From the NCBI GenBank assembly GCA_031276485.1, contig JAISMY010000057.1:1-47504 (forward strand): a DNA stretch of 47,504 nucleotides, read 5' to 3'. This document shows, one piece after another, positions 1 through 47,504 of the stretch. How positions within the stretch are numbered: position 1 is the stretch's first letter; each line of letters starts with the position of its first letter. Both the position numbers and the translations under genes were made by a program. The stretch is from Desulfovibrio sp. (GTDB taxonomy: Bacteria > Desulfobacterota > Desulfovibrionia > Desulfovibrionales > Desulfovibrionaceae). A model generated the notes under the pieces. The model was not told the DNA's origin. It ran no database searches and saw only the letters and a program-made list of their open reading frames with translations.

Positions 1-195
1 ACAACATTTGAGCTTTTTGAAGTACATACATTGAAATAATTAACTTTTTTCTTTAAAAATCGCCGAAAAAAATTGATTTCGGGCTCTTTCTTGCAGGATT
101 TTGTTAAAGACAGGCTAACAGGCATCTGATTGAGGCAAATAATTTCCTGGTTACGTACTATGTTCAGCTCCTTTCGCGCAGGCGCACAGGGAAAG
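1..195. other. AT-rich intergenic stretch, no gene seen
   Basis: The first 120 bases are strongly AT-rich, with runs of T and A. I see no convincing coding frame, RNA gene or clear promoter. An open frame beginning near 130 runs through the inverted repeat and across the 3' end of the dehydrogenase gene on the other strand and has no protein-like character. A gene upstream of the window may end just outside it. Confidence 0.5.
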
Positions 196-276
196 GTCAT
201 TCTGAGCGAAGCGAAGACGCCGGCTTTATGCCTTTCGAAGCCGGGAAGACAGATGCTTCGCTTCGCTCAGAATGAC
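196..276. repeat. REP-like element with 21-bp perfect inverted arms
   Basis: The left arm (196-216, beginning GTCATTCTGAGCG) is the exact reverse complement of the right arm (256-276, ending CTCAGAATGAC). An inner pairing (CCGGCTT near 221, AAGCCGG near 239) would extend the hairpin. The arm resembles extragenic palindromes that occur in many copies in various bacterial genomes. Only this copy is visible here, so repeat status is inferred from the structure. It lies downstream of the 1227-residue dehydrogenase gene. Confidence 0.65.
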
Positions 277-425
277 GGAGGGGGATGTAGGCTCACTCAT
301 CTCTCCCTGAAATTGAACAGGTTTTCGAGGTGTTCAGAACTCTTTGATTTCAAAAAGAATATCTGCTTTTTCAGATCGAAGAAGATTCGCCCTTTCGCCC
401 TGTTCAGGCCGACCCCCTGCCGGGT

Positions 426-464
426 CCGGGACAGAGTCCCGGCGGAGTTCGGGGCAGCGCCCCG
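426..464 (-). terminator. Two tandem hairpins after the FAD/Fe-S dehydrogenase
   Basis: Just past the stop codon at 469, on the minus strand, lie two perfect hairpins: CGGGGC/GCCCCG with a 3-base loop (450-464) and CCGGGAC/GTCCCGG with a 3-base loop (426-442). Neither has a clean T-run after it, so termination or 3'-end protection is an inference from position and stem strength. Confidence 0.5.
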
Positions 465-468
465 ATAT

Positions 469-3400
469 TCAGTCTTCGACATCCCAATCGTCGTCGTCGC
501 GGCCGTCGTTGTCGTCGAGCCGGATGCGCGCCGCCTCGGCCATGTCCACGCGCCGGACGCCTCCTTTGCCTGCCGTCACGCGCAGCAGTTTCGCGGCCCG
601 GCGCAGGACGCCGCGGCCGCCCGCCTCTTCGGCCGCGAATTCCAGGCAATGCAGCACCCGGTGTTTCGCGAAAGTTTTGCCCATGCCGCGCAGGATGCGG
701 GTTATGCCCATTCTGCAGGAAGGGCAGGAGACGAGGATTGGCGCGTCCGCGGATAAATCCGCGAGGTCGTCCGTCAGGCGTTCCGTTTTTTTATCCCGTA
801 TCCTGTTGTACAGACCGGGAGAGGTCAGGGCGCCCAGACCCGCTTCGCCGCAGCATCCGCGGCTGATGCGCACCCGGCATCCGGCGTGTGCGCCCAGGGC
901 GCGGGCATAGAGCCGCGCGGCCTTGTTTCTGTCCGTTCCGCGGACTTCGACGTGGCAGGGGGCGTGGTACAGAACACGGCGCACGGCAGCCGGACTTTCT
1001 GCGGGGGACTCCGTTCCGGCGGCTGCGTTCAGGCCGTTGCGGACAAAGCCCGGATGCGTCCGGAGGAAGAGAAAATGCGCGACGTCGTCGAAGGGGAGGG
1101 CCCCTTCCGGCGCGTGCGGGAGAAGCGTCGCGGGAAGATGCCGTTCCAGGCCGGCCCGGCAGGAGCCGCAGGAGGTCAGGAGCAGTTCCGGCGGCAGCCC
1201 GCGTTCCGCGGCCTGTTCCGCGCAGGCGCGCAGCAGCTTGATGTTGCGGTCCCGGTTCGCGGCGAACCGGTCGAGCAGGCCGGCCGCGAGCAGGGGGTAA
1301 CCGCAGCAGAGGTGTTCGTCGGGCAGGACGACGGCGTAACCGGCGGACAGGAGCAAGGCAACGGCGGCCGTGCCGATGCCGGCATGGAAGATTCCCGACC
1401 CGCAGCCGGGAAAATACAGTGTTGCGCCCTTGATGTCCCCTTCGGGAACAAAAATCATGCCCTTATCCCCGCGCAGGCGTTCGCGCAGATTCCTGTAGCC
1501 GGGCCGCGGGCCGGGCGCGCGGAACAGGGGGTTTGCTGCCCGCGCGCGCAACGCGGCCGGCACCAGGGGCAGGATGCGGTTCTGCACGGATTGGCCGATG
1601 GAAGCCGCCTTGCCCGCCGGAGGCAGGCGGCGCGGGGGGTCTTCCGACAGAAAACGCAGGACCCGGGACTTGAGCGGGTGTCCTCCGGCGCCTTCTTCCT
1701 CAAGGTAGCCGCGCAGGGCCACGGCCACTTCCGGCGAGTCTATCTTCACCGGGCACGCGGCGGCGCAGCGCCCGCAGCCCGTGCACTGTTCCATCATGTC
1801 CCGCAGTTCCGCCAGAAGATCGGGGTCGGCGCAGCCGTGGTTGACTTGGTAATAGTAGATGGCCTCCACGAGCGACCCCAGGATCATGTTTTTGTTGCGC
1901 GGCTGACTCTGCAGACCCCGCTCCGGGGAAAAGACCGGGCAGTCGGCGCGGCATTTGCCGCAGCGCGTGCAGACCTGCACGTTCTGCAGCATGGAAATCA
2001 GCCGCTCTTTGTCCGCCAGTCCGCTGCGCCGGATATCCTCGATGAGGCCGTTGAAGGAGAAAGTGTAGGGACGTTCGGGAAGCTCGCGGGAGGTGAGTTT
2101 GGCCGGGTTGAAAATGTTGCGCGGGTCCACGGACTCCTTGTAGTTGATGAAGGCGTCCATTTTTTTCGCTGTCAGGAAGGCGATTTTGGTGATGCCTATG
2201 CCGTGTTCGCCCGTAACTTCGCCGCCCAGTTCCTGGGCCTTGGCCATGACCAGGCGCGCGGCCTTGTCCGCGTCGGCCAGCATGGCGGCATCGTTGGAGT
2301 TGACCGGGATGTTCACATGCCAGTTGCCGTCGCCGGCGTGCATGTGGCTTGCGGCGCTGACGGCGGAATTGATGAAGCCGTTGCGGATTTTTTCCGCATC
2401 TTCCGCGTGCTGCGGGTAATCGGCCGCCAGAGCGCGGAAGAAAAGCCGGGCGCGCATCTGCAGCTCCTGTTCCGAAAGGTCCAGCGACGACACCCCGCCT
2501 TTGACGATACGCCCGGCGAAATCCAGCTCGGCCTGAATGCTCGGTTCCTCTTCGGGCAGTCCGGGCAGCGGCAGGCAGCGGCGCAACGCTTCGCGGTAGG
2601 CCCTGGCTGCGTATTCCAGGTTCAGGTTTTCGAGGTACCGCGCGAAATCGGGTATGGCTTTCAGGGGCAGCACCACGTCCTCGTTGATTTTGAAGCCGGA
2701 GGTGCGTTTGGCTATGGCCGAGAGGCGGTGTCTGTCCTGCCAGAATTCTTCGGCTTCGGCGGCGTCCGCCGCGACAAAGGCGTCCACGCCGTCATAAGAT
2801 CCGCAGATGCGCGTGATACCGTCCACGCTCTCCGCCAGAGCCTTTTCATCGTCGCTGTCCAGTTGCAGGATGAGGACGGAAATGGGGTCGCCTTCGTACA
2901 CCGCGGATTTTTTGCGGTAGCCTATGGCCTGCACGTAGCGGAGGCCGAATTCCTCCAGAGCGGCAATTTTGACGGCATCCCCGCGCCGGCGGGATTCGTT
3001 GCGCAGGGCCACGATGTCGTTGACGGTGAGCATGCAGTTTTCCATGCTCCGGCCGTAAAATTCCAGGACCATGACCCGGTAGTGGGCGAGGAAGCGGTGC
3101 AGGATGAAGATTCCGTCCACGATCACGCCGTCCGTGCCTTCTTTCTGGATGCCGGGCAGTCCGCCCAGGGCCTTGTCGGTCACGTCCTTGCCCAGGCCCG
3201 GTTTGCGGATGACGTCTCCGCGCAGTTCAATGCGCCGGAGCAGCTCGCCGTTTGCGGAGCGCACTTCGAAAACGGCCGTTTCTTCGGGCAGTATTTTGTG
3301 TCCGGGGTGGTCCTTGCGGGTGATTTCGATCAGTTCCCCGGCGGGCGTGATCATGCGCCAGGAGAGGAGGTTGTCTATGGTTGTCCCATATTCGAAGCAG

Positions 3401-4152
3401 AGCGGGCCTCCGGCGTTTTCCGCGATGTTGCCGCCTATGCTGGAGGCGGCTTTGGAGGCCGGGTCCACGCTGAACAAAAAACCGTATTCGGCAGCCTTGC
3501 GGTAAGCGTCCATGGTAACGGCCCCGGCCTGAAGCCTGATGCGGCCGCGTTCGGCGTCCACGGGGCCTATGCCGGTCATGCGCGCGGTGGAGAGCAGCAC
3601 GCAGCGTTTGCGCGCCGGTATGGCCCCGCCGGTCAACCCCGTGCCGCTGCCGCGCGGCACAAGGGCAAACTGCATCTCCGAGGCCAGGCGGACCACGACG
3701 GCCACTTGTTCCTCGTTTTGAGGACTGACGACAAGCAGGGGTAATTCCAGGCGCAGATCGGTGGCGTCGGTTGCGTTTTCGACCAGCGCCCTGCGGCTCG
3801 TATCCACGCATTCCGGAGGAAGCAGGGCGCGCAGGCGGGCGGCGACTTCCCGTCCGAAGGCCATGTCGCTTTCATGGGCGCTCCAGAACATGGTGATGCC
3901 TTCACTGACGGAGGTGGAGTAATGGTGGGCAAGGGCGCGCCGGGAGCTTTCAAAACGTTCCTGAACGCTTTTTTTCACCGTTTCGGGGTCGATGAAAGGG
4001 TTGCAGCGCACCAGGAACAGTTCACCGGCCAGGTCCACGGCCAGCAGACGCACGCTCTCAGGCCAGTTTGCGAACTCGCCCGCGGCGACGCGCAGCACGC
4101 GCGGCACCAGGGATGGGGCATCGACGGATATATGCGGACCTTTGGAAATCAC
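469..4152 (-). CDS. Large FAD-linked / [4Fe-4S] / CCG-domain dehydrogenase (GlcD-GlpC-type fusion)
   Basis: A 1227-residue protein starting at GTG 4152 behind an AGGAG site. The N-terminal half is an FAD-linked oxidase of the GlcD/D-lactate dehydrogenase type: a PCMH-type FAD domain around residues 130-290 with the PRGSGTGLTGG motif, then the FAD-oxidase C-terminal domain. Two ferredoxin-type clusters follow (CTRCGKCRADCP and CTGCGRCAAACP), then two CCG-type cysteine blocks (LYFPGCGSG with EHLCCGYP; YHAPCH with RGCCGE), as in GlpC and HdrB. The tail is acidic (DDNDGRDDDDWDVED). Family knowledge suggests oxidation of a 2-hydroxyacid such as D-lactate or glycolate, with electrons leaving through the clusters. 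No transmembrane segment is seen, so it is probably cytosolic or membrane-associated. It lies 130 bases downstream of a membrane polyferredoxin gene on the same strand, a plausible electron partner. The substrate is unknown. Confidence 0.85.
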   Translation of the reverse strand: MISKGPHISVDAPSLVPRVLRVAAGEFANWPESVRLLAVDLAGELFLVRCNPFIDPETVKKSVQERFESSRRALAHHYSTSVSEGITMFWSAHESDMAFGREVAARLRALLPPECVDTSRRALVENATDATDLRLELPLLVVSPQNEEQVAVVVRLASEMQFALVPRGSGTGLTGGAIPARKRCVLLSTARMTGIGPVDAERGRIRLQAGAVTMDAYRKAAEYGFLFSVDPASKAASSIGGNIAENAGGPLCFEYGTTIDNLLSWRMITPAGELIEITRKDHPGHKILPEETAVFEVRSANGELLRRIELRGDVIRKPGLGKDVTDKALGGLPGIQKEGTDGVIVDGIFILHRFLAHYRVMVLEFYGRSMENCMLTVNDIVALRNESRRRGDAVKIAALEEFGLRYVQAIGYRKKSAVYEGDPISVLILQLDSDDEKALAESVDGITRICGSYDGVDAFVAADAAEAEEFWQDRHRLSAIAKRTSGFKINEDVVLPLKAIPDFARYLENLNLEYAARAYREALRRCLPLPGLPEEEPSIQAELDFAGRIVKGGVSSLDLSEQELQMRARLFFRALAADYPQHAEDAEKIRNGFINSAVSAASHMHAGDGNWHVNIPVNSNDAAMLADADKAARLVMAKAQELGGEVTGEHGIGITKIAFLTAKKMDAFINYKESVDPRNIFNPAKLTSRELPERPYTFSFNGLIEDIRRSGLADKERLISMLQNVQVCTRCGKCRADCPVFSPERGLQSQPRNKNMILGSLVEAIYYYQVNHGCADPDLLAELRDMMEQCTGCGRCAAACPVKIDSPEVAVALRGYLEEEGAGGHPLKSRVLRFLSEDPPRRLPPAGKAASIGQSVQNRILPLVPAALRARAANPLFRAPGPRPGYRNLRERLRGDKGMIFVPEGDIKGATLYFPGCGSGIFHAGIGTAAVALLLSAGYAVVLPDEHLCCGYPLLAAGLLDRFAANRDRNIKLLRACAEQAAERGLPPELLLTSCGSCRAGLERHLPATLLPHAPEGALPFDDVAHFLFLRTHPGFVRNGLNAAAGTESPAESPAAVRRVLYHAPCHVEVRGTDRNKAARLYARALGAHAGCRVRISRGCCGEAGLGALTSPGLYNRIRDKKTERLTDDLADLSADAPILVSCPSCRMGITRILRGMGKTFAKHRVLHCLEFAAEEAGGRGVLRRAAKLLRVTAGKGGVRRVDMAEAARIRLDDNDGRDDDDWDVED

Positions 4153-4282
4153 TTATGCTCCTTATTTTGTATGCCTGCGTATGCGCAAGGCCGGCTCCGA
4201 CGCGAGGGGTCCGGGGAAAATTCCGTAATGTTCGTCTTTGCTCTTGCTCAGGCCGAGGTTTCGGAACGGAGTCCCGGCATTT

Positions 4283-5998
4283 TTATTCGGACGGCAGGAA
4301 GCCGGGGGGCAAAGCTCCGTCGGGGAGCTCCGGAGCGATTTCCTCGCTGCCGGCCCGTGGATTCAGGCGCAGTCCCAGTTGTTCGGCTGTTTCCCTGTAG
4401 CTGCCTGAGGTGAGGCGCAGGGCGTTCAGGGGTTCCACGGTCACGGCGGGTACGCGCGTCACGCAGTAGTGTTCGCAGTAGCCGCAGCCGAAGCAGCGCG
4501 CGGGGTCCACCACCGGGGCGGGGATATCAGAGCCGGGGGGGCGGACCAGGGTAATTGAGGCGAAGGGGCAGGTTTCTTCGCAGACCACGCAGCGTTTTTT
4601 TTCCGCCCAGGCTACGCAGCGGTTCCTGTTGACTGCGGCGGTGCCTGTTTTGGCCCGGTATTTTTCTTCGGTACTCAGGGCGCGCAGGGCGTTTGTGGGG
4701 CAGACACGGCCGCAGGCGGTACAGTCCGGCTCGCAGGGGCCGCGTCGGGGTACGAAGACGGGGCTGAACATGCCTTCGATGCCGGCCTGGAGCCAGGCGG
4801 GTTGCAGGGCGTTGGTGGGGCAGATTTTCATGCATTCCCCGCAGCGGAGGCAGCGCCTTTGGAATTCCGTTTCCGGCAGAGCGCCCGGCGGCCGCAGAAG
4901 GTCGGCGGCCCAGAGACTGCCGCGGCCTGTTGTCGCGAGCAGGCTGTCGGAGCCGGAATACTGCAGAGCCGCCGCGGCGAGACCCGCCGCTCCCGCGCCG
5001 AGAAAGGCGCGGCGTGAGGGCAGGGCGACGCGCCCGGTTGTTGCGGCGACACGGGCAGGCCCGCGTCCGGCGGGGGCCGGCCGCCGTTTCGAAAGCGGAA
5101 AGAAGACGAAGGCCGTCGCCTTGCGCGGGCAGACATCCACACAGGTCATGCAGGTGAGACATTCGCTGTGCGCGGTTGAGCGTCCCGTCGGAGGGATGGC
5201 TCCGCCCGGGCAGGCGCGCACACAGCTCCCGCAGCCGCTGCAGTCGTCCACAACGCGGCGCAGGGCGGGGCGCAGCGAGGCGATGCCGAGAACAGCGCCC
5301 GCAGGGCACAGGCAGCGGCACCAGAAGCGCGGTATGCGCCGTTCAAGGAGGAACAGCGCAAGAAAGAGGACTGCGATGAAGTACATGCCGGCGTAGCGGC
5401 GCGGCTCTACGGCAAGGTAGAGCAGCGAGGCCGTCCCCAGGGAATCAAGGAGCGGTCTGCCTGCATCCGATCCCAGGCCGGCGGCAAGCAGTCCCAAGGG
5501 ATGCGCGAGCAGTCCCCAGAAGCGCGTGACCAGGGAGACGGGCGAGCCCCAGTATGCCAGGTTGACGCCGGCCGCCGCGGCGGTCAGCATGCCTGCGAGC
5601 AGCAGGTATTTTACGGCATGGAGGCGTGCCGGGACGGGCGTCCTGCCGGCGTTTTTCCCGGCGGCGCGTCCGTTGTCCCCGGCGCGTCGCCCCGTGAGCA
5701 GGCGTCCGATGAAGCGGCCGAGGTCGAGCGTTGCGCCCATGGGGCAGAGGTAGCCGCAGAACATGCGGCCCAGAAGAGGCGCGCAGACGATGAGCGCCGC
5801 GCCGGGCAGGAGCGCGGGCAGCAGGGCGCGCGCGGCAGGAGGGATGAGCAGGGCGGCGAGGGGGTCCAGACGCAGATACAGATCGAAAGGGATCAGGGAT
5901 GCCGTTTCCATCCATACCGCGCTGCCGAGCAGGTAAAGAAAGAAGCCGAGGCTGCCGGCCTGAAGCAGTCGCCGCCGCAGTACTGCGCGCCGCATCAT
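4283..5998 (-). CDS. NapH-NapG-like membrane polyferredoxin
   Basis: A 571-residue protein with GGAGGGAC just upstream of its ATG. The N-terminal half has about four or five hydrophobic segments (the first near residues 12-31) and the CGYLCPMG motif of NapH/CcoG-type proteins. Two ferredoxin motifs follow (CSGCGSCVRACPGG and CLTCMTCVDVCP). In mid-protein an RRAFLGAGAAGLAAAAL stretch looks like a Tat-type signal or an extra membrane segment, as at the start of NapG/MauM. The C-terminal part carries NapG-like clusters (CLRCGECMKICP, CTACGRVCP, CVVCEETCP, CFGCGYCEHYC). It thus looks like NapH and NapG joined in one chain. Likely role: passing electrons between the quinone pool and a soluble or periplasmic partner, possibly the neighbouring FAD dehydrogenase. 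The direction of flow is not determined. Confidence 0.8.
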   Translation of the reverse strand: MMRRAVLRRRLLQAGSLGFFLYLLGSAVWMETASLIPFDLYLRLDPLAALLIPPAARALLPALLPGAALIVCAPLLGRMFCGYLCPMGATLDLGRFIGRLLTGRRAGDNGRAAGKNAGRTPVPARLHAVKYLLLAGMLTAAAAGVNLAYWGSPVSLVTRFWGLLAHPLGLLAAGLGSDAGRPLLDSLGTASLLYLAVEPRRYAGMYFIAVLFLALFLLERRIPRFWCRCLCPAGAVLGIASLRPALRRVVDDCSGCGSCVRACPGGAIPPTGRSTAHSECLTCMTCVDVCPRKATAFVFFPLSKRRPAPAGRGPARVAATTGRVALPSRRAFLGAGAAGLAAAALQYSGSDSLLATTGRGSLWAADLLRPPGALPETEFQRRCLRCGECMKICPTNALQPAWLQAGIEGMFSPVFVPRRGPCEPDCTACGRVCPTNALRALSTEEKYRAKTGTAAVNRNRCVAWAEKKRCVVCEETCPFASITLVRPPGSDIPAPVVDPARCFGCGYCEHYCVTRVPAVTVEPLNALRLTSGSYRETAEQLGLRLNPRAGSEEIAPELPDGALPPGFLPSE

Positions 5999-6637
5999 GT
6001 CCCTCCGTCCGGCCCGAAGCGGGGCCTTGCCGCTGTCGAATCACAGCATGTTGCATGCAAACCCGTTTGAAGACAAGACCCCGAACTTTTTGGAAAACAG
6101 GCAAAGCCTGATTTTTCAGAAAGGTGCGGCCGGCGGCTACGCCATACCGTTTCGCTTTCTGCTGAATGCAAAGCTGTGTAGGTCATTATTGATCTCCCGA
6201 TTAAAGCTTGCCGCCGTCAGCGTAAATAGCGCACTCCGCATAAAAGACATGTCCCCCCTGTTTGGCAACGTTTATTCGGTGGAGCAATACCTGCAACAGT
6301 TTTCATATTCCGCGGCGTTTGCCTGCACAGGCAGGCTACTACCAAAGCCGCCCGGAATAATCCACAGGCGTATCGCGGTCAGGGTACGATAATCCGCCGC
6401 CGGCGGGCATAACAAGCGTAAAATTGTCGTTTTTATAAAAATTTCGGTGCGGGAATATCCTCACGTGCCGTGCTGCCGGCGCCTTTGTTTTTTCGCGGCC
6501 GATCGCGGCTGACGCCATGTTTGCGTCCTTTACGTTTACCTGCTATGTTGAGTAAAGCCGGAACAGCCCGCCCCCGGCTGGGGTTAGCTTCGGACAACCG
6601 TGAAAAAACAACATCTGCCGCAACCGGATGGACAATA
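5999..6637. other. 639-bp divergent intergenic region
   Basis: This lies between the minus-strand polyferredoxin and the plus-strand hybrid kinase and should hold both promoters. I could not assign either with confidence. There is one small hairpin (GCCTG/CAGGC, 6322-6337). An AT-rich patch near 6421-6450 lies about 190 bases upstream of the kinase start. Open frames here have no protein-like character. No riboswitch or RNA gene was recognised. Confidence 0.4.
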
Positions 6638-9600
6638 ATGCCGGAAAATATCCGCCGGCGCGCCCTGCGCTTTCAAACGCTGTTGCTGACATCGCTCATA
6701 ACAGTGATTCTGGCGCTTGTTTTCGCGGCCGTGTTTTTTTACGCCCTGCCTTCCGTACTGAGCAGGGCGGAGATCAGTTACACGGCAAACATTGTGGAGA
6801 CGGTGCGCGGGAATATCCAGGATACCGTACATCGGCTGGCGCTGACCTGCGACGACCTGGGCGCCTGGGATGCGCCGCTGCGTTTCATTGCCGGCGAACA
6901 CCCGGACTTCATAGCTGAAAACTGGCCCAAGGGGTCGCCCGCGCACGGTCACAACGCCGATGTCATGCTTATCAAGGACGCGGCGGGGCGCACCGTCTAC
7001 GCGGATTACTACGATGCCGGCACAGGGGGGAACGCGGAGCCGGATAAGGATTTGGACCATGCGCTCGGTCCTGCGGCCGAGGCATGCCTTGCCGCGTACA
7101 ACGACGACCCGGAAGCCGCTGAGGAACGGCCCCTGCGGGAACGCGTCCGGGCCGGGGTGTTGTTCACGGACAACAGCGTCTATGCCGTTGCCGTTGCGCC
7201 CGTGCGCGTGCCCGGAGAAGGCCCGGCGAACGGGACGGCTGTTCTCGGCGTGAGCCTGGACAGCAGCCGTCTGGCGGCGATTACCCACCTCAGCTCCGCC
7301 GAATTTTTCATGACGAAGCTCCCGGCAGGCGCTCCGCAGGGCGACGGGGAGATCACCTTTCGCGCCGCCGGCGACAGATTTATCGCCGACATACCCGGCG
7401 AAGACATTTTCGGGAACCGCCTGAGCCTGCGCATGAGCGAGGAGCGGGACATTTATCGTGAAGGCCGCGCCGTGCTCAACAACGCCCTGGCCGCCCTGAT
7501 TCTGGCTGTCCTGCTGTTTTCCGGAGGCGTGTTCATGATAGCCGACCGCTTGATTGTCCGTCCCATGGAACGCATGAACGCGGATATCCTGGCGCTTGCG
7601 CCCGGCGAAAACATGAACCCGGCCCGCTACGCGGGAGACTGCAGGGAATTTGCAAGCATTTGCTCTTCCATCAACGCCATGGTCCGGCAGATCTACCTCA
7701 GCGATACCGCCCTGGTGATGATGAACGGCGTCATGAACGGTCTGGACGATTATATTTACGTCTATGATTCGGACACGGGAGAAATTCTTTTCGCCAACGA
7801 CAAAATGAAAGAAGTGTTCGCCCTTGTGGAGGCCGGAGGAGGCACGGTCGACCCGCAGAGTTTGTATGCGCATTTCGCCGGTTCCAACGCGTCCTGTCCT
7901 GTGCGCAGACAGACTGATGCGTCCGGGGCTGCCGCATGGGAGACCGTACACTCTGTAACGGGTCGGAGTTACCGGTACATGGCCGGGGTCGTAAAATGGA
8001 CCGGCAAGCGCGAGGCCTGTTTCCAGCATGTGGCGGACATCACCGACCTCAAGCGCGGCGAAGCCGCCGAGGAACAACTGGTGCTCATGTCGGCCATTGT
8101 GGAAAATTCGCCGCAGTTTATCTCGCTGATCGACAGTACGGGCGCGTTTCTGTTCATCAACAGAGGCGGCGCCGCCTCCCTCGGCTACAAGGCGGACGAT
8201 CTGGACAGGGGCAATTTCACCCGGCTGCTGGACAAGGAAAGCGCCGTCCAGTTCGTCGAGAGCATCATCCCCCGGATTTTCGCCGAGGTCAGCGCCGAAT
8301 TCGAACTGACAGTGACCGGCAGGAACGGCGACACGCGCATTCTGTCCTTTTCCGCCTTTTCCCTGGAATCCGGCAGCGGCGTGGTCGCCCTTATCGCCAA
8401 GGACATGACGGAAAGCCGCCTGATGGAGATAGAGCTGACGGCGGCCAAGGAGCAGGCCGAGCGATCCAGCCGGGCCAAAGGCGATTTTCTGTCGCGCATG
8501 AGCCACGAGATACGCACGCCCATGAACGCCATCATCGGAATGACCGGCATTGCCAGAGGCTCACGCGATGCGGGCAAGAAAGAGTACTGCCTCGAAAAAA
8601 TCAGCGAAGCCTCATCGCATCTGTTGGGCGTGATCAACGACATTCTGGATATCAGCAAGATTGAGGCGGGGAAATTCGAACTTTCGTTTACGGATTTTGT
8701 TTTCAAAAAGATGCTGGAGCGCGTGAAGACGGTCGTTGCCTACAAGCTGGAAGAAAAACATCAGGAATTTATCGTCACCGTTGCTCCGGACGTGCCCTGT
8801 TCCCTGGTTTCGGACGAACAGCGTCTGGCTCAGGTGATAACCAATCTGCTGGGCAACGCCGTGAAATTCACGCCGGAAAACGGGCGGGTGACTCTTGCGA
8901 TCAGCCTGTTGGACGAGAGCGACGAAGTATGCACGCTGCTGACGGAAGTTTCCGACACGGGCATAGGCATTTCGCCGGAACAGCAACGCAGGCTGTTCCA
9001 ATCTTTTGAGCAGGCCGACAGCGGCACGGCGCGCCGTTTCGGCGGTACGGGTCTGGGGCTGGCCATTTCCAAAAGCATTGTGCAGATGATGAACGGGGAT
9101 ATTTGGGTGGAGTCGGAGGAAGGCAAGGGCGCGAAATTCGCCTTTACGTTCCGGGCGACGCGGGGCGAATTGAGCGAGGAGGATGCTGCGGACACAGCGG
9201 ACGCAGCGGACGGAGCAATCACCGGCGCCCCCAGCGGAGCCCGGCCGCGCTACGAGGGCATGCGCATCCTTCTCGCGGACGACGTGGCGATCAACCGCGA
9301 GATCGCAGCCGCCCTGCTTGAAGCAGAGGGCGCCGTCGTCGAGGACGCCGAAGACGGCCGCCGCGCCTACGAGATGTTCAAGGCCGATCCCGAAGGCTAT
9401 GACCTTATTCTCATGGATATCCACATGCCGGAAATGGACGGATACGAGGCGTCCCGGCTGATCCGCGCCCTGAGTACGCCGCGCGCCGCTGAAGTTCCCA
9501 TCATAGCCATGACGGCCGATGTGTTCCGCGAGGACATCGAACGCTGCAGTGAGGCAGGCATGGACGAACACATCGGCAAACCCATCGACGTCAAGCAGAT

Positions 9601-9643
9601 GATTGCCAAGCTGGATTCCATCCTGCAACGAAAAAGCGCCTGA
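6638..9643 (+). CDS. Membrane hybrid histidine kinase (sensor-PAS-PAS-HisKA-HATPase-REC)
   Basis: The frame is open from 6470, but ATG 6638 is chosen because it opens MPENIRRR directly before the first membrane segment; this gives 1001 residues. Order: membrane segment about 13-37, an extracytoplasmic sensor of about 240 residues (dCACHE-like by layout), membrane segment about 281-307, a HAMP-like linker, two PAS-like regions, HisKA with the phospho-acceptor His623 in [10 protein letters not shown], HATPase boxes ([24 protein letters not shown]), and a C-terminal receiver with Asp927 in [14 protein letters not shown] low-complexity linker rich in AD repeats separates kinase and receiver. No Hpt domain or separate response regulator lies nearby, so it is an orphan kinase. 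The ligand is unknown. Confidence 0.88.
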
Positions 9644-9868
9644 GCGGGGGAAGTGCCAAGGAGTTGTTTTTCAATTACCCTAACCCGAGTTTAACAAAAT
9701 TGAAGAAAAAATTATTGGAGAGTTTTTACCTATGGATAGTGACAATCATAGTAACGTCCAAAAATTACAAGTTTTTCCGATCTGTGTCGAGGTGTTGAGA
9801 AACATCCTGACAACATGCTGATTTTATAATATTTTTGCCTAGAAAATCTATCCGTTATCCGTTTAAGT
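9644..9868. other. AT-rich spacer between convergent genes
   Basis: This stretch lies between the stop of the hybrid kinase (plus) and the 3' end of the sigma54 activator (minus). It is AT-rich with short T-runs. I see no coding frame and no strong terminator for the kinase gene. Confidence 0.4.
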
Positions 9869-9918
9869 ACACTCTCCGATCCGTGAGCGCTTACGCTTTG
9901 CGGGGCGGGAGAGGGTGT
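9869..9918 (-). terminator. Possible terminator of the sigma54 activator gene
   Basis: ACACTCTCC (9869-9877) pairs with GGAGAG..TGT (9908-9918, two-base bulge), and a near-palindrome GTGAGCGCTTAC sits in the loop. It starts immediately after the stop at 9919. There is no T-run on the minus strand, so the call is tentative. Confidence 0.35.
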
Positions 9919-11703
9919 TCAGGCGATGCCCAAATTCTTCATTTTATAATAGAGTGTGCTGCGCGGGATGCCGAGACTTTTTGCGGCCTGGACCTTGTTG
10001 TTGGCATTGTCCGCGAGCGCCTGCAGGATTTTTTGTTTTTCCTGCCGGCTGACGAAGCCTTCTAAAGTGGCATCCGGTTCCACGCGGGGGGGAGGGGACG
10101 CCGCCTCAGCTGGATCTTGGGCGCTATTGAGCAACGTATCATTCAAATTCGCCTCCACGAGGGACGCGCAGGTCATCGCATCGTTTCCCTCGCAGAGTAC
10201 AATCATGGTCTCAATGGCGTTGCGCAATTGCCGCACATTGCCCGGCCAGGAACAACCTGACAGTGATTTCAGCAATTCCGGAGTGATCTCCGGCGCCGGA
10301 CGCTTAAGGGCTTTGGACAATTCCCCGACAAAGAGGCGGGCCAGCCCCGGAATATCCTCCGGTCGTTTGCGCAAGGGCGGAATATACAGCCGAACCACAT
10401 TGAGGCGATAATACAAATCTTCCCGGAACATTTTGGCCTTTACCAGTTCCTCCATATTGCGGTTTGTCGCGCAGATGATGCGCAGATTGACATGAACCGG
10501 GGTTGAGCCGCCCAGTCGGTGATAGCGGCGCTCCTGGATCGCCCTGAGCAGCTTGCTCTGCAGATACAACGGGATATCGCCGATTTCATCAAGAAACAGT
10601 GTCCCACCGTCGGCCAGTTCAAATTTGCCTTTTTTGCCCTTACGGTCATTGCCGGTAAACGTTCCCGCTTCGTAGCCGAACATTTCGCTTTCAAAAAGAC
10701 CTTCCGGGATGGCGCTACAGTTCACTTCAATGAAGGGACGCCCGAAACGCTTGCTGTGCCTATAGATTTCATAGGCCAGCACCTCCTTGCCGGTTCCGCT
10801 TTCTCCCTCAATAAGGATGGTGGCATCCGTGGCCGCCGCTTTGCGAGCCTGTTGCAGCATATGCCTGGTTTCCGCATTGACAGTGAAAAACAGACATTCT
10901 TTATCCGTAGCGTCTCCGGTGGCGCGCTCAAGCGTTTTGGCTCTGGAAGCCGCCGTTTCAAGCATATCCGACATGCGCATATACCGGCTCACGTCCAGAC
11001 TGGTACATATAGCGCCGCTCAACCTGCCGTCATCGGCATAGATGGGGGTGGTGTTACGCAGCAGAAAAAAGCCAGGCGAGTATTCCACCAAAAAATTTAT
11101 GTATGTTTTGGAGTTGTTGATAACATCCAGAAGCAGATCATCGGGGAAAAAGTCAGCAATCTGTTTATTGAGAACTTCCTTAGAGGTGATGTTGAAAATT
11201 TTTTCTGCAGTTTTATTCCATATTGTTACATTACCATGCTGATCAATGCCTTGAATTGCTTCAGGAATATTATCAATAATTGCATATAAATAATTGCCGA
11301 CAGATTCAAGTTTAAAAGAAAGTGTATTGCAAATATTATTAGCGGTTAAGATGCCGGCAACCGTACCGTCATCATTGATAACAGGCATTCTTCCGACTTT
11401 TTCATTACGCATAAGTTCACGCGCGGATAGAAGCTGCATATTGGCGTTGACAGAAATAGGGTCATACACGCAAATATCCTTTATCTTTTTTGATCCGGAC
11501 ATTTTTTGAGAAAGAAGATTCAGCAGACGCTTCCTGCTCACCAATCCCAGCCTTTTTGTATGACCCGTGACGATAACTTCTGTCCATTCATTGCACAGCA
11601 TCAGATTGAAAGTTTCATCCAAGGAGATGTCCTGATCCACTTCGCCGTAATGTTTGCTCACGGCTTCACCGGCTTTGATCTCGGTCACACGCAGATTGGT
11701 CAT
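9919..11703 (-). CDS. CBS-PAS-AAA+-Fis sigma54-dependent transcriptional activator
   Basis: A 594-residue bacterial enhancer-binding protein. ATG 11703 ([10 protein letters not shown]) is preferred, with a purine-rich GAGAAGAG just ahead; the frame also opens at 11715. N-terminal tandem CBS motifs (about residues 10-125) suggest adenine-nucleotide or similar ligand sensing. A PAS domain follows ([18 protein letters not shown]). The AAA+ domain has Walker A GESGTGKE (Lys306) and Walker [12 protein letters not shown]. The sigma54-contact loop reads GTFTGN (347-352) instead of the usual GAFTGA. The C-terminus is a Fis-type helix-turn-helix ([22 protein letters not shown]). It is transcribed away from the hdr/CoA-transferase cluster, whose start carries a sigma54 promoter, so it is the obvious candidate activator. 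Target and ligand are inferred. Confidence 0.9.
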
Positions 11704-11801
11704 GGCTCTTCTCAATGCGCCGCGCGCGTGCTGACGTACGTAGGCGCGGTATTCTGTTCAGAGGTGCGGAGGGGACACAGCGGACTCCTTACCGATATAT
11801 T

Positions 11802-11830
11802 ATCGTAATCCCGTGTCTGTGTTCTGTCAA
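11802..11830 (-). promoter_or_regulatory. Sigma70-type promoter of the sigma54 activator
   Basis: On the minus strand a perfect -35 TTGACA (complement of 11825-11830) is separated by exactly 17 bases from TACGAT (complement of 11802-11807; 4 of 6 consensus bases). It points at the activator gene, leaving a leader of about 90 bases. The -35 overlaps the 11-mer TGTCAACTGTC, which recurs inverted at 12428-12438. Confidence 0.6.
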
Positions 11831-11896
11831 CTGTCGATAGCAGATGATATGACCGAAATATTGACCTCTGCGTTATTCTATAAACAGATTTTAGGG

Positions 11897-11910
11897 GATA
11901 TTTAAATATC
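11897..11910. promoter_or_regulatory. 14-bp perfect palindrome GATATTTAAATATC
   Basis: A perfect palindrome in the divergent control region between the activator gene and the hdr cluster. It has the form of a dimeric operator but also suits AT-rich chance. No protein is assigned. Confidence 0.3.
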
Positions 11911-12041
11911 TCAGTGTGATAGACAATAAGTATAGTGAGGGATTAACGCAGCTCTCAGTAAGCAGCATATGAAATGACCAATGAGGAACCGTAATAAGGA
12001 GATTCCCCCCCATGAAGCCGAAAGCGTAATTTCATGAGGTC

Positions 12042-12060
12042 ATAAAAATGAAATTTTTAT
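12042..12060. other. AT-rich perfect hairpin next to a transposase remnant
   Basis: ATAAAAAT and ATTTTTAT form an 8-bp perfect stem with a GAA loop. A second weaker inverted pair (CATGAA/TTCATG) lies just upstream. These may be leftovers of the mobile element whose fragment follows at 12063. Confidence 0.35.
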
Positions 12061-12062
12061 AG

Positions 12063-12260
12063 GTAAACAGCAGGGTTAGCCGCAGAGAACTGAGTACCGC
12101 AGAGGCCGCGGAGATTTTGGATGTCTCGGCCGGCACCTTTTCCCGTAAGCGCACGCGCTTTGCCGAGGAGGGCGAAGCCGGGCTTGTGGACCGCCGCATC
12201 GGCGGATGAGCGCCAAAAGAGTGCCTATCGACGCATCACATAATCCACCACATGCAGATG
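12063..12260 (+). pseudogene. Decayed transposase N-terminal fragment
   Basis: Reading from 12063 gives a helix-turn-helix peptide (SRRELSTAEAAEILDVSAG followed by TFSRKRTRFAEEGEAGLVDRR). A stop at 12207 interrupts it, and the same frame continues with APKRVPIDAS. The pattern of an HTH with EAAEILxxS and GLxDRRxG is that of the DNA-binding head of ISNCY-like transposases. There is no intact start and no DDE catalytic part. A later short frame (about 12340-12436, ending PENVENLDS) may be another remnant, but I cannot place it. The fragment lies between the activator gene and its presumed target promoter. Confidence 0.6.
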
Positions 12261-12427
12261 CAACACAGTGTAAATGTTGCTGTTTATGCAAAAGTTCCGG
12301 TTATCAAATGCTCTCTCGTGTCTAGCTGTACTGATGATTTTGCTTGTCACTCTGCGGCTTATGGACAGGTGAACAGCTTGAGAAGAAAGGGGAAAACCTC
12401 TTTATCCCGGAAAATGTCGAAAACTTG

Positions 12428-12460
12428 GACAGTTGACACCTTGACTGCTGACATCTGACA
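12428..12460. promoter_or_regulatory. Possible upstream activator sequence for the sigma54 promoter
   Basis: GACAGTTGACA (12428-12438) is the exact inverse of TGTCAACTGTC at 11825-11835, over the activator's own -35. It is followed by further TTGACTG, CTGACA and CTGACA units up to 12460. The block sits about 125-155 bases upstream of the sigma54 -24 box, a normal distance for enhancer sites. It could equally be debris of the nearby transposase remnant. Confidence 0.35.
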
Positions 12461-12581
12461 GCGGCCAAGCCGGATTTTACGCCTTTTGTCCGGCCCGCTT
12501 CCCTGCCCGAACCTTGGCCACGACAGCGCCTTGGAAATAAAAGTATAAGTAATTTTACTATATTAATATATTTTATAGAGC

Positions 12582-12597
12582 TTGGTATAAAACTTGC
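12582..12597 (+). promoter_or_regulatory. Sigma54 (-24/-12) promoter of the hdr/CoA-transferase cluster
   Basis: TTGGTATAAAACTTGC has GG (12584-12585) and GC (12596-12597) separated by exactly 10 bases, as sigma54 promoters require, and matches YTGGYRYR-N4-TTGC. Transcription should begin near 12609, upstream of the GTG start at 12645. A matching activator gene lies directly upstream on the other strand. Confidence 0.8.
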
Positions 12598-12644
12598 TGA
12601 CTATATACTCTGTATTAACCCGGCTGACAGAGGAGAGACCTCGC

Positions 12645-13226
12645 GTGACAAGAGAACGATTTCGCTATTCCGAAGAAGTAGACGTTGATGTCTATAAGCT
12701 GGTGGACAATTTGCGTTCTTGTCTGGCCTGCGGCAAATGCGTCGGCAACTGTCCGGTGGCCCGCCTGACGCCGTCCTATAACTCTCGTCAGATTATCCGG
12801 GATGTCTTGAGCGGCAACAGCGACCGTTGGTTGCGCAGCGAGGAAATCTGGCGCTGCCTGTGGTGTGCGAACTGTTATACCGTGTGCCCGATGGACATAA
12901 ACTATCCGTTGCTGATGTTGCAGTTGCGCTACAAGGCCATGGAAAGCGGCTACGGCATGCAATACATCGCCCCGTTCAAGAAGTTCGCCCTGCGCGCCAG
13001 GGAAGATGGGCTTACCTTCGCTCCCGGCGGAGAGAAGGGCCGGGCAAGGGTGATGCGCATCCGGAGCAACATCGGCGCTGTGCCTTGGCCGGAAATATCG
13101 GACAAGGCTAAGGCGGAGTATAAGGCTCTGTTTGATCTCTGCGGCACAACCAAATTTGTGGAGGATTTGGACGTTGAAAATCCGCCGCCGCTTGATCTGG
13201 CATATCGGAAAGGGAGGATCGCATGA
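12645..13226 (+). CDS. HdrC-like [4Fe-4S] ferredoxin subunit, first copy
   Basis: A 193-residue protein. The frame opens at TTG 12594, but that codon lies inside the sigma54 promoter, so GTG 12645 behind AGAGGAGAG is the start. Two ferredoxin-type motifs are present, CLACGKCVGNCP and CLWCANCYTVCP, spaced as in HdrC of heterodisulfide reductases. No membrane segment is seen. Its stop overlaps the start of the hdrB-like gene (ATGA), indicating translational coupling. In HdrABC complexes, HdrC wires HdrA to the HdrB active site; the same role is inferred here. It is the first gene after the sigma54 promoter. A second hdrC-hdrB pair follows within 3 kb. Confidence 0.85.
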   Translation: MTRERFRYSEEVDVDVYKLVDNLRSCLACGKCVGNCPVARLTPSYNSRQIIRDVLSGNSDRWLRSEEIWRCLWCANCYTVCPMDINYPLLMLQLRYKAMESGYGMQYIAPFKKFALRAREDGLTFAPGGEKGRARVMRIRSNIGAVPWPEISDKAKAEYKALFDLCGTTKFVEDLDVENPPPLDLAYRKGRIA

Positions 13227-14158
13227 TCCGGAAACGTGTCCTCTCTCCTGAGGAAAGGATTCCAGATATTCCCGAAACCATCTTTCTGTTCAGATCCTGT
13301 ACCGGGAGCATGGAATATCCGGGCACGGAAAATTCCATCAAGGAAATCTGTAAAATTTTGGGCGTACAGGTGGTCATGGATCCGGATCAAACGTGCTGCT
13401 CTGGATATCTGTTGACCTGTTCCGCCTATAAGCCGGAATTTTCTCTGGCGGTCACGGCACGCAACCTCTCCCTTGCCGAAAGCAGAAAATTGGATGTCTA
13501 TGCCTTCTGCAATGGATGCTACGGGTATATCTGCGAACTTTCGCACATCATGCTTCACAATCCTGATTACAAAAAGATGATTGATGGCGTTATTGATCAA
13601 TTAGGATATAAATATGAAGGAAAAACACGTATTTTCCATATGCAAGAATTGTATTACCGCTTGAAAGATAAAATTGTAGAAAATGTAAAAAGACCTCTGG
13701 ACGGGCTGCGTGTCGGCGTGCACTACGGTTGTCACTATCTTGCAAGGCAGTACGGTATTCTGGATGAGGGCGGATATCCCACATTCATAGAAGAGATTAT
13801 TGAGGCTATCGGCGGAACTCCTATTTTTTACAAAGAAAGGCAAGCATGTTGCGGCGGCGCCGTAGGCCGTGGTTTTACGCACAAGGAAAATGTTGTCCAT
13901 GCACATCTCTATAAAAAATTCATGAGCGCGAAAAAAGAAAATATAGAATGCATTGTTACAGTATGTCCAGGATGCAATACATCTCTTGACCGTGAGCAAC
14001 CAGCCATAATGGAAAGATCTGGCGAAGCTATCAATATTCCGATTATTGATATCGGACAGATGATTGCGCTTACTCTGGATGTGGATGTGCAAAAATTGGG
14101 TTTTGAAGCGAATAGTGTTTCGCTTGATTCAGTTCTCAATAAACTGGGTATTCACTAG
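13223..14158 (+). CDS. HdrB-like CCG-domain subunit, first copy
   Basis: A 311-residue protein of the CoB-CoM heterodisulfide reductase subunit B family. Cysteine-rich blocks typical of non-cubane [4Fe-4S] binding are visible: DQTCCSGY with AFCNGCYG in the first half, and [17 protein letters not shown] and TVCPGCN in the second. In methanogens HdrB reduces the CoM-CoB disulfide. In bacteria HdrB-like proteins act on other thiol or unknown acceptors, so the substrate here is open. It starts inside the stop of the hdrC gene. The 3' third is AT-richer than its neighbours. A 126-bp multi-hairpin element follows directly and may lower downstream expression. Confidence 0.83.
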
Positions 14159-14282
14159 AGCAGTTCACAAATGAAATGCGTGAACTGCTCTGCAAGGATT
14201 TGCAGGCAAATCCTTGCCGCGAAACAGGAGCAGGCGGGCTTTGCCCGCCGTAAGCGAACTGTTTCAAGCGTTAACTGCTCTA
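14157..14282. repeat. 126-bp palindromic element of three perfect hairpins with inverted ends
   Basis: Hairpin 1 has 12-bp arms AGAGCAGTTCAC / GTGAACTGCTCT (14157-14168, 14180-14191). Hairpin 2 has 12-bp arms GCAAGGATTTGC / GCAAATCCTTGC with a 2-base loop (14192-14217). Hairpin 3 is GGCGGGC / GCCCGCC (14233-14249). The element closes with AACTGCTCT (14274-14282), the inverse of its opening AGAGCAGTT. It overlaps the hdrB stop and ends 21 bases before the hdrA start. The architecture fits a MITE/BIME-like mobile repeat or an intra-operon processing or attenuation structure. Confidence 0.7.
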
Positions 14283-14303
14283 AAGAAGAAGGAGATCGCT
14301 CAC

Positions 14304-15338
14304 ATGAGTAAGGCGGATACCGCGGCTTTAATAATAGGGGGAGGAATTGCGGGTCTGGAAACGGCCCTGAAGCTGGGCCAAGGCGGTTATACCGTCATTC
14401 TGGCGGAAAAAGAATCGGCCTTGGGCGGCAATGTGGCCAAACTGCACAGCAGTTTTCCCCGCTGGGAGGATCCACAGGAGTTGATAAAAGTGAAGCAGGC
14501 CGAACTGAAGACCCTGCCCTCGGTACGGGTATTGGCAAATACCGAGATCACCGGCCTTCAGAGACAATCAGGCGGCTTCACGGCGCATTGGACGGATAGG
14601 GCAACGCAGAAAAGTGGTTCGCTGCCGGTTCAAGCCCTCATTTTTGCGACCGGATTTGAATTGTTCAATGCATCGGTGTATGGCGAATATGGGTACGGCA
14701 TTTATAAAAATGTTGTAAACTCTCTGGAATTCGAGCATTTGCTTGGAATGTACGAGCAGAGAGCAATTCATGTTCCGGAAAGCATCGCTTTCTTCAAGTG
14801 TGTAGGCAGCCGAGATCGCTCAAAAGGTTTCCCGTACTGTTCAAAGATCTGTTGTATGTATACCGCTAAGCAAGCCGGACTTGTGAAAAAAATATCACCA
14901 GATACACAATGTTATGTATTTTATATGGATTATCGAGCCTCAGGCAAGGAATACGAAGAATTTGTCCGGCAGGTCATTGAGGAGAGAAAAGTACGCTATG
15001 TGCGCGGCCGCCCCTCAAAGGTTGTTCTGGAAAATGACAAACTTCTCGTGCGATTTGAAGACACTTTGATCGGCGTGCCCATGGAGGCTTCCGTGGATCT
15101 GATCGTCCTGGCCAGCGCGGTTGTCCCAAGGCCGGAAACGCTCGCACTGGCGAGAATGCTCGGCCTGAAGACCGACGACTATGGCTTTGTTGAGCCTGTA
15201 TACGGCAGCCCAGTGAGGATTGAGGAACGGATCTTTATGGCCGGCGGTTGCGGCTTCGCCATTGAAAGCCTGGGGGCCATAGCCCAGGGTGCTGCGGCCG
15301 CGGCTGAAGTAACGGCCCTGTTTAACAAGAGTGAATAG
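14304..15338 (+). CDS. HdrA-like FAD subunit, short form
   Basis: A 344-residue protein starting at ATG 14304 behind AAGAAGGAGA; an upstream in-frame start at 14214 lies inside the hairpin element and is rejected. An FAD-binding Rossmann motif is near the N-terminus ([13 protein letters not shown], residues 9-21). The HdrA signature block [20 protein letters not shown] lies near residue 170, followed by [12 protein letters not shown]. The C-terminal part has [20 protein letters not shown], the second FAD contact of this family. The ferredoxin domains of full-length methanogen HdrA are missing, as is the usual Cys-rich insertion after the first FAD motif: the sequence reads [10 protein letters not shown] there. 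HdrA is the flavin site for electron bifurcation in other complexes; whether this short form bifurcates cannot be told. It lies between two hdrC-hdrB pairs. Confidence 0.83.
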
Positions 15339-15341
15339 ACC

Positions 15342-15917
15342 ATGATCGAAACCTATGCAATCCGGCGTCCTGAAGCGCAAGAATCGCCCATTGCCCGTCA
15401 AATCAGGGAAGACCTAGGCATAGACGTGGCCCGTTGCCTGGAATGCGGCAAATGTACCGGCGGCTGTTCCTATGCCGCGGGATTTGACTACACGCCGCGC
15501 AAGATCATCCAGCTCGTCAAGCTGGGTGAATTTGACAAACTGCTTAGCCTGGACGCGTTGTGGACCTGTTTGTCTTGTCAGCTTTGCGTAGATCGTTGCC
15601 CGTCCGGTATAAATATTCCCCGGATCATGGACTATCTGCGCGCAAGAGCTCATCGGGCGAACAGCAACATCACACACAAAAACATTGAAAAATTTTACGA
15701 AATTATGCTCTCTGATATCAAAAATCGCGGAAGAATCAGTGAAACCATTATGATGATCAAATATAATTTGGCCATAAAGAATTTATTTGCCAATGCATCT
15801 TTTGGGAAAAAATTATTTTTAAAAGGAAAGCTCAAATTTTTCAGCCCACGGACACACAATATAAAAACGATTCAACCACTGTTCAGACGTTTGAGTGAAA
15901 AGGACGGTCAGGCATGA
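15342..15917 (+). CDS. HdrC-like [4Fe-4S] ferredoxin subunit, second copy
   Basis: A 191-residue protein starting 3 bases after the hdrA stop. The two cluster motifs CLECGKCTGGC and CLSCQLCVDRCPSG are in HdrC spacing; the first lacks the usual Pro after the last Cys. The region PRKIIQLVKLGE between them is typical of bacterial HdrC. The C-terminal 60 residues are basic and lie in an AT-rich stretch. Its stop overlaps the following hdrB start (ATGA). Inferred role: electron link between the HdrA-like flavoprotein and the second HdrB-like subunit. Confidence 0.87.
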   Translation: MIETYAIRRPEAQESPIARQIREDLGIDVARCLECGKCTGGCSYAAGFDYTPRKIIQLVKLGEFDKLLSLDALWTCLSCQLCVDRCPSGINIPRIMDYLRARAHRANSNITHKNIEKFYEIMLSDIKNRGRISETIMMIKYNLAIKNLFANASFGKKLFLKGKLKFFSPRTHNIKTIQPLFRRLSEKDGQA

Positions 15918-16786
15918 ACGTAGCTTTTTATCCGGGTTGTTCACACCATGGATTAGCTCAGGAATATGATCATACTTCCCGTTTGATTTGTTCCCATCTG
16001 GCCGTCAACTTGACCGAGGTGGAGGATTGGAATTGCTGCGGCGCTACAGCCGCGCACAGTCTCGACCACGATCTTTCGCTGGCGCTGAATGTGCGCAATC
16101 TGGCGCAGGTGAAGCGGGGCGGCCATGATTCAGTTGTCACTCCCTGCTCAGGCTGCTTCAGCCGCCTCAAGACCGCCGCGCATGAGATTCGGCACGACCC
16201 CGACAGGCTGGCGGAAATTTCCCGGAAGCTGGAATGCCCCCTGCCCGAGAATGTCGAAGTGAGACATCTCCTGCAACTTATCGTGGAAGAATATTCTCTG
16301 GATCGGATCCGCGCTCTGGTCAAAAAACCACTCTGCGGGCTGAAGGCGGCCGCCTATTACGGCTGCCTGTTAACGCGGCCGGCGGCTGTAACGCGCTTTG
16401 ACGACCCGGAGCAACCGCGGTCCATGGACAATCTGTTGCAGGCCCTTGGCGCTGAACCGGTAACCTGGTCGTACAAGGCCGAATGTTGCGGCGGCGGCTT
16501 TAACGCTTCAGAGCCGGTCATCGCTCTGGAGCTGGGGCAGGCGATTCTGGACTCGGCGAAAAATGCGGGGGCCGAGGCGATCATAGCCGCTTGTCCGCTG
16601 TGTCAGATGAACCTTGACGGCCGGCAGGGAGAGATGACCCCGCCTTTCGGGGGCAAATACGATATCCCCGTGGTCTATTTCACACAATTGATGGGCTTGG
16701 CCTTCGGCTATGCCTGGAGGGAACTGCGATTCAAAAAATTGATTGTGAACCCAAGAAAACTGCTGGAAAAGTATTGTCTGTTGTAA
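15914..16786 (+). CDS. HdrB-like CCG-domain subunit, second copy
   Basis: A 290-residue protein with the full canonical HdrB pattern: FYPGCSHHG at the N-terminus, DWNCCGATAAH, TPCSGCFSR, then YYGCLLTRPA, AECCGGGFN and AACPLCQMN. These CX(n)CCGX(n)CXXC blocks bind the paired non-cubane clusters of HdrB. It is translationally coupled to the hdrC gene before it. It is closer to the methanogen-type HdrB than the first copy, so the two HdrB proteins may serve different acceptors or form one large complex. A 109-base gap with a small hairpin separates it from the CoA-transferase genes. Confidence 0.87.
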   Translation: MNVAFYPGCSHHGLAQEYDHTSRLICSHLAVNLTEVEDWNCCGATAAHSLDHDLSLALNVRNLAQVKRGGHDSVVTPCSGCFSRLKTAAHEIRHDPDRLAEISRKLECPLPENVEVRHLLQLIVEEYSLDRIRALVKKPLCGLKAAAYYGCLLTRPAAVTRFDDPEQPRSMDNLLQALGAEPVTWSYKAECCGGGFNASEPVIALELGQAILDSAKNAGAEAIIAACPLCQMNLDGRQGEMTPPFGGKYDIPVVYFTQLMGLAFGYAWRELRFKKLIVNPRKLLEKYCLL

Positions 16787-16840
16787 ACGCTGGACTGAAC
16801 AAAACATCAAACAAAGGAGAAACTATTATTATATCGTTCT

Positions 16841-16856
16841 GACGGTTTATGCCGTC
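16841..16856 (+). other. Small hairpin between hdrB and the CoA-transferase genes
   Basis: GACGG and CCGTC form a 5-bp stem with a 6-base loop about 40 bases before the CoA-transferase A start. There is no T-run. It could modulate read-through or mRNA stability inside the operon; significance is low. Confidence 0.3.
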
Positions 16857-16895
16857 GCACAAACAATTTTAACATATATCAATGGAGGCAGTGAA

Positions 16896-17879
16896 ATGCG
16901 TAGTAAGTTGATTACCATACAGGAAGCCGTACAAAAGTATACTTGGGACGGCATGACCTATGCTCACGGTGGAGCTTTGCCCGTTGGGACAGACTCAATT
17001 GCATTCGGCAGAGAGATGCTGAAGCAAGATCGCAAGCATTTAAACGTCATCTCCAATTGCAACACCCAGCAAACAAATCTTCTCGCGGCGGCCGGGCGCA
17101 TCAAAAGGATAGAAATCGGCTTTTCCGGCCTGGAAGTATACGGTTTCGCCAACGGATTGAAACGGGCCGTGGAAACCGGCGTGACTGTGCTCGAAGACTA
17201 TTCCAACGGAAGCATCCCCCTGCGCATGCTGGCGGGAGCTTTGAACATGCCCTTCATACCCGCCAACGCCGGTTTCGGTTCAGATCAGGAATATTGCTGC
17301 GGCGACAGGCCGGACGAATATCCCTGCTCCAGCAAGCTGCCTTGGGTGAAAGACCCCTTCAGCGGAAAAAATGTTCCCGTTTACACCGCCGTCCGTCCGG
17401 AGACAGCCTCCATCCATGTGACGATGGCGGACATATACGGAAACGCCATCATGCTGGGAACGGAATGGAACCGCTACGAACTGTCCCGCGCCGCGCAAAA
17501 AGTCGTTCTGCAAGCTGACTTCATCGTTGACACCGACTGCATGCGCCAGTTCCCGAACTTGGTCAGAATCCCCGATGCGGTGGTGGACGCTGTGGTTTAC
17601 TGGCCTTACGGCGTCTGGCCGCAATGCTCAGTGGGTGTTTACGACTCCGATGAAAAGGCGATGAAGGAGATGAACGCAGCGCTCAAGACCGTCGAGGGAA
17701 CCGAAGAATACATCAAAAAATTTGTCAACTCGTATTCCACTGTTCAGGAATGGCTGGATTTGCTGGGTAAAGAGCGCATCGACCTGATCAGCAACACGGT
17801 GACCAAATTCCTGATGGATCCCTATCGGCGGTGGATCAAGTCGGACGCCGAAGTCCTGCAGATGTTGGAAAGGAGGTAA
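16896..17879 (+). CDS. CoA-transferase subunit A, GctA-like
   Basis: A 327-residue protein with GGAGG nine bases before its ATG. It belongs to the family I CoA-transferase alpha-subunit fold, closest in length and layout to glutaconate CoA-transferase subunit A (about 320 residues). Visible marks are the glycine-rich N-terminal part (YAHGGALPVGTDSIAFG), VLEDYSNGSIPLRMLAGALN with a conserved Glu, and PVYTAVRPETASIHVTMADIYGN. It forms a pair with the next gene, 5 bases downstream. Likely reaction: moving CoA between a small acid and an acyl-CoA in the cytosol. The acid is not identifiable; the GctA-like length hints at a dicarboxylic or branched acid only weakly. Confidence 0.82.
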   Translation: MRSKLITIQEAVQKYTWDGMTYAHGGALPVGTDSIAFGREMLKQDRKHLNVISNCNTQQTNLLAAAGRIKRIEIGFSGLEVYGFANGLKRAVETGVTVLEDYSNGSIPLRMLAGALNMPFIPANAGFGSDQEYCCGDRPDEYPCSSKLPWVKDPFSGKNVPVYTAVRPETASIHVTMADIYGNAIMLGTEWNRYELSRAAQKVVLQADFIVDTDCMRQFPNLVRIPDAVVDAVVYWPYGVWPQCSVGVYDSDEKAMKEMNAALKTVEGTEEYIKKFVNSYSTVQEWLDLLGKERIDLISNTVTKFLMDPYRRWIKSDAEVLQMLERR

Positions 17880-17884
17880 GCGAA

Positions 17885-18679
17885 ATGGAATGCACTCGTC
17901 AGGAAATGATGGCTATCGCCACAGGCAGGGAATTCAGCAACGGAGAACTGGCCATCTTCGGCGTGGGTCTCAGCATGCTGGCCGGCTACTGGGCGCAAAA
18001 AAACCATGCCCCGGACCTTGTGGCCTTTACGGAAGGCGGTGTCTTCGGTTCTTCCCCGGTGGGCGGCCTGCCCTGGGGTATTGAAGATACAAGAATTTCA
18101 GCCAACGCCACCAGCTTTACCAACGCCATAGACGCCCTTGGCTGCCTGGTCGCTTCCGGCCGGGTGGACAATGCGGTGATCGGGGCGGCGCAGATTGACA
18201 AGTTCGGCAACGTCAACACCACCGGCATCTGGGAGGAAGGAACCCAGCCTTGGAAGGCGGGGCGCTACACCTTGCCGAAGGTACGCCTGAACGGCAGCGG
18301 CGGTGCGAATGAAATCGCCTGCGGCGCTAAGAAATTCATCCTCATGGTCACGCATGAGAAAAAACGCTTCGCGGACAGGGTGGATTACATTTCCTCCCCC
18401 GGCTACCTCTCCGGCGGGGACTCCCGTGCGAAAATGGGCTTTGTCGGCGGCGGTCCGTGCTGCGTGGTAACCACTCTGGGCATCCTGCGCCCGGATCCCG
18501 TCACCAAGGAATTCTATCTGGATGCGTATTATCCTTTCTCCAGCGTGGAAGAGATCAAGGAAAACACCGGCTGGGATCTGAAGGTTTCGGCGAACGTCAA
18601 GATGGCTCCCGAGCCAACGGCGAAGGAATTGGCAAATCTCCGGGCAATCGACACGACCGGTTCACTGCGCAAAGGCTGA
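17885..18679 (+). CDS. CoA-transferase subunit B, GctB-like, catalytic Glu present
   Basis: A 264-residue protein. ATG 17885 is chosen because GGAAAGGAGG lies just upstream, although the frame is open from 17831. It carries FTEGGVFG with Glu50 at the position of the catalytic glutamate that forms the CoA thioester intermediate in family I transferases. Further marks are DNAVIGAAQIDKFGNVN and the C-terminal YYPFSSVEEIKENTGWDLK common to GctB-like subunits. It pairs with the preceding A subunit. The next gene, a CstA-family carrier, follows after 16 bases, so uptake and activation of the same acid is a reasonable inference. Confidence 0.84.
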   Translation: MECTRQEMMAIATGREFSNGELAIFGVGLSMLAGYWAQKNHAPDLVAFTEGGVFGSSPVGGLPWGIEDTRISANATSFTNAIDALGCLVASGRVDNAVIGAAQIDKFGNVNTTGIWEEGTQPWKAGRYTLPKVRLNGSGGANEIACGAKKFILMVTHEKKRFADRVDYISSPGYLSGGDSRAKMGFVGGGPCCVVTTLGILRPDPVTKEFYLDAYYPFSSVEEIKENTGWDLKVSANVKMAPEPTAKELANLRAIDTTGSLRKG

Positions 18680-18695
18680 CGACAAGGAGAAAACC

Positions 18696-20357
18696 ATGCA
18701 AATTACGACAACGACACTTACTCTTGTAGGCGTGGCCATCTGGATTTTCGGCTACTTGGTGATAAGCGGCTATCTGCAGAAGGTCTATCTGAAATACAAA
18801 CCGGGACGCAAGGTTCCAGCCGTAGAACTGCGCGACGACGTAGACTTTTACCCGGCCCATCCCACCACTCTCTTCGGCGATCACTGGGCGTCCATCGCCG
18901 GCGGCGCGCCTCTGGCCGGTGGAGCTACCGGCGCCCTGTGGGGTTTTCTGCCCGCCTTTTTGTATATTACCGTGGGAAACATTTTTCTTGGTTCTCCCCA
19001 TGACTATGCGACCATGCACATTTCCATGCGCAGGAAGGGGAATACCATCGGCACGCTGATCAGTGACCTGATCAGCCGGAGAAGCGGCAAAATGGGGGTT
19101 TTCCTGGGTTGGTGCAGTATAGCCGCGTTCACGGCGACATTCCTGAACGCCCTGGGAAAACTTTTTGAGGCCACACCGCAACTTACGCTCCCCACCATTG
19201 CTTTTACCGCCTGCGGCGTTATGATGGGATTTCTGATCTACCGTTTCGGCTGGTCGGTCACCAGGGCCACTGTTGTGGGCATAGCTATAGTCGTGGCTTG
19301 CATTTTCCTCGGCCTGAAGTACCCCATAACCCTTCCCCACTATGTTTGGTTTGTGATTTTCACGATCTACCCGATCATTTCCGCCTCCATACCGGCATGG
19401 GTTCTGGTGGAACCCAGGAATTTCCTGAACTTTGTCTTTATGTGCGTGGGTGCGCTGGTGCTGCTGATCGGCTGCATCGTGGGCAATCTGCCCATTCAGC
19501 TGCCGGCGGTTATGCTGGAAGCACCCACCAACGGCGCGCCGCTGTGGCCGATGCTCTTTCTGACCATTTCCTGCGGCGCCCTGACCGGCATGCATTCCTT
19601 CTGGACCACGGGCTACACCTCACGCAGGGTGCCGGATGAAAAGTACGTGCGTCGCATTGGCTATGGCGGAGAAGTGCTGGAAGGCCTGACCGCTTTCGTC
19701 GCCTTGGCTTCAGCAGCTGTTCTGCCTCTGGCACTTTATTCCGAATACATAGGCAAGGGCTGGATCTTCATTCTGCAGAACGGATACGCGGAAATCGCGG
19801 GTAGCGTGTTCAGCTTCATTCCTCATCATGTCTGGGCGATCTGGGGCGGCCTGCTCGGCAGCATCTTCATGATCACCACACTGGAGTCCGGCGCCCGCAA
19901 TATGCGGATATTCATGCTTGAGCTGTACGGAATGTCGGCCAAGCCCGTTTCCCCGAACAATGCGCCGGCCAAATGGGGCGCGGCTACCCTGTCTCTGGCG
20001 GCTTGCGCGGCGCTCGCCCTTTCCGGCGGCTGGTTTTACATCTGGATCCTTTTCCCGGCTCTGTCGAGCCTGCTGGCCCTGATGTCCTTCATGACGGTCA
20101 TCGTGTGGCTCAAGCTTGTGGGCCGGCCCACAGGCTACTGGTGGTTCGCGCTCCTGTTCACCACCCTTATTATCGCCGTGCCGGGCGCTGCTTATCTGAG
20201 CTACACCTATATCGTGCAGAGCATGTGGCATCTCTGCTGGATCCCGGCTGTCGCGATTGTGCTTGTCCTCATCTTCTTTATTGATTTCATGAAAAAGATG
20301 AGAGGAATCTCTCCGGAAGACGTCAGAATCGCCACAGCGGTCGAAGAAACTGCATAA
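18696..20357 (+). CDS. CstA-family membrane carrier
   Basis: A 553-residue, very hydrophobic protein with about 13 membrane segments, starting at ATG behind AAGGAGA. The N-terminal block with FGDHWASIAGGAPLAGG and SPHDYATMHISMRRKGNTIG matches the pattern of carbon starvation protein A (HFxAIAGxGPLxGP; DFxxxxxSxRxxGxSxG). The middle ISCGALTGMHSFWTTGYTSR matches CstA ISCGAxSGFHxxxxSGTTSK. CstA proteins import pyruvate or peptides. At 553 residues it is shorter than E. coli CstA (about 700). Sitting between two CoA-transferase-like gene pairs, it probably carries the carboxylate used by this cluster; that is inference. Confidence 0.8.
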   Translation: MQITTTTLTLVGVAIWIFGYLVISGYLQKVYLKYKPGRKVPAVELRDDVDFYPAHPTTLFGDHWASIAGGAPLAGGATGALWGFLPAFLYITVGNIFLGSPHDYATMHISMRRKGNTIGTLISDLISRRSGKMGVFLGWCSIAAFTATFLNALGKLFEATPQLTLPTIAFTACGVMMGFLIYRFGWSVTRATVVGIAIVVACIFLGLKYPITLPHYVWFVIFTIYPIISASIPAWVLVEPRNFLNFVFMCVGALVLLIGCIVGNLPIQLPAVMLEAPTNGAPLWPMLFLTISCGALTGMHSFWTTGYTSRRVPDEKYVRRIGYGGEVLEGLTAFVALASAAVLPLALYSEYIGKGWIFILQNGYAEIAGSVFSFIPHHVWAIWGGLLGSIFMITTLESGARNMRIFMLELYGMSAKPVSPNNAPAKWGAATLSLAACAALALSGGWFYIWILFPALSSLLALMSFMTVIVWLKLVGRPTGYWWFALLFTTLIIAVPGAAYLSYTYIVQSMWHLCWIPAVAIVLVLIFFIDFMKKMRGISPEDVRIATAVEETA

Positions 20358-20375
20358 TAAGGAGTGTGATGCGTT

Positions 20376-20651
20376 ATGGCTGATACGGGATTGACCCAGG
20401 TCCAGACTCTCTATCTTGAAGCACTACGGGACGGCACCAAAGATTCGAGTACGCTCATGAAAATTGTCCGCGATCGGTTGACCGAACTGAAGGGTGGCAA
20501 CAATCCTGTAGGCGCTACAGGTCGGGCGCAGATGGTGCTGCAGGAACTTGAAGAGCTGGGATATATTATGAAAGTCGGCGGCAGTATTTTCGGCGGCAAG
20601 AAATATGATCTGACGGACAAGGGCAGAACAGTCATCACGCAGGCGCTATGA
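20376..20651 (+). CDS. Small winged-helix-like protein of unknown function
   Basis: A 91-residue protein behind TAAGGAG. I do not recognise the family. The layout, helices (VQTLYLEALRDG, AQMVLQELEELGYIM) followed by a short hairpin (GGSIFGGKKYDLTDKGRTVI), resembles a winged-helix domain of the PadR/ArsR kind, in which the YxLTxKGR ending is common. The gene overlaps the next one (ATGA), which encodes an intramembrane metalloprotease-like protein. A DNA-binding protein coupled to such a protease suggests a signalling pair, but a structural or adaptor role is equally possible. Confidence 0.55.
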   Translation: MADTGLTQVQTLYLEALRDGTKDSSTLMKIVRDRLTELKGGNNPVGATGRAQMVLQELEELGYIMKVGGSIFGGKKYDLTDKGRTVITQAL

Positions 20652-21607
20652 GCAGCGTGTCGCGGCAGGGGCTGGAAAACCTGGAAAAGCAATTGCGCGG
20701 ACTGGAAAGGAATACGGCCCGGATCAGGTTTTTGCAGGAAAAGGGCTGCCCGGTCGGGACTTCACTGAAGGATGTTTCCGCGGAGCTTGCGGACATAGGC
20801 GAGCAGCTTTCGGCCCACAAAACGGCAAATTCGAAATCGGACGAGGATCTCGGGGCGATGATCGCAAAATACCGGAGACTGGTGGAGCAATGCGCGATGA
20901 TTGCCGAAGGGATTGAACCCCGGGGCGCAGTTCTGGTCAGTGAAAGACTCCTGCCCGAATTCCTCGTCCGGTTGGTGGCCCGCCGCCCTGCCTTGTGGCG
21001 ATGCTACGAAGCAGTCGCGACCTTTATGGGAATAGCCATGATCGCCTTCACCTGTGCCGCAATGACCTATTTTGCCGCCATCGGCGGCATTCCGTTCCTC
21101 CGGCATTATGGAAACGGATCAGTAAGCATAAAGGGCCTTGCCTTCATCTGCGGTATTGTCTTGGGGTTATGCCTGCATGAATTTTCCCACGGCATCGCGC
21201 TGACGAACAACGGCATAAGGATCAAACGGATAGGCGCCATAGCCGGCTTTATTGTCGGCGGATTTGTCGAAGCGGAGGAAGATTCCTTCAACCGCGCCGA
21301 GCCTGCAGCGCGTTTACGGTTCAACGCCTGCGGCATAGGAGGCAACGCCCTTGCGGGTTTGCTCCTGTGTCCGGCCGCCCTCGCCGTTTCAGACGTATTG
21401 CTGTTTATGACTCTGGGAAATGTATTTTTCGGCATGATCAACGCCTTCCCCATCAGCCCCCTGGACGGCGGCTGGGTCTATGAGGATATTGTTCGCATGC
21501 GGATTAACAATAAGCACATAAGGAGGGTTCTGCTGTCGGCCAGATTTTTTGTTCTGATTTTCTGGCTGGCTCTTTTTACGCGTTCGGTTCTCGCGTACCA
21601 TTCATAG
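20648..21607 (+). CDS. Site-2-protease-like (M50) membrane metalloprotease with coiled-coil head
   Basis: A 319-residue protein translationally coupled to the preceding small gene. Residues 1-95 are charged and helical, probably a coiled coil (ENLEKQLRGLERN, SAELADIGEQLSAHK). Membrane segments then begin near residue 130. HEFSH at 177-181 gives the zinc motif HExxH, and NAFPISPLDGGWVYED, with Asp273, matches the NxxPxxxLDGG third zinc ligand region of S2P/M50 proteases. All expected catalytic residues appear present. Such enzymes cut membrane-embedded substrates, often anti-sigma factors or regulators. Its place inside a metabolic operon, between a carrier and CoA-transferases, is unusual. 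The substrate could be the carrier or a regulator. Confidence 0.78.
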   Translation: MSSVSRQGLENLEKQLRGLERNTARIRFLQEKGCPVGTSLKDVSAELADIGEQLSAHKTANSKSDEDLGAMIAKYRRLVEQCAMIAEGIEPRGAVLVSERLLPEFLVRLVARRPALWRCYEAVATFMGIAMIAFTCAAMTYFAAIGGIPFLRHYGNGSVSIKGLAFICGIVLGLCLHEFSHGIALTNNGIRIKRIGAIAGFIVGGFVEAEEDSFNRAEPAARLRFNACGIGGNALAGLLLCPAALAVSDVLLFMTLGNVFFGMINAFPISPLDGGWVYEDIVRMRINNKHIRRVLLSARFFVLIFWLALFTRSVLAYHS

Positions 21608-21623
21608 GATATGGAAAATATCC
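21607..21623 (+). other. Intercistronic hairpin before the second CoA-transferase pair
   Basis: GGATAT and ATATCC form a 6-bp perfect stem with a GGAAA loop. It lies between the protease stop and the AGGAGG site of the next gene. It may shield the upstream mRNA or tune translation of the following pair. Confidence 0.35.
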
Positions 21624-21642
21624 GAAACAGGAGGTGGCTCTT

Positions 21643-22458
21643 ATGATCAGGAAAGTTATGGACATGAAGTCGGCCGTCAATCTCATTAAAGAAGGACAGT
21701 TGTTGGGATTCGGCGGCAACTCTTTGCACAGAACGCCTGCGGCGTTCGGATTTGAACTGGCCAATCGGGGTTTAAAAAAGCTGAAACTGTGCAACACCGC
21801 TCAGGGTATTGCATCAGACATTCTTTGCGCCATGGACGCAGTGGACACGCTGTACTTCGGATTTTTCGGATTTGAAAACCAGTACGGGCTGGCTCCGGGC
21901 ATGCGCAAAGGCTGCCAGGAGGGGAAGATAAAAGTCATGGAAGGGCCGTGCACCGCCATCATCGCGGCCCTTCGCGCCAGCGCCTGTGGAGTGCCGTTTA
22001 TGACCATGGCCGGCCTTTGGGGGAGCCAGTTGATCGACCAGCTCCCAGGGTTCTACCGCGTGGTGGAAAGTCCCTTTGACGGAACCAAAGTCGTTGCCGT
22101 CAAGGCGCTCAGACCCGACTACGCCGTCCTCCATGTGCATGAAGCGGACGAATTCGGCAATGCCCGGATCAACGGCAGCGACTATCAGGATGTGCTGCTC
22201 TCCCGCGCGGCGGCCAAAACCATTATCACAGCAGAAAAGATCGTTCCGACCAAGACCTTCCAAGATAACCCGAAACTCACCTCTATCCCGCATTTTTTGG
22301 TTGCAGCGGTGGTGGAAGCGCCCGAAGGGGCGAAACCCGGTTATTGTTTTGGCTTGTACGACACGGCCGATGACGCCGGGATGAAAGCGTATCAGAAAGC
22401 CGTCAAGGAAAACGCCGTGCCTGCGTATCTGGCGAACGTCACGGAAAGGAGGGCATAG
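21643..22458 (+). CDS. Second CoA-transferase-like subunit A (IpdA-like?)
   Basis: A 271-residue protein. ATG 21643, 8 bases after AGGAGG, is chosen; the frame also offers GTG 21634, which overlaps the ribosome site. The fold is again the CoA-transferase A type (GQLLGFGGNSLHRTPAAF, VMEGPCTAIIAALRASACGVPFMT, VLHVHEADEFGNARINGS). It is about 55 residues shorter than the first A subunit and clearly diverged from it. Glu100 in VMEGPC falls in the region where IpdA of the cholesterol-degrading hydrolase IpdAB keeps its catalytic glutamate; this placement is from memory, not an alignment. Its B partner lacks the classical Glu. The pair could therefore be a hydrolase rather than a transferase. Confidence 0.75.
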   Translation: MIRKVMDMKSAVNLIKEGQLLGFGGNSLHRTPAAFGFELANRGLKKLKLCNTAQGIASDILCAMDAVDTLYFGFFGFENQYGLAPGMRKGCQEGKIKVMEGPCTAIIAALRASACGVPFMTMAGLWGSQLIDQLPGFYRVVESPFDGTKVVAVKALRPDYAVLHVHEADEFGNARINGSDYQDVLLSRAAAKTIITAEKIVPTKTFQDNPKLTSIPHFLVAAVVEAPEGAKPGYCFGLYDTADDAGMKAYQKAVKENAVPAYLANVTERRA

Positions 22459-22460
22459 AG

Positions 22461-23189
22461 ATGGAATATGGATATCCTGAAATGATGTGCGTGGCCCTTG
22501 CCCGGGAAATCAAAAACGGAGATGTGGTCTTCCACGGGCTCGCCTCTCCGGTTCCCATGACGGCGATTAAGTTGGCCAAAGCTTTGGGCAAGGAATTTAC
22601 TTACGTAAATCTCACTGGTGGCGTTGACCCCGACATCAGCAAGCCGGCGGAGATTTCCTCCACTCTGGGGCGGAACCAGTATGAAGGTACAGTGGCGCAT
22701 TTCGGTCTGGACGAAATATTCGATCTGGCCGGAAGAGGGGGAGTGGACATCTCTTTCCTGTCTTTGATTCAGATTGATCAAAAGGGCAGAATCAATATGT
22801 CCTATGTCGGCGGAACTTGGGAACAGCCGAAACTGCGCCTGCCCGGCGGAGCAGGCAGTGCCTTTCTGACCCCGGTCACCAACCGCACGACTATCTGGAG
22901 AACCAAGCATGACGACAGGACTCTGGTGGAAAAGGTGCAGTTCGCGACTGCCGCCGCCGATCCGGGCAAGGATTTCACTCTCGTCACCAATCTGTGCGTT
23001 TTCCGCCTGAAGGACGGTATCTTGCGTCTAGACGCGATCTTCCCGTATTCTTCCTTTGAAGAGGTGCAGAAAAACACGGGTTGGATTATAGACGAGAAAA
23101 ACGCCCCTCTCATGGACCCCCCGGCGGAAGCGGAACTTGCCGCTCTGGACAAGGTGGACCCGAACAAGATACGCTTGTCCGAGTTCTAG
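22461..23189 (+). CDS. Second CoA-transferase-like subunit B, catalytic Glu replaced by Thr
   Basis: A 242-residue protein starting 2 bases after the A subunit, behind AAAGGAGGG. It aligns by eye along its length with the first B subunit: opening MEYGYPEMMCVALAREIKNG against MECTRQEMMAIATGREFSNG, and closing IFPYSSFEEVQKNTGWI. Where the first copy has FTEGG, this one has NLTGG, so the thioester-forming Glu is Thr52. Loss of this Glu is known from IpdB-type proteins, whose complex hydrolyses a cyclic CoA thioester. An acyl-CoA hydrolase or C-C cleaving function is thus more likely than classical CoA transfer, but unproven. A strong hairpin follows the gene. Confidence 0.75.
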   Translation: MEYGYPEMMCVALAREIKNGDVVFHGLASPVPMTAIKLAKALGKEFTYVNLTGGVDPDISKPAEISSTLGRNQYEGTVAHFGLDEIFDLAGRGGVDISFLSLIQIDQKGRINMSYVGGTWEQPKLRLPGGAGSAFLTPVTNRTTIWRTKHDDRTLVEKVQFATAAADPGKDFTLVTNLCVFRLKDGILRLDAIFPYSSFEEVQKNTGWIIDEKNAPLMDPPAEAELAALDKVDPNKIRLSEF

Positions 23190-23212
23190 TCTCTTCCGTA
23201 TTCATCAGCGCG

Positions 23213-23238
23213 GGAAGCCCTCCGGTGCGAGGGCTTCC
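23213..23238 (+). terminator. Terminator-like hairpin after the second CoA-transferase pair
   Basis: GGAAGCCCTC and GAGGGCTTCC form a perfect 10-bp stem with a 6-base loop, followed by a pyrimidine-rich TGTCCTTTCCCTCTCTG. It begins 24 bases after the stop codon. It probably ends or reduces the sigma54-driven transcript, leaving the reductase gene downstream at lower level or under its own promoter. Confidence 0.6.
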
Positions 23239-23280
23239 TGTCCTTTCCCTCTCTGATTTTCAGTCGAAGGCGGTAGCGTG

Positions 23281-24972
23281 ATGCGTGGTGGTGCGAAAAG
23301 CGATTCAGGGGCATCGGTCCGGAAAGTCGTCGTGGTGGGCGGCATGGCCGCCGGGGCAAGCGCGGCCGCCAGACTGCGCCGGCTGGACGAGAATCTGGAG
23401 ATCATCGTGCTGGAGAAGGGCGAATATATCTCCTACGCCAGTTGCGGACTCCCCTATTATGTGGGCCGCGTTGTTGAGGACCGTAAAAAACTGATCATCC
23501 AAAGCCCGTCTTCCATGAGCAAACGCTTCCATCTGGAGGTGCGCACCGGGCACGAGGCGCTGGAAATCACGCCCGCCGCGAGGACCGTAAAGATCCTGGT
23601 TCGAAAGGACGGCCGCGAATACGATGAAACTTACGACCGCCTGCTGCTGTGTCTTGGGGCCAAGGCTGCGCTGCCGGATCTGCCGGGCATGGACATGGAG
23701 AATGTCTTCACGGTGAACGACATCCCCGGCGGAGACGCCGTCAGAACCTATGTAGATACCAGGGGATGCGCAAGAGCGGTGATTGTCGGCGCAGGTCCCG
23801 TCGGCCTGGAAATGGCAGAGATGCTGCGCAAAATGAATCTGGAAACGCATTTGGTGGATATGGCCGGACAGGCCATGCCGGCTTTTGATCCGGATATGGC
23901 CTCTTTTGTGCTGGAAGAGTTGCTGCGTAACCAGGTAAAACCGCATCTGGGCGCTAAAGTGGCACGTCTGGACGGCGAAGGCGGCCGAGCCCACTCAGCC
24001 CTTCTGGATAACGGCGAGGAAATCAAAACGGATTTTGTCCTCTTCGCATCGGGAGTGAAGCCGCAGAGCGGGCTGGCCGAACGGGCCGGACTGGCTGTGG
24101 GCGAAACCGGCGGCGTCCTTGTAGACGACTATCTACGCACGTCCGATCCCCATATCTATGCGGCAGGCGATGTTATCCAGACGAGCAGCATAGTTTCCGG
24201 TAACGCCGCGGCTTTTTCCGCTGCGGGGCCGGCAGGCAGGCAGGGCTGGATCGCAGCCAACAACATCTGCGGACTACAGATTCCTTACCACGGCGTACAG
24301 GGCACCGTGATTGTCAAAATTTTCAACCTGACGGCGGCCGCCACCGGACTCAACGAAAAGATCCTGCAACGCTTGGGTATTACCCACCAGTGCGTGCATG
24401 TCGCGCCGGATTCCCACGCCGGGTATTATCCCGGCGCTTCCACTGTGACCATAAAGCTGCTTTTCAGCCCGGGGGAGGGACGCGTCCTCGGCGCCCAGCT
24501 TGTGGGTGAGTCCGGGGTGGACAAGCGGGCCGATGTTCTGTCTACAGCCCTGCGTTCCAGATTGACGGTCCATGACCTGCAGGAACTGGAACTGGCCTAT
24601 GCGCCACCCTATTCTTCAGCCAAGGATCCGGTCAACGTGGCGGCCTATGCCGCAGGCAACGTGTTGCGCGGTCTGACTGAGGTCGTCCGCTGGGAGCGGG
24701 CGCAGGAGTATATTGAGGAGGGAGCTTTTTTACTGGATGTGCGCACGGAAAAGGAATTTTCCAAAGGCGCGGTTCCGTGTGCCTGCAATATTCCCCTTGA
24801 CGCCCTCAGGGAGCGTTGCGGGGAACTCCCGGCGGGCCGCACGATACTGGTCTACTGCCTTTCCGGACTGCGCAGTTATATGGCCGCGCGCATCCTCAGG
24901 CAGCGCGGTTTCCGGGCCTGCAATCTGAGCGGCGGATGGCATTTATACCGACGCCTTTATCCACGCCCCTAG
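23281..24972 (+). CDS. CoA-disulfide / persulfide reductase with C-terminal rhodanese domain
   Basis: A 563-residue protein from ATG 23281; a GTG directly before it is equally possible. The N-terminal FAD motif is VVVGGMAAGASAAARLRRLD. The redox cysteine Cys55 in SYASCGLPYY is the single active-site Cys of CoA-disulfide reductases. A second nucleotide motif VIVGAGPVGLEMAEML binds NAD(P)H, and IYAAGDV is the second FAD contact. The last 100 residues are a rhodanese domain with LLDVRTEKEF and catalytic Cys526 in VYCLSGLRS. This CoADR-rhodanese architecture is known for CoA-disulfide reductases and NADH-dependent persulfide reductases. Being next to CoA-thioester and Hdr genes, it may recycle CoA disulfide or persulfide formed in the pathway, or serve general sulfur metabolism. 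Confidence 0.85.
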   Translation: MRGGAKSDSGASVRKVVVVGGMAAGASAAARLRRLDENLEIIVLEKGEYISYASCGLPYYVGRVVEDRKKLIIQSPSSMSKRFHLEVRTGHEALEITPAARTVKILVRKDGREYDETYDRLLLCLGAKAALPDLPGMDMENVFTVNDIPGGDAVRTYVDTRGCARAVIVGAGPVGLEMAEMLRKMNLETHLVDMAGQAMPAFDPDMASFVLEELLRNQVKPHLGAKVARLDGEGGRAHSALLDNGEEIKTDFVLFASGVKPQSGLAERAGLAVGETGGVLVDDYLRTSDPHIYAAGDVIQTSSIVSGNAAAFSAAGPAGRQGWIAANNICGLQIPYHGVQGTVIVKIFNLTAAATGLNEKILQRLGITHQCVHVAPDSHAGYYPGASTVTIKLLFSPGEGRVLGAQLVGESGVDKRADVLSTALRSRLTVHDLQELELAYAPPYSSAKDPVNVAAYAAGNVLRGLTEVVRWERAQEYIEEGAFLLDVRTEKEFSKGAVPCACNIPLDALRERCGELPAGRTILVYCLSGLRSYMAARILRQRGFRACNLSGGWHLYRRLYPRP

Positions 24973-25024
24973 AGCGTTTCCCTGGAAAATGCGCATCCTC
25001 AATGCGGAAGGGGCCCGGAGAAAA

Positions 25025-27724
<2,700 letters not shown>

Positions 27725-27821
27725 CGGCAATTCCTTGCTCCGGGCAGCGACATCACAGGCAATACAACATTACACTGTACTCGGCCGTGATCAACTGCAC
27801 AGAATATCGGAACGCCGCCGT

Positions 27822-28772
27822 TCAGCGCGGCGCGGTTCCGGCCGCCGCGCGCGCGAAGCTCTGGACGCCGTCGACAATGCCTTCGCATTGCCGCGCAAGG
27901 TATGCCTCCGACTTCAGGTTCACAGCGTCATCTTTGTTGGTGATGTAGCCGAACTCCACGAGGACGGCAGGCATGCGCGCCCCGACCAGCACATAGAACG
28001 GGGCGGCGCGCACCCCGTTGTCGAAGCACGGCAACCCGTTCCTGCGCAGGCTGTTCAGGATGCCCCTGTGAACTGTTTCGGCAAGGCGGCGCGATTCCCT
28101 GACTTTGGCATCAAGCATGAGGTCTGTTAGGATAAACTGCAGATCGCTGAGTTTGCTCACCGGCACTCCGTTTTCGCGCGCGGCCACTGTGGCCGCGTCG
28201 CCCGTCTTGGCTTCGCTCAGATAATAGGTTTCAAACCCGCGCACGGACGGCTTGGGGTTGGCGTTGACGTGCAGGGAGATGAAAAGGTCGGCCTTTTTCG
28301 CGTTGGCGGCATTGGGCCGCTGCTGAAGAGTAAGATACCCGTTTCCGGTGCGTGTGTAAAGAACGGTGAAACCGCGCTTGCGCAGAAGCGCGCCCAGCCG
28401 TTTGGCCGCGTTCAGGGTAAACTGTTTTTCCACGATGCCCGCCGCCTCGGCGCCGGGGTCTTTGCCCCCGTGTCCGGGGTCAAGCATGATGACCTTGACT
28501 TGCAGACCAAGCTGGGCAAGCAGTTCGTCCGGCTTGCCGTTGTCCTTGACGCCGCTTTTGCCGGCCGAAACCGCTTCCTTCTTCGGTGCGGGCGCGCTGC
28601 TTTTTTTCGCTGCCCGCGCGGTCCCGGGCTTTTTCGCCGCCGGGGCGTCCTTTTTTTTTGCTGCCGGCGCGGATTGGGCCGCAACGGCTCTGCAACGGTC
28701 CGCCTCCGTAATACACAGGGCCGCCGGCAGCAGGCAGCAAACAAGCAGTCTCAGCAGCGAGGAAAAGGGCAT
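27822..28772 (-). CDS. N-acetylmuramoyl-L-alanine amidase (Amidase_3)
   Basis: A 316-residue protein. The frame is open further upstream into bamA, but ATG 28772 opens a clear signal peptide (MPFSSLLRLLVCCLLPAALC), so this start is preferred. A low-complexity linker rich in Ala, Lys and Pro (about residues 35-75) probably spans the periplasm or touches the cell wall. The amidase domain has the zinc motif LDPGHGGKDPGA, VEKQFTL with the Glu ligand, SLHVNA with the second His, and the catalytic Glu in VEFGYITN. It cleaves the amide between MurNAc and the stem peptide during cell separation or wall turnover. It follows bamA after 16 bases and is probably cotranscribed with lolCD-bamA. Confidence 0.88.
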   Translation of the reverse strand: MPFSSLLRLLVCCLLPAALCITEADRCRAVAAQSAPAAKKKDAPAAKKPGTARAAKKSSAPAPKKEAVSAGKSGVKDNGKPDELLAQLGLQVKVIMLDPGHGGKDPGAEAAGIVEKQFTLNAAKRLGALLRKRGFTVLYTRTGNGYLTLQQRPNAANAKKADLFISLHVNANPKPSVRGFETYYLSEAKTGDAATVAARENGVPVSKLSDLQFILTDLMLDAKVRESRRLAETVHRGILNSLRRNGLPCFDNGVRAAPFYVLVGARMPAVLVEFGYITNKDDAVNLKSEAYLARQCEGIVDGVQSFARAAAGTAPR

Positions 28773-28788
28773 GGCCGCGCGCGGCGGA

Positions 28789-31605
28789 CTAGAAAGTCTG
28801 GCCCATGGAAAACTCGAAACGCCCACTGCTTTTGTGCCCGCTGCGGTCTTCGTCGAAGGGAATGCCGTAGGAAAAACGCAGGTCGCCCATGGGCGAACGC
28901 CAACGCATTTCAAGACCGGCGGATTTCAGAATTTCCTTGTCCCATTTGTAGGAACGGTCCGCATCCACGTTGAAGCCCATATCGTAGAAGGGCACCAGAT
29001 ACAGCCCCGCTTCGTTGCTCAGGGTATAGATATATTCCAGGTTCATGAAGGCCATGCGCGTGCCGCCGATACGGTCGTCGGTCTTCGGATCGCGGGGCAC
29101 GATGTCTTCGCTGTCGTAGCCGCGCACCGTATTCATGCCGCCCATCCAGAAGCGTTCGAAGACAGGCACCTCATCCTTGCCGTTCTCCAGGATGGCCATG
29201 CCTTTGATGCGCCCGTGCAGCACATGGTCCTTCCAAAGCTCGTAATAGGTCTGGTGTTCGGCGGACAAGGTGATGAAGGAATCGTCGCCGCCGAGCAGAC
29301 CGCCGCCGTATTCCACGCCCAGGATGTCGATGTTGCCCGAGGTGGGGTTTTCCCGGTTCGTGGAGTCGCGCACGAGGCGGAGCAGCCCCACGCTGGTGTA
29401 ACGGACGCCGTCGGCATAGTCGCGGATCAGCCTGGCCGCGTTGTCGTTGGTGTCGTATATTTCATACTGGTCCAGACGGTAGCCCCAGCCTATGGAAGTG
29501 TATTCGCCCAGAGGATAGGCGAAGCGCAGCACCCCGCCCGTCGTCCTTTTGGTGAAGTCTATGTAGTCGTCGCGCCAATGGTAGACATCCATGCCCACGC
29601 TGAGGTCCGTGTCGTTCCAGCGCGGGTTGCCCATGCTCAGGGTGTAGGCGTTGCGTCGCGCGGAAAAGGCCGCCTGGAGCGAGATATTGTAGCCTTTGCC
29701 CCAGAGGTTGCGCTCCATGATGGTGGCGGCGACGCCGACCTTGGAAAAGGTCGAATACCCGACGCCCGCCATCAGCGCCCCGGTGGGTTTTTCCTTGACT
29801 TTGACCTTGAGATCCACCTCGTCCTCCTGTCCGGTGGGCGAGAGTTCGACTTCAGCCACTTCGAAGTAGCCGAGTTTGTTCAGGCGCTCCGTGCTGCGGC
29901 GAAGTTTGTCGCCTTGGAATTGTTCGCCGTCCGTGAGCCGCATTTCGCGCAGGATGACGTTGTCGCGGGTTTTGATGTTGCCCTCCGCGGTCACGCGGCG
30001 CACATAGTACTTGTTTTTCTTGGAAATGGTGAACACAACGTCCGCGACCTCGGCGCCTCCGTCGCGTTTGCGCGGCGAGGCGTCGATATCGGCATAGGCA
30101 TAGCCGAAGTCGGAGTAGAATTCCGTCAGCTTTTTCACATCGTTTTGCATCTGCGTCAGGTTGAACCAGCCGCCGGCGGAGGCCGCCTCGTCCAGGCCGA
30201 TTTCCTGTTTCAGGCGTTCTTCGGTATCAATGAGGTCCCCCGTGAGGAGGATGTCGCCCAAAGCGTACTGAGGACCCTCATGGATGGGGAAGGTGATGAC
30301 GATGCCGTCGTCGGTATAGTCGATTTTGGGCGCGGCCACGGTCACGTCCAGAAATCCGCGGTCCAGGTAATAGGCGGTGACGGCCGTGGAATCGCGCTCG
30401 ATGAGTTCTTCCTTGAGAACGCCGGTCCCCGTTATCCAGGAAATGATGCTGCGCGCGGACAGCAGAAGCTGGTCGCGCACGTCGTCCTCGTCGAGGCGAT
30501 TGCAGCCGTCCAGGCGGACTTCGCTGATGTACAGCTTTTTCCCCTCATTGATGCTCAGGTTCAAGGCCGCGGAGTTGGTGCCGGAGCGCACGTCGACGTG
30601 CTGCTCCACCGTCGCGAGATAATAGCCGTCCTTGCGGTAGGCTTCGAGAATTTTTTGAATATCGTCGGCCAGCAGTTTTTCGTTGAGTATGGAGCCGGCT
30701 TTGCTGCCCATGACGGCCAGAAGATCGTCGTCGTCAAGTTCGGAATTGCCGGTGAAGCTGATGCTTTCCAGTTTGGGCTTTTCTTTGACGGTATAGACGA
30801 GCCAGAGTCCTTCCGGGCGAGGTTCGAGGGAGACCTGCACGTCGCTGAAATAACCGAGGTCCCAGATTTGTTTGACTTCCCGGTCTATGGCCGCCGCATC
30901 CGGCCTGTCGCCTTTGCGGGTGCTGATGCGCATGAGCACGACATCCGGGTCGAGGACCAGGGTGCCGCGGACTTCGATGCCCGCAACGACCGTGCCGCCG
31001 GTATCCGGCGTGCCGGGGCGGGGCAGTTCGGCGAGGACGGCATCGGCCAGTTGGTCCGCAGCGGCGGGCAGACTTGCCGGGCCGCCGTCGAGTTCCACGA
31101 ACACGGGCACGGGAGTACGGCCGGCCCCGGCCGGGGTCAGCCGGGCGTCGAGGCTCAGGGTGGAGCCGGAAAAGTTCACTGCGCCGTAAACGGCGTAGGC
31201 GGCGCCCGCCGCGTTCGCCAGGGAACGCACGGCGGCGGGGTCCAAGGCCTCGGCTCGGCGTGTCCGGAGCAGGGCCAGCATGCGCTCATGCGGCACAACG
31301 GACGCTCCGGAGGCCGCCAGCCGGGCATTCATACGCTTGGCGAACTCGGCGTCCGCCGCCTGCCTGCCGTCTTCATTCCGCACGTTGAACGGCAGCACCA
31401 GAACGCGCGCCGCGCCGGACCCCGCGGACGCCCTCGCCCCTCCGCGCGTTGCCGCCTGCGCCCCGGTCGCGATGCCGGTCAGGATGAGCAGGCAGGACAG
31501 GAAAAGCGCCGGGACGAGGCCCGGAGCCTGTCGTGAAAGTCCACGGGCCGGTCTTTGGGGAGCGCGACCCCCCGGCTTTATTCCCAGTTCAGCGCGATTG
31601 CTCAT
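28789..31605 (-). CDS. bamA: Outer-membrane assembly protein BamA with extra N-terminal domain
   Basis: A 938-residue protein from ATG 31605 (MSNRAELGIKPG), overlapping the lolD stop by 17 bases; an earlier in-frame start lies deeper inside lolD. A long positively charged leader precedes a hydrophobic signal core (LVPALFLSCLLILTGIATGAQA). Before the POTRA region sits a domain of about 130 residues (ARVLVLPFNVRNEDG to ADQLADAVLAEL) that looks like the TolB-N/CsgG type of alpha/beta fold and is absent from E. coli BamA. About five POTRA repeats follow. The C-terminal beta-barrel ends in FEFSMGQTF, a normal C-terminal aromatic signal, and has the conserved barrel motif FWMGGMNTVRGYD (VRGF-type). 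It inserts beta-barrel proteins into the outer membrane. Confidence 0.92.
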   Translation of the reverse strand: MSNRAELGIKPGGRAPQRPARGLSRQAPGLVPALFLSCLLILTGIATGAQAATRGGARASAGSGAARVLVLPFNVRNEDGRQAADAEFAKRMNARLAASGASVVPHERMLALLRTRRAEALDPAAVRSLANAAGAAYAVYGAVNFSGSTLSLDARLTPAGAGRTPVPVFVELDGGPASLPAAADQLADAVLAELPRPGTPDTGGTVVAGIEVRGTLVLDPDVVLMRISTRKGDRPDAAAIDREVKQIWDLGYFSDVQVSLEPRPEGLWLVYTVKEKPKLESISFTGNSELDDDDLLAVMGSKAGSILNEKLLADDIQKILEAYRKDGYYLATVEQHVDVRSGTNSAALNLSINEGKKLYISEVRLDGCNRLDEDDVRDQLLLSARSIISWITGTGVLKEELIERDSTAVTAYYLDRGFLDVTVAAPKIDYTDDGIVITFPIHEGPQYALGDILLTGDLIDTEERLKQEIGLDEAASAGGWFNLTQMQNDVKKLTEFYSDFGYAYADIDASPRKRDGGAEVADVVFTISKKNKYYVRRVTAEGNIKTRDNVILREMRLTDGEQFQGDKLRRSTERLNKLGYFEVAEVELSPTGQEDEVDLKVKVKEKPTGALMAGVGYSTFSKVGVAATIMERNLWGKGYNISLQAAFSARRNAYTLSMGNPRWNDTDLSVGMDVYHWRDDYIDFTKRTTGGVLRFAYPLGEYTSIGWGYRLDQYEIYDTNDNAARLIRDYADGVRYTSVGLLRLVRDSTNRENPTSGNIDILGVEYGGGLLGGDDSFITLSAEHQTYYELWKDHVLHGRIKGMAILENGKDEVPVFERFWMGGMNTVRGYDSEDIVPRDPKTDDRIGGTRMAFMNLEYIYTLSNEAGLYLVPFYDMGFNVDADRSYKWDKEILKSAGLEMRWRSPMGDLRFSYGIPFDEDRSGHKSSGRFEFSMGQTF

Positions 31606-32344
31606 ACAGTTCTCCGGACTTGAGTTCGAAGCGTCTGGCCATGCGTCCCGCCAATTCGGGATTGTGCGTCGCCACAACCACAGCCGTGCCCTGTTCCGCG
31701 TTCAGCCGCGCCAACAGTTCAGCGACCAGCATGCCGTTTTTTTCATCAAGGTTGCCCGTGGGTTCGTCGGCCAGCAGCACGACCGGGTCCTGCATCAAAG
31801 CTCTGGCGATGGCCGCCCTCTGGCGTTCGCCGCCGGAAAGCAGCCCGACAGCAAAGCGCGCCCTGCCGGCAAGCCCCACGCGTTCCAGCATGTCCGCCGC
31901 CCTGTCAAGCGCGGCCTGCATGGAGCAGCCGCCGATCACCGCCTGCATGGCCACATTTTCCAGCGTAGTAAATTCGGGCAGCAGGTGGTGAAACTGAAAG
32001 ATGAACCCTATGCTCTCATTGCGCAGGCGGGCTTTTGCCCCCGCATCCAAGGTCCGCATATTGGTTCCGCGGAAGGACAGTTCCCCGGCGCCCGGCTCGG
32101 CAAGGGTGCCGAGAATATGCAGCAACGTCGACTTGCCGGATCCCGAAGCGCCGACAACGGCCGCGCTGTCGCCTTCTTGTATATCAAGGTTGAGACCTTG
32201 TAAAACACAAACCTTTTCGCCGGGACCGTCAAATTCCTTGACCACGTTGCGCAGGGAATACAAAGACGGCCGTTGCCCGGAGCGCTCCCCGGAATTCTGC
32301 GGAGGGGACGCGTCTCCGCCGGTGTTCACGGATCCGGGCGTCAT
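31589..32344 (-). CDS. lolD: Lipoprotein-release ABC transporter ATPase LolD
   Basis: A 251-residue ATPase from ATG 32344, overlapping the lolC stop by ATGA. Walker A is GASGSGKST (65-73), the signature is LSGGERQRAAIARAL, and Walker B is VVLLADEPTGNLDE. It begins with about 25 residues of low-complexity sequence before the ABC domain (SLYSLRNVVKEFDG). The TGNLDEKNG segment is typical of the LolD/MacB-type subfamily. With LolC it should energise extraction of lipoproteins from the inner membrane for delivery to LolA. No LolA or second permease is in view, so the complex probably uses a LolC homodimer-like form. Confidence 0.9.
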   Translation of the reverse strand: MTPGSVNTGGDASPPQNSGERSGQRPSLYSLRNVVKEFDGPGEKVCVLQGLNLDIQEGDSAAVVGASGSGKSTLLHILGTLAEPGAGELSFRGTNMRTLDAGAKARLRNESIGFIFQFHHLLPEFTTLENVAMQAVIGGCSMQAALDRAADMLERVGLAGRARFAVGLLSGGERQRAAIARALMQDPVVLLADEPTGNLDEKNGMLVAELLARLNAEQGTAVVVATHNPELAGRMARRFELKSGELYEQSR

Positions 32345-33570
32345 TCGTGCCTCAGCGCCTCGACAGGTTCGATGCCCGCCGCCCGGCCCGCCGGGTACAG
32401 CGTTGCGAGAAAGCAGAGCAGCACGGCGCCCCCCCCCGTCAGCAATACCTCCTGCCAATGCAGCAGAACGGGCAGATAGTCAAGTGAATAGACGCCCCTG
32501 GGCAGTTCGATGAATTTGTAGCGTTTCAGCAGCATGCAGCAGCCCAGGCCCAGGGCCGACCCCGTTGCCGCGCCCATGAGGCCGATCAGCAGCCCCTGGA
32601 GCATGAAGATGCGGCGCACCTTGCCCGCGTCGGCGCCCATGGACATCAGCACGGCGATGTCCCGGGTTTTTTCCATGACCAGCATGACGAGGGCGGTCAC
32701 GACGGAAAAGGATCCGACCAGCACGACCAGGGTCAGGATGACGGCCATGGCGGCTTTTTCCAGTGTCAGGGCGGCGAAGAGGTTGGCGTTCATTTCCTGC
32801 CAGGTGCGGGCATAGAGGTCCGGCCTGCCGGTGCGGGCCAGGGCGTTGCGCAGGATGTCGCCGGCTGCGTAGACATCGCTCACGGCCGTTTCGATGCCGG
32901 AAACGCCGCGGCCGGGCCGGCCCAGGGCTTCTCTGGCGTTGGGCAGGTTCACGAAGGCCAGGGCGCCGTCGTAATCGGCGAGGCCGATGCGGAACAGTCC
33001 GACCACGCGGAAGGGCGTGATGCGCGGGGTGAATCCCGCGGCGCTTTGCCGGCCAGAAGGGGCCATGACGTTGACCCTGCCGCCCATGCCCACGGCCAGT
33101 TTGTCGGCAAGGACCTCGCCGATGATGATGCCCGGCAGTCCTTCGGGGTCGTCCAGATCTTCGACTTTGCCGCGGGTCATGTTTTTCAGGCCGCCGAGCA
33201 CGGCAGCGGCGTTTTTCGGGTCCACGCCGCGCAGGTAGACCCCGGAGCCGCCGGCACGGCCCGAGAGCAGCGCCCCGGAATGGATGAAGGGCGTTAGGCC
33301 GACAATGCCCGGCGCGGAACGCAGAGTTTCCTCAAGCGCCGCGTCTTCTTCAAAGACGGGTTCGGAGCTGTAAACAACGGCGTGGGCGGCCATGCCGATA
33401 ATTTTGTCGCGCAGGTCCGTTGTGAAACCGTTCATGACACCCATGACGACAATGAGCGAGGCGACGCCCAAGGCCACCCCGGCTACGGACAGCCAGGAAA
33501 TGACGGAGATGAAGGCTTGCCCGCGACGGGCGAAAAGATAGCGCCGCGCAACGAAAAGTTCAAAGCGCAT
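32341..33570 (-). CDS. lolC: Lipoprotein-release ABC transporter permease LolC/LolE
   Basis: A 409-residue membrane protein. An N-terminal segment (FISVISWLSVAGVALGVASLIVV preceded by FELFVARRYLFARRGQ) is the usual LolC/E opening. A large periplasmic domain (about residues 50-265) follows, then three C-terminal membrane segments (VILTLVVLVGSF, FMLQGLLIGLMGAATGSALG, VLLTGGGAVLLCFLATLYPAG). The ending YPAGRAAGIEPVEALRHE is diagnostic of FtsX/LolC permeases. It is the first gene of lolC-lolD-bamA-amidase; 196 bases separate it from pheA on the same strand. Confidence 0.9.
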   Translation of the reverse strand: MRFELFVARRYLFARRGQAFISVISWLSVAGVALGVASLIVVMGVMNGFTTDLRDKIIGMAAHAVVYSSEPVFEEDAALEETLRSAPGIVGLTPFIHSGALLSGRAGGSGVYLRGVDPKNAAAVLGGLKNMTRGKVEDLDDPEGLPGIIIGEVLADKLAVGMGGRVNVMAPSGRQSAAGFTPRITPFRVVGLFRIGLADYDGALAFVNLPNAREALGRPGRGVSGIETAVSDVYAAGDILRNALARTGRPDLYARTWQEMNANLFAALTLEKAAMAVILTLVVLVGSFSVVTALVMLVMEKTRDIAVLMSMGADAGKVRRIFMLQGLLIGLMGAATGSALGLGCCMLLKRYKFIELPRGVYSLDYLPVLLHWQEVLLTGGGAVLLCFLATLYPAGRAAGIEPVEALRHE

Positions 33571-33766
33571 CCTGTAAAAAACCTCGTGACGGGGATTGTC
33601 TTTGCGCGTTCCCGCAACCGCATGCGGCGGACGTTAGCCTATTTTTTAGAAAAACTCCAGAGTTTATGCGGAAAAATTCCGGCCTTCATGCTTCGTTTAT
33701 CCAATGCGCCGTGAGACCCCGCTTTGTTGATGAGGAACCGACGTTTGCCGGCACATTACGGCGATG
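33571..33766. other. 196-bp gap between pheA and lolC
   Basis: Both flanking genes run on the minus strand, so this gap should contain the end of the aromatic operon and the promoter of the lol-bam operon. I find neither a strong hairpin with a T-run nor a clear -35/-10 pair. Confidence 0.35.
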
Positions 33767-34948
33767 TTATTCCGGCGGGCGGATATGTCGGCCGCTGTGG
33801 TAGGAGCCTAAGATGCGCACCTGCAGGCAGGTGCGGCGCAGGGTTTCGAGCAGCCCGGCATAGAGCGGGGCGTTTATGTCGCAGTCAAGGTCGGCAAAGA
33901 AAATATATTTCCAGGATTCTCCGCGCATGGGGCGTGATTCGAGTTTGCTCAGGTTGATGCCTGCCTTAAAAAAGCTTTGCAGCACAGCAGCCAGGCTTCC
34001 CGGTTTGTCGGGTATGATGAAGAGTACGGAGGACTTCAGCGGCGCGGACGAGGTTCTTCTTTCCCCGGCGGGCGCGGAGCCGATCACGAAGAAGCGGGTC
34101 AGGTTGTCGGGGAGATCTTCTATGCCCGAGGCCAGTGTGTTGAGGTTCAGTCGTTCGCCCATGCCGGGGCGGCAGACGGCGGCGCCGCCGTTTTCGCCGG
34201 CCGCGCGTTCGGCCGCGAATACGCTGCTTTCCATGGAAATCTGTTCGGCGTGGGGCAGGTTCTCCTTCAGCCAGCCGGAGCATTGCCCCAAAGGCTGGGG
34301 GTGGGAATAAACCCTGCGTACGGCCGTCAGCGAGTTTTCCCTGCTGATCAGGCAGAGACGGATGCGGCTGAACCATTCCGCCTGCACATGCACGCTGTGG
34401 GTGACGAAGAGGTCGAAACTCTGCGCGACGGTGCCGTAGACGGAATTTTCCACAGGGACGATGCCGAGGTCGCAGTCGCGCTTTTCCACGGCGGCGAAAA
34501 CGGCGTCCATGCGCTGCATGGGCGCGCCGGTGAACCCCCGCCCGAAATATTCCAGGCAGGCCATGTGGGAAAAGGTGCCTTCAGGACCGAGAAAGGCCAC
34601 GCGTAGAGAGCGCTGCAGCGCCCGCGACGAGGAAAGTATCTCCCGGTACACGGCCCTGAGGTGATCGTTGGGCAAGGGCCCCTTGTTGGCGGCGGCCAGC
34701 CTTTCCAGAACCGCCTCTTCCCGTCCGGGGCGAAAGATGGGAGAGTCGTTCTGCGCCTTGATTTTACCAGCGGCAACACTCAGGGCGGCGCGTCTGTTCA
34801 GGAGCGCGAGCAGTTGCGCATCGGTTGTGTTGATATCCGCGCGGACGCGCTCCAGACGGTCTTCAGCGGAGCGGGGATCGTCCTCTTCAGTCTTTACGCG
34901 CGATGCGCTTTCCTCGGCAACGCCGTTGTTGTTTTCTTCATTCTTCAC
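33767..34948 (-). CDS. pheA: P-protein: chorismate mutase / prephenate dehydratase
   Basis: A 393-residue protein from GTG 34948 (VKNEENNN), overlapping the end of the upstream gene by 11 bases; the frame is open further upstream but only through that gene. An acidic N-terminal tail is followed by a chorismate mutase domain (about 25-105; LERVRADINTTDAQLLALLNR, written here only to its first residues by position), prephenate dehydratase (VAFLGPEGTFSHMACLEYF, VPVENSVYG, NLTRFFVIG) and a C-terminal ACT domain with the phenylalanine-binding ESRP motif. It converts chorismate via prephenate to phenylpyruvate in phenylalanine synthesis. The ACT domain implies feedback inhibition by Phe. It is the third gene after the aromatic attenuator. 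Confidence 0.92.
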   Translation of the reverse strand: MKNEENNNGVAEESASRVKTEEDDPRSAEDRLERVRADINTTDAQLLALLNRRAALSVAAGKIKAQNDSPIFRPGREEAVLERLAAANKGPLPNDHLRAVYREILSSSRALQRSLRVAFLGPEGTFSHMACLEYFGRGFTGAPMQRMDAVFAAVEKRDCDLGIVPVENSVYGTVAQSFDLFVTHSVHVQAEWFSRIRLCLISRENSLTAVRRVYSHPQPLGQCSGWLKENLPHAEQISMESSVFAAERAAGENGGAAVCRPGMGERLNLNTLASGIEDLPDNLTRFFVIGSAPAGERRTSSAPLKSSVLFIIPDKPGSLAAVLQSFFKAGINLSKLESRPMRGESWKYIFFADLDCDINAPLYAGLLETLRRTCLQVRILGSYHSGRHIRPPE

Positions 34949-35927
34949 GGATATCTTCCTTGATGCGCATACCGAAATGGCGTCCGGCATCGTCGAGCCG
35001 GCAGAGCACGGTATCGCCGGGCGAGAGGTCGACAACGCTGACCGTTTGTCCGCCGGGGCGGACCAGGCGTATGGTTTCGGCATTCTGCAGAAATATGCCG
35101 CCTGCCCTGTCGCCGACCCCGGCTCCCACATAGAGCATGGGACGCCGCTCCACCTTGACGCGGCCGACCACGGCGCGGCCGGTATTGCCGGCATGGTCCA
35201 CAGTCAGCACTTCAGACCCGGCGCGCAGTTCCTGAAGATACGCGGTCGCATCGCCCGGCGCCAGAGCATAGGCGTGTACCGCCCCGGCGTTAATGCGGAA
35301 GGGCCGCGAGGCGACGTATTCGTTGGATTCGGTTTCCGCGTTCACCAGAAAGGTAAAGGCGGCGGAATTGCCGGTGAGCATGCCCTGTCCGCGGCTGAAC
35401 ACGGAAAGGGTATCCACGCAGACTCTGTGTCCCATGCCCGCATTGCGTATCTCGGTGACGACGGCTTCCTCAAGCGGCAGCACGCCGTCTGTCTGCCGGA
35501 TCGCGGCGATGATTTCCCGGAGCATGTCCAGCCCCGTACCGGGTACGACGAGGGTATCCGCGCCTTTTTCCAGAATGCCCGCAGCGACGGCCGCGTCTTC
35601 GGGGCTGAGGACTTCGACGGCCAGAAGGCCTTTTTTGCCGGCAGCCTGCCCGTGCGCCAGCAGGTTTTCCACGGGGATGATCAGGCGATTGTTGCGCAGC
35701 AGCACGGTTTGTCCCCGGTCGAGGCAGGCGGCGGCTTTTTCTTCATCCTCTTTGGAGAGCAGTTCGGCCTCTTCGACTGAGCCGGCGTCCAGCACGATGC
35801 AGCGGGCAAGGGAAGATGCCGCCGCAAGGTGTTCCGCAGGGACGATCAAACCGTCGACCCCGGCTTCCAGGGCGCGCGTGACGTCTTTTTTGACGAAGGG
35901 CACGGCCTTGAAGAGTATCGGTTTCAT
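34938..35927 (-). CDS. 3-Dehydroquinate synthase II (AroB', archaeal type)
   Basis: A 329-residue protein from ATG 35927, overlapping the ADH synthase stop (ATGA). The sequence ([21 protein letters not shown]; middle [30 protein letters not shown]) is that of the MJ1249 family, unrelated to classical AroB. It oxidatively deaminates and cyclises 2-amino-3,7-dideoxy-D-threo-hept-6-ulosonate to 3-dehydroquinate with NAD. This alternative entry to the shikimate pathway is known from methanogens and from Desulfovibrio. Here it lies between ADH synthase and pheA in the same order. No classical aroF/aroB is in the window. Confidence 0.9.
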
Positions 35928-36754
35928 GTGCGGTCTTTCGTCTGCGCGTCGATAAGCGCGCATGCCCGCTCGACGCTCATGTTTTCATGCACGATGCCGT
36001 TTAGGGCGTACATCAGCCTGCGCGGCTCGGGGTGCTGAAAGATGTTGCGTCCGACGGACAAGCCTTTTGCTCCGGCTTTGACGGCGTCGTGGACGGTTTG
36101 GAGAAATTCCCTGGTGGTGTCGGTTTTGGGTCCGCCGGCAATGAGTACGGGGATGCAGCAGGATTCGACGACGAAGCTGAAGCTGTCTATGTCTCCGGTG
36201 TACGGCACCTTGACCGCGTCGGCGCCGAGTTCGGCTCCCACGCGGGCGCAATGGGCCACGACTTCCGGGGCGAGGCTGTTGGGAATTTTCGGACCGCGCC
36301 CGTAGACCATGGCCAGGAGCGGCATGCCCCAGCGTTCCGATTCGCGGGAGATGCGTCCGAAATCGGCCAGCATTTCCGCCTCGTAGGTGTCGCCGAGATT
36401 CACGTGGATGGAGATGCCGTCGGCGCCCAGGCAGATGGCGTCTTCAACGGAAGCGGTCAGGGTTTTGCGGTTGGGGTACGGAGAGAGGTCGGTGCTGGAG
36501 GAGAGGTGCAGGATGAGGCCGAGGTCGCGTCCGCTTCTGCGGTGTCCGCAACGCACGAGGGCCTTGTGGCCGAGTACGGCGTTAGCCCCGCCTTCCGCGA
36601 CGTCGGTGACGGCCTTGGTCATATGTTCCAAGCCGTCCAGAGGACCCACGGAAACGCCGTGATCCATGGGGACGATGATGCTTTTGCCGGTGTCGCGGTT
36701 GAAGAGCCTTTCCATCCTGATTGATTTGCCGATTTGCATGAATTGCATCTGCAT
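35924..36754 (-). CDS. 2-Amino-3,7-dideoxy-D-threo-hept-6-ulosonate (ADH) synthase (AroA')
   Basis: A 276-residue class I aldolase-like enzyme from ATG 36754, with AAGGAAA 7 bases upstream; an internal MQIGKSIRM start five residues later is possible. MDHGVSVGP (Asp31), AMVYGRG and [11 protein letters not shown] (Lys182, expected Schiff-base lysine) are the catalytic landmarks of the MJ0400/DhnA family. It condenses 6-deoxy-5-ketofructose 1-phosphate with aspartate semialdehyde, the first step of the archaeal-type shikimate route. It is the first gene of the operon. Between its promoter and its start lies a leader peptide rich in Phe, Trp and Tyr followed by a terminator, so transcription is probably attenuated by aromatic amino acids. 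Confidence 0.9.
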
Positions 36755-36836
36755 GGCTGTTTTCCTTGTCGGTATGGGGAAAGGGATGTCCCCGGCTCCG
36801 GTTCCCGTCGCCCGTCCCTTGCGCCGCCGCCGGCGG

Positions 36837-36870
36837 AAAAGAAAAGGCCGCCGGCATTTCGCCCGCGGCC
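36837..36870 (-). terminator. Attenuator terminator upstream of ADH synthase
   Basis: On the minus strand GGCCGCGGGC and GCCGGCGGCC pair over 9 of 10 positions (36846-36855 with 36861-36870, 5-base loop), followed directly by TTTTCTTTT (36837-36845). It stands 26 bases after the leader-peptide stop and about 80 bases before the gene. Its 5' arm contains GCCGCGGG, complementary to CCCGCGGC inside the leader ORF (36914-36921), giving a mutually exclusive antiterminator. Confidence 0.8.
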
Positions 36871-36895
36871 CTTGGGTGACGTTGTTCCAAACCTG

Positions 36896-37009
36896 TCAGA
36901 CACGTCCCTCGTCGCCGCGGGTTCCGCTATAGAAAAAATAAAACCAGAACACGGAGTCCGGTTGAATTTCAGCATTTGCGGGGCGTACGGCGGAGGCAGA
37001 AGTCTTCAA
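36896..37009 (-). CDS. Aromatic leader peptide (FWFYFFY) of the ADH synthase operon
   Basis: A 37-residue frame from TTG 37009 with AAGGAAA at ideal distance upstream, ending at TGA 36896. An internal GTG at 36952 would give VFWFYFFYSGTRGDEGRV. Either way it contains seven aromatic codons in a row (Phe-Trp-Phe-Tyr-Phe-Phe-Tyr). It lies between a good promoter and a terminator in front of the aromatic operon, exactly where a ribosome-attenuation leader should be. The product itself is expected to have no function. Stalling at the aromatic run would leave the CCCGCGGC segment free to form the antiterminator. Confidence 0.75.
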   Translation of the reverse strand: MKTSASAVRPANAEIQPDSVFWFYFFYSGTRGDEGRV

Positions 37010-37034
37010 GGCGTATTTCCTTAATTTATTGGTT

Positions 37035-37063
37035 TTGATAAATGACGGCGTGAGACGTGTCAA
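37035..37063 (-). promoter_or_regulatory. Sigma70-type promoter of the aromatic operon
   Basis: On the minus strand: perfect TTGACA (complement of 37058-37063), 17-base spacer, TATCAA (complement of 37035-37040; 4 of 6). A start near 37028 leaves about 19 bases before the TTG start of the leader peptide. Confidence 0.7.
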
Positions 37064-37140
37064 GCGTTTTTAGACAGCATTTTTTCGACAATTCGGAGCT
37101 TCGCGCAAGACAACGCACAACAGCCGAGGAGTTACAGCAC

Positions 37141-39453
37141 ATGTTCAGCACAAACGGGAAGAAAACAGAATTACTGGCCAGACCGGGGCAATCGCTGCGT
37201 GACCATTTGCTCGCTGTGGGCGAGCGCACGGCGACATTCGCCGGCCGTTTCGGAGCGGCCGATTGGGGCCGTGCCCTCGGCTTGCTGCACGACATCGGCA
37301 AGGCGGGCGAAAAGTTTCAGCGCCGTGTGCGGGGGGAAAATCTGCGGGTGGATCACTCCACCGCCGGCGCCCGTCAAGCGTTGTCCGACACCTGCCGGAC
37401 AGCGCCCAATCAGCGCGGAGTGGGGAAGCTCATCGCCTATTGCCTTGCAGGTCATCATGCCGGACTGCCGGACGGCCGTTCAAACGAGGCAAGCTCGCTG
37501 CGGCGCAGACTTGATCCCGCACACCGCAAAATAGAGGATTATTCCGCCTGGCGGGACTGCCTAGGGGCGGATATGAGCGAATATCCCGATTTCACTTCCT
37601 GTCCCTTCGATACAAACCGGCGCTTTCTCGGTTTTCGTATTGCCTTCTTTGTACGTATGCTTTTTTCCTGCCTTGTTGATGCAGACCGTCTGGACGCGGA
37701 AGCGGCCGGAACCCCGCGGGATCGGGTGCGTTCAGCTCGCCGGACATATCCCGACATAAGGGATCTGCGCGCCCGGCTGGACATTTTTCTGCAAAAAAAA
37801 TCTGCGGCCGTGCAACTCGGCAACGTCAATCGGCTCAGGATGGAAGTGCTGAATTATTGCCGTGCAGCCGCAAAGCGCGAGCCGGGGCTGTTTTCTCTGA
37901 CTGTGCCCACAGGAGGCGGCAAAACACTCTCTTCACTGGCCTTTGCTCTGGCGCACGCGGAATGCCGTAATCTGGACAGGGTAGTTTACGTCATACCGTA
38001 TACAAGCATTATTGAACAAAACGCCGACGTATTTCGCGAAGCGCTGAACGACGGCGACAGACAATTCGTTATTGAGCACCACAGCAATCTTGTGCTTCCG
38101 AAAGAGACCGACGATGACAGCCCGCATCCCGCCACGGAAAACTGGGACGCGCCGGTTATCGTCACCACAGCGGTACAGTTTTTTGAGAGCCTTTTCAGCG
38201 CTCGGACCGGGCGTTGCCGCAAGCTGCATAACTTGGCTAAAAGCGTTATCGTCTTGGATGAAGCGCAAATGCTGCCTCTGCCGTTTCTGCGGCCGTGTAT
38301 TGAAGCAATACGTGAATTGTCGGCAAGTTACGGGGCAAGTATCATTCTCTGTACGGCAACTCAGCCGGCATTGAACGCGCCTTACGACACGTCGGACAGC
38401 AGCGGCGAAGGACTGGTAAACGGCCTTACGGGTGTCCGGGAAATCATTCCGGACCCGAAAGCTCTGCATGCATCGTTAAAGCGCGTGAAGATACATCACA
38501 TCGGCGAGTTGTCCGATGTTGCACTTGTCGAACGTCTGGCTGCGGAACCGTGTGTGCTTTGCATTGTGCCCACGCGGCGCATGGCCCGAAAAATTTTTGA
38601 CGGACTGCGCGACCATACAGCGTTATCTCCAAATATGCCGCATGATCAAGACAAACTCTTTCATCTAAGCGCGCTGATGTGCCCGGAGCATCGGACAGAG
38701 ACACTTACGGGTATTCATACTGCACTTAATGCGTATAAAAACGGGGGCAGCCCCTGCCGAGTGGTAAGCACCACACTTGTCGAAGCCGGTGTTGACCTGG
38801 ATTTCCCTGTGGTTTATCGTGCCGAGGCAGGTATAGATTCAGTTGCTCAAGCCGCAGGCAGATGCAACCGCGAAGGCAGGATGAAATTGGGGCAGGTCTA
38901 TGTTTTTCGGCCTGAATCCGGATTGCCTGCCGGCCTCATGCGTCGATCCGCTCAAGCCGCGCGTTCGGTTGCCGAACGCCACCAGACTGATTTGCTGCAT
39001 CCGGACGCCGTGCGGGATTATTTTTTGGAGCTTTACTGGCAAAGCGGCGAAGATAATCTTGACGCCGAAAGCATTATGAAGATTATCGGAGAAACAGCGC
39101 AAGACGCAGATTTTCCGTTCCGGGAAATCGAAAAAAAATTTCATCTTATTGACGCGCAGACCCGAGGTCTCATCATCCCGTACGATGAGACAGCCAAAGA
39201 ATTGCGGAATAGTCTCGACTCGCTGACCTTCGGCGACAACGCCCGCAACATATTGCGCCGCCTGCAGCGGTACAGCGTCTCTCTCTACGCGCGGGATTTT
39301 GCAATATTGGAGAGGGCCGGAGCCGTCAGTCCCGCCGGGCCGGGCGGGCATGTCGCCGTACTATGTAATAAAAGCCTCTATGACACTACATTCGGACTTG
39401 ACCTGTACAAAGCCGATCCTGCCGTCCTTGCGCCGGAAGATCTTATATGGTAG
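37141..39453 (+). CDS. cas3: CRISPR-associated HD nuclease-helicase Cas3 (type I-C)
   Basis: A 770-residue protein from ATG 37141, with GAGGAG nine bases upstream; the frame is open to GTG 37057, but that overlaps the opposite promoter and adds no domain. The N-terminal HD nuclease has His22 (SLRDHLLAVGE) and His50-Asp51 (LLHDIGK), with CLAGHHAGLPDG further on. The SF2 helicase has Walker A VPTGGGKT (255-262), DEAQ (373-376), ATQPALN, and motif VI-like DSVAQAAGRCNREGR. It unwinds and degrades DNA marked by Cascade. It is the first cas gene, followed after 165 bases by cas5c. It is divergent from the aromatic operon. Confidence 0.95.
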   Translation: MFSTNGKKTELLARPGQSLRDHLLAVGERTATFAGRFGAADWGRALGLLHDIGKAGEKFQRRVRGENLRVDHSTAGARQALSDTCRTAPNQRGVGKLIAYCLAGHHAGLPDGRSNEASSLRRRLDPAHRKIEDYSAWRDCLGADMSEYPDFTSCPFDTNRRFLGFRIAFFVRMLFSCLVDADRLDAEAAGTPRDRVRSARRTYPDIRDLRARLDIFLQKKSAAVQLGNVNRLRMEVLNYCRAAAKREPGLFSLTVPTGGGKTLSSLAFALAHAECRNLDRVVYVIPYTSIIEQNADVFREALNDGDRQFVIEHHSNLVLPKETDDDSPHPATENWDAPVIVTTAVQFFESLFSARTGRCRKLHNLAKSVIVLDEAQMLPLPFLRPCIEAIRELSASYGASIILCTATQPALNAPYDTSDSSGEGLVNGLTGVREIIPDPKALHASLKRVKIHHIGELSDVALVERLAAEPCVLCIVPTRRMARKIFDGLRDHTALSPNMPHDQDKLFHLSALMCPEHRTETLTGIHTALNAYKNGGSPCRVVSTTLVEAGVDLDFPVVYRAEAGIDSVAQAAGRCNREGRMKLGQVYVFRPESGLPAGLMRRSAQAARSVAERHQTDLLHPDAVRDYFLELYWQSGEDNLDAESIMKIIGETAQDADFPFREIEKKFHLIDAQTRGLIIPYDETAKELRNSLDSLTFGDNARNILRRLQRYSVSLYARDFAILERAGAVSPAGPGGHVAVLCNKSLYDTTFGLDLYKADPAVLAPEDLIW

Positions 39454-39508
39454 GGGATTACGCAAATACTTTTACGGTCTATACACAAGCGCCGGACAAT
39501 ATTCGGCG

Positions 39509-39558
39509 CGCCGCCGAAGGCGGCGAGAACGAGGCGAATCATCGCTTTCGAGCGATTC
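39509..39558 (+). other. Two hairpins between cas3 and cas5c
   Basis: CGCCGCC / GGCGGCG with a GAA loop (39509-39525), then GAATC-AT-CGCT / AGCGATTC around a TTCG tetraloop (39536-39558). No T-run follows. They may cause partial termination or processing, separating the level of Cas3 from that of the Cascade genes. Confidence 0.45.
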
Positions 39559-39585
39559 TGAGCGAAAAGCCTTTTCTGCTTTTAG

Positions 39586-40290
<705 letters not shown>

Positions 40291-40302
40291 GGAGACGGCG
40301 TT

Positions 40303-42066
40303 ATGATTTTACAATCCCTGAATGCCTATTATGAGCGTCTGGCGGCTGATAGTGAATCCGGAATAGCTCTACGCGGATTCAGCAGGCAACCGGTACCTTT
40401 TGCTCTCGAAATCAGCGATGACGGCGCTGTCTTACAAGTTTTGGATCTGAGGGACGATTCAAAAAAGAGAAATCCAGCGCAACTGATCCTCCCGGAACCG
40501 TTGAAAACTTCCGGTGCGGGTTTTTCAGCTAACTTTATGTGGGACAACACCGGCTATGTTCTCGGTATAGACACAAAGGGTAAGCCTGAGCGATCAGCCA
40601 AGTCTTTTGCGGCATTCCGAGAGCGGCTGGAAGAGGTCGGCAAAGATCTGAAAGATACAGATACAGGATTTGCGGCTGTTTGCAACTTTATGGTTCATTG
40701 GCAACCGGAAACAGCCGGGAGATGGCCGGAGTGGAAGGACATGGCCGGGCGCAACCTTGTCTTCCGTCTTGCTGGAGAACGGTGCTATGTTCATGACCGA
40801 CCTGCAGTGCGCCGCGCTTGGCTCACGTATTACGAAAGTGTAACATCATCAATCCATGGTCAATGTCTTGTCACAGGCAAGACGGGTTCCATAAATCCGA
40901 CGCACCCGAAAATACAGGGAGTCAAAGATGCGCAAAGTACCGGAGCATCTTTGGTTTCTTTCAATGCTGATGCATTTACTTCTTACGGGAAAGATCAAAG
41001 TTATAATGCTCCGATCTGCGAAGAAGCCGCCTTCAACTACACAACGGCGCTGAATGATCTGTTGCGGCGCGGCAGCCGTCAAAGGGTACAGATCGGCGAC
41101 GCCACAACCGTTTTTTGGACGAAACGGAAAACTCTGTCTGAAAGTTTGTTTCCGTTCGCATTCAGCCAGAACGAAGATCAGGGAGATCTATCCGCGCTGC
41201 GGCGTTTTCTTGAGGCTGTCCGCGACGGCAAGATGCCCGAAGAGTTCCAAAATGAAGCCGATGACCGCACATATGTGTTGGGGCTGTCCCCCAATGCCGG
41301 ACGCATCAGTGTGCGGTTTTGGCATGTGGACACGGTGGCCGGCATGTGGAAGAAAATCGGCAGCCACTTCGCGGATCTCCAAATTGAGCGGCAGTATGAA
41401 AACGATCCCGTTTTTCCTCCGCAATGGCTTTTACTTAAAGCGGCCGCACTGCGGGAGGATCTGGCCAACCTGTCGCCGTTGCTTTCCGGAGCGTTCATGC
41501 GTGCGATCCTTTCCGGAGCGGCCTATCCGGCAGCCTTGCTTGCCGCCGTGTTGGAACGTATCCGCGCGGAGCAAAACATTACCTATGCGCGGGCGGCTTT
41601 GTTGAAAGCCTGCCTTGTCAGAAATTTCCGCCGGCGCAGACAAAAACAGGAGGTATCCGTGAGTCTGGACGAACACACAACCAACGTGCCTTACCGCTTG
41701 GGACGCCTTTTTGCAGTTCTGGAAAAACTCCAGCAAGAGGCTGTTCCCGGCGCAAACAGCACTATCAAAGATCGCTATTTCGGCTCGGCTTCAGCTACGC
41801 CGCGGGCGGTATTCCCTGTGCTTTTGCGTCTTGCGCAGCATCACGCGGCCAAAATCAGATACGGATATGTCTATGACAAACGTATCTCCGATATTTTAGA
41901 GAGCATCGACATCGCGAATGGAGCATTCCCTGCATATCTATCTTTGGAAGATCAGGGACTGTTTGCCTTGGGGTATTATCATCAGCGCAACAAACTTTGG
42001 ACGTCCCAAAAGACCGAGCCCGGTATAACTATCGACAGAGGCGACAATGCCGCTGAGGAGGAATAA
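40303..42066 (+). CDS. cas8c: Cas8c (Csd1) large Cascade subunit
   Basis: A 587-residue protein with AAGGAG before ATG. It is the type I-C large subunit by position, length (usual range about 560-640) and sequence (MILQSLNAYYERLAAD; NFMWDNTGYVLGID; CLVTGKTGSINPTHPKIQGV; SLVSFNADAFTSYGKDQ). Cas8c recognises the PAM and recruits Cas3; in type I-C its coding sequence commonly also yields a small Cas11-like protein from an internal start. A candidate region is the C-terminal 110-130 residues: near 41669 an internal GTG (VSLDEHTTNVPYRLG) sits behind AGGAGGTATCC. The stop is 2 bases before cas7c. Confidence 0.93.
   Translation: MILQSLNAYYERLAADSESGIALRGFSRQPVPFALEISDDGAVLQVLDLRDDSKKRNPAQLILPEPLKTSGAGFSANFMWDNTGYVLGIDTKGKPERSAKSFAAFRERLEEVGKDLKDTDTGFAAVCNFMVHWQPETAGRWPEWKDMAGRNLVFRLAGERCYVHDRPAVRRAWLTYYESVTSSIHGQCLVTGKTGSINPTHPKIQGVKDAQSTGASLVSFNADAFTSYGKDQSYNAPICEEAAFNYTTALNDLLRRGSRQRVQIGDATTVFWTKRKTLSESLFPFAFSQNEDQGDLSALRRFLEAVRDGKMPEEFQNEADDRTYVLGLSPNAGRISVRFWHVDTVAGMWKKIGSHFADLQIERQYENDPVFPPQWLLLKAAALREDLANLSPLLSGAFMRAILSGAAYPAALLAAVLERIRAEQNITYARAALLKACLVRNFRRRRQKQEVSVSLDEHTTNVPYRLGRLFAVLEKLQQEAVPGANSTIKDRYFGSASATPRAVFPVLLRLAQHHAAKIRYGYVYDKRISDILESIDIANGAFPAYLSLEDQGLFALGYYHQRNKLWTSQKTEPGITIDRGDNAAEEE
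41659..42066 (+). other. Candidate internal start for a Cas11c-like small subunit within cas8c
   Basis: Within cas8c, AGGAGG near 41649-41654 precedes GTG at 41659 (VSLDEHTTNVPYRLGRLFA) in the same frame, an unusually strong ribosome site inside a gene. The product would be about 135 residues and mostly helical. Type I-C systems are known to make Cas11 from such internal starts. This is inference from a ribosome site and position only. Confidence 0.5.
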
Positions 42067-42068
42067 TT

Positions 42069-42935
42069 ATGAGCGCCATACAGAATCGTTATGAATTCGT
42101 TTTGCTTTTCGATGTGGAAAACGGCAACCCCAACGGCGATCCCGATGCCGGAAACATGCCGCGCATTGACCCGGAGACGAACCACGGTCTTGTTACCGAT
42201 GTGTGCCTGAAACGTAAAGTGCGCAATTTTGTGGAAACAGCAAAGGGCAATAAGACTCCGTTTTGTATCTATATTCGTGAAAAAGCCGTGCTCTCGACAT
42301 TACGCGCACCGGCGTATAAAGCTGTGGAAGATAAAAGCGCAACAGATACGGATAAAGTACGTCTTGGCCGTAATTTTATGTGCGCGAATTTTTTCGATGT
42401 GCGTACCTTTGGAGCTGTAATGTCGACTAAATTAAATAACTGCGGTCAGGTACGCGGTCCGGTGCAAATAGCCTTTGCTCGTTCCATTGAGCCTGTGACG
42501 CCGCTTGATATATCCATCACACGTATGGCGGTGGAAACAGCTAAAGAAGCCGATGCGCAGAGCGGGGACAACCGCACGATGGGACGTAAGCACATTATAC
42601 CGTACGGACTGTACCGTACCGAAGGTTTCATTTCGGCCCCGTTTGCAGAACAAACGGGTTTTTCAGATGAGGACCTTGCGCTTTTTTGGCAGGCACTGTC
42701 GGTGATGTTCGACCATGACCATTCCGCCGCGCGCGGTAAAATGAGCACACGGAAACTCATTGTTTTCAAGCATGCAGACAGACTCGGCAATGCTCCGGCG
42801 CAAATGCTGTTTAATTTGGTAAAAGTGCGCAGACGCACGGATGCTTCGCTTCCCGCGCGCAGTTATGAAGACTATGATGTCGGCATTGATACCGCACATG
42901 TACCTGAAAAAGTAATACTTGAAGTGAAAATGTAA
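42069..42935 (+). CDS. cas7c: Cas7c (Csd2) Cascade backbone subunit
   Basis: A 288-residue protein with GAGGAGGA before ATG. The opening NRYEFVLLFDVENGNPNGDPDAG and DVCLKRKVRNFVE are the hallmark of Csd2/Cas7 of type I-C; NFFDVRTFGAVMS and QVRGPVQIAFARS follow. Several copies coat the crRNA spacer in Cascade. It is directly after cas8c and 21 bases before cas4. Confidence 0.95.
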   Translation: MSAIQNRYEFVLLFDVENGNPNGDPDAGNMPRIDPETNHGLVTDVCLKRKVRNFVETAKGNKTPFCIYIREKAVLSTLRAPAYKAVEDKSATDTDKVRLGRNFMCANFFDVRTFGAVMSTKLNNCGQVRGPVQIAFARSIEPVTPLDISITRMAVETAKEADAQSGDNRTMGRKHIIPYGLYRTEGFISAPFAEQTGFSDEDLALFWQALSVMFDHDHSAARGKMSTRKLIVFKHADRLGNAPAQMLFNLVKVRRRTDASLPARSYEDYDVGIDTAHVPEKVILEVKM

Positions 42936-42956
42936 GGAACAGCCTGTGATGTATTC

Positions 42957-43589
42957 ATGATGTATGCTGATGATGATTTCATTCAGCTCTCTGCGGTACA
43001 GCACTACGCCTTCTGCCCGCGCCAATGTGCTCTGATTCATCGGGAAATGGTTTGGTCGGAGAACCAGGCAACGGCAGAAGGGCGAATTTTGCATGAAAAA
43101 GCAGACAGCGGAGGAGTAGAAAAGCGCGGCGACCTGAAACAGGCGACCGGTGTGCTGTTGCGTTCACAAGTCCTCGGCGTAAGCGGAAAAGCAGATATGG
43201 TGGAATTCCATCGCGAAGGCAAGACATGGAAGCCGTACCCCGTGGAATATAAGCGAGGCAACGGCTCTTCGGTGCGGGAAGACAGCATCCAACTTTGTTT
43301 ACAGGCGATATGTCTGGAAGAGATGTTGAATATTCATATTCCTGAAGGATCATTATTTTACGGAAAAATCCGCAGGCGAAAGCAGATTGTTTTCTCTGAA
43401 GACCTCCGTTTGCAGACTAAAAATGTGGTTCTAGCTGTTCATGAGCTTTTGGGAAAAGATAGTTTACCGATGCCGCTTAATGACGGACGATGTCCGCAAT
43501 GTTCTTTATATGAGCAATGTCGTCCTGAAGAGGTTGCGGTACCGGCACGTGCTGTGCGCTATTTGGAAGCATTGCGGAGAATGGAGTGA
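42957..43589 (+). CDS. cas4: Cas4 RecB-like nuclease
   Basis: A 210-residue protein. The four-cysteine iron-sulfur frame is visible (HYAFCPRQCALIH at the N-terminus; CPQCSLYEQC at the C-terminus), as are the RecB-type residues (GKADMVEF and VEYKRGN). Cas4 trims prespacers and selects the PAM side during adaptation. Its stop TGA overlaps the GTG start of cas1, so the two are translationally coupled, in line with the Cas4-Cas1 complex known for type I-C. Confidence 0.94.
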   Translation: MMYADDDFIQLSAVQHYAFCPRQCALIHREMVWSENQATAEGRILHEKADSGGVEKRGDLKQATGVLLRSQVLGVSGKADMVEFHREGKTWKPYPVEYKRGNGSSVREDSIQLCLQAICLEEMLNIHIPEGSLFYGKIRRRKQIVFSEDLRLQTKNVVLAVHELLGKDSLPMPLNDGRCPQCSLYEQCRPEEVAVPARAVRYLEALRRME

Positions 43590-44605
43590 AACATTTTTTG
43601 AACACTCTTTACGTCATGACCCAAGAGACCTATCTGTCTAAAGATGGAGAATGTATCTGCGTTCATTTTAAGGAGCAAGAAAAGAAAAAAATTCCTATTC
43701 ATAATATAGGGGGATTAGTATTATTCGGGCAGATCTCGTGCAGTCCTTTTTTACTTGGACACTGTGCGAAGCATGGCGTAGCGGTATCTTGGCTTACGGA
43801 AAACGGACGTTTTCTCGCCGCTATGCACGGGCCTGTTTCCGGTAACGTGTTGTTGAGGAGGGAGCAGTATCGTAAGGCCGATGATCCTGCTTTCGCAGCG
43901 GCACTTGCCAGAGCCTTGACTATTGGAAAAATATACAATTGTCGCACTATGTTGCGTCGGACAGCGCGAGAACGGCCGGATGCGCGACTTGATGATGTTT
44001 GCGACAAGTTTGGTTTCTGTCTGGAGCAGCTCCACAAGGATATTCCTTTGGATGTTGTGCGCGGTGTTGAGGGCAATGCGGCATCACTTTATTTCTGTGT
44101 ATTTGATGCACTGATTACTTCTTCCGATCGTACTTTTGTTTTTAAGGGGCGTTCGCGGCGTCCTCCTATGGATGCGGTGAATTGTCTGCTGTCTTTTCTG
44201 TACACGCTTCTTGCCCATGATGTGCGGGGAGCGTTGGAGGGAGTCGGCCTTGATCCTGCTGTGGGATATCTGCACAGAGATCGTCCGGGCAGGCCGGGGT
44301 TGGCTTTGGACGTAATGGAAGAATTCAGACCGTACTTAGCGGACAGATTGGCCTGTACTTTGATAAATAAAGGCCAAGTACGTGCTGCGGGTTTCAAACA
44401 GCAGCAATCGGGAGCAGTTTTGATGGACGAGCACACACGAAAGGAAGTGCTAGCAGCTTGGCAAACACGTAAGCAAGATGAGATAGAACATCCTTTTCTA
44501 AAAGAGAAAATGAAAGTAGGTTTATTGTGGCATATTCAAGCTCGATTGTTGGCTCGATATATACGTGGTGAACTTGATGCATATCCTCCCTTTGTTGTAC
44601 GATAA
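43586..44605 (+). CDS. cas1: Cas1 integrase (type I-C)
   Basis: A 339-residue protein from GTG 43586. The beginning HFLNTLYVMTQETYLSKDGE matches the usual type I-C Cas1 N-terminus, which supports this start over ATG 43616. Metal-binding residues are Glu162 (VRGVEGNAAS), His230 (GYLHRDRPGRPG) and Asp242 (LALDVMEEFRP). With Cas2 it inserts new spacers at the leader end. GC content drops towards its 3' end, and a 121-base AT-rich gap separates it from cas2. Confidence 0.95.
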   Translation: MKHFLNTLYVMTQETYLSKDGECICVHFKEQEKKKIPIHNIGGLVLFGQISCSPFLLGHCAKHGVAVSWLTENGRFLAAMHGPVSGNVLLRREQYRKADDPAFAAALARALTIGKIYNCRTMLRRTARERPDARLDDVCDKFGFCLEQLHKDIPLDVVRGVEGNAASLYFCVFDALITSSDRTFVFKGRSRRPPMDAVNCLLSFLYTLLAHDVRGALEGVGLDPAVGYLHRDRPGRPGLALDVMEEFRPYLADRLACTLINKGQVRAAGFKQQQSGAVLMDEHTRKEVLAAWQTRKQDEIEHPFLKEKMKVGLLWHIQARLLARYIRGELDAYPPFVVR

Positions 44606-44726
44606 GTTATAAAAATAATAATTTATATTAATGAAATTTTTTCAATGTAGAGATATATACAAGCGGAATTTATTTTAAAAAATATAAAAAATGTATACGT
44701 TAGAATAGAAATGTAGATATAATTTT
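44606..44726. other. AT-rich gap between cas1 and cas2
   Basis: This gap is very AT-rich with no hairpin and no clear ribosome site before cas2. It could contain a separate cas2 promoter (for example AT-rich hexamers near 44690-44725), but none is convincing. Elsewhere in this locus cas genes nearly touch. Confidence 0.35.
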
Positions 44727-45017
44727 ATGATGGTTCTTGTTTGTTATGATGTCAATACGGAGAATCCGGAAGGGCGTAAACGTTTACGACGAATTGCACG
44801 ATGCTGTGAAAATTGGGGGCAACGTGTTCAACTATCTATTTTTGAATGTGTTGTAGATCCATCGCAGTGGACGACGTTACGGGCCAAGTTGATAGGAGAA
44901 ATGGACAAAGGGCATGACAGTTTGCGTTTTTATTTTTTGGGGGCGAACTGGAAGAGAAGGGTGGAGCATGTCGGCGCCAAGCAAACCTTTGATATTGAAG
45001 GAACACTTATTTTATAG
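44727..45017 (+). CDS. cas2: Cas2 (type I-C)
   Basis: A 96-residue protein beginning MMVLVCYDVNTENPEGRKRL, with the ferredoxin-like fold and the conserved Asp of the first strand (YDV). GQRVQLSIFECVVDP and SLRFYFLGANWKRRVEHVG complete the family pattern. It bridges two Cas1 dimers in the spacer integration complex. Two ATG codons in a row make the exact start uncertain by one residue. The CRISPR leader follows directly. Confidence 0.94.
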   Translation: MMVLVCYDVNTENPEGRKRLRRIARCCENWGQRVQLSIFECVVDPSQWTTLRAKLIGEMDKGHDSLRFYFLGANWKRRVEHVGAKQTFDIEGTLIL

Positions 45018-45209
45018 CTATGTACAGTGGGTCACCGAGGAACGCAAGCATGCAGGAAAATTCAGGAGGTGCTCGATGACATAATTACTGAGATTTCCAT
45101 ATGTTAATTTAGCGGCATAGAGTGAAAGGTGTTCTCATTCTCGAAGAGAGCAAACAGTCTCGCTGAGGGCCTGTCAAGTAGAGTTTTTGCAAGATATAGG
45201 CGACAGGCA
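45018..45209 (+). promoter_or_regulatory. CRISPR leader
   Basis: 192 bases between the cas2 stop and the first repeat. Repeats end in GGATTGAAAC to the right, so transcription runs plus and this is the leader side. The segment is moderately AT-rich and should hold the array promoter and integration signals. I see no certain -35/-10. Short frames here and across the array are not genes. Confidence 0.7.

Positions 45210-47504
<2,295 letters not shown>

Follow-up and report, generated by a model that had tools for sequence, protein, structure and literature searches.

The glutaconate CoA-transferase GctAB of Acidaminococcus fermentans shares its fold with two described enzymes that have lost the transferase glutamate, the 3-methylglutaconyl-CoA decarboxylase AibAB of Myxococcus xanthus and the steroid-ring hydrolase IpdAB (PMC5380842). 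Hdr-type complexes are described from methanogens (HdrABC), from syntrophs (Flox-Hdr) and from sulfur oxidation (sHdr), the last with the gene order C1-B1-A-C2-B2, a short HdrA, a hyp gene between A and C2, and lbpA. The glycine/sarcosine/betaine reductase (Grd), proline reductase (Prd) and fluoroacetate reductase (Far) systems depend on selenocysteine (Sec); PrdR is the sigma54 activator of proline reductase, and the far operon includes a carrier (PMC10838667).

Here, we analyse a Desulfovibrio sp. gene cluster (Table 1) in a DNA stretch of 47,504 nucleotides (the window). The order of its hdr genes and its short HdrA are those of sHdr, but hyp and lbpA are both missing and the partners are CoA enzymes. 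Complete HdrB CCG motifs and HdrC clusters are shared with methanogen HdrABC and Flox-Hdr, whereas the HdrA lacks the ferredoxin domains of the methanogen protein, the CB arms are duplicated and there is no FlxABCD or MvhD. Of the two CoA-transferase-fold pairs, pair 1 is closely related to GctAB and retains the catalytic Glu, while pair 2 lacks it, as do AibAB and IpdAB. Pair 2 differs from these last two in its Sec/Cys at the position of the alpha-subunit PQG Gln and in its association with HdrCBACB; in its beta subunit Leu/Ile replaces the Cys that AibB carries at the former Glu position. Sec dependence, a PrdR-like activator and an operon-encoded carrier are shared with Grd, Prd or Far, and in one genome HdrCBACB adjoins a Grd-type operon, but we found no homology of AibAB to GrdA/GrdB, and CoA thioester activation would replace the substrate-specific protein B of Grd.

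Organisation and control of the cluster

Twelve co-directional genes, rather than the eleven counted in an earlier note on this DNA, run from ~12645 to 23189, their spacing mostly tiny or overlapping as that note described, apart from two larger gaps of ~145 nt 5' of hdrA and 109 nt 5' of gctA. The -24/-12 promoter it had reported stands: sites with at most two mismatches lie at 17/19 operon starts among the relatives, window included (at most one mismatch at 10/19). The bare -24/-12 pattern is uninformative in the window, because 9 matches occur where 26 are expected by chance. The TTG given as the HdrC1 start (12594) overlaps the -12 box, and the GTG at 12645, downstream of GAGGAGAG, fits; the ATG codons at 14304 and 17885 are the probable starts of HdrA and GctB.

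The earlier note's dedicated activator does lie beside the operon, but its divergent orientation is particular to the window, the gene being upstream and co-directional in most relatives. Its best curated family is PrdR, the proline reductase regulator (NCBIfam NF041552), at 545 bits and thus under the cut-off of 795. An Rfam scan of the window gave no match, and no repeats were found in the activator-promoter gap. The perfect 10-bp stem previously taken as the end of the cluster is confirmed, and is a candidate terminator or processing site; however, the T tract after it is weak and a CoA-disulfide reductase/rhodanese gene, kept near the cluster in eight loci, begins 40 nt further on, and the functional unit therefore extends to 24972. 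A single sigma54-controlled unit, as proposed earlier, is supported, and by its sequence the cluster can be read as a sigma54-controlled catabolic module.

Table 1. Features of the cluster, in 5' to 3' order along the forward strand of the window.
Feature	Position	Strand	Basis or remark
CBS-PAS-sigma54 AAA-HTH_8 activator, Fis-type HTH	9919..11715	-	Pfam; operon-adjacent in relatives
-24/-12 sigma54 promoter TGGTATAAAACTTGCT	12583..12598	+	two mismatches
HdrC1	12645..13226	+	two [4Fe-4S] sites; 8 Cys invariant in 19 loci
HdrB1	13223..14158	+	two complete CCG motifs, invariant
HdrA, short, 344 aa	14304..15338	+	FAD domain; four clustered conserved Cys
HdrC2	15342..15917	+	8 invariant Cys
HdrB2	15914..16786	+	two complete CCG motifs, invariant
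GctA-type CoA-transferase alpha	16896..17879	+	1poi_A, E 1e-22
GctB-type CoA-transferase beta	17885..18679	+	Glu kept (FTEGG); 1poi_B, E 1.3e-43
CstA-type carrier	18696..20357	+	Pfam
91-aa protein	20376..20651	+	
M50 intramembrane metalloprotease	20648..21607	+	HExxH intact
AibA-like alpha	21643..22458	+	ATG 21643; Cys form of candidate selenoprotein family
TGC (Cys) codon	21949..21951	+	TGA in 19 Hdr-clade relatives
SECIS-hairpin position of relatives	21967..21983	+	stem mismatched; loop CGCGC vs CGUGC
AibB-like beta	22461..23189	+	CoA-transferase Glu missing
Perfect 10-bp stem hairpin GGAAGCCCTC-CGGTGC-GAGGGCTTCC	23213..23238	+	3' of aibB
CoA-disulfide-reductase/rhodanese fusion	23278..24972	+	catalytic Cys (both) conserved in 8 loci

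Predicted CoA activation and transport

The catalytic Glu is present in 16/16 GctB, which by sequence marks pair 1 as a true type I CoA-transferase and bears out the carboxylate import and CoA activation suggested earlier. An apparent TAA in the GctA of one locus (L002), considered as recoding, occurs in one MAG and was taken as sequencing error or decay. In Pseudothauera (L006) GctAB occurs alone and gives no substrate clue; neither do the operon flanks, mostly housekeeping genes. The 91-aa protein, which has no Pfam or NCBIfam match, is always accompanied by the CstA-type carrier and the M50 protease. An MFS carrier replaces all three in most relatives, and the trio is an exchangeable transporter module.

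A candidate selenoprotein in the CoA-transferase fold

The second pair had also been taken for a CoA-transferase, yet the catalytic Glu is found in 0/25 of its beta subunits, and on this sequence evidence pair 2 is very probably not a transferase. Its alpha subunits form a clade separate from GctA (100/99). A single in-frame UGA at one codon position, with the frame conserved on both sides, occurs in 19/19 close Hdr-clade relatives from two phyla; 14 full-length close homologues from one class have one in-frame TGA and zero other stops, and in L001 and L078-L081 the TGA is at the identical codon. Fifteen nt 3' of the UGA lies a SECIS-like hairpin, 100% paired in 15 sequences, in which two pairs show compensatory double changes, a covariation matched by 0/500 shuffles. 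The five hairpin codons have a mean modal-codon share of 0.90 (four at 0.93-1.0) against 0.50 for other Ala/Leu/Arg/Gly codons, a synonymous constraint that 0 of 100,000 draws reach. Energy z-scores of single hairpins are weak, and it is the covariation and codon constraint that decide for reading UGA as Sec. SelB was found in 6/6 Sec-operon genomes searched and SelA in 4/4; neither was found in the window genome (86.9% complete), whose Cys form nests inside the Sec clade beside L001 (100/99). The AibA-like alpha subunit almost certainly represents a new selenoprotein family, with Sec in the relatives and Cys in the window.

In structural comparisons the AibA-like protein matches the fold of IpdA, AibA and GctA (Z 24-25; 24.9 to 5mzw), and the modelled Cys sits at the start of helix 103-115 of the predicted structure. 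The Sec/Cys column aligns with the Gln of PQG, the active-site Gln of type I CoA-transferases, which we take to be Q98 in CtfAB. Q98 of CtfAB hydrogen-bonds the catalytic Glu (PMC12400318). NCBIfam of June 2026 holds no model for the family, although Haft and Tolstoy 2025 (new selenoprotein neighbourhoods) may mention it; Sec in a CoA-transferase fold is absent from the families of the 2026 prokaryotic selenoprotein review (PMC13188914), and our literature search returned no relevant paper joining selenocysteine, CoA-transferase and Hdr. With no such model, and Sec in a fold outside the families of that review, these genes are therefore probably mis-annotated as split or truncated.

Conservation and distribution

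The conserved co-occurrence that the earlier note proposed to look for is found: activator, HdrC1-B1-A-C2-B2, GctAB, transporter, pair 2 and CoA-disulfide reductase come together repeatedly in the Desulfovibrionaceae and the Syntrophomonadia, a gene set common to two bacterial phyla. Since Syntrophomonadia (Bacillota-type) hold most copies, a search confined to Desulfobacterota is too narrow. The operon is whole or nearly so in L001, L003, L005, L007, L045-L047, L050, L051, L053, L078-L081 and L089-L093, and the cultured type strain of Syntrophothermus lipocalidus (G103) carries the gene set. Among Syntrophomonadia genomes HdrB1 occurs in 14 of the 15 that have the Sec gene and in 6 of the 48 that lack it (Fisher p 1.4e-8). 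HdrCBACB lies immediately 5' of the Sec pair in L052, where GctAB is missing, as does HdrC1B1A in L081. L091-L093 have Hdr-GctAB-CstA with no Sec pair on that contig, and the two modules are therefore separable; in the genomes of L089 and L090 the Sec pair is located on another contig, and L082-L088 are solitary Sec/Cys pairs, Hdr being absent. In L094/L096 HdrC1-B1-A-C2 lies 326 nt downstream of a GrdE/GrdB(UGA)/TrxBA/GrdA(UGA)/GrdCD operon, a link seen on one contig, which carries a TrxA/TrxB of its own and breaks off within HdrC2. No operon protein matches GrdA/GrdB or PrdA/PrdB, Grd genes occurring only beside HdrCBACB in L094. An importer of the sulfonate type occurs in L065 and L066 together with an acyl-CoA ligase, and reductive desulfonation as the reaction is only a lead.

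Putative reaction and alternatives

Electron transfer through Hdr-type thiol/disulfide chemistry, proposed earlier, is supported, and the redox step then thought missing has a best candidate in pair 2, because it combines the loss of the catalytic Glu with an active-site Sec/Cys. We consider pair 2 the probable redox partner of HdrCBACB and, granted this, think a reductive rather than oxidative direction distinctly likely, given the Grd-type operon preceding HdrC1-B1-A-C2, the PrdR-nearest activator and the precedent of fluoroacetate reductase for Sec reduction of alpha-substituted acetates (PMC10838667). Our tentative model, to which we come close to giving an even chance, is import, CoA activation and a selenol/thiol-dependent reductive acyl-CoA conversion. 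A small carboxylate would be imported and converted to its CoA thioester by GctAB, and the AibA-like selenol or thiolate would attack the acyl-CoA near the alpha (or vinylogous) position, removing a substituent as the acyl-CoA enolate forms. The enzyme would be left as Se-X or Se-S/S-S, a bond that the two-headed HdrCBACB would then reduce, in the role that thioredoxin plays for glycine reductase. The CoA-disulfide reductase would keep CoA or persulfide species reduced. The substrate would be an electron sink, in a Stickland-like reduction on a CoA thioester. Against the mechanism we count the separation in L091-L093, the solitary pairs, the single-contig Grd link and the sub-cut-off PrdR score; in addition, S. 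lipocalidus with butyrate does not use sulfite, thiosulfate or fumarate as acceptor (PMC3035303), which makes a physiological need for a sink in that species less evident.

Pair 2 could instead be an acyl-CoA decarboxylase or C-C hydrolase in which Sec/Cys is a nucleophile or acid-base group, with Hdr serving another step. Its closest relatives in structure and sequence are indeed the AibAB decarboxylase and the IpdAB hydrolase, and pairs without Hdr exist, but the strong genome-level co-occurrence with HdrCBACB and the Leu/Ile at the AibB Cys position make this rather unlikely, as does the view that most selenoproteins of prokaryotes serve in redox reactions (PMC9312934).

A little less probable again is an oxidative direction, in which the Sec/Cys pair takes electrons from acyl-CoA, for example by forming an alpha-selenenyl/thio intermediate that eliminates to enoyl-CoA, which would amount to acyl-CoA dehydrogenation without Etf. 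HdrCBACB would then reoxidise the selenol/thiol pair and hand the electrons on. Syntrophomonadia live by acyl-CoA oxidation, the operon has no other acyl-CoA redox enzyme, and, as named by eye, L081 adjoins acyl-CoA dehydrogenase, hydroxyacyl-CoA dehydrogenase and thiolase genes and L052 acyl-CoA-dehydrogenase-like genes. However, we are aware of no earlier case in which acyl-CoA undergoes enzyme-bound Se-alpha-carbon oxidation, which we count against this direction, and the sole alternative HdrCBACB partner seen is a reductase operon. Acyl-CoA dehydrogenases and reductases, both Etf-linked, are moreover already present in Syntrophomonadia (PMC5017805).

Recruitment of an sHdr-type sulfur-oxidation system to organosulfur catabolism would fit the shared gene order and short HdrA (PMC6067878), the full-length alignment of HdrA with 6tjr (sHdr) and the nearby CoA-disulfide reductase-rhodanese, but is very improbable: the HdrA has a better score against methanogen HdrA than against sHdrA, no hyp gene separates A from C2, and profile matches in eight genomes show no lipoate-binding protein (lbpA/GcvH-like) in or beside the operons, the GCV_H matches being on separate contigs or at a long distance, with one weak 60-aa match 10 kb away in G096. 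FlxABCD was not found beside the hdr genes either, all operon genes being assigned to other families. A reading of the UGA as a premature stop or an assembly error in a decayed gene has a negligible chance: the covariation in the hairpin and the constraint on its codons refute it, the UGA codon is shared by 19 relatives and Sec machinery is present.

Implications

Under the reductive reading, pair 2 might be a Sec-dependent acyl-CoA reductase or reductive eliminase in a CoA-transferase fold, itself carrying no flavin, pyruvoyl or metal cofactor and driven by a dedicated two-headed Hdr that also serves glycine-reductase-type selenoenzymes, a proposal we hold as more doubtful than the mechanism itself. 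The gene set points to an undescribed route for the oxidation or reduction of CoA-activated acids in anaerobes. The short HdrCBACB gains a concrete partner outside sulfur oxidation, suggesting that Hdr complexes may serve selenoenzymes in general, and the natural Cys form of the window should be expressible in E. coli without Sec insertion. The set further predicts an unrecognised carboxylate pathway in anaerobic-digester syntrophs and in bacteria of the termite gut.

Organisation and conservation of the operon

Gene reading with Pfam and NCBIfam places 12 genes in the operon (Table): HdrC, HdrB, a short HdrA, a second HdrC and HdrB, two PF01144 pairs, CstA and an M50 protease are recognised, together with a 91-aa protein that has no Pfam or NCBIfam match. 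The features described in the earlier note are present, including the -24/-12 promoter, the divergent sigma54 activator and the terminal hairpin, but its count of eleven genes falls one short.

Features of the window and of compared loci (L numbers) in other genomes
Sequence	Feature	Coordinates	Strand	Basis or context
Window	FAD-linked oxidase, 1227 aa, with fused iron-sulfur and CCG domains	469-4152	-	near the cluster
Window	CBS-PAS-sigma54 activator	9919-11715	-	Pfam/NCBIfam; strand opposite operon
Window	-24/-12 site	12583-12598		sequence scan
Window	Operon genes	about 12645-23189	+	gene reading, Pfam and NCBIfam
Window	CstA, 91-aa protein, M50 protease	18696-21607	+	within the operon
Window	Perfect 10-bp hairpin	23213-23238		sequence scan
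Window	CoA-disulfide-reductase/rhodanese fusion	23278-24972		after operon hairpin
Window	Type I-C-like CRISPR-Cas genes (Cas3, Csd1, Cas7, Cas1)	37057-44605		downstream of the cluster
L002	GctA of one MAG, in-frame TAA	2590		taken as error or decay
L065	Cys-form AibAB-like pair	4767-12136 (with neighbours)		window's genus; aliphatic-sulfonate-type ABC importer, QueG-like iron-sulfur protein, 164-aa protein, AMP-forming acyl-CoA ligase
L066	Cys-form AibAB-like pair	433-7724 (with neighbours)		as L065
L084	Solitary AibAB-like pair, in-frame TGA	9417-10951		Hdr genes not nearby; permease-like gene adjoins
L085	Cys-form pair	4495-10279 (with neighbours)		adjoins genes reading as corrinoid protein, methyltransferase and CaiB-type CoA-transferase
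L086	Solitary AibAB-like pair, in-frame TGA	8383-9938		Hdr genes not nearby; amidohydrolase-like gene adjoins
L088	Solitary AibAB-like pair, in-frame TGA	9485-11037		as L086
L094	Hdr genes behind Grd-type selenoenzyme operon	56-10560		own carrier and thiolase-like gene
L096	As L094	4273-9000		as L094

A scan with GctA, the alpha subunit of the first pair, recovered the operon in the Desulfovibrionaceae MAG L001, whose isolate name suggests a termite gut source, and in several Syntrophomonadaceae; many further operons came from class- and phylum-wide searches with an AibA alignment, the neighbourhoods of the matches being read. The gene set suspected of forming one system recurs in Desulfovibrionaceae and Syntrophomonadia, most commonly in the order activator, HdrC1, HdrB1, HdrA, HdrC2, HdrB2, GctA, GctB, carrier, AibA, AibB, often with an added CoA-disulfide reductase. 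Seventeen of the 19 operon starts are preceded by a -24/-12 site that departs from consensus at two positions or fewer, whichever gene comes first. Variants include an AtoDA-type CoA-transferase in place of GctAB (L079, L080), an Hdr part reduced to HdrC1-HdrB1-HdrA (L081) and AibAB directly 3' of HdrCBACB (L052). Among Syntrophomonadia, HdrB1 occurs in 14/15 genomes with the Sec gene described below and in 6/48 without it (Fisher p 1.4e-8).

The carrier position holds either an MFS protein, nearest to the PgtP and galactonate carrier subfamilies of NCBIfam, or CstA, the 91-aa protein and the M50 protease (window, L001, L053, L089-L093), which always occur as a set where the MFS protein is replaced; the protease is a possible regulator or processing enzyme of CstA. 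Conservation of the window's GctA is 81% against that of L001 and roughly 65-79% against those of Syntrophomonadia, and of its GctB 89% and roughly 75-85%, respectively; such high values between phyla suggest that GctAB-bearing operons share one substrate. L091, L092 and L093 carry complete Hdr-GctAB-CstA operons on contigs that lack the Sec pair, which is either encoded elsewhere or absent from these strains.

Divergence of the two CoA-transferase-fold pairs

The CoA-transferase fold proposed for both pairs holds, but transferase activity is indicated only for the first. Its nearest relative is GctAB (1poi), and the catalytic Glu is kept in 16/16 sequences. The second, AibAB-like pair is nearest in sequence to AibAB and GctAB and in predicted fold to IpdA, AibA and GctA (Z 24-25.5, pLDDT 77). 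None of its 25 beta-subunit sequences retains the Glu; on these sequences the pair is not a transferase. IpdAB shares this loss, which there accompanies hydrolase function (PMC5380842).

Predicted selenocysteine in the AibA-like subunit

The alpha-subunit gene of the second pair is interrupted in L001 and Syntrophomonadia by TGA at one position (EG[PS]-U-TA); the corresponding codon of the window is TGC. Class-wide, all 14 full-length close homologues contain exactly one TGA and zero other stops; the score in the AibA-alignment search then falls from 461 to 142 bits for the remaining full-length relatives. The aligned column is likewise TGA in four further relatives linked to Hdr (L078-L081) and in three distant ones that stand alone (L084, L086, L088); it holds Cys in L082, L083, L085, L065 and L066, and Asn in GctA proteins. 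The genes around the pairs of L065 and L066 possibly encode a parallel route by which a sulfonate or comparable acid is used.

The UGA codon is followed, at a distance of 15 nt, by a 6-bp hairpin whose loop is CGUGC (CGUGG in two sequences). It is 100% paired in 15 sequences, with two doubly compensated pairs; sliding controls are 30-66% paired, and its covariation exceeds that of all 500 shuffles. Its codons are nearly invariant (modal share 0.93-1.0 for the first four of five), as against a mean modal share of 0.50 for other invariant Ala, Leu, Arg and Gly codons. Sec-form genomes encode SelB, and SelA too where it was searched for; neither was found in the window's genome (86.9% complete), and SelA is above cut-off in 4/15 genomes of its genus. 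Since the window protein nests inside the Sec clade beside L001 (100/99), replacement of Sec by Cys is the simplest history.

A weak but significant profile alignment matches the Sec column to the Gln of the PQG motif in a fused type I CoA-transferase (L061), a residue we take to be Q98 of CtfAB. There, Q98 hydrogen-bonds the catalytic Glu (PMC12400318). By alignment, Sec or Cys falls at an active-site column, and the predicted structure has Cys103 as the N-terminal residue of a helix, a position that favours a reactive thiolate.

The Hdr complex and its possible link to Grd-type reductases

Eight Cys are kept in each of HdrC1 and HdrC2, both CCG motifs in HdrB1 and HdrB2, and four clustered Cys in HdrA, a pattern indicating one FAD subunit with two complete disulfide-type active sites. 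Like sHdrA (6tjr) of the sulfur-oxidation Hdr system, the operon HdrA is short, but it scores higher with methanogen HdrA; no lipoate-binding gene was found beside the operons, and HdrCBACB is therefore not classed as sHdr.

In L094 and L096, HdrC1-B1-A-C2 begins 326 nt 3' of a glycine/sarcosine-reductase-type operon encoding GrdE/G-like and UGA-containing GrdB/F-like proteins, TrxB, TrxA, GrdA with UGA, GrdC and GrdD, GrdA and TrxA being assigned by eye from sequence. Upstream are a gene reading as a carboxylate carrier and a thiolase-like gene that recurs in L003 and L055. Neither the GrdE/G-like nor the GrdB/F-like protein comes near the cut-offs of the substrate-specific Grd and Far models. 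Fluoroacetate reductase illustrates that a Sec enzyme can reduce alpha-substituted acetates (PMC10838667). Because this Grd-type operon precedes Hdr and the operon activator is PrdR-like (NCBIfam), a reductive role is favoured.

Novelty and proposed mechanism

No NCBIfam model covers the AibA-like Sec/Cys family, the best match being TIGR02429 (36.8 bits against a cut-off of 128.5). The Sec families in a 2026 review of prokaryotic selenoproteins include CoA-disulfide reductase and HdrA; a CoA-transferase family did not turn up in word searches of the review (PMC13188914). Every component has a fold already known; no description of the gene combination or of the Sec enzyme was found in the databases and the accessible literature.

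We propose that a carboxylate would be imported and receive CoA through GctAB; the selenolate or thiolate of the AibA-like subunit would then attack the acyl-CoA and expel an acyl-CoA enolate, after which HdrCBACB would reduce the resulting Se-S or S-S product. The redox step, thought in the earlier note to be missing or encoded elsewhere, would in this mechanism be supplied within the operon by the Sec/Cys pair and HdrCBACB.
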